A program made the translations under genes and the position numbers. 60,213 nt of DNA from Lentilactobacillus kefiri (GTDB lineage Bacteria > Bacillota > Bacilli > Lactobacillales > Lactobacillaceae): NCBI RefSeq assembly GCF_007989105.1, contig NZ_BJVK01000013.1, positions 1 through 60,213 of the forward strand, written 5' to 3'. Below the pieces are notes generated by a model. It was not told where the DNA came from. It made no database searches and saw only the letters and a program-made list of their open reading frames with translations. Shown in pieces: positions 1 through 60,213 of the stretch; the first letter of the stretch is position 1; every line of letters begins with the position of its first letter.

Positions 1-95
1 GCCATGCAAAAAAAGATGAAGCAAATTTATCTGATGAGGATCGGAACCTGATCCATAAATACATTAAAAAGATGAGGAGGGGAAGTAATGGTTGA
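1..95 (+). CDS. HigB/RelE-like toxin, C-terminal fragment (partial)
   Basis: A reading frame is open from base 3 to a TGA at 93-95; its 30 residues are rich in Lys and Asp/Glu and contain AKKDEANLSDED, which resembles the C-terminal tail of RelE/HigB-family mRNA interferases (toxin plus Xre-type antitoxin). The start lies outside the window. Its end overlaps the start codon of the antitoxin at 88 by 8 bases, and the AGGAGG for the antitoxin lies inside this frame, so the two are translationally coupled. The assignment rests on the tail and on the context; no catalytic residues are visible in the fragment. Confidence 0.6.
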   Translation, partial: HAKKDEANLSDEDRNLIHKYIKKMRRGSNG

Positions 96-390
96 TAAAG
101 AACTACTTGAAAGTATTGAAGCGCTTAATAAATTTGATCATGGGGATGATTCTGACGTTGAAGTTCAGAAAGTTTCCTTGGAAGTTCCGAGGACTCGGCC
201 GAGTGATATTAAAGAGCTCAGGAAAAGAGAAAATCTTACCCAACAGTCACTGGCTGCTTTCCTGGGAGTTTCAGTCCGGACAGTTCAGGGATGGGAGATT
301 GGTAAAAGTAAGCCAAACGGATCTGCACGCCGACTGATTCAGTTGTTGGGGAAGAATCCTGATCTCATAAATGCAATTTATGTAAATTGA
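88..390 (+). CDS. Xre-family helix-turn-helix antitoxin
   Basis: This 100-residue protein has an acidic N-terminal half (about 1-40) and a Cro/C1-type helix-turn-helix (about 42-85) with the pattern LTQQSLAAFLGVSVRTVQGW. This is the layout of HigA/NadS antitoxins, which neutralise the toxin encoded just upstream and repress the operon. AGGAGGGGA sits about 7 bases before the ATG. The overlap with the upstream toxin fragment supports a toxin-first module. A free-standing regulator is possible but less likely given the overlap. Confidence 0.75.
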   Translation: MVDKELLESIEALNKFDHGDDSDVEVQKVSLEVPRTRPSDIKELRKRENLTQQSLAAFLGVSVRTVQGWEIGKSKPNGSARRLIQLLGKNPDLINAIYVN

Positions 391-534
391 TAAAATGGCT
401 GCTCGGGAGCTGCAGGACGCGATTAAAGAAGCGATCGGGTAACTTTTCTGGTCAAATCTGAAAATTGGCAAAAGGCCGTCGGAAAACAAGTATATTCAGG
501 TTAAACGCAATCAATCATGTAAGTTAAGAGTCAC

Positions 535-570
535 ACAAAAATCTCTCAGCAGTTGCTGGGAGATTTTTGT
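535..570. terminator. Rho-independent terminator, bidirectional
   Basis: Arms ACAAAAATCTC and GAGATTTTTGT flank a 14-base interior that itself partly pairs. A-rich and T-rich ends allow use on both strands. It separates the first toxin-antitoxin module from the convergent second one. Bases 391-534 hold no recognisable gene. Confidence 0.7.
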
Positions 571-577
571 AAATGCA

Positions 578-925
578 TCATTTTTTCGATTTATAATCAA
601 CCAGATATTTAGTCAATCGAACAGTAACATCTTGGCGGTTATCCAAAATGCGGAGGATATTAATTGATGATTTTTTATCGTCAATTTCATATAAAATTGA
701 GTTTCTGGGAGTCCTAAGACAGTAAACCCCAGCTAAACTAATTTCTCCTATGATCCTTTCTATTGGTTTACCAGCCTTCGAAATTTTTTTCAAATTATCA
801 AGTTGATTAAAAATGTTTGATAATATTTTGTCACTGACAGATCTGTCAAATTGATTATCCAGATACGTCGTTATTGATTTTAGATCATTTAGGGCATCAT
901 CATAAAGATTTAAAGAATACGTCAT
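578..925 (-). CDS. RelE/ParE-superfamily toxin
   Basis: This 115-residue protein has the compact alpha-beta pattern of RelE/ParE toxins: an N-terminal helix with DDALNDLKSITTYLDNQF, a central GVYCLRTPRNSILYEIDD strand pair and a C-terminal ILRILDNRQDVTVRL segment resembling the usual xI.RI.H.R.....L ending. The start codon overlaps the stop of the Phd-like antitoxin by 4 bases (ATGA), so it is the second gene of a two-gene operon. RelE members cleave mRNA on the ribosome and ParE members poison gyrase; the sequence does not decide between them. Confidence 0.8.
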   Translation of the reverse strand: MTYSLNLYDDALNDLKSITTYLDNQFDRSVSDKILSNIFNQLDNLKKISKAGKPIERIIGEISLAGVYCLRTPRNSILYEIDDKKSSINILRILDNRQDVTVRLTKYLVDYKSKK

Positions 926-1188
926 CGGTCCATGATTTCCTTTTCAACATCTTTTAGTGAATGCAAGGAGCCCTTGCGTGCGTGGTCAACAATCTGGATT
1001 AACTCATTAGCTACTTGTTCTTGTTCAAACTTTTCGAATTCATCAATATCAACAATTGCATACTTACCATAGCCATTTTTAGTTAGAATGACAGGATTGT
1101 CGGGCGTTACTTCCTCTAAAAGTTTATTATATGAACGCAGCTCAGAAATGGGCTTAATATTTTTAATGCCAAAATTTGGGGTTTTCAT
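922..1188 (-). CDS. Phd/YefM-family antitoxin
   Basis: This 88-residue protein contains the Phd/YefM pattern: IKPISELRSYNKLLEEV, then PVILTKNGYGKYAIVDIDEF near residues 35-55, followed by a C-terminal toxin-binding helix. These proteins bind the operon promoter and wrap the toxin. I chose the ATG at 1188 rather than an in-frame ATG 16 codons upstream because GGAGGTGG lies 5 bases before it. It is the first gene of an operon with the downstream toxin (4-base overlap). Confidence 0.85.
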   Translation of the reverse strand: MKTPNFGIKNIKPISELRSYNKLLEEVTPDNPVILTKNGYGKYAIVDIDEFEKFEQEQVANELIQIVDHARKGSLHSLKDVEKEIMDR

Positions 1189-1352
1189 ATTTCCACCTCC
1201 AGATGCAAGTATACCGGCAGTGCTGCAAATTTGCAACGGGAGATGATCGAGCCTCTTGAAGCAAAATCATCAGCCATTTTAGTTGCTTTTTACCGTCAAT
1301 TACTATAGTCTGTTATCATACTTACAAAAGGTAAGCGACAGGAGGAAAAAGC

Positions 1353-2405
1353 ATGAGCATGGTTGACGTAGATAAATTACAATTTGGACTGGAAACGTTT
1401 GGTGATATTGTTTCCGCTGAAGACGGTGAGCTTTTAACCGCCGGCCAATCAATTCGCCAAATCGTTAAAGAAGGCCAATTAGCCGACAAGTTGGGCGTTG
1501 ATGTCTTCGGTGTCGGCGAACATCACCGTCCTGATTACAGTGTTTCAAGTCCGGAAATTGTTCTGGGCTCGATCGCATCGGTGACTGAACACATCAAGCT
1601 GGCCACAGCTGTTACTGTGTTGAGTTCCGATGATCCGGTTCGGGTATACGAACGGTTTGCCACTCTTGAGGGGTTATCCGAAGGCCGTGCACAAGTGATG
1701 CTTGGTCGTGGCTCGTTCACGGAATCCTTCCCGTTGTTTGGCTATGATTTAACCGACTATGATGATTTATTCAATGAAAAATTAGAGATGTACAGTCAAC
1801 TGATCAAAGAAAAGCCGATCACTTGGCATGGTAAATTTACCCAATCCCTTAAAGATCAAGATGTTTATCCAAAGACGGATTATAACGGCATCGAAACTTA
1901 TATCGGAATTGGCGGATCACCAGAATCGATTATCCGAACTGCCAGATATGGCTACAAGGTCATCTTGGCAATCATCGGTGGGCAGGCTGACCGCTTCGTA
2001 CCGTACTTGAACTTATACAAAAAAGCAGCCGAAAAATATAATATGCCGGTTCAACCCGTTGCCGTTCACTCCCATGGTTTTATCGCCGATGATGAGGACG
2101 AAGCTGTTGAAGTTGCTTGGAAGAACATCAAGGCCAATTTTGACCGCATCGGGTTAACTCGAGGCTGGGCACCGATGAGCCGTGAGCAGTTCGATGGTGA
2201 AACTAAGGTGGGTTCCTTCTACGTTGGTAATCCGGAACACGTTGCTCAAAGAATGGCTCGGACTATCAATTTGATGAACTTGGGCCGCTTTGACCTTGTG
2301 TATGGTGCAGGAAACCAAACTGCCGCTCAACGTGAACGCATGATCGAATTATACGGAACCAAAGTGATTCCTCGTGTTAAAGAAATCTTGTCCGAGGAGG
2401 ACTAA
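1353..2405 (+). CDS. LLM-class flavin-dependent oxidoreductase
   Basis: The 350-residue protein has the bacterial luciferase-like TIM-barrel signature: GVGEHHRPDY near residue 56, LGSIASVTEHIKLATAVTVL, then ARYGYKVILAIIGG and a late HGFIADD segment. Family members oxidise substrates with reduced flavin. The length is normal. AGGAGG lies 8 bases before the ATG; a second ATG two codons on is less well placed. An inverted repeat CTTAC-N5-GTAAG (1321-1335) sits just upstream and could be an operator. The next gene follows after 2 bases and encodes an NADP-binding protein, suggesting the pair share a redox pathway. The substrate is unknown. Confidence 0.85.
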   Translation: MSMVDVDKLQFGLETFGDIVSAEDGELLTAGQSIRQIVKEGQLADKLGVDVFGVGEHHRPDYSVSSPEIVLGSIASVTEHIKLATAVTVLSSDDPVRVYERFATLEGLSEGRAQVMLGRGSFTESFPLFGYDLTDYDDLFNEKLEMYSQLIKEKPITWHGKFTQSLKDQDVYPKTDYNGIETYIGIGGSPESIIRTARYGYKVILAIIGGQADRFVPYLNLYKKAAEKYNMPVQPVAVHSHGFIADDEDEAVEVAWKNIKANFDRIGLTRGWAPMSREQFDGETKVGSFYVGNPEHVAQRMARTINLMNLGRFDLVYGAGNQTAAQRERMIELYGTKVIPRVKEILSEED

Positions 2406-2407
2406 TC

Positions 2408-3088
2408 ATGACAGAAATTAAAAATGTCGGCATTCTGGGTGCCGGAAAAGTAGGCATTGTGTTAGCCCAGTTGGCATTAAAGGCCGGTTATCACGTCCGG
2501 ATTTCCGGATCGGGATCGGTTGAAAAGATTGCCATGACCATTGAGACTCTGGTGCCGGGTGCAACTCCAGCTACTAACCAAGGCGTGGTCGCCAAGAGTG
2601 ATTTGATTATTTTGGCAATTCCACTGAGTCGATACAAGAACATCAAGTCGAAGCTGCTTAAAGGCAAATTGGTTATCGACGCCATGAACTACTGGTGGGA
2701 AACTGACGGCATTCGAGAAGAAGTCTTGGATCCATCGTCAACCTCTAGTGAGCAGGTTCAAAAGTATTTCAATAAGAGCACAGTGGTCAAAACTTTTAAC
2801 CACATGGGCTACCATAACCTTCAAGAAGAGGCCAAGCCGGCCGGTGCCGAGAATCGTAAGGCACTATTTGTGACTGGTGATGACAAAGCAGCCGTTGATC
2901 AAGTGGCTAAATTTGTGGATACCATGGGCTTTGACACCGTGGTTCACTATGATATCGCTGATGGCATTATGACTGAGCCTGGCAGTGAATTGTTTGGTGC
3001 CAGTTTGACCAAAGCTGATCTGCAGAATGTGATTAATCATTTTGATGAGACTGATTTTGGGAAGAAGATTCAGGCGGAAGAAAAATAG
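2408..3088 (+). CDS. NADP-binding F420-reductase-like oxidoreductase
   Basis: The N-terminus contains the Rossmann fingerprint GILGAGKVGIVLAQLALKAG, then DLIILAIPLSRY and LVIDAMNYWW, the arrangement of the NADPH:F420 reductase-like family (pyrroline-5-carboxylate reductase fold). Length 226 is usual. Lactic acid bacteria are not known to make F420, so the flavin or substrate of the neighbouring monooxygenase is a more likely partner (inference). It starts 2 bases after the upstream stop, with its ribosome site GAGGAGG inside that gene, so translation is coupled. Confidence 0.8.
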   Translation: MTEIKNVGILGAGKVGIVLAQLALKAGYHVRISGSGSVEKIAMTIETLVPGATPATNQGVVAKSDLIILAIPLSRYKNIKSKLLKGKLVIDAMNYWWETDGIREEVLDPSSTSSEQVQKYFNKSTVVKTFNHMGYHNLQEEAKPAGAENRKALFVTGDDKAAVDQVAKFVDTMGFDTVVHYDIADGIMTEPGSELFGASLTKADLQNVINHFDETDFGKKIQAEEK

Positions 3089-3125
3089 ATTGATGAGATT
3101 TACAAATAATACTAGAAATTAAAAT

Positions 3126-3167
3126 AACCTCCCAAAGTTAAAGCGAGTACTTTAACTTTGGGAGGTT
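3126..3167 (+). terminator. Rho-independent terminator
   Basis: Two 18-base arms are perfectly complementary (AACCTCCCAAAGTTAAAG and its complement) around a 6-base loop, followed by TTTCCTTTC. It ends the flavin monooxygenase operon. Confidence 0.9.
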
Positions 3168-3277
3168 TTCCTTTCTTGGACAATAATGTTCGACTGGGAT
3201 GGTTATAGATGGCAGATTTTGGTAAAATATTCTCAATGTTGGTTCCAAAAACGTAAACGAGTTAGTGAATAACTCCG

Positions 3278-3343
3278 ATGGAACTAAAAGCTAAAGGATT
3301 AGATGATGAAGCTGTAATTATGGAGCTTCAAGGAAGGAGGTAA
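3278..3343 (+). other. Possible 21-codon upstream reading frame
   Basis: A short frame from ATG 3278 to TAA 3341-3343 encodes a charged helix-like peptide (starts MELKAKGLDDEA). It ends 3 bases before the MFS start codon, and its last codons form that gene's AAGGAGG site. It has no clear ribosome site of its own. It may be a coupled leader peptide or the tail of a lost gene; both are inference. Confidence 0.25.
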
Positions 3344-3346
3344 GGG

Positions 3347-4585
3347 ATGAAAGAAAAGATAATGAAACTCCTAATTAAATTCATCTTGCTCACATCGTTA
3401 TACAATGCGGCATTAGGAGTTTGGGGTGGCACAATCTACTTATTTATGAAACACATTCACTATACATATGCGGATATTAATATTTTTTTGGCTATTTTTG
3501 GGGTTGTGACTTTTTTTGCTGAGTTACCATCTGGAATTTTGGCAGATAAATTTGGCAGAATCAATGTGTTCATTTCGAGCTGCGTAACCAGAAGTATTGG
3601 ATTGTTCTTTCTTTTCTTTGATACTGGAAATGGCTGGTTTCTTTGCATAAGTGGAATTTTGACGGCATTGGGAGATTCTTTGTATTCAGGCACACTTGAC
3701 TCATGGTTTGTTGACAAAGCGAAGGTTATTAATCCAAATTACCAAATTGATCATGCGTTTTCACTAACAACATCACTTTCGACGGCAGTATCCTTGCTTA
3801 CCGGATTTGTTGGGGCGCAATTTCTTGCAAATATTAATTTAGGATACCCAATATTAGCTGGGGCAATTTTACTTCTATGCCCAATCCCGTTTGCTTGGGG
3901 AGAAAGAAAATTCGAACATCCAGCTCAACTAAAATCTCAAAACTTTAGGCATGCCTTTAAAGCTAAACTACCTAATCTAAAATCAATCAAGGATATCGTC
4001 AGAAACAATAAAACCTTTTTCTGCTATAGTCTCGCCTTTTTGCCAATAACGTTAATTTCCACCGGCCCATATAATCAATGGCAGTTATTCTTTCAGCAAG
4101 GCCTTAAAACTGTCCAAACTGGATGGATATTAGTGGGTGTTAACCTGTTGGGGATATTTGGTGCGTATATTGCGGGCTATCTTTTAAAAATTAAAAGACA
4201 GATTGTTCTGTTAACGTGGTTGACTATTGTCAATGCCGGAACAATTATATTTGCCGCAACTGTTGGGCTCAAAATATTAGCAATTATGTTGTTCTTGATT
4301 CATGTATTATTTACATCCTCTGACGAAGTTGTGAGATATACAATATTACACCAACAAATTAGTGGATCCAAAAGAACAACGCTAATTTCACTTAACAACA
4401 CTTTGAATGCCGCAGCAACGTTGCTTGTACTTGGCATCAATGGTTGGTTGTCGGACGTTTATTCTATTGGGGTTGCCTGGACAATTACAGCAATCCTTGG
4501 CCTTTTGCTGACCACGATGGGATACTTAATCATTTCTCGTATATTTAAGCAAAAGATGGCGGCAACGGCTGCTGATGATGGTTAG
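3347..4585 (+). CDS. MFS transporter
   Basis: A 412-residue protein with about 12 hydrophobic segments. The loop between segments 2 and 3 has SGILADKFGRINVF, the MFS motif A (G...DR.GR). Proteins of this type export drugs or metabolites by proton antiport or take up small solutes. The substrate cannot be read from sequence. The ribosome site AGGAGG lies 6 bases before ATG 3347; a second ATG five codons later is less well spaced. Gene and flanks are more AT-rich than the neighbouring flavin operon, which suggests a different history (impression, not measured). Confidence 0.85.
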   Translation: MKEKIMKLLIKFILLTSLYNAALGVWGGTIYLFMKHIHYTYADINIFLAIFGVVTFFAELPSGILADKFGRINVFISSCVTRSIGLFFLFFDTGNGWFLCISGILTALGDSLYSGTLDSWFVDKAKVINPNYQIDHAFSLTTSLSTAVSLLTGFVGAQFLANINLGYPILAGAILLLCPIPFAWGERKFEHPAQLKSQNFRHAFKAKLPNLKSIKDIVRNNKTFFCYSLAFLPITLISTGPYNQWQLFFQQGLKTVQTGWILVGVNLLGIFGAYIAGYLLKIKRQIVLLTWLTIVNAGTIIFAATVGLKILAIMLFLIHVLFTSSDEVVRYTILHQQISGSKRTTLISLNNTLNAAATLLVLGINGWLSDVYSIGVAWTITAILGLLLTTMGYLIISRIFKQKMAATAADDG

Positions 4586-4597
4586 TTTTAAAATCAC

Positions 4598-4750
4598 TTG
4601 GTTTTTTACCTGAGTTTACTGATTACTTTGAACCTGATAAAATTGTTTATACACAAAGGAGCCAGCCGCTTTTCGGACTATATTGCCGAAAGGGGGGCCG
4701 ACTTTGTTGGATACCGACATTTGTCTGTAAAATACGACGATTGGTGGTGA
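4598..4750 (+). other. Unrecognised short frame, possible gene remnant
   Basis: An open frame from TTG 4598 to TGA 4748 encodes about 50 residues: one hydrophobic stretch followed by a soluble-looking tail ending in GYRHLSVKYDDWW. The tail has protein-like composition, but no ribosome site precedes it. It may be a relic of a membrane protein or may not be expressed. Confidence 0.2.
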
Positions 4751-4794
4751 CTGGCACTAAACGAAACAAGTTGACATATTAGGAGTTGAAGTTG

Positions 4795-4944
4795 GTGAAC
4801 AAGAAAACATTAGTAAATATCTTTGTTATTGTGATGGGGCTGTGGCTACTTGGATCATATTTTATTGAGCACAGATGGTTGGAGCTATTTGGATTGTTGA
4901 TCATAATCATTTATGTGCTGGTAGTTATTAATAAGCACAAATAA
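4795..4944 (+). CDS. Small membrane protein, 49 residues
   Basis: This frame begins with GTG 4795 (or TTG 4792) and stops at TAA 4942. Nearly all of it is two hydrophobic segments, about residues 5-18 and 27-45, separated by the short loop IEHRW, with a basic tail. AGGAG lies 6-9 bases before the possible starts. No family is recognised. Small two-segment proteins of this type are often modulators of neighbouring transporters, but nothing here shows that. Confidence 0.5.
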   Translation: MNKKTLVNIFVIVMGLWLLGSYFIEHRWLELFGLLIIIIYVLVVINKHK

Positions 4945-5026
4945 CGTTTCAAATTTTCTGATTACATATTAGATATACAAATTGAACATTCTTCTGGTTG
5001 GTATAATTTGCAAAGGAGATAATAAC

Positions 5027-5332
5027 TTGAAAATCACGCAAAAGTTCACCGATAACATCACAAACCAATTTGGTGGTAAAACTTTGGCAAGATTGCCACT
5101 TCTACTTGGCTTTGTTACTTTACTTTCTCTCGGTCTGTATTTTGTTGATTCTCTCCAACATGTTGCATCAATTATTTTGGATATTTCATTGTTTGGATGG
5201 GCTGATTTGGTAGCGATTGTCCTTACCAGAAGGGGTTGGAATGTCTACATAAGTGTTTTGTTGTCGGCCATTTTCTTGGTTTTGGTGGGTGTGTTGGTTT
5301 ATTTTGCGTTAGGATTGCTTACGGGTAATTAG
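5027..5332 (+). CDS. Small integral membrane protein, unknown function
   Basis: A 101-residue protein with an amphipathic N-terminus and three hydrophobic segments (about 25-40, 45-65, 73-98). I use TTG 5027 because AAAGGAGAT lies 6 bases before it; an upstream in-frame TTG at 4982 has no ribosome site and overlaps a TATAAT box at 5002-5007 that probably serves this gene. It follows another tiny membrane protein on the same strand. No homologous family recognised. Confidence 0.6.
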   Translation: MKITQKFTDNITNQFGGKTLARLPLLLGFVTLLSLGLYFVDSLQHVASIILDISLFGWADLVAIVLTRRGWNVYISVLLSAIFLVLVGVLVYFALGLLTGN

Positions 5333-5375
5333 TTGAGGGATGACAGGCATACACGCCATTTTCTTTCATAACTTA

Positions 5376-5412
5376 AAAGGCAGTAACCGCTGACTTTGCG
5401 GTCACTGCCTTT
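5376..5412. terminator. Bidirectional terminator
   Basis: Arms AAAGGCAGT and ACTGCCTTT, extended by an inner ACCGC/GCGGT pair, lie between converging genes. Confidence 0.8.
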
Positions 5413-5420
5413 CATCAATA

Positions 5421-6209
5421 TTAAAGCTCTTTCTCTCTCATTGATACCAATGACAAGACAATGCAAACACCTAAGAGAACCCCGCAAGTTGCGATATATG
5501 GTTCAAACTCTGAGATTGACAAGTTTCCAAGACTTACTTCGTTGCTGGCACCAAAGAAATCAATATATTTTAACCATTTCCAATTTGCCAGCATTCGAAC
5601 CGTTGTGACACCTATCGGAAATACCACAATGAATATTGAACTAATAACGATTGAATTTGTGACCACTAGTATTAGAATCCCCATACTAAAAACAATGCTA
5701 ATGAAGAAAGTGATGGTAATATCTGTTAACACAGAAGTGCTCAATAAGTTTGGCAATGATGCACCGAGAGACCTGCCAAGAATTAAGCTCATAATGATAG
5801 TAGTAAGAAAGTATGCGGTAATGGAAATAAAGATCGTAATTAATAGCGTAATATATTTTGATAGGATAAAGCTTGATCTTGAAATTCCGGATATTAATGT
5901 GTTCTTATATGTTTGCTGGCTAAACTCATAACCGATAGTAATGATAAATAGTCCGATGACCATATACATAAGAAGGCTGGCAGAAATTGTTAATCCTCGT
6001 ATGCCATCCAGAATCGTCCAATTCGATCGAGCTAGACGATCAAGAGATTCTTCATTGCCGTTAGCCATAATACCACCGACAGTTTTTGTTTTGGTGATGA
6101 GTGCACTATATACAATGACTAAACCTAAGGTTACATAGAAACCAACTGAGTGGATCAGGCGATAAGTATCTGCCCTTAATTGATTGATCATATTTACATC
6201 TTCATTCAT
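5421..6209 (-). CDS. ABC-2 type transporter permease (second paralogue)
   Basis: A hydrophobic protein of about 260 residues with roughly six membrane segments, lacking ATPase motifs. Its N-terminus MINQLRADTYR and many inner stretches match the permease encoded immediately upstream, showing a tandem duplication. The ATG at 6209 gives six extra residues; the ATG at 6191 aligns exactly with the paralogue start, and neither has a strong ribosome site. It is the last gene of an operon with the first permease and the ATPase. The complex most likely exports or expels a peptide or lipid-targeting antimicrobial (inference from family and context). Confidence 0.8.
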   Translation of the reverse strand: MNEDVNMINQLRADTYRLIHSVGFYVTLGLVIVYSALITKTKTVGGIMANGNEESLDRLARSNWTILDGIRGLTISASLLMYMVIGLFIITIGYEFSQQTYKNTLISGISRSSFILSKYITLLITIFISITAYFLTTIIMSLILGRSLGASLPNLLSTSVLTDITITFFISIVFSMGILILVVTNSIVISSIFIVVFPIGVTTVRMLANWKWLKYIDFFGASNEVSLGNLSISEFEPYIATCGVLLGVCIVLSLVSMREKEL

Positions 6210-6254
6210 ATATTGGAGTACTTTATTTTGAAAATTTGTGTTCTGATAATAAGG

Positions 6255-7025
6255 CTATAATTCCTTTTCTTTAATTGTCACCAATGACAATCCAATGCAG
6301 ACCACCAAGATGATCCCACAGGTCAAGATGTAAGGGCCAAAATGAGAGGCTGTCAAAGTACCAACGGCGACTTTATTACTGGCACCGAAGAAATCAATAT
6401 ATTTTAACCAGTTCCATTTTACAAAAACATGCAGCATTGAAACAGCTAATGGAAAAAGAACAATGAAGACTGAACTGATGACGATGGAATTTGTCAGCAT
6501 TAAAACCAAAATGGCAATACTGAAAACAATACTGATAAAAAACGATACTGCCAGAGTGGTGACCAAAGAAATGTTGATTAAATGAGGCCATGAGGCTCCA
6601 AGCTTTCGACCGAGAATCATGCTGGTAGCCAACACCGTGAGAAAGTACATAAAGATATTAATAAAAATGGTAAAGAGAAGCATGACATATTTTGCCATGA
6701 TGAACTTAAATCGAGAAATCCCAGATACCAAGGTATTTTTATAAGTTTTCTGACTGAATTCATACCCGATGATGATCACAAATAGGCTCATAATGACATA
6801 CATTAGGGCACTTGATGACATTGTTAATCCCCGGATGCTGTCCAGAATGGTCCAATTTGAATTGGCTAGATGGGCCAGTAGACTCTGGTCAGCATTCACC
6901 ATAATACCACCAATGGATTTGGATTCGGTGATCAAGACACTGTAGCTAATCACCAGGAGCAATGTGATATAAAAGCCAATTGAGTGGGTTATGCGGTATG
7001 TGTCTGCTCTTAATTGATTGATCAT
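6255..7025 (-). CDS. ABC-2 type transporter permease (first paralogue)
   Basis: 256 residues, about six membrane segments, a large extracytoplasmic stretch after segment 1 (about residues 40-75) and the sequence IIGYEFSQKTYKNTLVSGIS typical of ABC-2 permeases of the lantibiotic-immunity/bacitracin-resistance type. Its ATG overlaps the stop of the ATPase by one base (TAATG), so translation is coupled. With the downstream paralogue it may form a heterodimeric channel. Confidence 0.85.
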   Translation of the reverse strand: MINQLRADTYRITHSIGFYITLLLVISYSVLITESKSIGGIMVNADQSLLAHLANSNWTILDSIRGLTMSSSALMYVIMSLFVIIIGYEFSQKTYKNTLVSGISRFKFIMAKYVMLLFTIFINIFMYFLTVLATSMILGRKLGASWPHLINISLVTTLAVSFFISIVFSIAILVLMLTNSIVISSVFIVLFPLAVSMLHVFVKWNWLKYIDFFGASNKVAVGTLTASHFGPYILTCGIILVVCIGLSLVTIKEKEL

Positions 7026-7948
7026 TATTTTTCACCTTCATCTGTTTTCTTCATTAGTTGAGTATAATATTGTTCTAATGAGCCTTCTTGCTTGGTCATT
7101 CCGTTTAATGCGACACCATTCATGATCAACAATTGACTCAGGTTTCCTGTATTGAGATGGTTATCCTTTACGAAAATACTGTGGTCGTTTTGAATTGAGA
7201 AAGGTTTGACGTTTGAGGAGTCCAGAACTTCTGAAGCCTTTGCTACGTCGTCAACATCCAGAAGAATTCCCGATTCCTTTTCCTTATCCAGTTCTTCTTT
7301 GGTGACTTCTTTGATAAACTTGCCATGATGAATGAAGCCAAACTTTGTGGATACTTGGTATAATTCGGTCAGGATATGGCTAGAAATTAAAATGGTGGTT
7401 TGCTGTTCGTGGTTCAATTTATATAGTAACTTCCGGATCTCGATAATTCCTGATGGATCCAAGCCATTAATTGGTTCGTCCAAAATCAAAAAGTCGGGAT
7501 GGGGTAAAATTGCAAATGCTAATCCAAGCCGTTGTTTCTGACCTAATGATAAGTGTTTTGCTTTTGTTTTCCGCTTCTTACTTAATCCGACAAACTCGAT
7601 TGTGTCGTCGATAGCAGTTTTTGACTGAATGCCATTTTGTTTGGCAATTACCTTTAGGTTTTGAATCACTGTTAAGCTGTTGAATGCTGCAGGTGATTCA
7701 ATCATTGCCCCAGTTCGTTTAAGGGCTTGTTGATAGTTGGAAGTTGATTCACCAAATAATGAAATTGATCCTGTTCGCAGTGGCGATATTTTGGTGATTA
7801 ATTTCATGATGGTCGTTTTACCGGCACCATTTTCTCCAATGAGCCCATAGATATCTCCTCTCTTAATTTGAAAAGACACTGAGTCTAGAGCTTGGAATCG
7901 GCCAAATTTTTTACTCACATGATTAAAATCCAGAACTGTTTCGGTCAT
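7025..7948 (-). CDS. ABC transporter ATP-binding protein
   Basis: 307 residues. Walker A is GENGAGKTT at 38-46, the signature LSLGQKQR at 133-140, and Walker B FLILDEP at 153-159 with the catalytic Glu at 158; a D-loop and a switch His (SSHI) follow. The C-terminal 90 residues form the accessory domain seen in BcrA-like ATPases. It energises the two permeases downstream. Divergent response-regulator and kinase genes across a 148-base gap suggest control by that two-component system, as is common for antimicrobial-peptide exporters. Confidence 0.9.
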   Translation of the reverse strand: MTETVLDFNHVSKKFGRFQALDSVSFQIKRGDIYGLIGENGAGKTTIMKLITKISPLRTGSISLFGESTSNYQQALKRTGAMIESPAAFNSLTVIQNLKVIAKQNGIQSKTAIDDTIEFVGLSKKRKTKAKHLSLGQKQRLGLAFAILPHPDFLILDEPINGLDPSGIIEIRKLLYKLNHEQQTTILISSHILTELYQVSTKFGFIHHGKFIKEVTKEELDKEKESGILLDVDDVAKASEVLDSSNVKPFSIQNDHSIFVKDNHLNTGNLSQLLIMNGVALNGMTKQEGSLEQYYTQLMKKTDEGEK

Positions 7949-7975
7949 GGGTTGTTCCTCCTTGGTTGACTTAAC

Positions 7976-7992
7976 TTATGATTTAATCATAA
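7976..7992. promoter_or_regulatory. Perfect 17-base palindrome upstream of the ABC operon
   Basis: TTATGATT-T-AATCATAA is a perfect dyad, about 30 bases before the ATPase start codon. It could be an operator or part of a minus-strand promoter (it contains TATGAT). Confidence 0.4.
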
Positions 7993-8021
7993 ACTGCATA
8001 TATTAATTCCGGACATAACAA

Positions 8022-8043
8022 ATCCTTAATTAATCCTTAATTG
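8022..8043. promoter_or_regulatory. Direct repeat with 11-base period, probable response-regulator site
   Basis: ATCCTTAATT occurs twice in tandem at 8022 and 8033, exactly 11 bases apart. OmpR/PhoB-family regulators bind tandem direct repeats spaced by one helical turn. The site lies between the ABC operon and the regulator gene, so it could control both. Confidence 0.55.
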
Positions 8044-8096
8044 TGGTGCCCAGCTTTTAAGGTTAAAATTAATACTGAATAAAGGGGTGCGAAAAT

Positions 8097-8777
8097 ATGG
8101 CGAATGCAAAAATTCTGGTTGTGGAAGACCATCAAGATGTCCGTGACTTGTTAAGTGATGTCTTAGCTGCAGACTATCAGATAGTCAAGGCAGTTGATGG
8201 CGTTAGTGCTTTGGCAAAATTTAATACTGAAAATCCCGATCTAGTTATTTTGGACTTAATGTTGCCACAGGTTACCGGTGAGAGTGTCTTAAAAACGATT
8301 CGCAAGACTTCAAATGTACCTGTATTAGTATTAACTGCAATCCAGGACAAGCAAAAAGTCGTTTCCCTCTTAAAGGAGGGTGCCAATGACTATCTCACCA
8401 AACCATTTGATATCGATGAATTAATTGCCAGAGTTCAGGTTCAATTGCGCCAACGGGCTACTGAACAGCCTAAGCAGACCAATTTGACCTATGACAATAT
8501 TTCCTTGGACACAACAATTCATCGTGTTTATGTGAACGGTCAGGAATTAAGTTTACCCAAAAAAGAATTTGCAATCCTTCAATTATTCTTGGGTCACCCT
8601 AAGCAGGTCTTTACCAAAGAGAATTTGTACGAAACCGTGTGGGGTGAGCCTTATATGAACGCGGAGAATACTTTAAACGTTCATATCAGCAACCTGCGGA
8701 ACAAGGTTAATGATTTGGCGGGAACCGGTAACAAATATATTATTTCAATTTGGGGAATTGGTGTGCGCTTTGTTTAG
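8097..8777 (+). CDS. OmpR-family response regulator
   Basis: 226 residues. The receiver domain has the acidic pocket E10/D11, phospho-acceptor Asp53 in LVILDLMLP and Lys102 in LTKPFD. The C-terminal winged helix (about 130-226) has the typical KEFAILQLF and ENTLNVHISNLRNK stretches. It is the partner of the histidine kinase starting 14 bases after its stop codon. A tandem direct repeat with an 11-base period lies 54 bases before the start, suggesting autoregulation and control of the divergent exporter. Confidence 0.93.
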   Translation: MANAKILVVEDHQDVRDLLSDVLAADYQIVKAVDGVSALAKFNTENPDLVILDLMLPQVTGESVLKTIRKTSNVPVLVLTAIQDKQKVVSLLKEGANDYLTKPFDIDELIARVQVQLRQRATEQPKQTNLTYDNISLDTTIHRVYVNGQELSLPKKEFAILQLFLGHPKQVFTKENLYETVWGEPYMNAENTLNVHISNLRNKVNDLAGTGNKYIISIWGIGVRFV

Positions 8778-8791
8778 TCAGGAGTGATGAG

Positions 8792-9688
8792 ATGACGCTA
8801 TTTTTGATGATAATATGTATAATCCTGATCGGCATCATCGGTCTGATGGTTGTGGAAATTCGGCGAATTAATCGGGAACTGAGGTATATTAATTCCCATG
8901 ATACCAATGCAGAGGTGACAACCAATACCGGTTGGCCACTTTTCAGTAAACTGGCCCAAGCCGTTAACTATAGCCTTAATAAGACCAGAACTGCGCGTAT
9001 CAAGCAGATTGACCAGGAAAAGCAAATTAAGCAAATGCTGACCAACCTCACTCATGATATCAGAACGCCATTAACTGTGGCAATTGGCTATATACAGTTG
9101 CTGGATAAACAACGACATGACGATCAAAACAAAAAGGAATATCAACGAATTGAGAACAATCTCATGGAAGTTAATTATTATCTGCATTATCTAATGGATT
9201 TTAATTTGCTTCAAGAGAAGAATTCACAGTTATCCATTTCAGAAGTGAATATTTCTGAAACCTTGGAGAAAGAATTATTTGATTACTATGATGACCTCAC
9301 TGCCAAGGGGCTTCAGGTGGCAATTGATATCCGACCGAACGTCACGATTCGAACAGATAAAACCTTGCTGGAACGAGTCTTTCAGAACCTGATCAGTAAC
9401 ATCTTAAAATATGCTGATAAACAGGTGACTATTTCACTCCAGGAGAAGGATGAGAATCATTTTGAAATTGTTTTTAAGAATCAAACACCAGCCGTATTTA
9501 AATTGGATAGTAAATTAACGGACCGGTTTGTAACTGCTGATGCCAGCCGGACTAATCAGAGTGTTGGGTTAGGATTAGATATTGTTCGATCTTTAGTTAC
9601 GACATTGGGTGGCAAGTTCAGTGTTAATTCTGAAGATGATCAATATGTTGCTGTGCTCACATTCAGATATAAAGAGTTGCAAAGTTAA
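8792..9688 (+). CDS. Sensor histidine kinase
   Basis: 298 residues. One membrane segment at about 2-22 has no real extracytoplasmic domain. The dimerisation helix carries His88 in LTHDIRTPLT; the ATPase domain has the N box FQNLISNILKYAD and G box VGLGLDIVRS. I start at ATG 8792, preceded by GGAGTGATGAG; a longer in-frame form from 8750 lies inside the regulator gene. Kinases with such short membrane anchors often detect signals within the membrane or through a partner ABC transporter, which fits the adjacent exporter (inference). Confidence 0.92.
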   Translation: MTLFLMIICIILIGIIGLMVVEIRRINRELRYINSHDTNAEVTTNTGWPLFSKLAQAVNYSLNKTRTARIKQIDQEKQIKQMLTNLTHDIRTPLTVAIGYIQLLDKQRHDDQNKKEYQRIENNLMEVNYYLHYLMDFNLLQEKNSQLSISEVNISETLEKELFDYYDDLTAKGLQVAIDIRPNVTIRTDKTLLERVFQNLISNILKYADKQVTISLQEKDENHFEIVFKNQTPAVFKLDSKLTDRFVTADASRTNQSVGLGLDIVRSLVTTLGGKFSVNSEDDQYVAVLTFRYKELQS

Positions 9689-9747
9689 TGAAGATAAGAA
9701 AGTACAAGATTTGGCAGTGATCGGCTATAGCAGACAGGAGATAAAAT

Positions 9748-10197
9748 ATGCACAATTGGCGGGAAAATCGAATTGCATCAGCAATCAACGGAACTAATCC
9801 CATGGTAATGGCCGAACTTCCTGGCGGATTTGCAGTTTTTGGTGATACCCAGTTTTTACCTGGATATTCAGTATTGTTGCCCAAAAGGCAAGTGGCATCT
9901 TTAAATGATTTATCAATTGAGCAAAGAACGGTCTTTCTCCGTGACATGAGTATTTTGGGGGATGCCGTGCTTAAGGCCACTGGTGCTCTGCGAGTTAACT
10001 ACGATATTTTAGGCAATACTGACAACTTTTTGCATGCCCATGTTTTTCCGAGATATCAGACAGAAGCACCTGAACGACTGAAAAAGCCCGTTTGGTTGTA
10101 TAGTCCGGATTATTGGTATGATGATACATACGCGTACGATCCTCAGCGAGATGATGAATTGCGAAATAAGATAACCGACATTTTAAGCAACAAATAA
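9748..10197 (+). CDS. HIT-like family protein with degenerate triad
   Basis: 149 residues with the HIT/GalT-like fold pattern: GFAVFGDTQFLPGYSVLLPK, then NFLHAHVFPRY. HIT nucleotide hydrolases use HxHxH; here the triplet is His96, His98 and Phe100, so the third position is not His (nor the Gln seen in GalT). His98 would be the nucleophile. Likely substrates would be dinucleoside polyphosphates or nucleotide conjugates, but activity may differ. AGGAGA lies 6 bases before the ATG. It is separated from the kinase gene by 59 bases and may be its own unit. Confidence 0.7.
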   Translation: MHNWRENRIASAINGTNPMVMAELPGGFAVFGDTQFLPGYSVLLPKRQVASLNDLSIEQRTVFLRDMSILGDAVLKATGALRVNYDILGNTDNFLHAHVFPRYQTEAPERLKKPVWLYSPDYWYDDTYAYDPQRDDELRNKITDILSNK

Positions 10198-10257
10198 ATA
10201 GCCGGGATGAGCCGATTGTTGCAGGTTCACACATAAATAATGTGGAAACGCAAAAAA

Positions 10258-10288
10258 GCTGAAACAAAAGTTTAGACTTTTGGTCAGC
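10258..10288 (+). terminator. Terminator of the HIT-like gene
   Basis: GCTGAAACAAAAG pairs with CTTTTGGTCAGC around a 6-base loop, followed by CTCTTTAAA. A 25-base stretch just before it (10225-10251) closely resembles the sequence after the DUF1836 gene at 28151-28175. Confidence 0.6.
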
Positions 10289-10358
10289 CTCTTTAAAATA
10301 TTCTATGGTTTTGAAAAATTCGGCTGCTTTTGAGGACAGCTCCAACCCATCTGATTCT

Positions 10359-10489
10359 TCCGCTTAACCGATAAAAGACCATAACCGCAAAATCAGCGAT
10401 TATGGTCTTTTATCAATTAATGCTCAAAAATTGATTGGCATTTTTAATTATATTCCGGAACATGTTGCTTTTGAGGACAGCTCCGACGG
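10359..10489 (+). repeat. 131-base direct repeat, copy 1
   Basis: Nearly identical to 10638-10769 (a handful of mismatches and one A-run length change). Each copy begins CCGCTTAACCG, contains a hairpin of ATAAAAGACCATAA with its complement, a TCAAAAATTGATTGGCATT stretch, and ends TGAGGACAGCTCCGACGG. No reading frame is conserved. Confidence 0.9.
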
Positions 10490-10560
10490 CCGGCGGAACG
10501 CCTGCCTAGCCTACTTGGCGACAACCCTGTCCCCGGGTTTCGTCGCTCACTACTGTTCCT
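10480..10560 (+). repeat. Palindromic stop-codon-associated element, copy A (no intact gene)
   Basis: Shares CTCCGACGGCCGG and the CCTGCCTAG arm with copy B near adhE, and CGTCGCTCACTACTGTTC with the element at the gnd 3' end. Inner stem CGAC-aaCCC...GGG-tttCGTCG is short. Read on the minus strand it starts GAACAGTAGTGAGCGACGA, identical to the last codons of gnd plus the element, so it seems to be a duplicated gnd 3' flank. Confidence 0.75.
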
Positions 10561-10637
10561 CATTCTCAAAACATATGGATTATAAGTTTGTCGCTTGACC
10601 ATTTCCTAGCCGAAATGTGCCATTTAAGCCAGCTTTC

Positions 10638-10769
10638 TCCGCTTAACCGATAAAAGACCATAACCACAAAACCAGCGATTATGGTCTTTTATCAATTAAT
10701 GCTCAAAAAATTGATTGGCATTTTTAGTTATATTCCGGAACATGCTGCTTTTGAGGACAGCTCCGACGG
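10638..10769 (+). repeat. 131-base direct repeat, copy 2
   Basis: Second copy of the 10359-10489 repeat, running directly into the palindromic element behind gnd. A further copy of the TGCTTTTGAGGACAGCTCC core alone lies at 10325-10343. Bases 10561-10637 between the copies hold nothing recognisable. Confidence 0.9.
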
Positions 10770-10868
10770 GCCTGACGCTAACTTCTAAGTCAAAACTGAT
10801 TTAAATCCAAACCCGGGATTTTAATCAGTTCTGCCTTAGAAACCGCGTCACCCAGCCCTCGTCGCTCA
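10761..10868 (-). repeat. Palindromic stop-codon-associated element, copy C (behind gnd)
   Basis: Read from the gnd stop codon (minus strand): TAGTGAGCGACGAG, GACGCGGTTTCTAAG, an inner hairpin AACTGATTAAAATCC with its near complement, then CTTAGAAGTTAGCGTC and CCCGTC. The outer and inner arms are nested and complementary. The same arms with a different inner hairpin occur behind the OsmC-like gene (copy D). Confidence 0.85.
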
Positions 10869-12302
10869 CTACTGTTCTTTATACCAAGTATAATGGAAGC
10901 TGCCTGGACGGTCGACACGTTCGTATGTGTGGGCACCGAAGTAGTCACGTTGTGCTTGCAACAAGTTTGCAGGAACAACTTCTGAACGATATGAATCGTA
11001 GTATGATACGGCGGCTGCCAATGATGGTACTGGTACACCGGCCTTTGTTGCCAATGCTACGACATCACGTGCTGATTCTTGATACTTCTTTGCAATATCA
11101 GTGAAGTATGGGTCAAGAAGCAGGTTTTGCAAATCTGGGTTCTTGTCGTAGGCGTCGGTAATGTTTTGAAGGAAGCGGGCACGAATAATGCATCCGGCTC
11201 TCCAAATCTTGGCCATTTCGCCTAACTTGATGTTCCACTTGTATTGTTGTGAAGCAGCTTTCAATTGGTCAAAGCCTTGAGCGTAACTCATAACTTTACC
11301 AAAGTAGAGGGCTTCACGAACCTTTTCAACAATTTCTTTCTTATCAAAGTCAACTTTGCCTTCTGGCTTAGGAAGAACCTTTGATGCTGCAACACGATCT
11401 TTCTTGAACATTGAAATGAATCGTGCGTAAACAGCTTCAGTAATAACTGATTGATCGATACCAACTTCAAGGGCATCTTGTGAGCTCCACTTACCAGTAC
11501 CTTTGTTGGCACCACGGTCGAGGATCATATCAACGATTGGCTTGCTCTTGTCAGCACCAATATCATCTTTATGAGTCAAAATGTCAGCGGTAATTTCAAT
11601 CAGGTAACTGTCAAGTTCACCTTTGTTCCAGTCTTTAAAGATGTCAGCTAATTCATCAACTGAGTAACCGGCAAGGTTTCTTAAAATGTTATAACTTTCG
11701 TCAATTAACTCTTCATCACCATATTCGATACCGTTGTGAACCATCTTGACATAGTGGCCGGCACCATTAGGCCCAATGTAGGTAACACATGGTTCGCCAT
11801 CTGCAGGAGCCTTTGCGGCAATCTTCTTAAGAATTGGTTCTACTAAATCATATGCTTCTTTTTGGCCACCTGGCATCAATGATGGACCTTGTAAGGCACC
11901 AAGTTCACCACCGGAAACACCCATTCCGATAAAGTTGATTCCTGATTTATCAAGACGGGCATTCCGAGCCATTGTATCGTGGAAGTTTGTGTTACCACCA
12001 TCAATAAGGACATCGCCCTTATCGAGAAGTGGAAGTAATTCATCAATGACGGCATCGGTTGGTTTTCCAGCCTTAACCATCAAAATAATTCGACGAGGTG
12101 TTTCAAGTGATTTAACAAAATCTTCGATCTTGTAACTTGGAACAAGTTTCTTGTCTCCATGATCCTTCATAACTTTTTCAGTCTTGGAGCCGGTTCTGTT
12201 GAAGATTCCAACAGTGTAACCGCGGCTTTCGATGTTAAGGGCTAAGTTCTTACCCATAACAGCCATACCAACAACACCAATGTTTGCCTTTTGTTCAGCC
12301 AT
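10869..12302 (-). CDS. gnd: 6-phosphogluconate dehydrogenase (NADP+-dependent, decarboxylating)
   Basis: 477 residues, normal length. The Rossmann motif [16 protein letters not shown] is at about 8-23; the catalytic Lys/Glu segment is [18 protein letters not shown]. It converts 6-phosphogluconate to ribulose 5-phosphate, CO2 and NADPH, feeding the phosphoketolase. Start ATG 12302 has AAAGGATGG upstream; an in-frame ATG 17 codons earlier lacks a ribosome site. The stop codon TAG is fused to a palindromic element. zwf lies upstream on the same strand but with a terminator between, so gnd has its own promoter, and a perfect cre site lies about 140 bases before the start. Confidence 0.97.
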
Positions 12303-12442
12303 TTCAAAACCATCCTTTTCTATATAAGAATTACTACACACTAAGTTTACCATCTCACAAATTAAAAGTGAAACAAAAACCTGTTAGAACAGCAAGGGGA
12401 ATTTGTTGAATGAAAGATTGTGAAAATGAAAAGTCATTTTCG

Positions 12443-12456
12443 TGTGAACGCTTTCA
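12443..12456 (-). promoter_or_regulatory. cre site (CcpA operator) upstream of gnd
   Basis: TGTGAACGCTTTCA fits the consensus TGWNANCGNTNWCA at all fixed positions. It lies in the 324-base gap between gnd and zwf, which otherwise contains only the zwf terminator and AT-rich DNA. Confidence 0.65.
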
Positions 12457-12579
12457 GAATTCAAAATGACACCACCTTAACAAGTAAAGGGATTAAATCA
12501 TTTTTCCAAAATCAAATTTTATACCTGCATTTTCAAATAAATGGTAAAAATTTTCATCGAAATGATTTCAAAATAAAAA

Positions 12580-12612
12580 GCAGGTAGAAAACGAATGCTG
12601 TTTTCTACCTGC
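12580..12612 (-). terminator. Terminator of zwf
   Basis: GCAGGTAGAAAAC pairs perfectly with GTTTTCTACCTGC around GAATGCT; the minus-strand transcript continues into TTTTTATTTT. Confidence 0.85.
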
Positions 12613-12626
12613 CCAATTATTTAAGA

Positions 12627-14105
12627 TTACTTGTTTAATTTGTAAACCCATTCACGGTGGTCACGGGCAAGCAATTCATCGGCTGAAACTGGACCCATTG
12701 ATCCTGGAATGTAGTTAGGGAACATAGGTTGTTGAATATCCCAAACACGACGGATTTGATCAACAAACTTCCAAGCATTGGCAACTTCTGGCCAGCTGGC
12801 GAAGTTTGTCCCATCGCCCTTCAAAACATCGTGGATTAAACGTTCATAAGGTTGTGGTGTTTCCTTGGTTCTCTTTGAATCTTCAAGGTATTGCAGTTGA
12901 ACGGGTTCTGTATGGAATCCTTGTTCACTGTTCTTAGCGTTAACCATCAATGAGAAGCCTTGGTTAGGCTCGATGAAGATGGTCAAAACGTTGGCGTTAA
13001 GTGGTGCGCTTCCACTTTGTGGGAAGGCGAAGATATCAACCAACGGCTTCTTGAAGACAACATCGACACGAGTGAACTTATCGGCAAGCTTCTTACCGGT
13101 TCTGATGTAGAACGGGGTGCCTGACCAACGGTAGTTATCAAATAATAATTTACCGGCAACAAAGGTTTCAGTATTTGAATCCTTTGGAACACCGTCTTCT
13201 TCACGGTATTCTTTGCCATTGCCAACAGCTGCGTATTGGCCACGGACGAAGTTGCTTGAAGCTTCGGCAACGTTGTAGACACGGAGACTACGCAGTGCCT
13301 TAACTTTTTCAGCACGGATATCAGTATCCTTGAAGGCAACTGGTTGTTCCATGGCAAGCAAGCTGACGATTTGCATGATATGGTTTTGAACCATGTCACG
13401 AAGGGCACCTGAGTTGTCATAGTATCCGGCACGCTCTTCAACACCCAGCTTTTCGGCAAGGGTAACTTGAATGTTGTCGATGTAACGGTTGTTCCAAAGA
13501 GCTTCGAAAATGGTGTTTCCAAAACGAATTGCTTCAATGTTTTGGATCATTTCCTTACCTAAGTAGTGGTCAATTCTGAAGATTTGGTTTTCTTCAAATG
13601 CATGACTCAGGTCATCGTTTAATTGTTTTGCGGATTCATAATCACGGCCGAATGGTTTTTCAATAACCAAGCGGTTAAAGCCACTGCCTTCTGATAGAAG
13701 GTGTTGAGCCTTAAGGTTTTTAGCAACTGTTCCAAAGAAATTAGGTGCCATTGAAATGTAGAACACACGGTTGCCATTTAATTGATACTTCTTATCAAGT
13801 TCATTTGCTTTATCTCTTAATGCAGAATAGTGTTGTAAATTAGTCACATCATGGGTAACAAAGTAGAAATGACTTGCAAAGTCCTCAATTTGTTTTTTGT
13901 TGGTTGATTCTTTAGAAACAGATTTTACAACCATCTCACGATATTTTTCATCATCAAATTTGTAACGGGAAGTCCCGATCACAGCAAAGTGATCACGAAT
14001 GTTTCCTTTCTCGAAAAGCTTTAACATTGCAGGATAAAGTTTACGAGTGGCAAGGTCACCAGTTGCTCCAAAGAGCATAATCAAAGAACGTCTTTCAGTT
14101 GGCAA
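12627..14105 (-). CDS. zwf: Glucose-6-phosphate 1-dehydrogenase
   Basis: 492 residues. NADP-binding FGATGDLATRKLYP lies near the N-terminus, and the active-site motif RIDHYLGKE is present. It oxidises glucose 6-phosphate to 6-phosphogluconolactone, the entry to the heterofermentative pathway with gnd and xpkA of this window. I choose TTG 14105 because AGGAG lies 7 bases before it and the protein then begins MPTERRS just ahead of the dinucleotide-binding loop; an in-frame ATG at 14183 has no ribosome site. A TATAAT box on the minus strand (14170-14175) lies upstream; a weak cre-like sequence is at 14194-14207. Confidence 0.96.
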   Translation of the reverse strand: MPTERRSLIMLFGATGDLATRKLYPAMLKLFEKGNIRDHFAVIGTSRYKFDDEKYREMVVKSVSKESTNKKQIEDFASHFYFVTHDVTNLQHYSALRDKANELDKKYQLNGNRVFYISMAPNFFGTVAKNLKAQHLLSEGSGFNRLVIEKPFGRDYESAKQLNDDLSHAFEENQIFRIDHYLGKEMIQNIEAIRFGNTIFEALWNNRYIDNIQVTLAEKLGVEERAGYYDNSGALRDMVQNHIMQIVSLLAMEQPVAFKDTDIRAEKVKALRSLRVYNVAEASSNFVRGQYAAVGNGKEYREEDGVPKDSNTETFVAGKLLFDNYRWSGTPFYIRTGKKLADKFTRVDVVFKKPLVDIFAFPQSGSAPLNANVLTIFIEPNQGFSLMVNAKNSEQGFHTEPVQLQYLEDSKRTKETPQPYERLIHDVLKGDGTNFASWPEVANAWKFVDQIRRVWDIQQPMFPNYIPGSMGPVSADELLARDHREWVYKLNK

Positions 14106-14384
14106 AATATTCACTCCTATCAAAATATTAACTAAGTAATATGGTACATGTCTATACCAGTTCCCCAACATTATATAACACATATTAACCCAACGAAAGC
14201 GAATTCATGATGTAAATGAATAAAATTTACAAGCATACCATTTTCATGATTATAACGTCAAAATATATGACTATTTCGTGACGGCTTTCTTAAGAAAAGG
14301 ATAAATGGAGACTGTTTTGACGGCTTTTGGGCGCTTATCATTTATAATGAGTCTTGCAAAATAAAGATTAGGGAGCAATATCAA

Positions 14385-15110
14385 ATGAAGAAATTTAAAT
14401 TTATCGCGTTCTTCGCTGTCCTTGCATCATTCTTAATTGGGTTCAGTGTCAACGCTTCTGCAAGTTCTCCGTCACTCAAAGTCAATAATATTTACAGTAC
14501 CTCAAAGGCTGTTACCGGAACTGCTACCAAAGGGGTTTCAATTATCGTTCGAAATACTAAAAAGACGACAATTGCCCGCTCCACTGCCAGCAGCACAACT
14601 GGTAAATTCAGTGCCGAACTGCATACCAACGTTAAAGCCAATCAAAAGCTTTACGTTTATGCCCGTAAGTCATCAACTTCATATTTCTACAGAATTATGA
14701 CTGTTAAGACACCTAAGAGTTCTACTAATACGACAACCAACTCAAGTTCAAAATCATCAAGCAGCAAGATCAAGATTTCTGAACCTACCGGCCGTTGGCA
14801 ATCAGGTAACAACAACGGTTACAGCGTTGTGACCAACTTCAGCCAAAAGGGTGGTTTGAATCAAGGCTTGTACAAGAATGGTAAGTTCCAGAAGAAGTTG
14901 ATCAACTTCGCCAATTACAAAGTTACAACTTATTCAAAGACGTTCTGGGGAATCACTTATCGTGAACGTGGAAGCAAGACTTACCACAAGTTCTACTTAA
15001 GATTTACTGATAACACCCACTTCATTATTGTAAACAAAGCCAACCATGCGATTAAAGTGCAGTATGCTAATACACCACTTCATTACTACAAGTTTGCTTT
15101 GGTAAAATAA
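14385..15110 (+). CDS. Secreted protein with Ig-like domain, unknown function
   Basis: 241 residues. A signal peptide occupies about 1-27 (MKKFKF then a hydrophobic core, cleavage after ASA). Residues about 30-105 look like a bacterial Ig-like beta domain (VTGTATKGVSIIVRN...GKFSAEL), followed by a Ser/Thr/Asn/Lys linker (about 108-127) and a C-terminal domain rich in Tyr and Lys (about 128-241) that I do not recognise. No LPXTG or membrane anchor is visible, so it is released or held by charge. A terminator at 15126-15165 ends the transcript. Confidence 0.8.
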   Translation: MKKFKFIAFFAVLASFLIGFSVNASASSPSLKVNNIYSTSKAVTGTATKGVSIIVRNTKKTTIARSTASSTTGKFSAELHTNVKANQKLYVYARKSSTSYFYRIMTVKTPKSSTNTTTNSSSKSSSSKIKISEPTGRWQSGNNNGYSVVTNFSQKGGLNQGLYKNGKFQKKLINFANYKVTTYSKTFWGITYRERGSKTYHKFYLRFTDNTHFIIVNKANHAIKVQYANTPLHYYKFALVK

Positions 15111-15125
15111 TTCAAATCAGATTTC

Positions 15126-15165
15126 AAAAAGGCTTGGAGGTCATTTAATCTCCAAGCCTTTTTTG
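15126..15165 (+). terminator. Rho-independent terminator
   Basis: AAAAAGGCTTGGAG pairs with CTCCAAGCCTTTTTT around a 10-base loop. Confidence 0.9.
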
Positions 15166-15248
15166 TTGGTCAAATGTCGAGAAGCACCCGCTGCTTTTAT
15201 GATATGATGGCTGTATCGATAAAGTTCACGGAAACTGGAGGCAATTAT

Positions 15249-15860
15249 ATGAGCGAAGAAGAAAGAATGCTCTCTGGTAAATTGACTAACCCAAGAGACC
15301 CAAAGCTGGTTGAACGACAGCGATTGGCTCACCGTTTAACGAAGCTTTACAACGACACTTTTGATGATGAAACAGAAAAGCGGGCACGGCTGTTAAAGCA
15401 GTTGCTGCCCAATTCTTCTGATAAACTTTATTTTCAGGGTCCTATTTTTATTGATTATGGAACTCATATTAAAATTGGTGATCACTTTTATGGCAATACC
15501 AACATTACCTTTTTAGACAGCGGCCAAATTACGATTGGTGACAACGTCTTATTTGGACCCAACGTTACCTTGGTCACTCCCATGCATCCGCTTCGCTACC
15601 AGGATCGTAACTTTGTTGCGGATAATTCGTTGCCGGGTAAGGAATATACCAAACCAATCACCATTGAAAACAATTGTTGGCTTGCCAGCAACGTGACTGT
15701 CATTGGTGGGGTAACAATCGGCAATGGGTCGGTTATTGGTGCTGGCAGCGTTGTGACGCGTGACATTCCCGCAAATTCATTGGCTGTCGGCAATCCCTGC
15801 CGCGTCCTACGGCAAATTACCGATAGGGACGACATTCGATTACACAAAGAATTATTTTAA
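15249..15860 (+). CDS. Sugar O-acetyltransferase (maltose/galactoside type)
   Basis: 203 residues. An N-terminal helical Maa-type domain (MLSGKLTNPRDPKLVERQR) is followed by left-handed beta-helix hexapeptide repeats; the active-site His lies in TLVTPMHPL, and the acetyl-CoA loop is GGVTIGNGSVIGAGSVVTRD. It transfers acetyl from acetyl-CoA to a sugar hydroxyl. Start ATG 15249 follows TGGAGGC; the longer frame from 15174 has no ribosome site. Stand-alone unit between a secreted protein and an MFS gene; the natural sugar is unknown. Confidence 0.9.
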   Translation: MSEEERMLSGKLTNPRDPKLVERQRLAHRLTKLYNDTFDDETEKRARLLKQLLPNSSDKLYFQGPIFIDYGTHIKIGDHFYGNTNITFLDSGQITIGDNVLFGPNVTLVTPMHPLRYQDRNFVADNSLPGKEYTKPITIENNCWLASNVTVIGGVTIGNGSVIGAGSVVTRDIPANSLAVGNPCRVLRQITDRDDIRLHKELF

Positions 15861-15963
15861 TAATCATCTTGTTTTCGTATGGTTTATGCCCGTAATATGC
15901 GAAAATAGAGATAAATGATTCATGATTTAGTAACAACAATAAAGTGCTGAGGGGACTGATTAA

Positions 15964-17142
15964 TTGATAAAGCAGCGAAGTGAAATTAGATTTAATTCTG
16001 TTATTGTTTATTCTTTGATTTTAAACGCAGGGGCTTCTTTTATGTGGCCATTGGTAACTGTGTATTTGCATAATTACCTCCATAAATCATTGACCCTGGC
16101 TGGACTGGTTTTACTTGCCATGTCCTGCTTTATGATGTTGGGGAATTACCTTGGTGGCTATTTGTTTGATCGCTGGTCGCCTTATAAAGCAACGATTATC
16201 AGTTCTTTAATCTCCACTTCGGCAATCTTTACATTAGTCTTTTTCCATGGCTGGCCGATGTTTGGAATTATGCTGCTGTCCGTGGGGTTCGGCGACGGGG
16301 CCTGTATGACGCTGCTAAATTCATACGCGGCAAGTATCAAGACCCGGTCAACCAGAGCGATCTTTAATATCCTCTATATTGGCCAGAACCTTGGAATTGT
16401 GATTGGAACATTGATGGTCGGATTCCTATTAAAGCACGGTATTACACTGGTGTTTACCGTGACTTCGGCCTTCTACGCGGCTTTGGTACTCCTCACCATT
16501 TTAGAGTTCAACGTTCATGTGGACCGTCGAGTTTCGACCAAGCCGGTTGAGCCGGGCGCACCTGTTGAAACCAAGGTTGGCGGCATTATCCTGGCAATCT
16601 GTAGTGTTGTGCTGTCGGTTTATCTGGCATACGCATTATGGGAAAGTGTCATTCCGGTTCATATGACCAATCTCCATATTCCATTTGAAAACTACAGTTT
16701 ACTGTGGACATTAAATGGCTTGATGATTGTCATTGGCCAGCCGTTTGTTAACCGGATTGGCAGTCACTTTAAGCTGAGTACGCAAACCTACACCGGGGTG
16801 GCTATTTTTGCTGCTTCATTCATTTGGTTGATATTTGCCCGTGACTATACCGCATTCGTGTTGGTCATGATCATGACAACCATTGGCGAAATGATTGGTT
16901 TTCCTGGAATTCCTGCTTGGATCGACAGCTTGTCGACACCCAAGCAGCGGGGTAAATTTCAAGGGCTGTACAACCTGTTTATGTCCTGTGGCCGGGCTTT
17001 AGGACCACTGATCGGTGGGATGGTGCTTGATTACGCATCATACCGGGAGCTGTTCTCATTTGCGGCGGGACTGATTCTGGCTTGTGTGATTGCTTTGTGG
17101 ATCATCAACCGCTTGAGGGTCAGGAATAGTTTGGCTTCCTGA
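15964..17142 (+). CDS. MFS transporter (DHA1-like)
   Basis: 392 residues, about 12 membrane segments. Motif A-like NYLGGYLFDRWSPYKATI follows segment 2. The start is TTG 15964 with GAGGGG upstream. The sequence is clearly paralogous to the MFS at 58207-59400: both have WPL.(S/T)VYLH near residue 25, LVFFHGWP.FGI and NLGIVIGT. Likely a drug or metabolite exporter; substrate unknown. Confidence 0.87.
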   Translation: MIKQRSEIRFNSVIVYSLILNAGASFMWPLVTVYLHNYLHKSLTLAGLVLLAMSCFMMLGNYLGGYLFDRWSPYKATIISSLISTSAIFTLVFFHGWPMFGIMLLSVGFGDGACMTLLNSYAASIKTRSTRAIFNILYIGQNLGIVIGTLMVGFLLKHGITLVFTVTSAFYAALVLLTILEFNVHVDRRVSTKPVEPGAPVETKVGGIILAICSVVLSVYLAYALWESVIPVHMTNLHIPFENYSLLWTLNGLMIVIGQPFVNRIGSHFKLSTQTYTGVAIFAASFIWLIFARDYTAFVLVMIMTTIGEMIGFPGIPAWIDSLSTPKQRGKFQGLYNLFMSCGRALGPLIGGMVLDYASYRELFSFAAGLILACVIALWIINRLRVRNSLAS

Positions 17143-17167
17143 TTGACGAATTAAATAAATAAAACAA

Positions 17168-17206
17168 AAAGAGCAACTGACCAGATTATTTGGTCAGTTG
17201 CTCTTT
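17168..17206. terminator. Bidirectional terminator
   Basis: AAAGAGCAACTGACCA pairs perfectly with TGGTCAGTTGCTCTTT between converging genes. Confidence 0.9.
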
Positions 17207-17219
17207 GTCATTTAACGGC

Positions 17220-17669
17220 TTAACTTTTTGCTAACAGTTTGTAAATTCGTTCAACGTCTCGGCCGGTTCCTCTGAGTTCATAATCGGCAAGAAAGGGAAC
17301 GTTGAATTGGGATGCATAACGTTTTGCAGTCAAGCAATACTGCTCGTTGAAATTCTTATTACCGCTGCCAACAATTCCGTGGCACAACTTGGAATTGTCA
17401 TTGTAGGCGATGTATTCACCAAGCGCGTTAGTCATCAATTCTTTGACACCATTATCGATCCCATTGCCACCATCCAAGTAGGTTGGCACAAAGGCAAAGT
17501 AGGGGTCGGTTTCATCTGCGAAATCGGTTTGTTCGCTGATCTCTTTGGATTCAACAAGTGGATTGTCAGCATCCTGATCATGCATTCCGGCAGCGTAACT
17601 GGCCAGGTTTTTAACAAACGCACGGGTGTTACCTTCAATGGAAATGAACAGTATTTTTATTGGACTCAA
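17220..17669 (-). CDS. nrdI: NrdI, flavodoxin-like ribonucleotide reductase activator
   Basis: 149 residues. Start region LFISIEGNTRAFVKNLA is the FMN-phosphate loop of NrdI; VPTYLDGGNGIDNGV and GIVGSGNKNFNEQYC are the other flavin-binding loops. NrdI supplies oxidant for manganese cofactor assembly in the class Ib enzyme NrdEF. TTG 17669 is chosen because AGGAGG lies 6 bases before it; an in-frame ATG upstream overlaps that site. No nrdE, nrdF or nrdH is next to it, so it is separated from its partners. It follows the YfhO gene with an 80-base gap. Confidence 0.88.
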   Translation of the reverse strand: MSPIKILFISIEGNTRAFVKNLASYAAGMHDQDADNPLVESKEISEQTDFADETDPYFAFVPTYLDGGNGIDNGVKELMTNALGEYIAYNDNSKLCHGIVGSGNKNFNEQYCLTAKRYASQFNVPFLADYELRGTGRDVERIYKLLAKS

Positions 17670-17749
17670 GGTGGGCCTCCTCATAAATTTCATAATGATT
17701 TTGAATCTGTTACTCATTATCTTACCGATTGCGATTGGCGTTGGCAAGC

Positions 17750-20700
17750 TTAATCCGATGAATTCTTAGTGTGCTTTGGGGCATGTTTTCTTGGTGATTT
17801 CTTAGGGATGAATCTCCCAACAATTCCAACTATCAATAAGATGATAAATGCCAACCAGCTGATGCCTGACAACAGCTTACCGACTTTAATTCCCGGTGTT
17901 GTGTAGTCCAGCTTAATTCGATGAGTACCTGCTGGAAGATTGGCTCCAACAAATCCCTTGTTGACGACAAAGGTCTTCACAGGCTTACCGTCGATGGTCA
18001 ACTTCCATCCGGTTGAGTAAGGAATTGATGTCACCATTGTGCCTGACTTCGAATTGTTGGTTGTGCCGCTTACGTGATTCTCATGGACTTTCAAGTTGGC
18101 AGGCTTGGTTTGCTTGAGCTTTTGCATTTGCTTGCCATATGACTTGTTAAACGGTACCGCGACCAGCTTAGCTGATTTGAATTTGATGTTTTTAACCTGG
18201 TTGAACTTCAGCAAAATGTTCTTTCGCTGGTGGGTTGAATAACCCAAATTCAACACGATGTTGCTGATTTGACGGTAATTGGAAAGGTTATTGTTATCGT
18301 ATTGATTGTAGCCATTTTTGAAGCCTTTGGCAGTCGCGTTGAACAGATAACCGCCAAACGTTGGCTTCAATATGCTGTGACGATATTCATCCATTTTACC
18401 CATCTTGGAATACAGCTTATTATCAAGCAGGAATTTGTTAGCCATCCATTGTCTGTGCTCGGCTGGTGTGCCGTCGGTCTGCTTGATGCCTTTGAGTACC
18501 AGGAATAATTCCGCATTCTTGGTGGTCTTCGGCTTTTTAACTTTCAGAAGGTAATTAATCGGATTGCCGACAACGTCTGAAGTCATTTCTTTAAGACCAT
18601 TGATGTTTTGATAATGGTTTGATTCAATGATGGATCGATTGGTTGCCAGAAGGTCTTTGGTCTTCTCCAAATTGGCACCGAGGCTGACTTGTTCATGCGG
18701 CTGGTCGACCAACTTGTCAGAGTTGGCTTTGTTGATGATTCCCAGTCGATATTTGGTTAATTGACGGCCATTATAGACAATCTTTGAAGTGTCCATTTTA
18801 ACGGTGTAGTCGATGTTCTTCTTAGGTGAATGATATTTAAGCGGATGGGTATTGTCTTTAGAGTTGTCAACGACTGCTCCTTGAGTCATGACCCGTTCAC
18901 GATCGACCTCACTCATCTTGTTATATGCAGACGGTGAAACGGTCTTGAATTGGGTATAAATAAGCGGCAGGGCGTTGTTTGACTTGTAAATGGTTGTTCC
19001 ATGCATGTTCTCAATGGCCTGGACAGCGTTTGTCCTGGCTTTGGCAGGGAATACTTTGACTTGGCCATTCTTGTCGCGTACCGGCTTATATCCATAAGGA
19101 ACAACCGGCGCCTTCTTGGTGTTGGCCTTGGCAAATACGTATTTGACACCCAACAGGTTATTGAAGGAAGTTCGATAGTCACCCTGAGCAATTGGCGTGT
19201 TCATTGAGAACTGGCTGTTGCCGACGGATTGAGAGAACTTGCCAAGATAACCGTTTTGAAGGGTTAGGTAAACAGCTGTGTCGTTAAGACCACTGTTGAT
19301 TGGAAAGTCGGTATTGGTATTTGAATAGTTGGCTAAATTTTGAATGTGCGTATTGTAGTGGTAATGCGGATTCATCGATACTCTGAAGAATCCGGGCATC
19401 TTTTCCAAATACTTTTGGGCACCGCTGAAGTAGTCGTTGCTAAAGCGGGTAGCCAAGCCGCGGTTCAACTGCTGGAGCCCTAATTTACTGGAATGGGGAC
19501 TATAAATCCCAATGATATTTGCGGATATATTCAACAGAAAGACGGTGGAAATCAAAACAACTTTGGTCGACTGTTTCCAGTTGAAAATCAAGCTGCACAG
19601 GATCACGATGACCGTCAGCAGCAAGAAGCCATAAACCACAAAGTCATGGGGCTGGAGATTCATCCAGAAGCCGCCCAGGGCCCAAACAAGCACGATTAGT
19701 CCAATTGAAGCACCACTAAACCAGGCAATATCTTTTTTGGTAAAGGTACCAATATGATCGACAAAGACCATTGTGCCAAATGCAAATAAGATGTTAACGA
19801 GGAACACCCAACGGTTTGAAGGTGTTGTGATGGCGTTCATGATGGCGCCAACAGCCGGAATCATGATTCCAATGAACATGGTAATGAGTGCCACGTTCTC
19901 CCATAGGTAATGTTTAAAGTGCCTCAACATGTAGACCATGCCAAGGTAGGACAAGCCGGAGATTCCGATCACCAGCCAGAAGTTCATTGCCCGGCCGGTT
20001 GGCAGAATGGCACTTGGAATATCCAGGTAATATTGCGGTGGGAAGAAAAGCATGCCATTGGCAAAGTTATCATTCAGCCGGGTTGATCCCATTGCTAGAA
20101 TGATGGTTGGAATGAAGACAACCGCTGCCATTCCAAGACCAATCACCGCTGAAAGACCTAATTTGCCAAAAGATTTTAGAGGCTTAAAGTCACGCCATTT
20201 TCTCAAACTGAGCATTCTGATAATGACATAGGCAATTGAGCCGAATCCAAGAATCCAGGCAAAGTAGAAGTTGCTTAAAAATACCAGAAATACGGCAAAC
20301 ATGAGCGGCAGCCAAGACTTGTTGTGGAGAACCCGGTCAATTCCGTAGCACAGAAGTGGAAAGAAAATTAACGGCAGGATGAAGAATGGGTGATGCAAAG
20401 CGGTTGCTAAAGCATAGCCATTAAAAGCATATGCCAACGAACCGATAATCCGGCTGCTCTTTTTAAATTTATATGATGAAGAATACAGCATGAAGCTTAG
20501 ACCAGAGACGTACATTCGCAGGAATACAAGAAAAGCGAAGGCATTCTCCATTTGATTCTTTGGAAATAAGACGATCAGGTAATTAAAGGCATCACCAATG
20601 ACGTAATATGAAAGGTTGGTCAGTTGATCCGAGCCCAAACTGATATTCCATGCCCAGTGAGTGAAGCCACCACTAGGGTTGTGCAGGAATGAAATAATCA

Positions 20701-20866
20701 TGTGCCGGAGCTGAAGCAGGATCGGATAATGTTGTGCCATCCCATCCAGTTCCCAAATCATTGATCTACCTGTTAAGTACAAGCAGCCGACTAAAACACA
20801 GATCAAAGCGGTAAACAGTACCGTGTATGTGATCCAAGCTGGTGTTTTTTGCCATAGCTTTTTCAC
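17750..20866 (-). CDS. YfhO-family membrane protein, probable lipid-linked glycosyltransferase
   Basis: 1038 residues. About 12 membrane segments occupy residues 10-460, then a long extracytoplasmic region (about 480-980) and a last segment near 1000-1020, with a basic C-terminal tail. DGMAQHYPILLQL near residue 37 is the conserved acidic loop of GT-C folds. B. subtilis YfhO transfers sugar from an undecaprenyl carrier to lipoteichoic acid, so a role in glycosylating a wall polymer is likely. Start GTG 20866 has AGGGGGAG 7 bases before it. It is followed 80 bases later by nrdI. Confidence 0.85.
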   Translation of the reverse strand: MKKLWQKTPAWITYTVLFTALICVLVGCLYLTGRSMIWELDGMAQHYPILLQLRHMIISFLHNPSGGFTHWAWNISLGSDQLTNLSYYVIGDAFNYLIVLFPKNQMENAFAFLVFLRMYVSGLSFMLYSSSYKFKKSSRIIGSLAYAFNGYALATALHHPFFILPLIFFPLLCYGIDRVLHNKSWLPLMFAVFLVFLSNFYFAWILGFGSIAYVIIRMLSLRKWRDFKPLKSFGKLGLSAVIGLGMAAVVFIPTIILAMGSTRLNDNFANGMLFFPPQYYLDIPSAILPTGRAMNFWLVIGISGLSYLGMVYMLRHFKHYLWENVALITMFIGIMIPAVGAIMNAITTPSNRWVFLVNILFAFGTMVFVDHIGTFTKKDIAWFSGASIGLIVLVWALGGFWMNLQPHDFVVYGFLLLTVIVILCSLIFNWKQSTKVVLISTVFLLNISANIIGIYSPHSSKLGLQQLNRGLATRFSNDYFSGAQKYLEKMPGFFRVSMNPHYHYNTHIQNLANYSNTNTDFPINSGLNDTAVYLTLQNGYLGKFSQSVGNSQFSMNTPIAQGDYRTSFNNLLGVKYVFAKANTKKAPVVPYGYKPVRDKNGQVKVFPAKARTNAVQAIENMHGTTIYKSNNALPLIYTQFKTVSPSAYNKMSEVDRERVMTQGAVVDNSKDNTHPLKYHSPKKNIDYTVKMDTSKIVYNGRQLTKYRLGIINKANSDKLVDQPHEQVSLGANLEKTKDLLATNRSIIESNHYQNINGLKEMTSDVVGNPINYLLKVKKPKTTKNAELFLVLKGIKQTDGTPAEHRQWMANKFLLDNKLYSKMGKMDEYRHSILKPTFGGYLFNATAKGFKNGYNQYDNNNLSNYRQISNIVLNLGYSTHQRKNILLKFNQVKNIKFKSAKLVAVPFNKSYGKQMQKLKQTKPANLKVHENHVSGTTNNSKSGTMVTSIPYSTGWKLTIDGKPVKTFVVNKGFVGANLPAGTHRIKLDYTTPGIKVGKLLSGISWLAFIILLIVGIVGRFIPKKSPRKHAPKHTKNSSD

Positions 20867-20990
20867 TTATTAGCTCCCCCTTAGGAAATTGTTTGTGTCA
20901 AAACGCGACACTTTCTTAAATCGTTGCTATATGTAAAAAGACTGCTCGCAAAACAAATGTCTTGTCACAGTCTTATTGAAGTTTCAAAAA

Positions 20991-22376
20991 TTAATCTTTT
21001 TCGTTATCATCGGTGTCGCCATCGGTTCTTGGCTTGTGCTTGGTAACTTCGAACCAATTGATAAATGAGTTTTCATAATCAATAATCTTGAAGTCGAAGT
21101 TCTCAAACGCAATGACATCGCCGGCTTTAATATCAGGGTAATTATCCAAGAAATACCCTGCCAAAGTTACGGCATCTGAATTAGTAAATTCAGGGAAGTC
21201 AGCATCGAAGTAACGCTCAAAGTCATGCGTGGTCAACTTTCCGTTAACCTGGTAACTACCATTAGGCTGCTTGAAAATGTAGTCGGTAATGGATGGATCG
21301 ATTTCATCTCGAACAGTTCCGAACAACTCTTCGTAAATATCTTTATCAGTAATGATTCCTGACGTTCCACCATATTCATCGACAACCACAACAATTGGTG
21401 TTCGTTTCTTGATCATCTGGTGGAGAACATCGGTAATCGGCGTCATCTCAGGGGTTGTTGAAATATCTCTGAGTAAACGGTCGATCTTAATAGTTGGATC
21501 AACTTGGGATTGGCGAATCAAATCGTAGTTATATACATAACCCAGGATCTTATCTTTATCACCGTTGGCAACAACCGGAATCCGGCTGAACTTCTTTTGC
21601 AAATAAACCTGAACGGCTTGCTTAACGGTTGTCTTGATATCGATCACAATCAACTGAGTTCGGTCAATCATGATATCTTTGGCAACTTTATCGTTAAGCT
21701 GGAAGGCACGCTGCATGTACAAATAATCATTCTGTTCCAAAGCACCGCTCTTAACGGCGTTTCTGGAAAGACTCAAGATTTCCGCTTGAGAGAATGACTC
21801 ATCGTTTTCATTGGCAACCTTCAAGCCCATCATCTTGACGATTCCATTGGCAGAAATATTGAGCAGCCAAACGAATGGGTAAAAGATGACGTGGAAGTAA
21901 TGCAACGGTGTACTGATAAAGGAAAGTACCTGCATTGGCATATCGATACTGATGTTCTTTGGAACGATTTCTGTTAAAACCACTTCCAAATAAGTCAATA
22001 GGATAATACCGACAACAGCACCAACGGCATGAGCAGCCGTTGGATCGATTGGTGAGTTATGGATTTCCATAATGTCAACCAGAATTGTAACAACAAATGA
22101 TTCACCCAAATAACCTAAGATGATACCTGCCAAGCTGACACCAACTTGGGTTGTTGAAAGATATTCATTTAGATTGGTAACCATGTGAAGCTGGCGATTA
22201 AGCTTTTTAATGCCCTTTGCCTGCTTGCCTTTTGTCTCAATAAGCTTCTTTTTGCGCTCGTCCAATGCACTCGGACGGGTCTGCACCAAAGCAAACTCAC
22301 TTGCCACAAAGAAGGCAGCAAAGAAAAATGTAACTATGACAATAATTAGATTAGTCAGTATCTGGCTATCGTCCAA
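20991..22376 (-). CDS. CNNM/CBS/CorC-domain membrane protein (hemolysin family)
   Basis: About 461 residues. N-terminal CNNM domain with four hydrophobic segments (about 10-170, including FFAAFFVASEFALVQTRPSA), paired CBS domains (about 210-330; IVVVVDEYGGTSGI is typical) and the CorC_HlyC domain (about 350-440). Family members are linked to magnesium transport; the hemolysin label is historical. I favour TTG 22376 because GAGGAA lies 7 bases upstream; an ATG at 22391 is an alternative. The C-terminus is a short acidic/basic tail (TDGDTDDNEKD). Monocistronic as far as seen. Confidence 0.88.
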   Translation of the reverse strand: MDDSQILTNLIIVIVTFFFAAFFVASEFALVQTRPSALDERKKKLIETKGKQAKGIKKLNRQLHMVTNLNEYLSTTQVGVSLAGIILGYLGESFVVTILVDIMEIHNSPIDPTAAHAVGAVVGIILLTYLEVVLTEIVPKNISIDMPMQVLSFISTPLHYFHVIFYPFVWLLNISANGIVKMMGLKVANENDESFSQAEILSLSRNAVKSGALEQNDYLYMQRAFQLNDKVAKDIMIDRTQLIVIDIKTTVKQAVQVYLQKKFSRIPVVANGDKDKILGYVYNYDLIRQSQVDPTIKIDRLLRDISTTPEMTPITDVLHQMIKKRTPIVVVVDEYGGTSGIITDKDIYEELFGTVRDEIDPSITDYIFKQPNGSYQVNGKLTTHDFERYFDADFPEFTNSDAVTLAGYFLDNYPDIKAGDVIAFENFDFKIIDYENSFINWFEVTKHKPRTDGDTDDNEKD

Positions 22377-22577
22377 AATTCGATTCCTCATTTCGCAAAA
22401 TGTGTACAGTAACAACAACAGTAATCTGCAATATACAGATTACTTTTCATTATACGCTCCAACCGGGTATTTTTTAAGTGATTTGAGATTTTATTGACTA
22501 TTAATGGATGTTTTTCTTAACTTTTATTCCGAATCAGTGCTAGCATTAAGGTAGATCAAAATAAAGGGGATGTTATC

Positions 22578-22943
22578 ATGGCTGAAAAAGTAAGAGAAAG
22601 TGCTGCTGAAAAGAAAGCCGATGCCGAAGAACGAGATAATGATAAAGACCTCAAATACACCGACGATCAAATTAAAAAAGCAGTTGATCTGATTAACGAA
22701 AAAGGATATGTCACTAAAAAGGATATTCCTGAAATGGACGACGATGACTGGTCAAAGGGATTCGCTGCCAAAATCGATGACGTATTCAAAGACAGCGACA
22801 AGGATCCATACATCTATTACGAAAAGTTTGACTATGCCGGTGGAGAAATCGACACAATCATTTGGAACATGGATGTTATCAAGACCCGTGACGATGCTTT
22901 GAAGAAGTTGGCCGAAGTCTTGAACAAAAAGATCGTTCGTTAA
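22578..22943 (+). CDS. Small highly charged cytoplasmic protein, unknown
   Basis: 121 residues, mostly Lys, Asp and Glu, with no membrane segment. The first 28 residues look like a charged coiled helix (AEKVRESAAEKKADAEERD); the remainder appears to be a folded domain with DYAGGEIDTIIWNMDVIK. GGGGATG lies near the start. I do not recognise the family. The neighbours are unrelated, and a strong terminator follows at 23014. Confidence 0.7.
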   Translation: MAEKVRESAAEKKADAEERDNDKDLKYTDDQIKKAVDLINEKGYVTKKDIPEMDDDDWSKGFAAKIDDVFKDSDKDPYIYYEKFDYAGGEIDTIIWNMDVIKTRDDALKKLAEVLNKKIVR

Positions 22944-23013
22944 TCTTTTAAATTAACCTTGCTTGGTAAATTTAACAATCCAGTTAAGATTGCGAGCTTT
23001 ACCATACAAAAAG

Positions 23014-23069
23014 GCAGGACAGATAACGGTTCCCATTAATTGGGAACCGGTTACCTGTCCTGCTTTTTT
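23014..23069. terminator. Strong bidirectional terminator
   Basis: A long hairpin pairs GCAGGACAG, TAACGGTTCCC and complements, ending in TTTTTT, between converging genes. Confidence 0.9.
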
Positions 23070-23088
23070 ATTTCAAACAAATTTGAAT

Positions 23089-24021
23089 TTAAAATGCGGC
23101 CATTAAAGCAAACACAATTGGAATTGTCGCTAAACTTAAAATAGTCGATAAGCTCATTAAAGCCACTGCCGGGCTGGCATCGCCATAAGCCTGCAGGGTA
23201 AACAAAACGACAAGTCCGGCGGTTGGGCAGGCTGCCATTAAGACGGTTGTCGCCAGCGCAACTCCGGAAACCGAAAGCGCCTGAAGAATGAACATTGCCA
23301 GAATTGGAAACAGCAGGTTTCTAAGAAAAATTGCCAACCATAGATGCCAATCAATTAATTGTCGGGAAATTTTGATATTTCCCAGGCTGTTACCGATCAC
23401 GATCATTGAAAGCGGCGTGTTGATTGAGCTGACGTAGTGAATGACCCGGTCAGCGGGGACCGGCATTTTAAAGGATGCCAGGAAAATGATCAGGCCGACA
23501 AAAATGGCAATGATGTTTGGATTGATGATGATTTCCCGGAAATTCTGCCAGTGGTCGGTTCCCTTATTGGATGTTTTAAATAATGAAACACCGTGGGTCC
23601 AGCTGAAGATGTTAAAGCCGGCAAGGGATGCAACGGCAAAGAAAACGCCGGCATTGCCAAACAGGGCACTGGTTAGTGGAATTCCCATGAATCCAGCGTT
23701 GGAATAGATACTGCCGTATTTGGTGATCCGCTGGAGGTTGATGTTACTGATTCTGCCAAACGAAAATTTGGCGATGATCATTTCAACTATGTAGAACAAA
23801 AAGATGCCGACACAGACCAGCATCAGTTGTTTCATCCGGCTGGCGGAGTAGTTTTGCTCAAATGCACCGATAATCAAACATGGCGAAACAATATATAGAA
23901 GAATATTGGTTAAGTCATTTGAAGTTTGGGTGTGCATGAACCCAACTTTGTTGATTAAAACACCGATTAACATTAAGACAAACATTAATATAATCTGATT
24001 CGTTAGTTGACCAAGGGCCAT
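23089..24021 (-). CDS. AEC-family transporter (malate/auxin efflux carrier type)
   Basis: 310 residues with about ten hydrophobic segments in two similar halves. It contains the AEC patterns SPCLII near residue 46, YSNAGFMGIPL near 107 and TAGLVVLFTLQAYGDA near the C-terminus. Relatives in lactic acid bacteria carry malate or citrate-type organic acids or amino acids. No malolactic gene is adjacent, so the substrate is open. The start ATG 24021 has GGAAGTGACAG upstream. Confidence 0.88.
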   Translation of the reverse strand: MALGQLTNQIILMFVLMLIGVLINKVGFMHTQTSNDLTNILLYIVSPCLIIGAFEQNYSASRMKQLMLVCVGIFLFYIVEMIIAKFSFGRISNINLQRITKYGSIYSNAGFMGIPLTSALFGNAGVFFAVASLAGFNIFSWTHGVSLFKTSNKGTDHWQNFREIIINPNIIAIFVGLIIFLASFKMPVPADRVIHYVSSINTPLSMIVIGNSLGNIKISRQLIDWHLWLAIFLRNLLFPILAMFILQALSVSGVALATTVLMAACPTAGLVVLFTLQAYGDASPAVALMSLSTILSLATIPIVFALMAAF

Positions 24022-24104
24022 GCTGTCACTTCCAATTCAATTTGTGATTTTAGCTTAGTGAGTCATGATAATTTGCCTGTGTTTGGGCAAACCATCGTCC
24101 TGTC

Positions 24105-24944
24105 CTAATACTGTTTTCCTAATTCATATACGAGTTCCGGTTCGTTTCCAGTTCGCTGGTTCTTGTTCATGACGTCGATCATGCTCATCTCATCGTCGCT
24201 TAATTCAAAGTCCAGTTCGGTGTTTTCCTTGATTCGTTCCGGTGTCTTGGATTTTGGAATGATGGAGACGCCTCTTTGCAAGTCCCAACGCAAAATGATT
24301 TGGGCGGGCGTCTTGCCATGGTGTTTGGCCATTTTGGCGAGCATTGGGTTGTCCAAGACAATCCCTCTGCCAAGTGGACTCCACGCTTGAGTGACAATCG
24401 ACATCTTCTTATCGAAGTCGATCATCGGCTGCTGCGTCAAATAAGGATGGGTTTCAATCTGATTGACGACCGGCATTTCGTCTGCCTGGGTTTTGAGTAA
24501 TTCAAGCTGGGACCGGGTAAAGTTGCTGACACCAATTGATTTGGCTTTCCCCTGTTCTTTTAACTCTTCCATTGCTGACCATGTTTCAAAGAAGTGATCG
24601 GCAACCGGCCAATGAATGAGCAGTAAATCAACGTAATCGGTTCCCAATTGCTGAAGGGAAAAGTCGGTGCTGTTGATTGTTAAGTCGTGGCCCTGATTCA
24701 TTTCGGTGACCTTATCGATGATAAAGACATCTTCTCTTCGGGCGACCTGCTTAATGGCATCTCCCAGCATTTTTTCGTTTCGATAGAGCTGAGCAGTATC
24801 AAACATCCGGTAACCACTGTCATATGCTGTGGCAATGGTCTGATTCATTAAGTCGGGATTGTCGATTTTGTAAGTTCCAAATCCGAGCTGAGGCATTTCA
24901 TGCCCGTCGGCTAATTTATAGGTACTTTTATCTGGTTGAAACAT
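24105..24944 (-). CDS. Aldo/keto reductase
   Basis: 279 residues with the (beta/alpha)8 AKR signatures: GFGTYKI near 22, MFDTAQLYRNEKMLG with catalytic Asp and Tyr, FIIDKVT with Lys and LLIHWPV with His. The C-terminal IIPKSKTPERIKEN is the NADPH phosphate-binding loop. It reduces small aldehydes or ketones, possibly 2,5-diketogluconate-type or alpha-dicarbonyl compounds. ATG 24944 has AAGGGGGAAC 4 bases before it; the longer frame is not supported. Confidence 0.92.
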   Translation of the reverse strand: MFQPDKSTYKLADGHEMPQLGFGTYKIDNPDLMNQTIATAYDSGYRMFDTAQLYRNEKMLGDAIKQVARREDVFIIDKVTEMNQGHDLTINSTDFSLQQLGTDYVDLLLIHWPVADHFFETWSAMEELKEQGKAKSIGVSNFTRSQLELLKTQADEMPVVNQIETHPYLTQQPMIDFDKKMSIVTQAWSPLGRGIVLDNPMLAKMAKHHGKTPAQIILRWDLQRGVSIIPKSKTPERIKENTELDFELSDDEMSMIDVMNKNQRTGNEPELVYELGKQY

Positions 24945-25119
24945 ATTAGTTCCCCCTTGCGAGTTAATTAAATTTATTTTAGCATACCCGCCAGCCAATG
25001 ATTGACGATGGTTTCATTCAAAATCACTAAGAATCCTATAAACTTGGGTGAAAGATTTCAAATAAATGTGATTTTTTCCGTTTATTTTGTACAATTATGT
25101 TAAAGCGAGGTGTTAGAGA

Positions 25120-27498
25120 ATGGCAGACGTCAACATTCCACAAACTGATCCAGATGTTGGATTAAGTGATGCACAGGTTCAGCAGCAAATTCATAATGGT
25201 AATCAAAATACCGGAGAAGAGTCTCTGACTCGAAGCACCTCGGATATTTTCCGGGATAACACGTTTACACTGTTTAACTTGATTAACGTGGTTTTGGGTG
25301 CGCTGATCTTTTATACCGGCAGTTACAAAAACCTGTTGTTTTTAGGAATTGCAATCTTTAACACCGCAATCGGAATCATTCAAGAAATCCGTTCAAAACG
25401 GCAAGTCGACAAAATGGTTCTGCTGGCCGAGGGAAAGATCAATGTCCTGCGAAACGGTCAGGACATGCAGATTCGCTCTGAAGATATTGTCTTAGGCGAT
25501 ATTATTCAGCTTGGGCGAGGGGACCAGATTCCAGTCGATGGTGTCACTGTCAGGTCCAGGGGAATTGAAGTTGACGAATCACCCATTACCGGTGAGTCGG
25601 AGACTATCTCGAAAAATATCGGTGACAAGCTCACTTCAGGTACATATCTTATTGGCGGTTCGGGTAAAATGCGGGTTACCAAAGTCGGCGCGGATACATT
25701 CGTTAATCATTTATCCAGTGAAGCCAAGCAGGGTGAAGATACATCCAGCATTTTGCTGAACACCATCAATCGGATTATCAAGTCGCTGACCTATGTCATT
25801 ATTCCGCTGGGCATTATTTTATTTGCTGCCAAAGTCTATGGCGGAACTGGAATCAATCGGGCAATTTTGGGCTCTTCTGCCGCAATGATCGGGATGATTC
25901 CAGAAGGATTGGTTTTGCTGACGTCGATGACACTGGCAGTGTCGGCCATGCATTTGGCCCGCAAGCAGACGCTGGTGCGGGATTTGCCGGCAATTGAAAC
26001 ATTGGCCAGAGTTGATGTCATTTGTCTGGATAAGACCGGAACGATTACCAGCGGCAATTTGAAATTTGTTGAAGCAATTCCAATGATGAAAAATGTGCCA
26101 GCTGCCGAAGTTGAAAAAGTCGTTGCCGGTATCACTTATGGAACCGGGGATGGCAATGAAACAGCCAACGCAATCAAAAATGCGATTGATGATCCCGAAC
26201 TTAAAACCGAAAAGATCATTCCATTCTCTTCTGATAGAAAGTGGAGTGGGGTCGGTTTTAGTGACGGCCACGATTACGTTTTTGGGGCACCACAATTTAT
26301 TTTCAAACATATCGAAAAGCCGGTTCAAGCTAAAATTACTCAGAACGCGAAGAAGGGCTATCGGGTATTGGCAGTTGCCCAAGTGGACAACCTTGATCCC
26401 CGTGATCCGCTTAAAGATCCCAAGCTGATTGGTCTGGTATTGATCTCAGATGTGATCAGGCCAAATGCCAAGAACACATTTCAATATTTTAGAAATCAAG
26501 ATGTGACAATTAAGGTTATTTCCGGGGATGATCCGACAACGGTCTCGACAATTGCCAAGCATGCCGGAATTCAAAATGCAGAAAACAATGTTGATATGAC
26601 AACGGTTAAAGATGACGATGACTTCGGCAAACTTGCAGCTGACAATACGGTTTTTGGCCGGGTAACGCCGGATCAGAAGAAACGCTTAATTGCCGGACTT
26701 CAAGATCGCAAGCATACTGTTGCCATGACCGGAGACGGTGTCAATGACCTGCTTGCGTTGCGTCAAGCCGACTGTGGAATTGCCATGGCTTCCGGCAGTG
26801 AAAGTACTAAGAGTATCGCAGACTTTGTGCTGATCAATTCCAACTTTGACGCGATGATTGATGTGTTAAAAGAAGGTCGCCGGGTTATCAACAACATCGA
26901 GCGGGTTGCTTCAATGTACTTGATTAAGACGATGTACTCGGTTGCTTTGTCGTTTATCTTTGTCTTCTTTGCCATGGGGTATCCGTTTGAACCGATTCAG
27001 TTAACACCGATTACTTCATTAATGGTTGGAATTCCATCGTTCTTCCTGGCGCTGGAACCCAACTTCAATAAAATCACCAATCAGTTCATGAAGCAGGTCT
27101 TGATTATTTCAACCCCTGCGGCCGTTTGTATCGTTGGTTATATCATGCTGATTGAAGTGATCGGCCTGTTCTTTGGCCTGAAATATGAATTTACGTCAAC
27201 GCTATGTGTGCTTTTGACAGGGGCGATTTGTTGGCTGGCATTGGTCATGGTTTCAAGACCGCTTAACCGGCTAAAGATTGGCTTGGATATATTGGTATTA
27301 GTGGCATTCCTGTCGATCATCATTTTCTTCAACAATATCTTTTCACTTGTCTCCTTCTTCAATAAAGACATTTGGCTGTATGCTGTCCCATTGATCGCAA
27401 CAGCTTACCCACTTTACATGTTCATGCAGGGCGTGATTGCAAACGTGCTTGATAAGCGGGAGAAGAAGCGGATGCAGAAACGGAATAACAATCAATAG
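25120..27498 (+). CDS. P-type cation-transporting ATPase
   Basis: 792 residues. Actuator motif ITGESE, phosphorylation site Asp304 in CLDKTGTITSG, and hinge TGDGVNDLLALRQADCGIAM are intact. Membrane segment 4 reads GMIPEGLVLLTSM, so the ion site has PEG rather than the CPC of heavy-metal pumps, which favours a light or divalent cation such as Ca, Mg or Mn. There is no N-terminal metal-binding domain. About ten membrane segments, six of them after residue 600. The cation is not identified. The start follows GCGAGGTG. Confidence 0.92.
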   Translation: MADVNIPQTDPDVGLSDAQVQQQIHNGNQNTGEESLTRSTSDIFRDNTFTLFNLINVVLGALIFYTGSYKNLLFLGIAIFNTAIGIIQEIRSKRQVDKMVLLAEGKINVLRNGQDMQIRSEDIVLGDIIQLGRGDQIPVDGVTVRSRGIEVDESPITGESETISKNIGDKLTSGTYLIGGSGKMRVTKVGADTFVNHLSSEAKQGEDTSSILLNTINRIIKSLTYVIIPLGIILFAAKVYGGTGINRAILGSSAAMIGMIPEGLVLLTSMTLAVSAMHLARKQTLVRDLPAIETLARVDVICLDKTGTITSGNLKFVEAIPMMKNVPAAEVEKVVAGITYGTGDGNETANAIKNAIDDPELKTEKIIPFSSDRKWSGVGFSDGHDYVFGAPQFIFKHIEKPVQAKITQNAKKGYRVLAVAQVDNLDPRDPLKDPKLIGLVLISDVIRPNAKNTFQYFRNQDVTIKVISGDDPTTVSTIAKHAGIQNAENNVDMTTVKDDDDFGKLAADNTVFGRVTPDQKKRLIAGLQDRKHTVAMTGDGVNDLLALRQADCGIAMASGSESTKSIADFVLINSNFDAMIDVLKEGRRVINNIERVASMYLIKTMYSVALSFIFVFFAMGYPFEPIQLTPITSLMVGIPSFFLALEPNFNKITNQFMKQVLIISTPAAVCIVGYIMLIEVIGLFFGLKYEFTSTLCVLLTGAICWLALVMVSRPLNRLKIGLDILVLVAFLSIIIFFNNIFSLVSFFNKDIWLYAVPLIATAYPLYMFMQGVIANVLDKREKKRMQKRNNNQ

Positions 27499-27507
27499 TG
27501 CTTGTAC

Positions 27508-27533
27508 AACGGCTGGAATCTTTCCAAGCCGTT
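27508..27533 (+). terminator. Rho-independent terminator
   Basis: AACGGCT and AAGCCGTT arms with a GGAA/TTCC extension, then ATTTTTAT, end the P-type ATPase transcript. Confidence 0.85.
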
Positions 27534-27553
27534 ATTTTTATATTCGACGTTAG

Positions 27554-27585
27554 CTAGTGTCCACAACTAGATAACGTGGTATAAT
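27554..27585 (+). promoter_or_regulatory. Promoter region of DUF1836 gene with dyad
   Basis: A TATAAT box at 27580-27585 follows an inverted repeat CTAGT-N7-ACTAG (27554-27570) placed where a repressor could block it. The -35 box is weak. Confidence 0.45.
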
Positions 27586-27605
27586 AAACACGAAGGAGTG
27601 ATATC

Positions 27606-28133
27606 ATGTCATACAACGAAGAACAATATGAACAGTGGGAACAAAAGCTGAAATTGGTAGAACTGCCACTCTGGGCCGATTTGCCAAAATTTGAATTATA
27701 TATGGATCAACTTGTCGCACTGGTAAATGAAACCTTGGGGCCAATCGGAATCGACAAAGTCACTCCGGCAATGATCAACAATTACGTTAAAAACAAGGCA
27801 ATTATGGCGCCGGTTAAGAAAAAGTATCAGACCATGCAGGTTGCCGATGTCATCCTAATCAGTTTGTTGAAGCCGGCATTCTCCTTAGAGACTATTCGGC
27901 ACGGTATCGATCAGGTGACTGCCAATATTTACCCACAACAGGCATATGACACGTTCATTAAACGACTGCTATTTTCATTTAAGAACATGGACAGCCGCAA
28001 CAGCCGGGCACTGGAAGAAAAAAATCTCAATGATAAATTAATGCAGGTTGCAGTTAATGTCATTATTGACAGAATTCAATCTGAAAAGCTTTTATCGATT
28101 ATTCAGAAGCCATTGACGAAAGTAACCAAATAA
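27606..28133 (+). CDS. DUF1836-domain protein (putative MerR-like regulator)
   Basis: 175 residues, all helical. ITPAMINNY-like text (VTPAMINNYVKNKAIMAPVKKKY, written here in part as KVTPAMINNYVKNKAI) is the DUF1836 helix-turn-helix, about residues 58-80. The domain is widespread in Firmicutes, function unproven, and often compared with MerR DNA-binding domains. AGGAGTG precedes the ATG. It lies directly upstream of adhE with Rex-like and cre-like sequences after its stop codon. Confidence 0.8.
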   Translation: MSYNEEQYEQWEQKLKLVELPLWADLPKFELYMDQLVALVNETLGPIGIDKVTPAMINNYVKNKAIMAPVKKKYQTMQVADVILISLLKPAFSLETIRHGIDQVTANIYPQQAYDTFIKRLLFSFKNMDSRNSRALEEKNLNDKLMQVAVNVIIDRIQSEKLLSIIQKPLTKVTK

Positions 28134-28140
28134 TTAGAAG

Positions 28141-28158
28141 TCGTGAATATGTTCACAT
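28141..28158 (+). promoter_or_regulatory. Rex-like operator 1
   Basis: TCGTGAATATGTTCACAT matches the Rex consensus TTGTGAAWWWWTTCACAA at 15 of 18 positions, with a perfect GTGAA-N4-TTCAC core. Rex senses the NADH/NAD ratio. It lies about 230 bases before adhE, on the far side of a terminator. Confidence 0.45.
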
Positions 28159-28165
28159 ATAAATA

Positions 28166-28179
28166 ATGGAACCGCTTTC
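28166..28179 (+). promoter_or_regulatory. cre-like site upstream of adhE
   Basis: TGGAACCGCTTTCA fits TGWNANCGNTNWCA except at the third base. It sits between Rex-like site 1 and the terminator. Confidence 0.4.
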
Positions 28180-28183
28180 ATAG

Positions 28184-28212
28184 AAAAAGGACTTGGTTAA
28201 CAAGTCCTTTTT
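28184..28212 (+). terminator. Terminator of the DUF1836 gene
   Basis: AAAAAGGACTTG pairs with CAAGTCCTTTTT around a short loop, so adhE starts from its own promoter. Confidence 0.85.
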
Positions 28213-28259
28213 ATTTTGTTTGCTGTTATATCAGCTTGGAAGCACTTACAAAAAATAAA

Positions 28260-28277
28260 TTGTGATTTTTTGAACAA
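28260..28277 (+). promoter_or_regulatory. Rex-like operator 2
   Basis: TTGTGATTTTTTGAACAA matches the Rex consensus at 15 of 18 positions and ends 5 bases before the -35 box of adhE. A TTGTGAA half-site lies just past the -10 box (28316). Confidence 0.55.
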
Positions 28278-28282
28278 AAGTG

Positions 28283-28310
28283 TTTACATTTTTTCAATAC
28301 GTGATATTAT
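28283..28310 (+). promoter_or_regulatory. adhE promoter
   Basis: -35 TTTACA (28283-28288), 16-base spacer and -10 TATTAT (28305-28310), giving a leader of about 57 bases with GGAGG before the ATG. Confidence 0.7.
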
Positions 28311-28373
28311 AAGTCTTGTGAAAAAGATAACATATTTCAAACAACCTACAAACGATTCATTGGAGGAAAATCA

Positions 28374-30983
28374 ATGATTGATAATAAAGCAAAAGAAACA
28401 AAAGCAGCAAAGACTGATGTCGATACTGTCATTAACGGTTTAGTTTCAAAAGCACAAAAAGCTCTTGAAATTATGGATTCATTTGACCAAGAAAAAGTTG
28501 ACCACATTACTCACCAAATGGTAATGGCCGGCCAAGACAAACATATGGATCTTGCAATCATGGCTTATGAAGAAACTGGCCGTGGTGTTGCTGAAGATAA
28601 AGCTATCAAGAATATGTACGCTACTGAAGAAATTTGGCACAGTATTCGCGACCACAAGACTGTTGGTGTTATCAAAGATGATAAGGAACGCCAATTGATT
28701 ACGGTTGCTGAACCTCTGGGTGTCCTTGCTGGAATTACACCAGTTACCAACCCAACTTCAACAACATTGTTCAAGTCCATCATTTCAATGAAGACTCGAA
28801 ACCCAATTATCTTTAGTTTCCATCCACAAGCTTTGAAGTCATCAATTGCAGCTGCCAAAGTTGTTCGTGATGCTGCCATTGCTGCTGGTGCTCCTGAAGG
28901 ATGTATCCAGTGGATTGAAGAGCCAAGTATTGAAGCAACTGATAAGTTGATCAACAACCCAGGCGTTGCAAGTACACTTGCTACTGGTGGCCCAGGCATG
29001 GTTAAAGCAGCTTACTCAACTGGAAAGCCTGCTTTAGGTGTTGGACCTGGTAACGGCCCTGTTTATATCGAAAAGACTGCTAACATTCTTCGTGCCGTAA
29101 ATGATTTGGTTCTCTCAAAGACCTTTGATAATGGTATGATTTGTGCCACTGAAAACAGTGCAGTTATTGATACTGATATTTACGCTGAAGTTAAGAAACA
29201 ATTAGTTAAGAACGGTGTCTTCTTTGTAGAAAAGAAAGACCAAGCCAAGTTGGCTGAAGCAATGTTCAACCCTAAGACTTGTGCCGTTAAAGGCCCGATT
29301 GCCGGAAAATCAGCCAAGGTTATTGCTAAGTTGGCTGGAATCAAAGTTCCCGACAATACCAAAGTTTTAGCTGCTGAAATTAACGGCGTTGGTCCTAAAT
29401 ACCCATTATCAGCTGAAAAGTTGAGCCCAGTTATTTCAATTTACAAAGCTAAGAACCATGAAGAAGGATTTAAGCTCTGTGACGAATTACTTCACTTCGG
29501 TGGAATGGGACACACTGCCGGCATTCAAACTTTGGATGACGACTTGGCCCTCAAGTTCGGTGAACAGATGAAGGCAGCCCGTGTGCTTGTTAACACACCA
29601 GGTGGTTTCGGAGGTCTTGGTAATCTTTATAACGAAATGACACCATCATTAACATTAGGTACCGGTTCATGGGGAGCTAACTCAATTTCTCATAACGTTA
29701 CCGACTATGACCTTTTGAACATCAAAACTATCGCAAAGAGACGAAATAATATGCAATGGATTAAGTTACCTCGTGTTTACTTTGAAAAGACTTCAGTTCG
29801 TTACCTGATGGATATGCCTGGAATCAATAAGGTATTTATCGTAACCAGTCCAGAAATGGTTGAATTTGGCTACGTTGACAAGGTTCTTGATGAATTGAAA
29901 CGTCGTCCAAATGAAATCGAATATTCATTATTCTCAAGTGTTGAACCAGATCCAACAACTGACACCGTTGAAAAAGGTGTTCGTCAAATGAACGCATTTA
30001 AGCCTGACACAATCATTGCCCTTGGTGGTGGTTCACCATTGGATGCCGCTAAGAACATGTGGTTATTCTACGAAGACCCTAAGACCAGCTTCTTCGGTGC
30101 AAAGCAGAAGTTCTTGGATATCAGAAAGCGTGCTTATCGCTTCCAGAAGCCTAAGAAGGCTCAAATGATCGCTATCCCAACCACTTCAGGTACTGGTTCA
30201 GAAGTTACACCATTCGCTGTTATTACTGATTCAAAGACTCATGTTAAGTACCCATTGGCTGATTACGCATTGACACCAGATGTTGCCATCGTTGACCCAC
30301 AATTTGTTGAAACTGTACCAAAGGGTAACATTGCTGCTTCAGGTTTGGATACGTTATGCCATGGTATCGAATCATTCGTATCAACAATGGCATCAGATTA
30401 CACTCGTCCATTGTCACTTCAAGCTATCAAGTTGGTATTTGACAACTTGGCAGATTCATACAATGGAAACATGCACGCCAAGGAAGAAATGCATAACGCC
30501 GCAACTCTTGCCGGAATGGCATTTGCCAACGCATTCCTTGGAATTACCCACTCAGTTGCCCATAAACTTGGCGGTGAGTTTGGCTTGACCCATGGTATCG
30601 CAATTGCAATCACCATGCCTCATGTCATCCGTTACAATGCCAAATTACCAGAAAAGATCGCCGCATGGCCTAAGTACGAGTACTTCCGTGCCAACAAAGA
30701 CTACGCAGAAATTGCCCGTTACGTTGGTATCCAAGGCAAGACCGACGATGAATTAATCGAAGGATTGGTTCAAAGAATCATCAAGTTGGCCCACGAAGTA
30801 GGCGTAACCTTAAGCTTGAAGGCTTGGGGCGTAGACAAAGCCAAATTCGATGCAGCTCTTGATCGTCTGTCAGTATTGGCATACGAAGACCAATGCACAA
30901 CTGCCAACCCTAAGGAACCTTTGATTGCCGATCTGAAGCAAATTATGATTGACGATTATGAAGGAACGAATGTAGAAAAGTAG
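28374..30983 (+). CDS. adhE: Bifunctional acetaldehyde-CoA/alcohol dehydrogenase
   Basis: 869 residues, standard for AdhE. The N-terminal aldehyde dehydrogenase half (about 20-440) has the catalytic Cys in NGMICATENSAV; the C-terminal iron-dependent alcohol dehydrogenase half (about 460-860) has GGGSPLDAAK, DTLCHGIESF and HSVAHKLGGEFGLTHG with the metal-binding His residues. It reduces acetyl-CoA to ethanol with two NADH, the redox sink after phosphoketolase. Codon choice looks strongly biased, as in highly expressed genes. Rex-like and cre-like sites precede it. The stop codon TAG is immediately followed by a palindromic element with an internal terminator. Confidence 0.97.
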   Translation: MIDNKAKETKAAKTDVDTVINGLVSKAQKALEIMDSFDQEKVDHITHQMVMAGQDKHMDLAIMAYEETGRGVAEDKAIKNMYATEEIWHSIRDHKTVGVIKDDKERQLITVAEPLGVLAGITPVTNPTSTTLFKSIISMKTRNPIIFSFHPQALKSSIAAAKVVRDAAIAAGAPEGCIQWIEEPSIEATDKLINNPGVASTLATGGPGMVKAAYSTGKPALGVGPGNGPVYIEKTANILRAVNDLVLSKTFDNGMICATENSAVIDTDIYAEVKKQLVKNGVFFVEKKDQAKLAEAMFNPKTCAVKGPIAGKSAKVIAKLAGIKVPDNTKVLAAEINGVGPKYPLSAEKLSPVISIYKAKNHEEGFKLCDELLHFGGMGHTAGIQTLDDDLALKFGEQMKAARVLVNTPGGFGGLGNLYNEMTPSLTLGTGSWGANSISHNVTDYDLLNIKTIAKRRNNMQWIKLPRVYFEKTSVRYLMDMPGINKVFIVTSPEMVEFGYVDKVLDELKRRPNEIEYSLFSSVEPDPTTDTVEKGVRQMNAFKPDTIIALGGGSPLDAAKNMWLFYEDPKTSFFGAKQKFLDIRKRAYRFQKPKKAQMIAIPTTSGTGSEVTPFAVITDSKTHVKYPLADYALTPDVAIVDPQFVETVPKGNIAASGLDTLCHGIESFVSTMASDYTRPLSLQAIKLVFDNLADSYNGNMHAKEEMHNAATLAGMAFANAFLGITHSVAHKLGGEFGLTHGIAIAITMPHVIRYNAKLPEKIAAWPKYEYFRANKDYAEIARYVGIQGKTDDELIEGLVQRIIKLAHEVGVTLSLKAWGVDKAKFDAALDRLSVLAYEDQCTTANPKEPLIADLKQIMIDDYEGTNVEK

Positions 30984-31147
30984 TGAGCGACGAGACCTGG
31001 GTGGTCCCGGAGCATAACTAGAAAAAGTCAGTGATGAGTGATTTACTCATCACTGGCTTTTTTTAGTTATGTAGTAGGGACCAGGGTCGTCGCCCACAGG
31101 ACTAGGCAGGTGTTCCACCGGCCGTCGGAGCTGTCCTCAAAGGCCGA
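30984..31147 (+). repeat. Palindromic stop-codon-associated element, copy B (behind adhE)
   Basis: Starts TGAGCGACGAG directly after the stop codon; outer arm ACCTGGGTGGTCCC pairs with GGGACCAGGGTCGTCGC near 31078. Inside are the nested arms CATAACTA/TAGTTATG and a terminator hairpin. The tail ACTAGGCAGG, CCGGCCGTCGGAG and CTGTCCTCAAA is the reverse complement of the 10470-10510 segment. Bases 31148-31231 hold nothing recognisable. Confidence 0.85.
31022..31064 (+). terminator. adhE terminator inside element B
   Basis: GTCAGTGATGAGT pairs with ACTCATCACTGGC around GATTT and is followed by seven T. Confidence 0.9.
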
Positions 31148-31231
31148 CTAAACCAGAAAAGAGCCAAAAATATCCAATCTAATGTAGCAAATTTCTGCAA
31201 TATCTTAGCAGAAAATCCAATCATCAACTGA

Positions 31232-31270
31232 CAAAAGCCGTTAACCACAAACAATGTGGCTAACGGCTTT
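31232..31270 (-). terminator. Terminator of the AraC-family gene
   Basis: AAAAGCCGTTA and CCACA pair with TGTGG and TAACGGCTTTT. Confidence 0.85.
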
Positions 31271-31291
31271 TCTACACAAACGATTTATCAA

Positions 31292-32191
31292 CTACTTATA
31301 TTGAATATGATATTTCTCCTGCATCTCCCGAGGAATCGGGATGCTGGGATCAACAAATGGATTGTTTTGGTGATGATAGGCAAAGTGCCTGCGATAATTG
31401 GATGGTGTGATCCCAGTGTGCTTTTTAAAAACCCGGATAAAGTTCTTCTCGTTTCTAAAGTAGCTGTTCTCACTAATCTCGTAAATTGGCAGGTTGGTTT
31501 TCACCAACAAGACCTTTGCGGCTTGAATCTTTAATCCCAACAAGTGTTGGAGTGGTGTGATATTTAAATCGTGCTTAAATTGTTGCGTAAGATAGGCATT
31601 TGAGACCTCAAAGTGCTGCGCAACATCTTTAATCGACAAATCAGTACTTATATTAGCCCGAATCCATTCTATCGACTGACTTACCAATGCGGATAAGTGG
31701 GTGTTCTTTGCCCTGCGTGAACATTCAATGTTCAGTCGTGCAAGGATAGTTGTTGTTAAGAGGTTTAATGGCAGCTCGTTGGTTTTTCTGTCCATTTCCA
31801 TATTCATGAGTTCGCTCAGCAAAATCAGAATGTCATTGATATCTCTAACGTGAAACTTGCTTGAAAAAATCAGTTGGTCTTTTGATTCGTCGTCAATTGA
31901 ATCAACAACTTTGTAATCACAATAGAAGTGAAGCCAGTAAAAATTAATCTGCTGGGTCATCTTCCCATTGCCAGTCACTTTGGCATAGGGTGGTACTAAT
32001 ATAACGTCACCGGGTTTAAGAATAAACGGCCGGTCGTTGACGAGAATGGATAGCGTTCCTTTTTCCGCTAATATCAATTCAAAATCCGCTTGATGCTGAT
32101 TGACGGGATGTTCCCATTGGCCGTCAAACGAAAATTCACCAATGAAGAATAAAAAGGCTGGTTTGGAAATATCCAATGCAAGATAACTCAT
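31292..32191 (-). CDS. AraC-family transcriptional regulator
   Basis: 299 residues. The N-terminal cupin sensor (about 20-130) includes LVNDRPFILKPGDVILVPP; the C-terminal double helix-turn-helix (about 195-295) has IKDVAQHFEVSNAYLTQQF and NFIRVFKKHTGITPSNYRR, the AraC signature. It is divergent from the MFS gene and next to a GH127 glycosidase, so it probably senses an arabinose-containing sugar and activates these genes (inference). The ATG 32191 has AAGGGGCGAAG upstream. Confidence 0.92.
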   Translation of the reverse strand: MSYLALDISKPAFLFFIGEFSFDGQWEHPVNQHQADFELILAEKGTLSILVNDRPFILKPGDVILVPPYAKVTGNGKMTQQINFYWLHFYCDYKVVDSIDDESKDQLIFSSKFHVRDINDILILLSELMNMEMDRKTNELPLNLLTTTILARLNIECSRRAKNTHLSALVSQSIEWIRANISTDLSIKDVAQHFEVSNAYLTQQFKHDLNITPLQHLLGLKIQAAKVLLVKTNLPIYEISENSYFRNEKNFIRVFKKHTGITPSNYRRHFAYHHQNNPFVDPSIPIPREMQEKYHIQYK

Positions 32192-32234
32192 GATTCTTCG
32201 CCCCTTAAATAATGCGACTAATTATTAAAAAATG

Positions 32235-32270
32235 TGTATTTTCAAACTTAGATTAAACGATTAAAATACA
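32235..32270. promoter_or_regulatory. Inverted repeat in the araC-MFS divergent region
   Basis: TGTATTTT and AAAATACA are separated by 20 bases, midway between the divergent genes. A second dyad TGCAGTC-N8-GACTGCA lies at 32301-32322, within the probable MFS leader. Confidence 0.4.
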
Positions 32271-32365
32271 TAGGTCAAGCTATGCGCTCTTTCGATATAT
32301 TGCAGTCAACGAGGCGACTGCATAAATGGGGTGCGGATGAATTTAATCAAGGATGGAAAACGAAT

Positions 32366-33553
32366 ATGAAGACCAAATTGCAATCAATTGTTTTAGTTTT
32401 AATTGGTTTTGTTCTGGGGTGCAATGAATTTATCATTGTCGGAATTTTATCAGATGTCAGCCGTGGCTTTAATGTGTCAACATCGCAAGCCGGATTTTTA
32501 GTGACCTTGTTTGCGTTGGTATACGCATTTTCCACGCCAATTGTGAATACGATTATCAGTCAATTTAACCGGTTCAAGGTACTCGTCATATTGATGGGAA
32601 TTTTTATTGCCGGCAATACCTACACCGCCCTGGCACCATCGTTTAATCAGTTGATTGCCTCCAGGGTAATCACGGCATTAACTGCAGGGCCAATTATTTC
32701 ACTGGCAATGTCTTTTGCAACGGTCATTGTCTCAATTCAAAAGCGGCCAATGCTGGTATCTTGGATCTTTTCCGGATTTAGTATTGCCTCAGTTGTCGGG
32801 GTTCCGGTTGGAACATTGATCGCCAATTCAACGAACTGGCGATATTCTTTCCTATTAATCACGATTATTGGACTTGCTTGCCTGGCGGCCGTTGTCTGGC
32901 TCTTGCCTAAGCACATCAAGCAAACAAAAAGTTCACTCATGGGTCAGTTGGCGATTGTGCGTGACAGACGGGTCATCATTGGCTCTGCGCTGGTCATGTG
33001 CAATTTGGCTGGGACCTACGTTGTTTATACGTACTTACAACCTATTTTAACGGAGATGATGAAATTTTCCGTTGCTTCTCTTGGCTTGCTGCTGGCCGTT
33101 TATGGGGTTGCGTCAATATTCAGCAATCAATTTTCAGGCTTTCTTGCCAGTCACGGAAGTCTGACTCGGATGCCATGGGTCTATATTGTCCAGTCAGTGG
33201 TGTTTTTGATGATGCCGTTTTTTATTCATTCTCAAACCCTGGGATTTCCACTCCTATTGATCATGGGAATGGCGATGTATCTGTTAAATGCGCCAATTCA
33301 GATTCATTTTATGCAGATTGCAGAGTCCGATTATCCCCAGTCGATGGTCTTGGCGTCCTCGTTTAATTCGATTTTCTCAAATTTGGGGATTTCGGTCGGG
33401 TCAGCTGTTGGATCAGCAATCCTTTCAACTGGTGGATTGTCTGCTTTGGGAATCGGTGCCGCAGTGTTTGCGGTTGCCTCATTTGGACTGGTAACTTACT
33501 TGGTCAAAATAACCCATCATTTTATTAAAACTGTTAAAAATAAAGTTGCCTAA
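32366..33553 (+). CDS. MFS transporter (AraJ-like)
   Basis: 395 residues, about 12 hydrophobic segments. Begins with LIGFVLGCNEFIIVGILSDV, the typical AraJ/DHA1 first segment (the GxxEFxxxG pattern), and SASRVITALTAGP-like text after segment 4 (seen as IASRVITALTAGP). It is placed between AraC and GH127 genes, so export or uptake of a pentose-related product is plausible. ATG 32366 has AAGGATGG upstream; the longer frame from 32282 is not supported. Confidence 0.87.
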   Translation: MKTKLQSIVLVLIGFVLGCNEFIIVGILSDVSRGFNVSTSQAGFLVTLFALVYAFSTPIVNTIISQFNRFKVLVILMGIFIAGNTYTALAPSFNQLIASRVITALTAGPIISLAMSFATVIVSIQKRPMLVSWIFSGFSIASVVGVPVGTLIANSTNWRYSFLLITIIGLACLAAVVWLLPKHIKQTKSSLMGQLAIVRDRRVIIGSALVMCNLAGTYVVYTYLQPILTEMMKFSVASLGLLLAVYGVASIFSNQFSGFLASHGSLTRMPWVYIVQSVVFLMMPFFIHSQTLGFPLLLIMGMAMYLLNAPIQIHFMQIAESDYPQSMVLASSFNSIFSNLGISVGSAVGSAILSTGGLSALGIGAAVFAVASFGLVTYLVKITHHFIKTVKNKVA

Positions 33554-33645
33554 GCTCACAAATCTAGAGCCTAGGCGTTGATGCCATGGGGTTATCCAGA
33601 ATTTGAGGGCCCATTGTGAATGACTAAAAAACTGTCACTTTTTTA

Positions 33646-33660
33646 TTGAAAACGTTCCCC
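33646..33660 (+). promoter_or_regulatory. cre-like site before the GH127 gene
   Basis: TTGAAAACGTTCCCC fits the alternative cre consensus WTGNAANCGNWNNCW except at the last base, and ends just before the -35 box. Confidence 0.45.
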
Positions 33661-33662
33661 AA

Positions 33663-33691
33663 TTGCCATCTGAATTCGCTTACAATATAAG
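33663..33691 (+). promoter_or_regulatory. Promoter of the GH127 gene
   Basis: -35 TTGCCA (33663-33668), 17-base spacer, -10 TATAAG (33686-33691). Confidence 0.55.
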
Positions 33692-33735
33692 CTATATTAT
33701 GGATATTGCTTTTTGGATATGAAAGGACAATTCAA

Positions 33736-35724
33736 ATGAAAAAGCCAACTGCAACAACTCAATTATCAATTAATAAAGTAAAAATTACGTCTGACTTTTG
33801 GACGAGATACCGCGATTTGGTCGCTAACGTGGTGGTCCCATATCAATACGAAACAATCAGCGACAAAAATGATACGACAATTGGTGATGATGCATTTACT
33901 GATAAGGAAGCTTACCAAGACGGCCTGCAAAGCCATGCCATTGAAAACTTGAAGATTGCTGCAGGAATCAGCAAAGGTAAACATGTCGGCATGAACTTCC
34001 AAGATACCGACGTCTATAAATGGCTGGAAGCAGCAGCTTACACACTTCAGTATCATCCAGACAAGGACTTACAGGCTGAAACCGATGCGGTTGTTGATTT
34101 GATCGCCAAGGCCCAAGAGCCGGATGGGTATCTTTCAACAATTTTCCAAATCAAGTTTCCTGAAAGAAAGTTTAAACGACTTCAACAATCTCACGAATTA
34201 TATTCAATGGGTCATTATATTGAAGCCGGGGTTGCCTATTTTGAAGCAACTGGCAATCAAAAGGCCCTTGATATCGCTGAAAAGATGGCGGCTTGTTTAG
34301 AGGACAACTTTGGCCTTGAAGACAACAAGATCCACGGTTATGGTGGTCATCCTGAAATCGAATTGGCATTAATGCGACTTTACGAAGTAACTGGAAAGAA
34401 AGAATATTTGAATCTGACAAATTACTTCATTCGTCAACGTGGTCAGGATCCGGATTTCTTCGATAAGCAAAATGAAGCCGATGGTTGGGACAATGCCTTT
34501 TGGCCAGATCTCAATACGATTGGTAATGAATATTACTACGCAGATAAGCCTGTAACGGAACAAACCAATGCTCACGGTCACGCTGTCCGCTGTGTTTATT
34601 TGGCAACCGGCTTGGCTCACCTTGCCCGGGTAACTGGCGACCAAGACTTAAAAGACGCGGCTCAACGAATTTGGAATGACATTGTCAAAAAACAAATGTA
34701 TATTACTGGTAACGTCGGCCAAACATCCACTGGTGAGGCCTTCACCTTTGACTATGACCTGCCAACCGATACCGACTACGGCGAAACTTGTGCTTCAGTT
34801 GCGATGACTTTCTTTGCTCGTCAGATGCTTGCCGGTGATTTTAAGGGTGAGTATGGGGATGTAATCGAAAAAGAAATCTATAATGGCGCATTAAGTGGAA
34901 TGGCTTTAGATGGAACCCATTATTTCTATGTAAATCCGTTGGAAGTTAATCCAAGCGAATCTGCTAAGAATCCTGATAAGAAACATGTTCTGCCACGCCG
35001 TCAAGCTTGGTTTGGAACAGCTTGCTGCCCATCAAACATTACCCGATTGATTGCTTCTATGGATCGTTATCTTTACGAAGTTAAGGACAATACTATCTTT
35101 GCCCATCAGTATATTGCTAATTCAACAACCTTTAGTGATGGAATCAAAGTGGATCAAGAAAGTAATTTACCATGGGATGGTACCGCGACATTTGAGATTA
35201 CCAATCCGGAAAATGTTCACTTTAATTTTGCAGTTCGAATTCCCAACTGGAGCAGAGATTCATTTAAGATAACTGTTAACAATCAGGTGATTGACGCGGA
35301 CGGAAAAGATGGCATTGTCATTGTTCCGATCACTGACGAAAAAACATCTATTGAAGTTGTCCTGGATATGAAGACAAATTTGATTTATGCCAATTCTAAA
35401 GTACGGGCAAATGCGGATGATGTTGCTGTTCAACGCGGCCCACTCGTATACTGTGCAGAACAGGTTGATAACCCCGGCAATCTTTGGAACTACCAACTCG
35501 ACACGGTTCCCCACTTTGACTTTGCATATCAAGATGACTTATTGAATGGTGTCGGTGTCCTGACAACCAACGATGCAACCAAAGTTGAAACAGAAGACGA
35601 CTCTGACAGCCTTTACCAGTTCAATAAGGCTCCTAGAAGAGCTTCAACCAAGTTAACCCTGATTCCTTATTACTCATGGGCTAACCGGGACGAAGGCCAG
35701 ATGAGTGTTTGGCTTCACAAATAA
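33736..35724 (+). CDS. GH127 beta-L-arabinofuranosidase
   Basis: 662 residues, close to the 658 of Bifidobacterium HypBA1. The zinc/cysteine active site is visible: Glu350 and Cys352 in YGETCASVAM, and Cys430-Cys431 in GTACCPSNITRL. In HypBA1 the matching Glu and three Cys bind zinc and one Cys is the nucleophile. The enzyme would release L-arabinofuranose from plant glycoprotein sugars. No signal peptide, so it acts in the cytoplasm on imported oligosaccharides. ATG 33736 follows AAAGGA; the ten extra upstream codons lack a site. Carbon control through a cre-like site is likely. Confidence 0.93.
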   Translation: MKKPTATTQLSINKVKITSDFWTRYRDLVANVVVPYQYETISDKNDTTIGDDAFTDKEAYQDGLQSHAIENLKIAAGISKGKHVGMNFQDTDVYKWLEAAAYTLQYHPDKDLQAETDAVVDLIAKAQEPDGYLSTIFQIKFPERKFKRLQQSHELYSMGHYIEAGVAYFEATGNQKALDIAEKMAACLEDNFGLEDNKIHGYGGHPEIELALMRLYEVTGKKEYLNLTNYFIRQRGQDPDFFDKQNEADGWDNAFWPDLNTIGNEYYYADKPVTEQTNAHGHAVRCVYLATGLAHLARVTGDQDLKDAAQRIWNDIVKKQMYITGNVGQTSTGEAFTFDYDLPTDTDYGETCASVAMTFFARQMLAGDFKGEYGDVIEKEIYNGALSGMALDGTHYFYVNPLEVNPSESAKNPDKKHVLPRRQAWFGTACCPSNITRLIASMDRYLYEVKDNTIFAHQYIANSTTFSDGIKVDQESNLPWDGTATFEITNPENVHFNFAVRIPNWSRDSFKITVNNQVIDADGKDGIVIVPITDEKTSIEVVLDMKTNLIYANSKVRANADDVAVQRGPLVYCAEQVDNPGNLWNYQLDTVPHFDFAYQDDLLNGVGVLTTNDATKVETEDDSDSLYQFNKAPRRASTKLTLIPYYSWANRDEGQMSVWLHK

Positions 35725-35748
35725 CTAAAACTTTAATCTCGTTTCTTT

Positions 35749-35787
35749 AACGGCGTGATTCCGAGTTCTCCTTGGAATCACGCCGTT
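35749..35787 (+). terminator. Rho-independent terminator
   Basis: AACGGCGTGATTCC pairs perfectly with GGAATCACGCCGTT, then ATTTTTGT. Confidence 0.92.
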
Positions 35788-35865
35788 ATTTTTGTGTTGA
35801 GATATTTTAGTCAAATTTCCAAAAGCCCATAAACTATGGGTGATGATATGCTATACTTTTCAGTG

Positions 35866-36003
35866 TAAAGAAGCATAATAAAACGGAAAAAGGTGAAAAT
35901 CCTTTACAGCCCCTTCGCTACTGTAAGATTGACGAAGCTGTCAGAACTCACTGGGTTACCCTGGAAAGAGGACAGTTGTAGGACGAGATCAAGTCAGGAT
36001 ACG
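35866..36003 (+). ncRNA. Cobalamin riboswitch aptamer
   Basis: The segment contains the conserved B12-riboswitch elements in order: GGTGAAAATCC (35892), ACAGCCCCTTCGCTACTGT (35906), GAAGCTGTCAG (35934), an ACTGG loop, GGAAAGAGGACAG and the 3' signature AAGTCAGGATAC (35991-36002). A TATACT box at 35852 is suitably placed. Such elements switch genes off when adenosylcobalamin or a relative binds. The gene pair downstream is therefore predicted to rise when B12 is scarce. Confidence 0.93.
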
Positions 36004-36123
36004 TTTGTTATGCCGATTGCAAAGCTTCTTAGGGTCGGCTTTGTCAATTAATAGCGTATCTATCGGATATTTCGTATGCTCAAATTCAATGTCTGAATAT
36101 AGGTTGTTAGTGATTAAAGAAAC

Positions 36124-36156
36124 GGCCCTGGCTAGCAATACTAGCTGGGCTTTTTT
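36124..36156 (+). terminator. Riboswitch-controlled terminator
   Basis: GCCCTGGCTAG pairs with CTAGCTGGGC around CAATA, followed by TTTTTT, 65 bases before the first gene's start codon. It is the expected expression platform of the upstream cobalamin aptamer. Bases 36004-36123 hold probable antiterminator sequence and no supported gene. Confidence 0.8.
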
Positions 36157-36220
36157 GTTGTGTTCAATTGTTTATTTTGTTGAGGGTTTCATCACTATTT
36201 ATTTGGAGGAGAGCAGACAC

Positions 36221-38533
36221 ATGAAGAAAAAACAGCTTGTTTATTGGATATCACTGGTAGTAGGGATGTTCCTGCTATTTGTTGGCGGTGGTAATTTTGT
36301 CAAAGCAGACACCGCTGCTGATGTAGATTCAGCCATTACGACCGGAGTTAAGCTGACTTCCCAAAAGACGTCACTTGATGCCTGGGATGCCGCAATTTTG
36401 GCAACCAGCGATAATGGCATTACTGATGCTGAGACGCAAAATGCTTACAATACCATCATTACCACAAACGGATTTATCAGCGGAAAGGATCAAGACCTTG
36501 CTGGTGTCTCAAACGTTGCCGGCATGATTGGGCTTCGCGCACTTGGCAAAGATCCAGCAAATGTGGAAAAGAAGGATCTGGCCGCTCAAGTTATTAACGA
36601 TCCCGCACTTAAGAGCGATAAAGTTGATTTGTACACCATTATCAATGACTTGGAAGGTTTAAGCACCGGCAATTATGGTAAGGCAAGTGAAACTGCCCGT
36701 GCCACGTTGACGAAGCGCCTGCTGGCTGCCCAAGATTCCAAGACAGGTGTTTGGAAGACCAGCTGGGGTGATGTTGATCCTACTGGCCGGGCTATTCTGG
36801 CACTCTCGATGAACATGGGTCAACCAGGAGTTCCCGCTGCAATTCAAAAAGCGGTGACTGAAGTTGAAAATCATTATTATTTGAAAGATGGTGGCTTTGG
36901 TACCAGTGATGCCGCCAACAAGGAAGACCAGTATAACAATATCACCATGACTAATGGTCTAGCTGCAGCTGGTGTTGATGTGTACACCTCGTTAAACGGG
37001 CAGTCCGGCTATACAGCACCTGTTCAGCGCTTACTGGATCAAAAGGACGTTTCTTCCGACAGCAACTCCATGCTGCTGCAACAAGCTACTTACACCTTAG
37101 AACAGGCTAAATTTACCAAAGATGGCGGTCAGGGTTGGATCTTCTCATTTGCCCAAAATCCAACTTTCAGAGCCCGTGAACTGGCAAAGTTAAATACGGC
37201 AGCAGCCGCTCAAAGACAGGCCATTAATAATGACTCAAAGGCGTCAACAACCGACAAGACAACGGCAATCAATTCAATCAACCAAACGCTTGAAACGTAC
37301 ATTACCAAGATCAACGGCGACACGACCAGTGAAGCGGCAATTGCCGACCGGGCAGTTGGAGTTGCCTCAATTAACAATATTAAAATCGTTGATACAAATG
37401 ACAACAGCAGCTCAACCAGTGGCACCGTTATTAATAACAATTACACCACCATTATCAATCAGCCAAGTTCATCAAGTTCGTCGAGTTCGTCAGCAGCTTC
37501 AAGCAGTTCGGCTGAACCAGTTGTTAAGCCAACCACTCCGACAAAGCACAAGAGTACCAAAGGTTCATATGTATACGCATTAACAACCGTTAAATTATAT
37601 CGAAACACTCATTTTACCAAGCATCATTTAGCCAAGATTTATCATAAGCAAAGCAGAACTAAACGCCCAATGTTCCTGGTAATCAGACAAACAACCAACA
37701 CCCAGGGAAGACCCGTTTATAAGGTTAGAAATGTTAACAGCGGCAAGACCGGTTATACGCTAGCTTCTCGTAAGCATTTTGCAAATGCTTATTATTCTGC
37801 TAAAGTTACCCGAATCAAAGTTATCAGTTCCAAAGGGATTAATGAGTATAGCAATCGCTATCTCAGTAATAAAAAGCACCATGTTAAGAAGAATCGGTCA
37901 CTGGCCGTTCGAAAAGTCGTTGGTTACGGCCGCACAAGCCGTTTATTGTTAACTAACGGTCGTTATGTTTCAGGCAACAAAAAACTGGTGATGGCAACCA
38001 AAATTGCCAAGACCAGTCATCAAACAACTGACAGTTCAACGACAGTGGCGCCAGCTCCAACCACACCAAGCTCATCATCAACGTCGACGTCGACATCAAC
38101 AACCGTTCCAACAACGCCAACAGTCCCAACAACACCGACAAATGGATCATCGACAAGCAATTCTACCAACAATTCCACAAATGGTTCTGGAACAAATGAC
38201 AATTCCGGTTCAAACACTGATACCACCAACGAAACGGTTACCGTTAGTGTTAATGCGAATGGATCCGTGCTTGCCAGCGGGAGTGTCACCCTTACCAAAG
38301 GTGCGACTGCTCTGGATGCATTGAAAGCATTGGCAGCCAAGAACAATCTGGCAGTCACAATCAGTGGCTCAGGAATTTCCGCCTATGTTAAAGGTATCAA
38401 TGGCTATAACGCTGGCCCTGCCGGAACCATGACGGGTTGGCTGTATTCCGTTAACGGCAGTGAGCCCAACAGCTCAATGGGCGTATATGTCGTGAAGGAT
38501 GGCGACAAGATTTCGATGAATTATAACAAGTAG
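36221..38533 (+). CDS. Secreted transcobalamin-like protein: alpha/alpha toroid, wall-type repeats, DUF4430
   Basis: 770 residues. Signal peptide 1-29 (cleavage after VKA). Residues about 30-395 form helical repeats of the terpenoid cyclase/prenyltransferase toroid type (AAILATSDNGITDAET, GRAILALSMN, DGGFGTSD). A Ser-rich linker follows (about 414-430), then two Tyr/Lys/His-rich SH3-like repeats (about 443-593) like the wall-binding domains of lactobacillus surface proteins, a Ser/Thr/Asn linker, and DUF4430 (about 670-770, with LDALKALAAKN and TGWLYSVNG). Toroid plus DUF4430 is the domain plan of transcobalamin and intrinsic factor. The B12 riboswitch upstream supports extracellular cobalamin binding. 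ATG 36221 follows TTGGAGGAG; a longer frame runs through riboswitch RNA and is rejected. Confidence 0.88.
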   Translation: MKKKQLVYWISLVVGMFLLFVGGGNFVKADTAADVDSAITTGVKLTSQKTSLDAWDAAILATSDNGITDAETQNAYNTIITTNGFISGKDQDLAGVSNVAGMIGLRALGKDPANVEKKDLAAQVINDPALKSDKVDLYTIINDLEGLSTGNYGKASETARATLTKRLLAAQDSKTGVWKTSWGDVDPTGRAILALSMNMGQPGVPAAIQKAVTEVENHYYLKDGGFGTSDAANKEDQYNNITMTNGLAAAGVDVYTSLNGQSGYTAPVQRLLDQKDVSSDSNSMLLQQATYTLEQAKFTKDGGQGWIFSFAQNPTFRARELAKLNTAAAAQRQAINNDSKASTTDKTTAINSINQTLETYITKINGDTTSEAAIADRAVGVASINNIKIVDTNDNSSSTSGTVINNNYTTIINQPSSSSSSSSSAASSSSAEPVVKPTTPTKHKSTKGSYVYALTTVKLYRNTHFTKHHLAKIYHKQSRTKRPMFLVIRQTTNTQGRPVYKVRNVNSGKTGYTLASRKHFANAYYSAKVTRIKVISSKGINEYSNRYLSNKKHHVKKNRSLAVRKVVGYGRTSRLLLTNGRYVSGNKKLVMATKIAKTSHQTTDSSTTVAPAPTTPSSSSTSTSTSTTVPTTPTVPTTPTNGSSTSNSTNNSTNGSGTNDNSGSNTDTTNETVTVSVNANGSVLASGSVTLTKGATALDALKALAAKNNLAVTISGSGISAYVKGINGYNAGPAGTMTGWLYSVNGSEPNSSMGVYVVKDGDKISMNYNK

Positions 38534-38561
38534 CATTTCGATTCTCGTCAAGAAAGGATAT

Positions 38562-39611
38562 ATGATGAACAAATTATTAAAACACATACTGTTATCGACT
38601 GCAGCAATTCTGGCAACTGTCACATTTACAACAAGCGCGGCTGACGCTTCCGTCCATAAAGCGGCCACTTCTACGATCCACCGGCGTACCGCACTGACGT
38701 ATCGTTATGCCAAAAAGATGTTGAAAGAAAATAAGACGGGCTTATCCGGCAAAACCAGTGCGATTTTTAGCCGTAAATTATATCCGGACACCGGAGCAGC
38801 ATCCGGCTATTCCGACTTTCTACTTGGATTAAGAGGCAACCACTACAAATTTACAAGTCACGAAAAGAATTTGTTACGCAAAAATCTGGTTGTTAAAAGC
38901 AGCACGCCTGCCGCCAGCTTGGCCAATGCGGTCATGGCCGTTCAGGCAATGGGGATGAATGCCACTAATTTCAAACTTTATCATCACAAGAAGGGGACAA
39001 ATCTTGTTTCCCGGCTTTATCGGACAAGCATCTCAAAGCAGACGGCCAGTTCCCAAGCCGAGACCTTAATTGCTGTTTCCATGAGCAGTCGATTTAAGCG
39101 ACCAAGCGGTGCCAAGTTTAGCAAGGCCAGCTTGAGTGCCCGGTTGGTTAAATCGCAATTGAAAAATAACGGTTGGACTTACAATAATGCTCAAGGTGCC
39201 AAAGATGCTGATGTCACCAGTATGGTGCTGACGGGGCTTTATCGGGGCAAATCCAACACTTCAACAGTTGAATCAAGTATTCAAAAGGGCCAAAAGTTCC
39301 TTTACAGACTTGCGCAAGGGAACGGTGCCTTTGGTTATACCTATGCTGGTAAGACTACGCCCAACGCTAATTCAACAGCTGAAGCGATCATTGCGTTATC
39401 CAACAATTCTGCCACCAAAAAATACGTCAACACGACCGCTATGCGGACAGGTCAGAAAGCCACTCCGCTATATGCGATGCTGAGATATGTTAATAATTCC
39501 GGATCCATCAAAAAAGCCACCAGCCAACTTTACGGGGTTGGCCAGGTTAACTTAGCTGTTGCGGCTTATAAAGCTGCTTTGAAGAATCGATCCGTGTATG
39601 CAATCCAGTAA
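38562..39611 (+). CDS. Secreted alpha/alpha-toroid protein, partner of the B12-regulated locus
   Basis: 349 residues. Signal peptide about 1-29 (cleavage after ADA). The rest is helical repeats similar in style to the toroid half of the preceding protein: SSQAETLIAVSMSSRF, ADVTSMVLTGLYRG, NSTAEAIIALSNN. It lacks a DUF4430, a linker and any anchor. It starts 28 bases after the upstream stop with AGAAAGGA, and no terminator intervenes, so it shares the cobalamin riboswitch. It may capture or hand over corrinoids, or complete a two-part binding site; this is inference. Confidence 0.8.
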   Translation: MMNKLLKHILLSTAAILATVTFTTSAADASVHKAATSTIHRRTALTYRYAKKMLKENKTGLSGKTSAIFSRKLYPDTGAASGYSDFLLGLRGNHYKFTSHEKNLLRKNLVVKSSTPAASLANAVMAVQAMGMNATNFKLYHHKKGTNLVSRLYRTSISKQTASSQAETLIAVSMSSRFKRPSGAKFSKASLSARLVKSQLKNNGWTYNNAQGAKDADVTSMVLTGLYRGKSNTSTVESSIQKGQKFLYRLAQGNGAFGYTYAGKTTPNANSTAEAIIALSNNSATKKYVNTTAMRTGQKATPLYAMLRYVNNSGSIKKATSQLYGVGQVNLAVAAYKAALKNRSVYAIQ

Positions 39612-39642
39612 ACGAAATATTGAGATTTGATATAGCATTACT

Positions 39643-39682
39643 AAAGCCCCGGTTAAACGTTTTTCCGTTTAGCTGGGGCTTT
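39643..39682 (+). terminator. Terminator of the B12-regulated pair
   Basis: AAAGCCCC, TAAACG and complements form a long stem ending in GGGGCTTTG. Confidence 0.85.
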
Positions 39683-39798
39683 GATTCTGATAGTCTTTAT
39701 CTACGGCCGATTAAAGATTTTTCAAATGAGAACAGATATACTGTTAATAGTTGGATTCATTTCCTGACAATATTTGTAGTAAGTTAAAGGAGTTCCAC

Positions 39799-40440
39799 AT
39801 GATAAATAGATTGAGACAAATTCGCGGGTTCGTTCAAAAAGAACTCGGCTATGAAACGACCGGCCATGACTACACCCACATTGAGCGGGTGGTCAGCTTG
39901 GCCAAATTAATTTTAAAGGGTGAAGATGCTGATGAAGGCTTAGTCATTATTGCGGCATATCTTCATGACGTCAGTGATGACAAAGTCACCACCAATCCGC
40001 AAGCTAAGCGAAAAGCCATTGCCGATGAATTAATCGGGGTTGGGTATGATCAGGACTTTGTTAAAAAAGTGTTTGAGATTATTGATAATATGTCATACAG
40101 CGCCAATCTAAAAACCCATCACAAATTGTCGCTTGAAGGCCAAATCGTTCAGGATGCCGACCGATTGGATGCCATTGGCGCCATCGGAATTGCCCGCACA
40201 TTTTACTTTGGAGGCCACTTTGGCGAAATTATGTATAATCCACGGATTATGCCGCGGACGGGGATGGATAAGGCTGAGTATCGCAAACACGGTACGGTTA
40301 TCAACCATTTTTACGAAAAGCTGTTCAAATTAAAGGATCAGATGAATACGCCTACTGCCAAGAAAATTGCCGAGCATCGTCAACAGGTCATGCGTGATTT
40401 TGTGGCTGAATTTGTTGACGAATGGAATGGCACTAAATAA
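39799..40440 (+). CDS. HD-domain phosphohydrolase
   Basis: 213 residues. Metal-binding residues of the HD superfamily are visible: GHDYTHIERV near residue 21, AAYLHDVSDD near 53, and QDADRLDAIGAIGIART near 117. This subgroup (YpgQ/YedJ-like) hydrolyses nucleotide phosphates or pyrophosphates. ATG 39799 follows AAAGGAG; the longer frame is not supported. Its last 8 bases overlap the end of the convergent membrane-protease gene. Confidence 0.9.
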   Translation: MINRLRQIRGFVQKELGYETTGHDYTHIERVVSLAKLILKGEDADEGLVIIAAYLHDVSDDKVTTNPQAKRKAIADELIGVGYDQDFVKKVFEIIDNMSYSANLKTHHKLSLEGQIVQDADRLDAIGAIGIARTFYFGGHFGEIMYNPRIMPRTGMDKAEYRKHGTVINHFYEKLFKLKDQMNTPTAKKIAEHRQQVMRDFVAEFVDEWNGTK

Positions 40441-41167
40441 AGCGAAATATCAGGTTCATGACCAATGAAATCAGCAAATTAAATAATGAGATAACCACGA
40501 TGATAACAGTGAAGTGATACAGCAGGCTGAACAGACTTTCCTGCCATGGTGTGACTGAGATAACCAGCGTTAGCAGGACTAAAAAGAGCACTGCCTGCCA
40601 GAAGCCTTGTTTGGAATTTTCAAAATCAGCCTGACTGAGGTCAAAGCCGCCGATGCAAATATTGGCAGCAACCACCAGAAAAATCAGCATTTTAGGCCAG
40701 CTGAACGTTGGCATTATGAAGGTCATTTGGCTAAATGACTGGTGGGTGGACATGATCAATGATTGGTAAACTTCAGGAATGGTGAATTTGGCCAATAATA
40801 AAGTTGTCAGGCAGCAACCAAAAATTGGGGCGACACCTATGAAGAGGTTGCCCATATTTTGGTAAAGGTTGCGGTTATTCCAGGTGTGGTGAACGTACCC
40901 CAGGGTGTCGTTGTCAGCGGTGGGGATGCGCACTAATCTGAATTGATCAACATGGTGGCCAAACACAAGTGCCATCAGCAGATGACTGGCTTCATGAATC
41001 ATAATTCCCAGAAAGCCGAAGCCAATTTGACCGCCAATTCCAAAACGGTTGGCAATCTGCTGCTTGGTGCGATGGTTGATTGATGAGAGTAAAAAGATAA
41101 AAAGAAATGGCACTCCGATCGTGAGTCCGAGTACCAATCCAATGTTTGTCAAAATATTTGTAAGCAT
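40433..41167 (-). CDS. M50-like membrane metallopeptidase
   Basis: 244 residues with about five or six membrane segments. The sequence GIMIHEASHLLMALVFG near residue 55 holds the HExxH zinc motif inside a hydrophobic segment, typical of site-2 proteases; a second acidic metal ligand, GGFDLSQADFE near 170, is plausible. It could process membrane-bound regulators. The start follows the YbaK-like stop by 4 bases, so the two form an operon. The 3' ends of this gene and the HD gene overlap tail to tail. Confidence 0.75.
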   Translation of the reverse strand: MLTNILTNIGLVLGLTIGVPFLFIFLLSSINHRTKQQIANRFGIGGQIGFGFLGIMIHEASHLLMALVFGHHVDQFRLVRIPTADNDTLGYVHHTWNNRNLYQNMGNLFIGVAPIFGCCLTTLLLAKFTIPEVYQSLIMSTHQSFSQMTFIMPTFSWPKMLIFLVVAANICIGGFDLSQADFENSKQGFWQAVLFLVLLTLVISVTPWQESLFSLLYHFTVIIVVISLFNLLISLVMNLIFRFI

Positions 41168-41171
41168 TAAG

Positions 41172-41672
41172 TCATTCCTTTATGTCGGCAAATTTTCCGC
41201 CAATGAGATCGACCATTTGTTGGGCGTCAACTTTGACTGAGCGGCCAATTTGACCAGATGAAACGATGATTTCACCCATTTCTTTGGCTTCCTGGTCAAC
41301 GTAAATTGGGTAGTGGAACTTTTCCCAAATCCCAATCGGCGTGTTGGCACCGTGTTGGTAGCCAGTGGTTTTCAGTAGATCCTTCAATGGCACCAGGTTG
41401 ACCTTTTTGTTGCCGGAAACTTTGGCGAGCTTTTTTTCGTCCAAGTGTTCATCAACCGGAACAACACCGACAACCGGACCGGTCTTCTTACCAGAGAACA
41501 CCAAAGTCTTGAAAATCTGATGTTCGGGCGTATCTACATGGTCGACACTGATTTGTTCAACGTCGCCTTCCTTGTGGGTTGGAAATTCCATTTGGACAAA
41601 CGGAATTTTGTGTTTATCTAAAATTTGTTCAACTAAAGTTTTATGAACCTTATTCTTCTTTTTCTTTGACAT
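41172..41672 (-). CDS. YbaK/EbsC-family aminoacyl-tRNA deacylase
   Basis: 166 residues with the YbaK/ProX fold: VFKTLVF-like text (IFKTLVFSGKKTGPVVGVVP), then DEKKLAKVSG and GYQHGANTPIGI. The Lys in IFKTLVF is the catalytic residue position in the family, which removes Cys from Cys-tRNA(Pro). The Lys-rich N-terminus is typical of tRNA binding. First gene of an operon with the membrane protease. ATG 41672 has CAGGTGTTATG spacing, a weak AGGTG site. Confidence 0.88.
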   Translation of the reverse strand: MSKKKKNKVHKTLVEQILDKHKIPFVQMEFPTHKEGDVEQISVDHVDTPEHQIFKTLVFSGKKTGPVVGVVPVDEHLDEKKLAKVSGNKKVNLVPLKDLLKTTGYQHGANTPIGIWEKFHYPIYVDQEAKEMGEIIVSSGQIGRSVKVDAQQMVDLIGGKFADIKE

Positions 41673-41791
41673 TTCATAACACCTCAGGAATATTTTATCA
41701 CAATCGGGTGGGTAATCCGTCTGAACAAAAGAAGATAATCTGTTATACTTTATTTCAGCAGATCAATTTAACGATTTAATAAGGAGCACAA

Positions 41792-42523
41792 ATGGCTGAT
41801 TTAGTATATCGCAATATCATGAAGGACTTGAAGAATCGTATTCAGGCAAACGAGTTTGCATCAAAGAAGCTGCCTGATGAACGAAGCCTCAGCGAGTCTT
41901 ATGGTGTTAGCCGCAGTTCAATTAAACGCGCTTTGAATGTTTTGGCAAACCGGGGGATCATTTTCAAAAAACGTGGTTCGGGAACGTTTATTAATCCGCT
42001 TTACCAAAAGAATCAAACAATTTTTCAATACGAAGGGTCCAACCTGGGGGTTACCGACAGCTTTAAGAGTGATGGCCAAACACCCCAAATTAAGTTGCTG
42101 GACTTCAAAGTTGTCCCCGCAAGTAAGGAGCTTCAAACCGAACTATTCCTAAACCCGGGTGAATTTGTGTACGAAATTAAAAGACTTCGTTCTTTTGACG
42201 ACAAGCCGTTCATGATCGAATTAGGCTATATCCCAATCCGGGTTGCACCGGAACTCAACAGTGAACGGGTGGAAGGCTCAATCTTCAACTACTTTGAGGA
42301 TGCAACCGGAACTTCCGTTACCAAATCGTTTATGACAATCACCGCCGATCCGTCAACCAAAGAGGATCAGGAACTGCTTGGCTTGAAGCCGGTGGAACCG
42401 GTCGGCGTGATGGAAGGTATCTTCTTCCTGGATGACGGAACCCCATTCGAAGTCTCAAATATGCGGATTCATTATAAATATTTGAACTACAACACGTTTG
42501 TTAACTTGGACGAAGATAAATAG
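41792..42523 (+). CDS. GntR-family regulator with UTRA sensor domain
   Basis: 243 residues. N-terminal winged helix (about 1-70) with LPDERSLSESYGVSRSSIKR and ANRGIIFKKRGSGTFI; the C-terminal UTRA domain (about 90-235) has YEIKRLRSFDDKPFMIELGYI. HutC/TreR-type regulators bind sugar phosphates or other metabolites. No catabolic operon is next to it, so the target is unknown. The ATG follows AAGGAGCAC. Confidence 0.92.
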   Translation: MADLVYRNIMKDLKNRIQANEFASKKLPDERSLSESYGVSRSSIKRALNVLANRGIIFKKRGSGTFINPLYQKNQTIFQYEGSNLGVTDSFKSDGQTPQIKLLDFKVVPASKELQTELFLNPGEFVYEIKRLRSFDDKPFMIELGYIPIRVAPELNSERVEGSIFNYFEDATGTSVTKSFMTITADPSTKEDQELLGLKPVEPVGVMEGIFFLDDGTPFEVSNMRIHYKYLNYNTFVNLDEDK

Positions 42524-42622
42524 CCACGGCGTTGCGGTACGAACACGTTGACAGTGTTTACGTGAGCAGTGTATAAATGAAACAGCGAAATATCAACTAA
42601 CCTGATGAAGGGAAGAAAAACG

Positions 42623-42823
42623 ATGGGTCTTTGGATCACAATAATTACGGCTTTTATAGGATTGGAATTGATTGTTTATGGATTCCGGCAAAAAGACCGT
42701 GCAGCAGTTAAATGGATTTTGGCAGCAATTGGATTAGTTCTCATTTTGTTTGCCATTTGGGTTGCAACCCCACAGGGAACCGAATTAATTAGTCATTTGA
42801 ATTGGTTTAAACCTAAAAATTAA
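42623..42823 (+). CDS. Small two-segment membrane protein, unknown
   Basis: 66 residues: two hydrophobic segments (about 2-19 and 31-48) joined by a charged loop RQKDRAAVKW. ATG 42623 is chosen because AAGGGAAG lies 8 bases upstream; the ATG at 42605 has none. It follows the GntR gene by 99 bases and ends at a strong terminator. Function unknown. Confidence 0.65.
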   Translation: MGLWITIITAFIGLELIVYGFRQKDRAAVKWILAAIGLVLILFAIWVATPQGTELISHLNWFKPKN

Positions 42824-42832
42824 AATAAATGT

Positions 42833-42873
42833 AAATCGGAAATTGATTTTAACAATCGATTTCCGATTTTTTG
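42833..42873 (+). terminator. Rho-independent terminator
   Basis: AAATCGGAAAT and GATT pair with AATC and ATTTCCGATTT, then TTTTG. The 370 bases from here to xpkA contain only AT-rich leader DNA, the promoter and a palindrome. Confidence 0.9.
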
Positions 42874-43123
42874 TGGACTGAAAAGCCTTGTAAACGGCTG
42901 TTTCACCGATGATTTTTAATGGGTACATGCTTACGATGTTAGTTAAAAAAAACCGATTACAATTGCATTTGGATTTGTTCAAAATGAAACCGTGTAAATT
43001 TTCTGAAAATTTTGTTACAAAACAACGATAATGGTGGACTAACGATTTGATATCGTCCATAATAGCTTATAAGTATAGGATTTTGAGTCACAAAATATTG
43101 GACCGTATCAATTTTTTAAAAGG

Positions 43124-43173
43124 TTGACTTTTTGAGAATTTCGTTTAGTATTAGTGATGTAAATTGATCAATT
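43124..43173 (+). promoter_or_regulatory. xpkA promoter with downstream palindrome
   Basis: -35 TTGACT (43124-43129), 16-base spacer, -10 TAGTAT (43146-43151). A perfect 12-base palindrome AATTGATCAATT (43162-43173) begins about 10 bases after the -10 box, at or just past the start point, where an operator would act. The leader is about 85 bases. Confidence 0.55.
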
Positions 43174-43243
43174 CATATTGGTGAATTTTTACGAACATTC
43201 TATACAGAAGTTTGTTGCTAAATCGAAGAAGGAGTGTTAATTA

Positions 43244-45631
43244 ATGACAGTAGATTACGATTCCAAAGAATATTTGGAACTAGTTGATAAGTACTGGCGT
43301 GCCGCTAATTACCTTTCAGTAGGTCAATTGTTCTTGCGCGACAACCCATTGCTTAAGAGACCTTTAGAAGCTAAAGATGTAAAGGTTAAGCCTATTGGTC
43401 ACTGGGGAACTATCGTTTCTCAAAACCTTATCTATGCAGAATTGAACCGTGTTATTAACAAATACGATTTGAACATGTTCTACATCGAAGGTTCAGGTCA
43501 TGGTGGCCAAGTTATGGTTTCCAACTCATACCTTGATGGCAGTTATTCAGATATTTATCCAAATATCAGCCAAGACGAAAAAGGTATGGCTAAGTTGTTC
43601 AAGCAATTCTCATTCCCAGGTGGAGTTGCTTCTCATGCCGCACCAGAAACCCCAGGTTCAATCCATGAAGGTGGAGAACTTGGATACTCACTTTCACATG
43701 GTACCGGTGCTATCTTAGACAACCCAGATGTAATCGCTGCTGTTGAAATTGGTGATGGTGAATCAGAAACCGGCCCATTGGCTGCTTCATGGTTCTCTGA
43801 CAAGTTCATCAACCCAATTACTGATGGTGCTGTTCTTCCTATCATTAACATGAATGGTTTCAAGATTTCTAACCCTACTATCCTTTCACGTATGAGTGAC
43901 GAAGACTTAACTAGTTACTTCAAAGGAATGGGCTGGGATCCATACTTTGTTGAAGCAACCGCTGATACAGACCATGCCAAGGTTGAAGCAGACTTTGCCA
44001 AGACTCTTGACCATGTTATTGAAGAAATTAAATCAATTCAAAAGAATGCTCGTGAAAACGAAACACCTGATAACGTTAAGTTACCACACTGGCCTATGAT
44101 TATTCTTCGTTCACCTAAAGGCTGGACTGGTCCTAAGAAGGATCTTGATGGTAACCCAATCGAAGGTTCATTCCGTGCTCACCAAGTTCCAATTCCTGTT
44201 GCTGCAGGTTCAATGGAACACAAAGACTTGCTTATTAACTGGTTGAAGTCATACAAGCCAGAAGAATTATTTGATGAAAATGGTACTATTAAACCAGAAA
44301 TTCGCGCCGTTGCTCCTAAGGGTGACAAGCGTATGTCAGTTAACCCAATCACTAACGGTGGTATCAAGCCAGAACCATTGAAGCTCCCTGATGTTCGCGA
44401 CTTCGAAGTTAAATTCGATCGTGGTATTACTCAGAAGCAAGATATGATTGAATGGTCAAACTGGTTGGAAAAAGTTGCAGAACTTAACCCAACTAACTTC
44501 CGTGGATTCGGTCCTGATGAAACTAAGTCAAACCGTCTTTACAGCTTACTTGACGATTCAAAGCGTCAATGGATGGAAGACATTCACGAACCATATGATG
44601 AAGATCTTTCAAACCATGGTCGTGTTATCGACTCACAACTTTCAGAACACCAAGCAGAAGGTTGGCTTGAAGGTTATGTATTGACTGGTCGTCATGGATT
44701 CTTCGCTACTTACGAAGCATTCGGACGTGTTGTTGATTCAATGTTGACTCAACACATGAAGTGGTTGCGTAAAGCTTCAGAACAATACTGGAGAAAGCAA
44801 TATCCTTCATTGAACTTTGTTGATACTTCAACAGTATTCCAGCAAGATCACAATGGTTATACCCACCAAGATCCAGGTATGTTAACTCACTTAGCTGAGA
44901 AGAAGCCTGAATTCATCCGTGAGTATCTTCCAGCTGATGCTAACGAATTGTTAGCTGTTGGTGATGTTGCATTCAGAACTTACGAAAAGATCAACTTGAT
45001 CGTTACTTCAAAGCACCCACGTCGTCAATGGTACACAATGGATGAAGCACAAAACCTCGTTAAGAATGGTCTTGGCTACATCGACTGGGCATCAACTGAC
45101 CAAGGTCAAGAACCAGATGTTGTCTTTGCTGCCGCAGGTTCAGAACCTAACTTGGAAGCATTGGCTGCTATCTCAATCTTGAACAAGGAATTCCCAGAAA
45201 TGAAGATTCGTTACATCAACGTTGTTGATTTATTGAAGCTTCGTTCACCTAAGGTTGACCCTCGTGGATTGAGTGATGAAGACTTTGACAACTTGTTCAC
45301 TACTGACAAGCCTGTTATCTTCGCATTCCACGGCTTCGAAGGACTTATCAAGGATATCTTCTTCGACCGTCACAACCACAACCTTCATGTTCATGGCTAC
45401 CGTGAAAATGGTGATATCACTACACCATTCGACATGCGTGTCTTGAACCAATTGGATCGTTTCGATCTTGCTAAGGAAGCTGTTCAAGATATTCCAGCTT
45501 ACTCAGTTAAGGGTAGTTACTTCATCCAACGTATGAATGATACGATTGATAAGCACAATGCTTACATTCGTTCAGAAGGTACTGATCTTCCAGAAGTTGT
45601 TAACTGGAAGTGGGAAGGCCTCAAGAAGTAA
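43244..45631 (+). CDS. xpkA: Xylulose-5-phosphate/fructose-6-phosphate phosphoketolase
   Basis: 795 residues, normal for the family. [10 protein letters not shown] near residue 81, the thiamine-diphosphate motif [14 protein letters not shown] near 173 and the C-terminal [12 protein letters not shown] are diagnostic. It splits xylulose 5-phosphate with phosphate into acetyl phosphate and glyceraldehyde 3-phosphate, the key step of heterolactic fermentation, using what zwf and gnd supply. Strong codon bias (GTT, CCA, TTC, AAG preferred) indicates high expression. GAAGGAGTG lies 9 bases before the ATG. Confidence 0.97.
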
Positions 45632-45661
45632 TTTAATTGCTAATAATTAATTACTAAAACT

Positions 45662-45705
45662 AAAGAACCTCGAAATCTAATTTAGATTTCGAGGTTCTTT
45701 TTTTG
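45662..45705. terminator. Bidirectional terminator
   Basis: AAAGAACCTCGAAATCTAA pairs with its perfect complement, then a run of seven T; it serves xpkA and the convergent protease. Confidence 0.93.
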
Positions 45706-45716
45706 TTTATATTCAA

Positions 45717-48700
45717 TTAGTTGCGAGTTACATGAATGACTTTAGTAACCGTATTACCAACTTGATCAACTGCTGAAATTGTGAAGATATTTTCGCCATT
45801 GTTCAATTGATATGTTTCATCAAATTGGTGAATTGGATAAGGATTTGGATCTTCACCAGGGTTGGTTAAGTTCGTAAAACCGGCATCATTTTGTTGATGG
45901 TAAATGTTGTTACCATTAATGGTTAAACGAACACCACTAACATTATCATTTACACTGCCTTTAATGTGAATCGTATCATCGTTTGTGCTGACTGAATACT
46001 GATTGTGACTAGTTTGATTTCCAGTCAGGCTTGATGAAAGGTCAAGCGATGGTGCAACGGTATCAGTAATAACTTCGAGGGTTCCACTTTGAGTGGTGGA
46101 CTTCTTCTTGCCAGGAGTGGTTAAGAAGTATCCGATTCCCCGTTGACCAACCGGTGCTACTTGGATGGTGTATTTAAAGTTACCGGACTTATCGATCTTG
46201 ACTTTGTTATCCTTGCTGTTCTTATTCACGCTCTTCAGAATAATCAATTTATCTTTAGGATTCTTGACTTTCCCTTGGATCGTTAACGTATGCGTATTGG
46301 CATTGTAGACCTTACTGTTCGCGTTAATCAACGTGATATTATTGTCATTTAAGCCTGAGAAGGAAATTCCCTTTGATGGGTAAAAACGGGTTGTAACTGT
46401 GTTCATGACATGGTTATCCAGCTTTGGCAGCTGTGTGGTTTGAAGCTTCCACTTGATTTGGCTGGCGTTGCTTGGAAGACTATGAACCTTGGCTTTGTTG
46501 AGTTTAATTGTCTTGGTAACTTTATTACCGGCCACATCCCAAATCGTGAGCTTGATTTTCTTTGACTTCAGCGCCAACTTTTGTTGGGCTTTGGTAAAGT
46601 TGTATTTAATGTTACCTTTGTTATTATTGCCATCGTTTCCGAGACTGACACCAAATGCCTTTTTACCTACTTTGGTAGCCATGGCAGACATCTTGGTAAA
46701 CCCGGCACCAACATCGTTGTAGCTGACAGCCAACTTACCATTCTTATACGTTGCATGATTGATTGTTGGAGCGGCATTATCGACTCTAACCGGCAAGTTC
46801 ATCGTCTGGACTTTCTTGTTGCCGTCATTGTAATTTGTCGCAACAATCTGGTATTGATATTGGCCATCTGGTGCTGCTTTCATCTTCCCAGTGGACTGAT
46901 CGTAAAGCTTTCCGTCCCACGTAAATGCAAATGGGTGAAGTCTCATGGAAACAGCCATGGTCATATCATCAATTTGGGCACCATAAATTTCGGAGAATGA
47001 TTTATCAATGTTGGTTTCAGAATCAACCACTCGAACGACTTTGCCAGCTGAATTTAAAATTCTGATTTGGGCGTTTGCAAGGCTCTGCTTGGTGTACGCC
47101 AATGGATAAACAGCATCTTGGCTGCCATCACCATTTGGTGAGAACGCAACCTTATCATTTTGGATTTTAGGTGGCAAATTTCCCCAAGCTATCTGGGAAT
47201 CACCATAGGTTCCTTTTTTATTGACATATCCGGACAGGGAAGTTCGATCGCTAATTCCCAACATGGTGTTTTGACGATCCAGCAAGTATCCACCACCAAA
47301 GATGCTGCCCTTTTGGTTGGCAGGTTTATCGAGAACTTGTTCGTCAGTTGGGTCACCGTAGTAGCCCATGTATGGAACAGACAAGTTTTGAGTGGCGTCT
47401 GAATTTGTTAGGCTGATATAGCCTTCAGCGATACTATTTTGTTTTGCCTGGTTACCGAGGTCCAGTGTGAAGCCAACTTTGACGGTTTTACCTGGATCAA
47501 CGGTTATCTGCGATTGATCTGGCGTGAGTGTTGCACCAGGTATCCGGGTATCATATACCGTTCCGGTTCCATACTTTTTATCCATCTTTCGGGATTCCGT
47601 CCATGGACCGTTGGAAGTGTTCAGGGTATAGGTTTCCTGGGTGTTGCTATGATTGGTGACGTTTAACGCAAATTTGCTTGATTGACCAATCTGATGGAGA
47701 GCAGCCGATGCAGTTCCCGTGGCAGCATCCGTAACGGATGATTTCAAATTACCTGCGTTGGTAACATTTACTTGGCCGGCGCCTTGAACTCTTGGTGAAA
47801 CAACGTGGCCTTTGAATAATGTATCCTGCATTGGCTGAGCCGAATTCATTAAAGCAATTTTGACGGCATTGACCAAATCCGAGCCTTTCAGATTGGGTTG
47901 ATCTTTCATTATCTTCTGCATGACAATTGCCGCTGATCCGGCGATAAATGGTGAAGCCATCGATGTCCCAGATTCAATTGCATACCCATTATGTGGGGCA
48001 GTGGATGCAACCAAATTGCCGGGTGCTGTAATGTCGGGCTTCATAAAGTATTCAGGCGTTGGCCCCCATGCTGACATGGTTTCCATTGCTAACTTGTCAC
48101 CTAACAGCGTATTTTCTGATCCAACTGCCATGCCGCTTGGGGCAGCTGCTGGATTGGAAACCGTCCCGGAGTTGGCAGGATCAAAGACGGTCGTCCGTGA
48201 ATCTGAAGCGGCGTTGATGTCTGTGTTTAATGAACCGGAATGAGCATAATTACCGCTTGCAATTGAAACAAACACACCATGATCAGTGGCATACTTAACA
48301 GCAGCCTGCTCCTGGTTGGTCAGGGATTGAGCGGGAACTCCCTGGCCGAATGACATGTTGATAACGTTGGCGCCTAATGCAACAGCGTCATAAATTGCCC
48401 GGGAAACGTCGTTTGGAAATTCGTCTGAAAAGCCACCAAAGACTTTCATATTCAGCAGCTGAGCTTGAGGCGCCATTCCCAAAACGTACTTCTTATCTTT
48501 ATTATTTTTTGAACCATTGGCAGCTGTGTATCCTGCAGTTGATAAGCCATGATATCCGGCCATGTCGTTTGACATGACGTCAGTGTCGTAATTGTTTACG
48601 TAATTGTACGCAAACGGAATTTTAGGACTGACGTACTTTCCGTAGCCTCTTTGAGAAATGAATTTCTCTGCGTCACTTTTTGAAATTTTGGCGGTACTGT

Positions 48701-49016
48701 TATCTGACAATCGAAAGTCACGATGACTCACAATTCCAGTATCAATAATTGCAATAACCATTCCCTGGCCAGAATAGCCTTGGGACCAAAGACCCTTAAC
48801 GTTTCCTTTGACGAGTGAAGGCTCATCGGCAGGATCTTTGCTGGGTTTAATCTGTTCGTTGGTATCTTTGGAAGCAGATATCTTTGTCTGAGCAGCTTGA
48901 ATGGTGGTTGGTTGGCCGCCATTCAAGGTACTCAAGCCTGCCAGTGTTGACAGCGTGAGCACAGCCATCGTCACTGTGAACTTTTTAAAAGTTGGATTAT
49001 TCTTTCGTAACTTCAT
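45717..49016 (-). CDS. Secreted subtilisin-family (S8) serine protease
   Basis: 1099 residues. Signal peptide about 1-42 (AAQT). The catalytic triad is Asp92 (AIIDTGI), His156 (GYHGLSTAGY, unlike the usual HGTHVAG) and Ser352 (SGTSMASPF), with Asn256 as oxyanion residue. After about residue 430 follow Fn3-like and Big-type beta domains as in lactocepin/C5a peptidase, one with FSPNGDGSQDAVYP. There is no LPXTG, membrane anchor or wall repeat, so it is probably released. It would cut casein or surface proteins to peptides. Upstream on the strand, 24 bases away, is an amidase. Confidence 0.93.
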   Translation of the reverse strand: MKLRKNNPTFKKFTVTMAVLTLSTLAGLSTLNGGQPTTIQAAQTKISASKDTNEQIKPSKDPADEPSLVKGNVKGLWSQGYSGQGMVIAIIDTGIVSHRDFRLSDNSTAKISKSDAEKFISQRGYGKYVSPKIPFAYNYVNNYDTDVMSNDMAGYHGLSTAGYTAANGSKNNKDKKYVLGMAPQAQLLNMKVFGGFSDEFPNDVSRAIYDAVALGANVINMSFGQGVPAQSLTNQEQAAVKYATDHGVFVSIASGNYAHSGSLNTDINAASDSRTTVFDPANSGTVSNPAAAPSGMAVGSENTLLGDKLAMETMSAWGPTPEYFMKPDITAPGNLVASTAPHNGYAIESGTSMASPFIAGSAAIVMQKIMKDQPNLKGSDLVNAVKIALMNSAQPMQDTLFKGHVVSPRVQGAGQVNVTNAGNLKSSVTDAATGTASAALHQIGQSSKFALNVTNHSNTQETYTLNTSNGPWTESRKMDKKYGTGTVYDTRIPGATLTPDQSQITVDPGKTVKVGFTLDLGNQAKQNSIAEGYISLTNSDATQNLSVPYMGYYGDPTDEQVLDKPANQKGSIFGGGYLLDRQNTMLGISDRTSLSGYVNKKGTYGDSQIAWGNLPPKIQNDKVAFSPNGDGSQDAVYPLAYTKQSLANAQIRILNSAGKVVRVVDSETNIDKSFSEIYGAQIDDMTMAVSMRLHPFAFTWDGKLYDQSTGKMKAAPDGQYQYQIVATNYNDGNKKVQTMNLPVRVDNAAPTINHATYKNGKLAVSYNDVGAGFTKMSAMATKVGKKAFGVSLGNDGNNNKGNIKYNFTKAQQKLALKSKKIKLTIWDVAGNKVTKTIKLNKAKVHSLPSNASQIKWKLQTTQLPKLDNHVMNTVTTRFYPSKGISFSGLNDNNITLINANSKVYNANTHTLTIQGKVKNPKDKLIILKSVNKNSKDNKVKIDKSGNFKYTIQVAPVGQRGIGYFLTTPGKKKSTTQSGTLEVITDTVAPSLDLSSSLTGNQTSHNQYSVSTNDDTIHIKGSVNDNVSGVRLTINGNNIYHQQNDAGFTNLTNPGEDPNPYPIHQFDETYQLNNGENIFTISAVDQVGNTVTKVIHVTRN

Positions 49017-49040
49017 GATCGTCCTCCCCTTAAATCAAAA

Positions 49041-50507
49041 CTAATTTAACAATTTGAACTGTTGCTGATCTTCAAACAATTTCCCAATTTGAAGCAGCAA
49101 GTTTTCCCGGCCTTTCCGGGCGATAAACTGGATTCCCAAAGGCAGCCCGTTCTTACCAACATATGTCGGCAGACTGATTGCCGGTTGGCCGCTAATGTTT
49201 GCGAGTTGTGTAAATGGTGAAAGGGTCAATGCAGGAAGCCACTGATCCCAAATGATTTGAAGCTGCTCTTGAGAATCGTATTGTTCGATATTTTGCATTT
49301 TTTTCATGTTGGCTTCAGAAACCAAATCTCGATCAATTCTAGGTGCTTGATGAGCAGTCGTTGGAGTCAAATACAAATCAAATTCCTGCTGGAAATCATC
49401 CATATCGCTACTGATATTGTCCCAGAAAGTCAGGGCTTTGCTGTACTGAACTGCTGAAACCGAACGACCCGTCACATTTAACGCCCAGGTTAACGGTTCA
49501 ACATGTTCCTTGATGATCTTGTCATCTAAATGCATGTTGGAAAACATCGTGGCGGTTTCACCGGCGTTCATGACATAGTACGTCTGCATCAAGCCAACTC
49601 CGTCGATGGGGGCATCAGCTGGGATAACGTCATATCCGGCATCCTTGAGAAACCGGACGGCATTTTCCACGGCTTCGACTGCCTCATCGGAAACCGGGGT
49701 CCCAACTGGTGAAGTGGTTGAATAGGCAATGTGAATATCCTTGGGCAGCTGGTTAAGAGCCTCTGCAAATGGCTGATCAGGTAACGGTACTTGAAATGGG
49801 GCGGCCATTTGAACGGTTGTCAGGGCATCTAACAGATTTGCGGTATCAGTAATTGAGCGGGTAATGGCAAAGTTGATGGAGGCACCCTGCCAACCTCGCC
49901 ATTCACCCGGGCCGGTTGGGACTCGTCCACGAGTGGGCTTTAAGCCGATAGTGCCTGAAAATGATGAAGGGATTCGAATTGAACCGCCACCGTCATTTCC
50001 AGCCGCAATTGGCAGCCAGTCGGCCCCAACCGCTGCAGCTGACCCTCCTGAAGATCCACCAGGTTGAAAATCAGTATTCCACGGATTGTGAGCATTCCCA
50101 TAAAGCTTGGAATCGGTAATGTTTTTGAAGCCAAATTCAGGGGCATTGGTTTCGCCGACTGGAATCAGCCCGGCAGCAAGTAATCCCTGCACGAAGTTGT
50201 TGGTAGTAGGGGCAACGTTATCTTTCAGCAACTCCGAGCTGCCAGTATCAAGCTGACCTCTAAAGGATTGGCCCAACCCTTTTAATAGGATTGGAATTCC
50301 AGCGAATGCCTGACCGGTATCATGAAATTCCTTTGCCATTTTTAGAGCGCGTTCCGGCCATAAACTTGTAACAGCATTCAATTGATCATTGTTTGCGTTG
50401 ACGGTATCAATCAGTTCATGGACCAAATCCACTCGATCAATTTGATTTTCACGGATCATTTTCGATAATTCCGTTGCAGAATGTGATGCTAATAACTTTT
50501 CTGACAT
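49041..50507 (-). CDS. Amidase-signature family hydrolase
   Basis: 488 residues. The Ser-cisSer-Lys triad is intact: Lys76 in ILLKGLGQ, cis-Ser153 in PGGSSGGS and nucleophile Ser176 in DGGGSIRIP. The protein resembles GatA but has no GatB/GatC partner here, so it is more likely a free amidase acting on small amides or peptide amides. It lies between the pseudouridine synthase and the protease (24-base gap), suggesting one transcript. ATG 50507 follows AAGGAGTTTGC. Confidence 0.9.
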   Translation of the reverse strand: MSEKLLASHSATELSKMIRENQIDRVDLVHELIDTVNANNDQLNAVTSLWPERALKMAKEFHDTGQAFAGIPILLKGLGQSFRGQLDTGSSELLKDNVAPTTNNFVQGLLAAGLIPVGETNAPEFGFKNITDSKLYGNAHNPWNTDFQPGGSSGGSAAAVGADWLPIAAGNDGGGSIRIPSSFSGTIGLKPTRGRVPTGPGEWRGWQGASINFAITRSITDTANLLDALTTVQMAAPFQVPLPDQPFAEALNQLPKDIHIAYSTTSPVGTPVSDEAVEAVENAVRFLKDAGYDVIPADAPIDGVGLMQTYYVMNAGETATMFSNMHLDDKIIKEHVEPLTWALNVTGRSVSAVQYSKALTFWDNISSDMDDFQQEFDLYLTPTTAHQAPRIDRDLVSEANMKKMQNIEQYDSQEQLQIIWDQWLPALTLSPFTQLANISGQPAISLPTYVGKNGLPLGIQFIARKGRENLLLQIGKLFEDQQQFKLLN

Positions 50508-50542
50508 TGCAAACTCCTTAGTGCATGGCTTGCATGCAAATT

Positions 50543-51460
50543 CTAATGGCGTTTTTCCAGTCTTTTCTGAAATTCAATAAAGTGGGCTGGAATTGGCGCG
50601 GTAACAATCTTTTGCTTCCTTGAAAAGGGCAAAGCCAAGCCGACCTTCCATGAGTGAAGCAGCAAGTAATCGCTCTCATTACTAGAATTATACAACGGGT
50701 CTCCAATTAAAGGGTGGCCGACGGCTGCAAAGTGAACCCGAATTTGATGGGTTCGTCCGCTCCCTAATTTAATGGAAAGAAGTGAGGCGTTTCCGACTTC
50801 TTTAATGACCTCATAATAGGTAATTGCAGGAACGGCGCCCATTCCGTTAACCTTGCGCTTCCGTTTATCTTCCGGGTCCCTGCCAATTGGCAGATTGATT
50901 GTGCCGGTTTGAGAAAGGCCGGTTCCTTGAACCCATGCTAAATATCTGCGGGTAATCTGTTTGCTGGCAATGTCGTGAACCAGGATGGGCACCACCGCCG
51001 GATTCTTGGCAAAGATCATTGCCCCGCTTGTTTCCTGATCCAGCCGGTGAATCATATAGGGAAGGGTGTTTTCAGTTTCCAGATAAGCTGCCAAATGGTT
51101 GATTGTTGCGCCAACTTCACCCGGTTGATTAGGGTGGGTCTTGTCGCCACGCCGTTTATTGATAACGGCCAAATTCGAATCCTCATACAATATGTTGACA
51201 GTTGCAGCTGAATCCGCTGCGACATCTGGGAATGGCGAAACAAAATCGCTTGGTAAGAAAGTCAGCTGAACTTTTTCACCAGTTTTAACCGGGAAGTTGA
51301 CCGGTCGGTATTTTCCATCAACCAATACTCTTTCGCCATGGCGGATGCTGTATACCAGGTGTTTTGGAAGTTCCCAATATTGACTTAACAGCGTTTTTAA
51401 TGATTCGCCGTTCATGGATTCAGGAACGGTTTCGTTGAATATCCAATATTTATTCATCAT
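50543..51460 (-). CDS. RluA-family pseudouridine synthase
   Basis: 305 residues. A short S4-like N-terminal part is followed by the catalytic domain with HRLDQETSGAMIFAKN, whose Asp is the nucleophile, and GRTHQIRVHFAAVGHPLIGD. It isomerises uridine in rRNA or tRNA; which site is not clear. ATG 51460 follows GAGGAATTGAAC; a second ATG is the next codon and the longer frame is unsupported. It is the first gene of the likely three-gene unit with amidase and protease. Confidence 0.93.
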   Translation of the reverse strand: MMNKYWIFNETVPESMNGESLKTLLSQYWELPKHLVYSIRHGERVLVDGKYRPVNFPVKTGEKVQLTFLPSDFVSPFPDVAADSAATVNILYEDSNLAVINKRRGDKTHPNQPGEVGATINHLAAYLETENTLPYMIHRLDQETSGAMIFAKNPAVVPILVHDIASKQITRRYLAWVQGTGLSQTGTINLPIGRDPEDKRKRKVNGMGAVPAITYYEVIKEVGNASLLSIKLGSGRTHQIRVHFAAVGHPLIGDPLYNSSNESDYLLLHSWKVGLALPFSRKQKIVTAPIPAHFIEFQKRLEKRH

Positions 51461-51485
51461 GTTCAATTCCTCATATTCGAGATAA

Positions 51486-51520
51486 AAAAGAGCCGTGACA
51501 GAATGTTTATTGCCACGGCT
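51486..51520 (-). terminator. Terminator of the universal stress protein gene
   Basis: GAGCCGTG and CACGGCTC pair; the minus-strand transcript continues into TTTTTTATC. Confidence 0.85.
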
Positions 51521-51533
51521 CAATCATTAAGTA

Positions 51534-52007
51534 TTATTTGGTTTGATTCTTTCCAGCTTTTTTATCTGGTCGGACAATCAACACATCACACGATGCGGTT
51601 CTGGTTACATAACTCGTAACGGAACCGATGATTAATCGTTCAACGGCGCTTAAACCAGTGGCACCAATGACAATCACATCGCTGTGGTGATCCTTGGGAA
51701 ATTCTCTAGCAATAATTGGCTTTGGATTTCCAAAACGAATATGAATATTGACGTCTTTGACACCGGCATCAAGTGCTTCTTGTTTTAATCCTTCAAGTTT
51801 CTTTTCAGTGTTTTCAGTCAGCTTGAACACAACGTCGCCGCTTACAGCACTTCCGTATGTTTGGTTAAATTGGTTAACTTCTAAAATATTTAAAATGTCC
51901 AAATGCGCATCGTTTACTTTGGCAACGTCAATTGCCCGCTCCAATACCTTATTGGTAACGCCTGAACCATCAACTGGTACTAACACGTTTTGATATTTTT
52001 GTTCCAT
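51534..52007 (-). CDS. Universal stress protein (UspA family)
   Basis: 157 residues. LVPVDGSG at the start, and the ATP-binding loop VIGATGLSAVERLIIGSVTS near residue 122 (G-2x-G-9x-G-S), mark an ATP-binding Usp. These small cytoplasmic proteins rise in stress and stationary phase. ATG 52007 follows GGGGTGAT 4 bases away; an in-frame ATG 23 codons earlier has no site. It is divergent from lplA. Confidence 0.93.
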   Translation of the reverse strand: MEQKYQNVLVPVDGSGVTNKVLERAIDVAKVNDAHLDILNILEVNQFNQTYGSAVSGDVVFKLTENTEKKLEGLKQEALDAGVKDVNIHIRFGNPKPIIAREFPKDHHSDVIVIGATGLSAVERLIIGSVTSYVTRTASCDVLIVRPDKKAGKNQTK

Positions 52008-52085
52008 TACAATCACCCCGTAATCGTTTTTTACCATACCTAAACTATACCATTTTGAGGCATTAGATGTAATCAAATAAAACTT

Positions 52086-52134
52086 TCACAAAAGATTGCT
52101 TGTGATTGTAATCGCTTTCGTATGGTGCTAATAT
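52086..52134 (+). promoter_or_regulatory. lplA promoter with overlapping cre-like site and dyad
   Basis: -35 TTGTAA (52106-52111), 17-base spacer, -10 TAATAT (52129-52134). The -35 box overlaps TGTAATCGCTTTCG (52107-52120), a cre site with only the last base off. Just upstream lies the dyad TCACAA-N8-TTGTGA (52086-52105). Binding of CcpA here would block transcription. Confidence 0.6.
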
Positions 52135-52182
52135 CAAATTGTTCAAGTATATTAACTATAATCTGAAAAGGGGCTTTTATAT

Positions 52183-53193
52183 ATGTATTATTATGTCATG
52201 AAATCCAATGATATCAGACGTAATCTGGCTACCGAACAGTATTTGATGAATGAAATTAAATTTGATGAACCACTGTTGTTATTCTATATTGAAGGACCAT
52301 GTATCATTGTTGGCGGTAATCAAAACACCCTTGAAGAGATCAACAAAAAGTATGTTGATGAGCACGGAATTGTTGTCACCCGTCGGCTCTCCGGTGGTGG
52401 CGCTGTTTACCAAGACCTGGGCAACTTATGCTTCAGCTTTGTGGTGGATAGTGACAGTGAAGAGTTTGGTGACTTTAAGTCATTTGTTCAACCAATTGTT
52501 GACGCACTTCATGATATGGGTGCCAAAACTGCAGAAGTCAGTGGCCGAAATGATATTTTGGTTGATGGCAAGAAGTTCTCAGGAAACGCCATGTACTCCA
52601 AAGGCGGAAAGACCTTCTCACACGGAACTTTGATGTTGGATGTTGATTTATCCGTTATTCCAAAGGCTTTGGATGTTCCTGAAGACAAGATTAAGTCAAA
52701 GGGAATCAAGTCTGTCAGCTCACGGGTTACCAACTTGAAGCCATACTTGGCACCTAAGTATCAAAATTTAACCACTCCAGAATTCCGTGACCGTTTGTTG
52801 AAAGAATTATTCCACGTTGATGATCTTTCACTCATTAAAGATAAAGAATATCACTTAACAGATGACGATCAAAAGGGAATCGACAAGATTTTTGACGACT
52901 ACTATAATAACTGGGATTGGGTATATGGTAATTCACCAGAATTCACCGTTAAGAAGCGTCAACACTTCACCAACGGTACGATCGATGCCCGTCTCCAAGT
53001 CGATGACGGTAAGGTTTCCAACGTTAAATTCTTTGGTGACTACTTTGGCCCTAAGGATTCCAATGAAGTTGCCGATAAATTGAAGGGTGTCCGATTTGAA
53101 CGCAAAGACTTCGAGGATGCTTTGAAAGACGTTGATCTGAACAATTACTTCACCGGAATTTCTCGTGACGATTTCTTTGATATGCTTTTCTAA
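52183..53193 (+). CDS. lplA: Lipoate--protein ligase
   Basis: 336 residues, the normal LplA length. RRLSGGGAVYQDLGNLCFSF near residue 65 is the lipoyl-AMP binding loop, and DILVDGKKFSGNAMY near 123 holds the catalytic Lys. The C-terminal accessory domain begins about residue 250. It attaches exogenous lipoate to E2 or GcvH proteins; no dehydrogenase complex genes are next to it. A cre-like site overlaps its -35 box. AAAAGGGGC precedes the ATG. Confidence 0.95.
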   Translation: MYYYVMKSNDIRRNLATEQYLMNEIKFDEPLLLFYIEGPCIIVGGNQNTLEEINKKYVDEHGIVVTRRLSGGGAVYQDLGNLCFSFVVDSDSEEFGDFKSFVQPIVDALHDMGAKTAEVSGRNDILVDGKKFSGNAMYSKGGKTFSHGTLMLDVDLSVIPKALDVPEDKIKSKGIKSVSSRVTNLKPYLAPKYQNLTTPEFRDRLLKELFHVDDLSLIKDKEYHLTDDDQKGIDKIFDDYYNNWDWVYGNSPEFTVKKRQHFTNGTIDARLQVDDGKVSNVKFFGDYFGPKDSNEVADKLKGVRFERKDFEDALKDVDLNNYFTGISRDDFFDMLF

Positions 53194-53226
53194 AACGGCT
53201 AAATACGTTAAACTGAAACTGTGAAT

Positions 53227-53263
53227 AAAAAGATAAATTCCATTATCGAATTTATCTTTTTTT
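53227..53263 (+). terminator. lplA terminator
   Basis: AAAAAGATAAATTC pairs with GAATTTATCTTTTTTT around CATTATC. Confidence 0.88.
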
Positions 53264-53291
53264 GTTGGAATTCTGGAGGGTAAAACGTTAA

Positions 53292-53729
53292 ATGAAAAAA
53301 GAAGAAAAGCAGACAATTTTCTGGGCGGTCATGTCACTGCTGGTTTTTCTGGCAGTCACTTGGCTGATGACTTTAAAGATCATGCAGCTTGATGCGCCGG
53401 CTAAAGTCGGTGAAGCAATGCAAGTCACCTGGATTGCAATTGCATTTTACGCGGCAACGTTGATATTGGCACTTCTAAGGGTCAAGAGCAGCTATTACCT
53501 GCTGGCGGTCGTGATTGCCGTTTATACGGTTGGCTTTGTGGGGATGATTTCGACCATGTTTTTGAACAGTGATGCCGAAATTCTGGTTAAGCTGTTTGTC
53601 TCTGCAGTGGCGGCATTTGGGATTCTGGTAAATGTTTACTGGTATATCCTGGCGTTTCGATTGCGGGCAGCCTTGCAGCATGATACATTTCAACGACGAA
53701 TTAACAAACAAAAAGGATTAAGAAGATAG
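53292..53729 (+). CDS. Four-segment membrane protein, unknown
   Basis: 145 residues with four hydrophobic segments (about 9-27, 45-62, 67-87, 95-120) and a basic C-terminal tail (RRINKQKGLRR). GGAGGG lies 9 bases before the ATG. It is followed after 10 bases by another unknown gene, so they are co-transcribed. No family recognised. Confidence 0.75.
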   Translation: MKKEEKQTIFWAVMSLLVFLAVTWLMTLKIMQLDAPAKVGEAMQVTWIAIAFYAATLILALLRVKSSYYLLAVVIAVYTVGFVGMISTMFLNSDAEILVKLFVSAVAAFGILVNVYWYILAFRLRAALQHDTFQRRINKQKGLRR

Positions 53730-53739
53730 GTGAAATAAT

Positions 53740-54210
53740 TTGGAAAAAGATGCAGCGAGCTTTGTTGACGATGTAGTCAATGAAAAGATTGAAGGCAAGT
53801 CCTTCAGCAAAAAATTGAGTGAGATTGAAGCCGATCCCGCAAAAGTTATGCAGCCAGTCTATGACTATGTGGAAGAACAATTGAATTTAGGTAAATTGGC
53901 ATACGGTGAGGTCAAGGCTTCCGATGAAGAGGTTGCTTTGAGATTGGAAACCAACTTAATCAACTTACCATTTAAAGATGCCAATATTATTAGCAAAATG
54001 ATGCAGGATCAGGGAACTCTACCCGTCAACGTCTACATCGTCATTGTGTCACCCTGGGTTAATAAATCTGGATTACGAATTGATGAGGTTGCCAGTGCGG
54101 ATGACTACATCGGCAATGTATCCAAATACCTGGACAAAATGAACAATTGGGTTTCAGAGCATTTGGATATGGTGAAAGAAAATCTCGAGAAACAGCCGGA
54201 AGACAAGTAG
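53740..54210 (+). CDS. Soluble acidic protein, unknown
   Basis: 156 residues, acidic, with no membrane segment. Helical N-terminal third (SFVDDVVNEKIEGKSFSKKL), a central beta-like stretch (VNVYIVIVSPWVNKSGL) and a helical C-terminus. The start is TTG 53740 with AGGTGA upstream. It is the second gene of a pair with the preceding membrane protein. No family recognised. Confidence 0.7.
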   Translation: MEKDAASFVDDVVNEKIEGKSFSKKLSEIEADPAKVMQPVYDYVEEQLNLGKLAYGEVKASDEEVALRLETNLINLPFKDANIISKMMQDQGTLPVNVYIVIVSPWVNKSGLRIDEVASADDYIGNVSKYLDKMNNWVSEHLDMVKENLEKQPEDK

Positions 54211-54226
54211 CTTAATAAAAGAACTC

Positions 54227-54255
54227 TTGATGTTTACGTCAATCTATGGCATAAT
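54227..54255 (+). promoter_or_regulatory. Promoter of the intergenic RNA
   Basis: -35 TTGATG (54227-54232), 17-base spacer and -10 CATAAT (54250-54255), 17 bases after the stop of the preceding gene. Confidence 0.5.
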
Positions 54256-54261
54256 ACTGCT

Positions 54262-54462
54262 ATGCGATGAGTCGAGAAATCACACAGCATTTATGCTGTC
54301 GCGCAAGCGATTAATGTGAATTCGAGCGGGACACAATTTAAGGCACAGATTTGCTGGTGTTTGACTTTAGCGGATTGTGGAATCCAAGAAGTCCATCTAC
54401 TTTTAGTAGGTGCCGTAATAAAGAAGGTCAACTGAATTAATTCAGTTGACCTTCTTTTTTTA
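54262..54462 (+). ncRNA. Structured small RNA of about 200 nt, unassigned
   Basis: A promoter, no reading frame, and a terminator in a gap with convergent genes on both sides define a free-standing RNA. Visible pairing: TCGA (54272) with TCGA (54322) and TCACA with TGTGA close a junction holding two hairpins, ACAGCA-TTTA-TGCTGT and CGC-GCAA-GCG; CACAAT (54332) pairs with ATTGTG (54374); ATCTAC pairs with GTAGGT (54395-54411). It ends in a 36-base perfect palindrome (54421-54456) plus T-run. It does not fit T-box, SRP, RNase P or tmRNA signatures. A divergent 6S RNA or the lacto-usp class is possible by size, unproven. Confidence 0.6.
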
Positions 54463-54463
54463 T
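54421..54463. terminator. Bidirectional terminator, 36-base perfect palindrome
   Basis: AAGAAGGTCAACTGAATT and its exact complement, followed by seven T. It ends the RNA gene on the plus strand and the reductase gene on the minus strand. Confidence 0.92.
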
Positions 54464-54482
54464 GATGTGATTTAGAGAATTA

Positions 54483-55433
54483 CTAGATATTTAAGATGAG
54501 TTTACCGACAATATGACCAGTTTCACTTAACTTATGCAATTCCTGGACATTTTCGGCGTTGAATTTCAATTGAGTGGCCACTTGGACCTTTAATTTACCT
54601 GCGCCCAATTGATTGCTCAAAGTTGTGATCACGTCTCTGTTTGGATGAGCATTGATCTTCTTAAAGAAGACATTGTATTTCTTGCTCAGTCCCTCAGCTT
54701 GGTCGGTTGTTTCGACAATCGAGATAATGCGACCACCCGGCTTCACAACTTTAAAGGCATCCAGTTGATTTTGACCACCCAGGGTATCAAAGACCAGATC
54801 AACCTCGGGAGAGACTTTGGCAAACTCCTGGGTTTTATAGTCGATGACTTTATCTGCACCCAGTTTTCTGACATATGGGTCATTCGTTGCGCTGGTTGTT
54901 GTGATGACGTGGGCACCAATGTGTTTGGCAAGTTGAATTGCCATTGAGCCAACGCCACCGGATCCAGCTAATATAAGAACGGTTTGGCCAACCTTTAAGT
55001 GACCGGCGTCAAATAGGGCCTCCCATGCGGTTGTTCCCGCTAAGCCAAGCCCCGCAGCTTCTTGAAACGAGACCGTGATTGGTTTGTGGGCTACCTGACT
55101 GGCGTCAATTGCGTAAAATTCCGCATAGGTTCCCCGATTACTTGGGGTTCCATAACCGATAACCGCGTCACCAACTTTAAATCCGGCGACATTGTTACCA
55201 ACTTGTGAGACCACCCCGGCCATTTCTTGACCTAAAATGATTGGGAATTTGAACGGATAGCGTTCTTTTCGCAAACCTTTCCGGGTTTTCCAGTCAATTG
55301 GGTTGACACCAATACTGACAACTTTTACAAGCAGTTGATTTTCATTAATTTTAGGAATGGGCATTTCTGTTTCAGTTAATTCGTTTCGATCACCGTAGTC
55401 ATTAATGACGATGGCTTTCATGGACTTTGTCAT
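54483..55433 (-). CDS. Zinc-free MDR oxidoreductase (quinone reductase-like)
   Basis: 316 residues. Catalytic domain with LGQEMAGVVSQVGNNVAGFK and a Rossmann domain with VLILAGSGGVGSMAIQLAKH (NADPH-binding AxxGGVG type). The zinc ligands of alcohol dehydrogenases are absent. Such enzymes reduce quinones or enones with NADPH. ATG 55433 follows CGAGGTGATCAA. Single-gene unit. Confidence 0.92.
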   Translation of the reverse strand: MTKSMKAIVINDYGDRNELTETEMPIPKINENQLLVKVVSIGVNPIDWKTRKGLRKERYPFKFPIILGQEMAGVVSQVGNNVAGFKVGDAVIGYGTPSNRGTYAEFYAIDASQVAHKPITVSFQEAAGLGLAGTTAWEALFDAGHLKVGQTVLILAGSGGVGSMAIQLAKHIGAHVITTTSATNDPYVRKLGADKVIDYKTQEFAKVSPEVDLVFDTLGGQNQLDAFKVVKPGGRIISIVETTDQAEGLSKKYNVFFKKINAHPNRDVITTLSNQLGAGKLKVQVATQLKFNAENVQELHKLSETGHIVGKLILNI

Positions 55434-55555
55434 TTGATCACCTCGTTCATATTATACTTGTAAATGGGCATTATTAAAAATGAAGATAAAAGATTGCACA
55501 CAATTTAATTGACATCTTTGGTCAAAGGTTTAATATGACAAGAAGAGGTGAGAAT

Positions 55556-55909
55556 ATGAAACTAACAATAACAGACGCAGCTGTTAAACAGCTCAAGAAA
55601 AACTTCCCCGTTAACAGCCGGCTTCTTTTAAGCTTTGACGACGGTGTTGGTCCATTCTCCAAAGTTGGAGTTTGTTCACTTGATACCAGTTATGATATCA
55701 TCGCGGTCGACAAGGACGCTCAAACACCTGATTATGATACCAGCTTGGATTCAAATTTTGGTGATTGGTATTTCAAAGGCTACAGTAAGATTTACCTTGA
55801 TCAGGATATGAAGCTGGATTACAAGAACAACCAGATTATTTTGAGCAGTGAGAGCGGTATTATGGATAGTAATATTGAACTGAAGGATCTTACTAAACAA
55901 AACGTTTAA
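55556..55909 (+). CDS. HesB/IscA-like Fe-S biogenesis-family protein
   Basis: 117 residues with the Fe-S_biosyn fold pattern (KLTITDAAVKQLKK at the start, LLLSFDDGVGPFSKVG, then YDIIAVD). The three Cys of true IscA scaffolds are missing: only one Cys (VCSLD) is present, as in the Lactobacillales subgroup annotated as iron-sulfur biosynthesis family. So iron-sulfur binding is doubtful. ATG 55556 follows AGAGGTGAG. Its terminator is at 55917. Confidence 0.75.
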   Translation: MKLTITDAAVKQLKKNFPVNSRLLLSFDDGVGPFSKVGVCSLDTSYDIIAVDKDAQTPDYDTSLDSNFGDWYFKGYSKIYLDQDMKLDYKNNQIILSSESGIMDSNIELKDLTKQNV

Positions 55910-55916
55910 AATCTAA

Positions 55917-55952
55917 AAAATGTGTCCGGTCATTTGACCGGACACATTTTTA
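55917..55952. terminator. Bidirectional terminator
   Basis: AAATGTGTCCGGT pairs with ACCGGACACATTT around CATTTG. Confidence 0.92.
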
Positions 55953-55958
55953 TTTAAC

Positions 55959-56537
55959 TTAAATTCTCTTTGCGGCATGCTCAATTTTTCGGTAGGGCAT
56001 TACCCATAACAGCATGACGATGAATGTGCCAATCATGCCAAATTCATGCCAGTAAAATGATATGAAGAAGACGGCAATGAACGCTACCAACGTATAAATA
56101 CTTTTGGGATCCCGGTGCAGTGATTCCACAACGGCTTTAACCGATTTGTTTGCCCGCACCAAGCTGATCCGCAGAAGGTTCCACGAAAGATTGATGCCGA
56201 TAAACAAGAGGGTATAAAGCTGCGAACCAAATAGGCTGTGTGGATCCGAATCGACAATGCCGGTTGCAAATGGGACAAATGATAGGAAAAATAGCAGTAG
56301 CGTGTTGGACCAAATGACAAAGCCGTCGATTGTTTTAACCAGTAAAAACATGTGGTGATGATTACCCCAAACAATTGCCAACAGGAAAAATGAAATGGCG
56401 TATGACATTAATTCTTCATGAATCCCCCAAAGGCCGTGCCAGCTTAATTCTTCGGGATGTTTAAGTTCCAAGACCAAAACGGTCATGATGATAGGAACAA
56501 TGGCGTCAGTAAATGCCTCCAACCGATTCTTTTTCAA
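55959..56537 (-). CDS. TMEM175-family (DUF1211) putative potassium channel
   Basis: 192 residues with six membrane segments. It begins RLEAFTDAIVPIIMTVLVLE, the family signature R...F(S/T)DA(I/V)....T, where the first helix lines the pore. Bacterial members conduct potassium. TTG 56537 is chosen because AAGGGGTG lies 7 bases before it and places the signature at residue 5; the longer frame adds a non-conserved basic stretch. Convergent with the Fe-S-like gene. Confidence 0.85.
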   Translation of the reverse strand: MKKNRLEAFTDAIVPIIMTVLVLELKHPEELSWHGLWGIHEELMSYAISFFLLAIVWGNHHHMFLLVKTIDGFVIWSNTLLLFFLSFVPFATGIVDSDPHSLFGSQLYTLLFIGINLSWNLLRISLVRANKSVKAVVESLHRDPKSIYTLVAFIAVFFISFYWHEFGMIGTFIVMLLWVMPYRKIEHAAKRI

Positions 56538-56742
56538 ATTCTTCACCCCTTCAAAGTTTCTTCTATACAAGGATACAATACTTTGGGGATGAATGGTTCT
56601 TTTGCGACTTTGACTAAATATACAACTATTTTTCAATAAACCGGTTACATCAACGGATTGAAATTGACTTTATGCAGTCTTGAAAGTTAAAATAGAATAA
56701 GTATTTTAATCAATCATTCATTTTACTTGTGGAGGCTCGTAT

Positions 56743-58143
56743 ATGTCATTATTAGCAAGAATTTTTCGCCGCGAGCAATTAGACCGTTATCTGGAAACTG
56801 ATAAGAAGTTCATCAAAACAATGTCAGCTTTTGATTTAATTGCCCTCGGTATTGGTGCCGTTATCGGTACTGGTATTTTTATTCTCCCTGGGACCGTCGC
56901 TGCAACCAAAGCCGGCCCTGGTATCATCATTTCGTTTATTGTTGCCGCAATTGTGTGTTCGACTTCGGCAATGTGTTATGCCGAATTTGCTTCTGCATTA
57001 CCCGTTGCCGGAAGTGCGTATTCATATGGAAACTTGGTCTTCGGTGAAATTATCGGCTGGATTCTTGGCTGGGCCTTAATCCTTGAGTACGTGTTAGCCG
57101 TCGCTGCGGTTTCAAGTGCGTTGGGCGCCTACTTCCAGTCGTTCCTGGCAGGATTCCACATCGGCTTTCCAAAGGCGATCTCCGGTCCGTTTATGCCTAG
57201 TCAGGGGACGTATGGAAATCTGATCGCAATTATTATTGTGGTCTTAATTTCTTGGATGTTGAATCAGGGAATGCGTTCATCCGTTCGACTAAACAACATT
57301 ATCGTGGTTGTTAAAATTGCCATTATCCTCTTATTTATCATTGTCGGACTCTTCTACATCAAGCCTTCCAACTGGCATCCATTCCTACCGTTTGGCTGGC
57401 ACAGTTCTCATGGTGGTGTTCTTGGTGGTGCAGCTGCCGTCTTCTTTGCCTACTTGGGATTTGATGCAGTTTCCAGTTCCGCTGCCGAAGTTAAAAACCC
57501 AAAGAGAAACATGCCAATCGGAATTATCGGAACTTTGATTGTTGCGACAATCCTCTATGTTGGGGTTTCAATTGTGCTGACAGGAATGGTTTCTTATACC
57601 AAATTAAACGTTTCCGACCCAGTTGCCTTTGCATTACAATTCGTTCATTTGAACTGGGTTGCCGGAATTATCTCCCTGGGAGCTTTAGCCGGAATGTTCA
57701 CGATGATGGTTACCATGATTTACAGTTCATCAAGGTTGATTTATTCAATTGGTCGTGATGGTCTGCTGCCAAAATTCTTGGGCCGGCTTGATAAAAAGGG
57801 CAGTCCCAAAAACAGTATGATTACGATTACCATCGTGATTGCTTTCATGGGTGGCTTTGTCCCATTGGAACAGTTAACCAACTTGGTTAACATTGGAACT
57901 TTGATCGCATTCCTGTTTGTGTCATTTGGGATTATTCCGTTGCGTCGAAACAAAGAAATTCAAAATCATCACGGTTATCAAGTTCCTTGGTACCCGGTTT
58001 TGCCAATCATTTCCGGCCTGTTGTGCATGCTGATGCTGTCACAACTTCAGGCTGAAACCTGGATTGCATCTGGTATCTGGTTTGCATTTGGATTGGTACT
58101 ATACTTTGGCTATGGCTTGAAGCACAGTCAACTTGGTAAATAA
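56743..58143 (+). CDS. APC-family amino acid permease (cationic amino acid type)
   Basis: 466 residues and 12 membrane segments. It has LGIGAVIGTGIFILPG near residue 35, the substrate-binding G(S/A/T)G loop of APC carriers, and FFAYLGFDAVSSSAAEVKNPKRNMP near residue 235. The organisation fits the YfnA/CAT group of cationic or broad amino acid transporters. The ATG follows GTGGAGGCTCG. Single-gene unit with its own terminator. Confidence 0.93.
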   Translation: MSLLARIFRREQLDRYLETDKKFIKTMSAFDLIALGIGAVIGTGIFILPGTVAATKAGPGIIISFIVAAIVCSTSAMCYAEFASALPVAGSAYSYGNLVFGEIIGWILGWALILEYVLAVAAVSSALGAYFQSFLAGFHIGFPKAISGPFMPSQGTYGNLIAIIIVVLISWMLNQGMRSSVRLNNIIVVVKIAIILLFIIVGLFYIKPSNWHPFLPFGWHSSHGGVLGGAAAVFFAYLGFDAVSSSAAEVKNPKRNMPIGIIGTLIVATILYVGVSIVLTGMVSYTKLNVSDPVAFALQFVHLNWVAGIISLGALAGMFTMMVTMIYSSSRLIYSIGRDGLLPKFLGRLDKKGSPKNSMITITIVIAFMGGFVPLEQLTNLVNIGTLIAFLFVSFGIIPLRRNKEIQNHHGYQVPWYPVLPIISGLLCMLMLSQLQAETWIASGIWFAFGLVLYFGYGLKHSQLGK

Positions 58144-58161
58144 ATTAAATCATTTAAAATT

Positions 58162-58196
58162 AAAAGGCCCTCACACTAATGTGTGAAGGCCTTTTT
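58162..58196. terminator. Bidirectional terminator
   Basis: AAAAGGCC and TCACAC pair with GTGTGA and GGCCTTTTT between convergent genes. Confidence 0.9.
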
Positions 58197-58206
58197 GATG
58201 ATCATT

Positions 58207-59400
58207 TTAACGGTACATAACCAGTTTTCCATGCAGCGTGTTCCACAACACGATAATGCCCATGAGGACCAGTAAAACAGCTCCAGTTGCGATTATGAAC
58301 AGAATTGTGTATGAGGACATTTCAATGACCAAACCACCAAACAGAGGTCCTAAGGCACGTCCTGCTGAGGCCCATGATTGGATCAGGCCTTGATAGCGCC
58401 CCTTGGCTTCGACGGGCGTCAATGTATTAACCAATGCTGGAATTGTTGGCAGGGCGGTAGCCTCACCAATGGTCAGAGTCATCATTGCGAGAACAAAGAA
58501 CGGATAAGTCTTCGCAAAGATTAAAACGACAAAAGATAATGACATCAGGAAGACGCCAAAGAAGACTTCTAAGATCATATTTTCGTGATAGCGGGAAATC
58601 CAGTTAATGATAATTTGGCTCACAACGATGACACCACCGTTAATGGTCCACAGGAAACTGTAGTTTCGCAGCGGGATGCCAATCCCAGTCATGTACACTG
58701 ACAGGTTGGAAACCCATTGCTGGTACATAATCCAGATAATGAATAATGCCATGAAAAAGGTGAACAGCATAATGGCGTTGGCCCTTGGCAGGCTTTTGGG
58801 ACTCCAACTGGTCTTCTCGGTATCCGAAACTTTCTTTCTGGATTTGTTTGCTGCAGGTTTGAACTTGAAAAAGACAATGATCAAGAAGATCATAAACAAG
58901 CTGGTTGCAACCACAAACATTAAGGTGACACTAATGCTATAGATGAAGCCGACCAAAGAGGTTCCGATGACGATCCCTAGGTTCTGGGCAAAGTACAGCA
59001 TGTTAAAAACGTAGCGGCTGTCTTGAGAAGTGATACTTGTTCCAATTGAATTGACAACGGCCAGATTCCAACCGCTGCAAATCCCGTTAAAGAATAGGAT
59101 AATCCCAAAAGTCGGCCATCCGTGGAAGAAAACCAGCAGGATCAATGTGAGGATGGTTGACGATACGCCCCCAACCAATAAGTGATAGGGGTTCTTCCGG
59201 TCATATAAATACCCGCCGAGATAGCTTCCCAGCACGCTGGCCAACGAGTTAAACAGTAAAACGACACCGATCAGGGTTAGAGAAACTCCCAGCCGATCAT
59301 GAAGATAGACACTTGTTAGCGGCCAGACAAAGCTCATTCCAACCGCACTGAACATCGCACCAATGATCAGCCATTTTAAATTCATTTCATTTTTGGGCAT
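58207..59400 (-). CDS. MFS transporter (DHA1-like), paralogue of the 16-kb gene
   Basis: 397 residues, 12 membrane segments. Motif A-like SYLGGYLYDRKNPYHLLV after segment 2. It matches the MFS at 15964-17142 along its length (WPLTSVYLHD, LVFFHGWPTFGI, NLGIVIGTSLVGF), a dispersed paralogue pair. Start ATG 59400; the leader carries a 12-base inverted repeat. Divergent from the OsmC-like gene, suggesting possible shared control. Substrate unknown. Confidence 0.88.
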   Translation of the reverse strand: MPKNEMNLKWLIIGAMFSAVGMSFVWPLTSVYLHDRLGVSLTLIGVVLLFNSLASVLGSYLGGYLYDRKNPYHLLVGGVSSTILTLILLVFFHGWPTFGIILFFNGICSGWNLAVVNSIGTSITSQDSRYVFNMLYFAQNLGIVIGTSLVGFIYSISVTLMFVVATSLFMIFLIIVFFKFKPAANKSRKKVSDTEKTSWSPKSLPRANAIMLFTFFMALFIIWIMYQQWVSNLSVYMTGIGIPLRNYSFLWTINGGVIVVSQIIINWISRYHENMILEVFFGVFLMSLSFVVLIFAKTYPFFVLAMMTLTIGEATALPTIPALVNTLTPVEAKGRYQGLIQSWASAGRALGPLFGGLVIEMSSYTILFIIATGAVLLVLMGIIVLWNTLHGKLVMYR

Positions 59401-59418
59401 TTATTTGACCTTCTTTCA

Positions 59419-59460
59419 TTCGATTTTTTGCGCCACGTTCCAGTGTATCAAAAAATCGAA
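59419..59460. promoter_or_regulatory. Inverted repeat between MFS and osmC-like genes
   Basis: TTCGATTTTTTG and CAAAAAATCGAA are perfect 12-base arms separated by 18 bases in the 192-base divergent region. They could form an operator or a leader hairpin of the MFS transcript. Confidence 0.45.
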
Positions 59461-59592
59461 TCGAATGGGGATGTTATTTTGAAAGTAAGCGGTAACAATT
59501 GCAAGTGCTGTTTGATGGACTTCACCCATTAAATCACATATTATTAAGGCGTTGGATGAAGTTATTGGTTTGTTAAATAGGAGGAATTATAT

Positions 59593-60018
59593 ATGGCTGT
59601 TGACGGATCACTTTATCATACTGAAGTTGTTAATGAACACGGATTAGTTGGTGAAAGCTACGTTCGAGGAAACGAGGGCTTGGCTTTGGGTGTAAGCAGC
59701 TCATTAATTAGTAGTCCAGGAACCAACCCGGAACAATTCATTGGCTTTGCCTTGAGCACTTGCTTTAACGCAACTATTGGATTGGTTGAACGTAAACACA
59801 ACTTGAAGCCGGATACAGTTATTCACACAGCAGTGGATAATTTAAAGGATACAACCGGATACAAGTTTGTCGTTCGCTGCCAAATTCTCTTTCATGAGTT
59901 GGATGACGATCAGGCACAAAAGATGGTCGATGAAGCATTGGACACTTGCCCAGTTGCCAAACTATTGAAGGCCAATGAGAATGTAACGTTTGAAGTGGTA
60001 GATAAGTTCTCGTTTTAG
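59593..60018 (+). CDS. OsmC/Ohr-family peroxiredoxin-like protein
   Basis: 141 residues. The two redox Cys of the family are present: Cys57 in FALSTCFNATIG and Cys119 in LDTCPVAKLL. Such proteins reduce organic hydroperoxides with lipoylated or thiol partners. Gly-rich N-terminal beta region and length fit Ohr/OsmC; subfamily is not settled. TAGGAGG lies 9 bases before the ATG. A palindromic element begins right behind the stop codon. Confidence 0.92.
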   Translation: MAVDGSLYHTEVVNEHGLVGESYVRGNEGLALGVSSSLISSPGTNPEQFIGFALSTCFNATIGLVERKHNLKPDTVIHTAVDNLKDTTGYKFVVRCQILFHELDDDQAQKMVDEALDTCPVAKLLKANENVTFEVVDKFSF

Positions 60019-60135
60019 AGATAAGAGTGTGACGAGACCCGGGAGACGCGGTTTCTAAGGGTGCTTTGATTGAAGCCCATGGTTCTGGGGCTTTAATCAA
60101 AGTGCACTTAGAAGTTAGCGTCTGGGTCGTCGAAA
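60019..60135 (+). repeat. Palindromic stop-codon-associated element, copy D (behind osmC-like gene)
   Basis: After the stop: GTGTGACGAGACCCGGGA, GACGCGGTTTCTAAG, inner hairpin TTTGATTGAAGCCC with its near complement, CTTAGAAGTTAGCGTC, then TGGGTCGTCG. The arms match copy C behind gnd; only the inner hairpin differs, and no T-run follows. Bases 60136-60213 show nothing recognisable. Confidence 0.8.
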
Positions 60136-60213
60136 CACGTTTCGGCAAACGATCAGTCCACATAGCTTAAACAACGCGAACAAGTATCACCTACATCAAT
60201 TCTACAAAAAAGC

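Follow-up and report, generated by a model that had tools for sequence, protein, structure and literature searches.

Toroid- and transcobalamin-like B12 scavengers were predicted in Gram-positive bacteria by Burroughs et al. in 2007 (PMC1796856). According to the available part of that paper, the SLBB transcobalamin-like clade shares with the locus described here a secreted toroid plus transcobalamin-like domain and a second, paralogous extracellular protein. CbiO/CbiQ-type operons and B12 scavenging were predicted for the clade, in hosts usually devoid of key B12 synthesis enzymes, as is also predicted for the present system and its relatives. The kind of locus is thus known in outline since 2007, mostly by prediction. 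The word riboswitch, however, is absent from that text, and separate toroid and DUF4430 genes in an ECF operon, a form with DUF5776 and a plasmid copy are, as far as its available part goes, encountered only in the present system. In the open-licence literature we found no earlier description of such a transcobalamin-like locus under riboswitch control in Lactobacillaceae.

Other described systems resemble parts of ours. The transporter ECF-CbrT of Lactobacillus delbrueckii (PDB 6FNP, PMC5997447) is the best match to the S-components of our genome; unlike the present system, no extracellular capture protein is named in the available part of that report, and its main text nowhere uses the terms riboswitch, operon, lipoprotein or CblT. 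In L. rhamnosus, the DUF4430 protein LGG_02295 adjoins rtpR; the accessible portion of the source also uses the designation "Additional lipoprotein component of putative cobalamin ECF transporter" (PMC9963975). Points in common with the present system are a small DUF4430 protein linked by gene neighbourhood to a B12-dependent ribonucleotide reductase and the prediction of a further part of the B12 ECF uptake machinery; in contrast to the lipoprotein label, none of the 31 DUF4430-only proteins we inspected has a lipobox within the first 45 residues, and most adjoin a toroid gene. Finally, BtuG of Bacteroides also catches B12 at the surface ahead of a transporter, but it is described, in the part of the source at hand, as confined to Bacteroidetes and as a lipoprotein acting with BtuB (PMC6143338).

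The locus lies in a window of 60,213 nucleotides of Lentilactobacillus kefiri (contig NZ_BJVK01000013.1) and comprises a leader and genes for two secreted proteins, further called gene 1 and gene 2 (Table 1). We suggest, with a probability of roughly 0.85, that it represents a B12-repressed surface capture layer that would feed a CbrT-like ECF uptake of B12 (corrinoid). The first-pass annotation had read the leader as a complete cobalamin riboswitch with a terminator platform, and both elements are indeed present. The aptamer matches the RF00174 model over its full length, far above the gathering score of 31.5 bits, and begins 38 bases earlier than first proposed. Of 12 homologous leaders, 11 have retained a strong terminator stem with its U-run, our own being among them. 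In the lowest-energy leader fold (z -3.57), positions 36031-36037 pair with 36123-36129, and this predicted pairing overlaps the 5' arm of the terminator as an antiterminator would.

Table 1. Features of the locus, in coordinates of the window
Feature	Position	Strand	Basis
Cobalamin riboswitch aptamer (RF00174), complete	35828..36024	+	71.4 bits, E 1.2e-15, model 1-189/189
Intrinsic terminator, expression platform	36127..36156	+	9-pair stem 36127-36149, then U-run
Gene 1, 770 aa secreted protein	36221..38533	+	ATG start, GGAGG upstream; signal sequence judged by eye
Gene 1, N-terminal alpha/alpha toroid (residues about 31-305)	36311..37135	+	predicted helices at residues 32-300, pLDDT mostly 70-94; transcobalamin chains match
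Gene 1, helical stalk, DUF1542-like (residues about 316-385)	37166..37375	+	pLDDT 45-75
Gene 1, DUF5776 region (residues about 450-595)	37568..38005	+	low-confidence model, pLDDT 24-67
Gene 1, DUF4430, transcobalamin beta-domain fold (residues about 670-770)	38228..38530	+	Pfam; structural matches 5no0, 5np4
Gene 2, 349 aa secreted lone alpha/alpha toroid	38562..39611	+	all-alpha model, pLDDT 88.7, pTM 0.87

By Pfam and structure prediction, the gene 1 protein consists of a signal sequence, toroid, helical stalk, Ser/Thr-rich linkers, DUF5776 and a C-terminal DUF4430. Pfam recognizes DUF4430 (residues 694-769, E 6.8e-14), DUF5776 (residues 524-590, E 2.8e-12) and, weakly, DUF1542 (residues 322-389, E 6.8e-6), but no toroid family, so that the toroid is visible in structure prediction only. 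The Ser-rich linkers proposed earlier are found twice, with 49% and 59% S+T. Inspection of the sequence revealed no LPxTG-type motif; we infer that the wall attachment of gene 1 might be mediated by the DUF5776 region. In the Foldseek search with the gene 1 model, the human transcobalamin beta domain ranks first (E 4.7e-4, TMt 0.73) and transcobalamin occupies 11 of the top 14 rows, although E-values are modest, a single row being at or below 0.001. The proposed two-domain plan is thereby upheld: both domains are predicted and transcobalamin is the best structural neighbour by E-value, while by TM-score squalene-hopene cyclases fit the toroids of both genes equally well or better (TMt 0.53-0.54 versus 0.40-0.48 for transcobalamin). 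The whole model is weak (pLDDT 62.3, pTM 0.44) and fixes no placement of the toroid relative to DUF4430.

At the sequence level, a profile of the DUF4430 core built from 25 sequences places haptocorrin (4kki) first among 177,635 PDB sequences (E 0.0075), the next match being unrelated (E 0.25). Alignment of DUF4430 sequences shows Tyr41, Ile45, Gly58 and Trp59 (alignment numbering) to be invariant. Single-sequence PDB searches with both proteins returned nothing. Profiles of whole gene 1 and of whole DUF4430 proteins retrieved only low-complexity or unrelated PDB chains, with no transcobalamin for gene 1, and a profile built from toroids of the gene 1 type gave no meaningful match, transcobalamin being absent there as well.

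As predicted for gene 1, the animal carriers transcobalamin, haptocorrin and intrinsic factor have an N-terminal alpha/alpha toroid and a C-terminal DUF4430/beta-grasp domain. They differ from gene 1 by having no long low-complexity linkers and DUF5776 region between the domains, from the ECF operons, where toroid and DUF4430 are separate proteins, and in the passage through the membrane, which is accomplished by endocytosis in animals and, by prediction, by ECF transport in the bacterial system. Four disulfides are reported for rat transcobalamin and three for the bovine one in the available part of PMC11107200. Gene 1 and gene 2 proteins contain no Cys, which makes these disulfides impossible, and for lack of the toroid disulfides we do not class the proteins in the animal family, only as its relatives. 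They are probably relatives that work like the animal B12 carriers.

Gene 2 had been considered a lone toroid, and its confident all-alpha model matches alpha/alpha toroids. It has zero Pfam matches and no DUF4430. In the structural search, rows 1-10 are terpene cyclases, transcobalamin follows at rank 11 (E 3e-4) and intrinsic factor at rank 23; the sequence profile of lone toroids likewise leads to terpene cyclases (best E 8.1e-4) and does not find transcobalamin. Gene 2 might then be a toroid enzyme, similar to terpene cyclases or glycosidases, or both proteins might be adhesins whose regulation by B12 is incidental. DUF5776 together with Ser/Thr linkers is a typical trait of adhesins at the cell surface, and the toroid of plasmid pDH5 is annotated as "fucose-binding lectin II". 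On the other hand, D-x-D is invariant in all 36 sequences compared but is followed by T (34) or V (2), and so DXDD, the catalytic motif of class II terpene cyclases, is not kept; for this reason, and because of the signal sequence recognized by eye, terpene-cyclase function was dropped for gene 2. The linkage of toroids to ECF genes and B12 enzymes, described below, also speaks against an enzyme or adhesin, which we hold to be the least credible of the explanations. The lone toroid usually resides in an ECF operon with a separate DUF4430 gene, and we therefore regard gene 2 as the probable alpha half of a split transcobalamin and not simply as a second catcher.

The absence of adjacent transporter genes, claimed by the first-pass annotation, agrees with our scan of ten neighbouring proteins (25120-42523), nine of which have an assigned family and none an ECF or other ABC transporter family. 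Its postulate of a transporter encoded elsewhere is likewise borne out, since the genome harbors two further related loci, each with an ECF module. One of them (C8) is an ECF operon of the order T-AA-S-toroid-DUF4430. The other (C50), headed by a riboswitch, is sequence-identical to a stretch of an L. kefiri plasmid and runs divergently from the adjoining ECF module. An operon uniting ECF ATPase and T component, a trait of the SLBB clade, is thus not seen among the scanned neighbours of genes 1 and 2 but exists at C8 and in relatives, while at C50 the genes are divergent neighbours. The S-components of both modules have CbrT (6fnp_A), a proven B12 transporter, as best match (E 1.4e-9 and 4.3e-10). 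The genome further encodes a B12-dependent ribonucleotide reductase with an adjoining cobalamin adenosyltransferase and lacks CbiC; the host seems to require external vitamin B12.

One may object that the main ligand is not cobalamin but cobinamide, a different cobamide or some unrelated cofactor, for which the cobalamin riboswitch serves as a proxy signal. A reviewer of Burroughs et al. stressed, in the part of the paper available, that members of the clade may bind different ligands (PMC1796856), and at one locus of the family (L045) CobS and a cobC-like phosphatase stand beside the ECF-toroid operon, fitting cobinamide salvage. Yet CbrT, the match of our S-components, is presented in the accessible text as a transporter of both cobalamin and cobinamide (PMC5997447), and the genome itself uses a B12-dependent ribonucleotide reductase, so we consider a different main ligand highly improbable.

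The search of related genomes that had been proposed shows that the locus recurs in the genus with the same riboswitch upstream. Across 24 genus genomes, each of the 12 riboswitches scoring at least 61 bits stands upstream of a gene 1 homologue, and each of the 12 close homologues (E below 1e-80) is itself preceded by one; three low-scoring riboswitch matches fall outside this count. Outside the genus, Rfam scans of 12 loci that have a toroid of the gene 1 type showed a cobalamin riboswitch at two (L056, L068), and scans of 13 EcfT-EcfAA-S-toroid operons showed none. A set of eight loci from other genera or species gave no riboswitch in such scans. The presumed control by B12 therefore characterizes gene 1 loci within this genus and does not extend to the family as a whole.

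Toroids of the gene 2 type were detected in 43 of the 397 genomes of the family. Among 57 loci, the toroid is joined to EcfT-EcfAA-S in 39 gene runs, and 26 runs have a lone toroid and a separate DUF4430 gene in the ECF operon in exactly this order. Conversely, 10 of 11 gene 1 runs contain no ECF genes in the stretch retrieved, as would be expected if surface binding of corrinoid served chiefly for storage, or for withholding it from competitors in kefir and other mixed communities, instead of feeding ECF transport. There is precedent for surface proteins competing for B12, since BtuG can strip the vitamin from intrinsic factor, as the available part of the source states (PMC6143338). The 39 runs uniting toroid and ECF module, as well as the C50 paralogue adjoining such a module, nevertheless make this explanation improbable, and we retain the capture layer feeding ECF uptake.

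RTPR or diol dehydratase, both B12-dependent, occur in 40 of the 43 toroid genomes versus 72 of 354 others (p 1.8e-21, kinship ignored). Because 72 of the 112 genomes with these enzymes have no toroid, it is dispensable for B12 use in general. Five genomes have a gene 1-type toroid match and neither enzyme. PF02310 (B12-binding) proteins were ruled out as an explanation, being absent in all six genomes tried, our own included. QueG, which is B12-dependent, is present in four of the five; in this search, restricted to these five genomes and our own, it was missing in our own and in one with a weak toroid match (G267).

A possible mode of action of the proposed capture layer can be outlined. At low intracellular B12, the riboswitch would allow read-through of the terminator and both secreted proteins would be made. 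Gene 1 would act as a one-chain bacterial transcobalamin, whose DUF4430 binds corrinoid and whose toroid closes over it, kept in or on the wall by the Ser/Thr-rich linkers and DUF5776. Gene 2 would be a free toroid pairing around B12 with a DUF4430 domain, provided either by gene 1 or by the separate DUF4430 proteins with hydrophobic N-terminus whose genes accompany the ECF genes. The vitamin would then be passed to the CbrT-like ECF transporters of the two other loci, adenosylated after import and used by the B12-dependent ribonucleotide reductase. Separately produced alpha and beta domains of human transcobalamin assemble only with cobalamin, according to the available part of PMC5599065, so a split version is workable.

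More tentatively, and with clearly less than even odds, we imagine a layered arrangement, in which B12 starvation, through the riboswitch, increases the outer layer alone (wall-held one-chain transcobalamin and free toroid), and a B12-induced heterodimer of the free toroid and DUF4430 at the membrane delivers the vitamin to the CbrT-like S-component. If so, ECF transporters would gain an extracellular ligand-induced delivery complex, a feature not generally ascribed to them, and the carrier of animals would count as a relative, in fused form, of this pair of bacterial proteins.

Extracellular capture of B12 in Gram-positive bacteria is little studied, while animal carriers of the same plan are clinically central. 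A near-identical system is present on plasmids of several species, and the finding thus bears on competition for B12 in kefir and gut communities.

The locus lies in a draft genome of 2.49 Mb and 99.98% completeness, of which the window is one entire contig (G000:C13). Its features are collected in the table. The genus is Lentilactobacillus, with L. kefiri as a likely species: the closest named relative of gene 2 is from L. sunkii (91%), and a second contig, C50, shares a stretch with an L. kefiri plasmid at 100% identity. Elsewhere in the window, at 54263-54385, there is an Rfam match to Ref68 (Lacto-3 RNA) with 78.3 bits.

Features of the riboswitch-headed locus in the window
Feature	Position	Remark
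Cobalamin riboswitch, complete	35828-36024	
Intrinsic terminator, stem	36127-36149	after riboswitch
Gene 1	36221-38533	purine-rich ribosome binding site (by eye)
Gene 2	38562-39611	purine-rich ribosome binding site (by eye)
Stem with T-run, 3' of gene 2	about 39643-39682	by eye

Within the genus, strong riboswitch matches and close gene 1 homologues pair one to one. Its 24 sampled genomes contain 15 cobalamin riboswitch matches, spread over 12 genomes. Each of the 12 matches that score at least 61 bits stands directly upstream of a gene 1 homologue of the close class (E below 1e-80), and none of the 12 members of that class lacks such a riboswitch. The remaining three matches (39.4, 29.3 and 26.2 bits) are not upstream of such a gene, and no riboswitch was found near the four distant gene 1 matches in genomes G264 and G355. 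Loci of the order EcfT-EcfAA-S-toroid had no cobalamin riboswitch above the gathering score in any of the 13 scanned (L039, L044, L045, L048, L050, L051, L053, L054, L055, L072, L080, L092, L093). In other genera, 2 of 12 scanned loci with a gene 1-type toroid have one (L052, L056, L064-L071, L075, L076; several share one genome): L056, with three other genes between riboswitch and toroid, and L068, with at least one. The latter locus encodes a 931-aa protein (L068:7118-9913) with two toroid-like regions and a MucBP domain, a cobalamin riboswitch upstream, and DUF4430 and ECF genes downstream.

Across the genus, the 12 homologous leaders, including that of the window, align well 3' of the aptamer. 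The terminator hairpin ahead of the U-run is strong in 11 of them (-13.7 to -20.5 kcal/mol). In the leader on L. parakefiri contig 30 (L043:1420-1575) the 3' arm is gone and the hairpin reaches -2.9 kcal/mol; unless this is an assembly error, that copy may be constitutive through loss of the arm. The RNAalifold consensus has 43 pairs; one or more compensatory changes occur in 8 of them, and the covariation term is small (-0.66). In the lowest-energy fold of window positions 36026-36160 (z -3.57), 36031-36037 pair with 36123-36129, overlapping the terminator start. This modelled pairing is placed as an antiterminator would be, and switching by the leader is inferred.

Pfam finds DUF4430 (6.8e-14), DUF5776 (2.8e-12) and, weakly, DUF1542 (6.8e-6) in gene 1; the toroid family is absent from its matches. 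An AlphaFold2 model built from 11 homologues is weak as a whole (pLDDT 62.3, pTM 0.44) and poor in the linkers and the DUF5776 stretch, with pLDDT mostly 70-94 in residues about 31-300, which are helical, and 670-770. Foldseek against the PDB placed the human transcobalamin beta domain on top (5no0, E 4.7e-4, TMt 0.73; 5np4, E 1.1e-3), E being at or below 0.001 in one row only. The best 14 rows comprise 11 of transcobalamin, two of the bacterial, DUF4430-sized crystal structure 3u7z and one of a terpene cyclase; by TMt, squalene-hopene cyclases (0.53-0.54) exceed full-length transcobalamin chains (0.40-0.48). When a profile of 25 DUF4430 cores was compared with PDB sequences, human haptocorrin (4kki) came first, with its whole beta domain aligned (E 0.0075), followed by an unrelated match (E 0.25). 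Four columns are invariant in these cores (Tyr, Ile, Gly, Trp), and the haptocorrin alignment shares all of them except Gly.

Gene 2 gave a confident model from its 36 homologues (pLDDT 88.7, pTM 0.87). Terpene cyclases fill Foldseek rows 1-10, human transcobalamin (4zrp_B, E 3e-4) ranks 11 and intrinsic factor-cubilin 23 (E 1e-3). The cyclase motif is DXDD. In the lone toroids D-x-D is invariant (36/36) and the last D is replaced by T (34) or V (2); by that mark gene 2 is not a cyclase. Compared by hhalign, the profiles of the lone and the gene 1-type toroids are homologous (probability 99.1, E 4.7e-19). One lone toroid, on plasmid NZ_CP029972.1 (34378-35424), is labelled "fucose-binding lectin II", and nothing found here backs the label.

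Cobalamin riboswitches were matched twice in the genome, once in the window and once on contig C50. The paralogous locus headed by the C50 copy encodes a gene 1 homologue of 781 aa (50% identity), a toroid of 348 aa (70%) and a DUF4430-only protein of 249 aa. Adjoining it divergently, with a partial ISLre2 transposase in between, are genes for EcfT, a double ATPase and an S-component. A third locus, on contig C8, reads EcfT-EcfAA-S-toroid-DUF4430; a scan of 14 kb there showed no riboswitch. DUF4430 is matched four times in the genome. S-components of this type number two, and each has 6fnp_A as its top PDB sequence hit (E 1.4e-9 and 4.3e-10). 6FNP is the ECF-CbrT entry, and PMC5997447 shows uptake of cobalamin and cobinamide by ECF-CbrT. 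As for use of the vitamin, the genome encodes B12-dependent ribonucleotide reductase (RTPR, 843.9 bits), with a cobalamin adenosyltransferase gene (PF01923, 8.1e-51) adjoining; searches of it returned no diol dehydratase, PF02310 domain, QueG or CbiC, the last being one marker of one synthesis route.

Across 397 genomes of the family, the lone toroid was matched in 43 and the gene 1-type toroid in 25, weak matches counted (that in G267 is probably false); RTPR exceeds the cut-off in 100 and diol dehydratase occurs in 46. One or both enzymes are present in 40/43 lone-toroid genomes versus 72/354 others (Fisher p 1.8e-21) and in 20/25 gene 1-type toroid genomes versus 92/372 (p 3.8e-8), p values that overstate independence because the sampled genomes are related. 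The three lone-toroid genomes lacking both have weak or partial toroid matches. QueG, also B12-dependent, occurs in four of the five gene 1-type toroid genomes lacking both, a count for those genomes alone with no family-wide background rate. A public scan for two peptide patterns brought up 53 named loci, found in Lentilactobacillus, Levilactobacillus, Secundilactobacillus and entries named Lactobacillus.

Gene order was compared in 57 loci chosen for carrying these genes, which are part of all toroid matches and in some cases nearly identical; genes with a label count as one run when they share a strand and are separated by less than 700 bases. Toroid and EcfT-EcfAA-S share a run 39 times: 26 runs read T-A-S-toroid-DUF4430, two are minor variants, and 11 have other orders, mostly with a gene 1-type toroid. 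Another 11 runs hold gene 1 with or without gene 2 and DUF4430, and the rest are toroids without ECF genes or are broken or partial. Next to operons of the ECF-toroid kind lie, among others, a PduV/EutP gene (on a plasmid of L. kefiranofaciens) and, at locus L045, CobS and a cobC-like phosphatase. Together with the latter pair, close to the operon, lies a second small S-component-like gene (L045:2216-2686, 156 aa), which may correspond to the CblT-type protein that PMC6722938 names for L. plantarum MF1298. The DUF4430-only proteins have hydrophobic N-termini, either anchor or signal peptide; within the first 45 residues Cys occurs in 2 of 31 and a lipobox pattern in none.

A stretch of the C50 locus (L003:500-9235, 8,736 bases) matches L. 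kefiri plasmid pDH5 at 100% identity, a plasmid of L. kefiranofaciens from kefir at 98.5% (94% covered) and one of Levilactobacillus brevis from human faeces at 98.2% (85% covered). Because, in addition, the ECF genes of this locus share about 99% identity across six genomes of three genera, sequence comparison indicates that the C50-type B12 system moves horizontally. Plasmid-borne B12 genes with CbrT are reported for L. plantarum MF1298 (PMC6722938). Behind the S-component gene, at L003:9276-9455, a toroid fragment reaches the contig end; it is possibly a remnant, and pDH5 has an open frame of about 70 aa there (NZ_CP029972.1 42349-42558).

This kind of system is already known, mostly as prediction. 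Burroughs et al. 2007 (PMC1796856) describe secreted bacterial fusions of a toroid with a transcobalamin-like SLBB domain, encoded in operons alongside CbiO and CbiQ-like genes and another, paralogous surface protein, and propose B12 scavenging and transfer to animals. PMC9963975 has the annotation label "additional lipoprotein component" for cobalamin ECF and a DUF4430 gene near rtpR. As far as our searches of the literature show, what is new is that riboswitch control and gene 1 go together one to one within the genus, the DUF5776 form, the structural comparison, and an ECF operon in which toroid and DUF4430 form a pair of separate genes.

Human transcobalamin offers a mechanism. When its alpha and beta domains are produced as separate chains, they need added cobalamin to assemble (PMC5599065), and cobalamin docks on the beta domain before the alpha domain closes over it (PMC11107200). 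By analogy, splitting toroid and DUF4430 between two proteins should leave a working pair, and on this basis we suggest capture and delivery in two layers. Genes 1 and 2 would be repressed by B12 and form an outer layer that binds the vitamin and is presumably attached to the wall. The toroid and DUF4430 protein of the ECF operon would pair as an inner layer and hand B12 over to the CbrT-like S-components.
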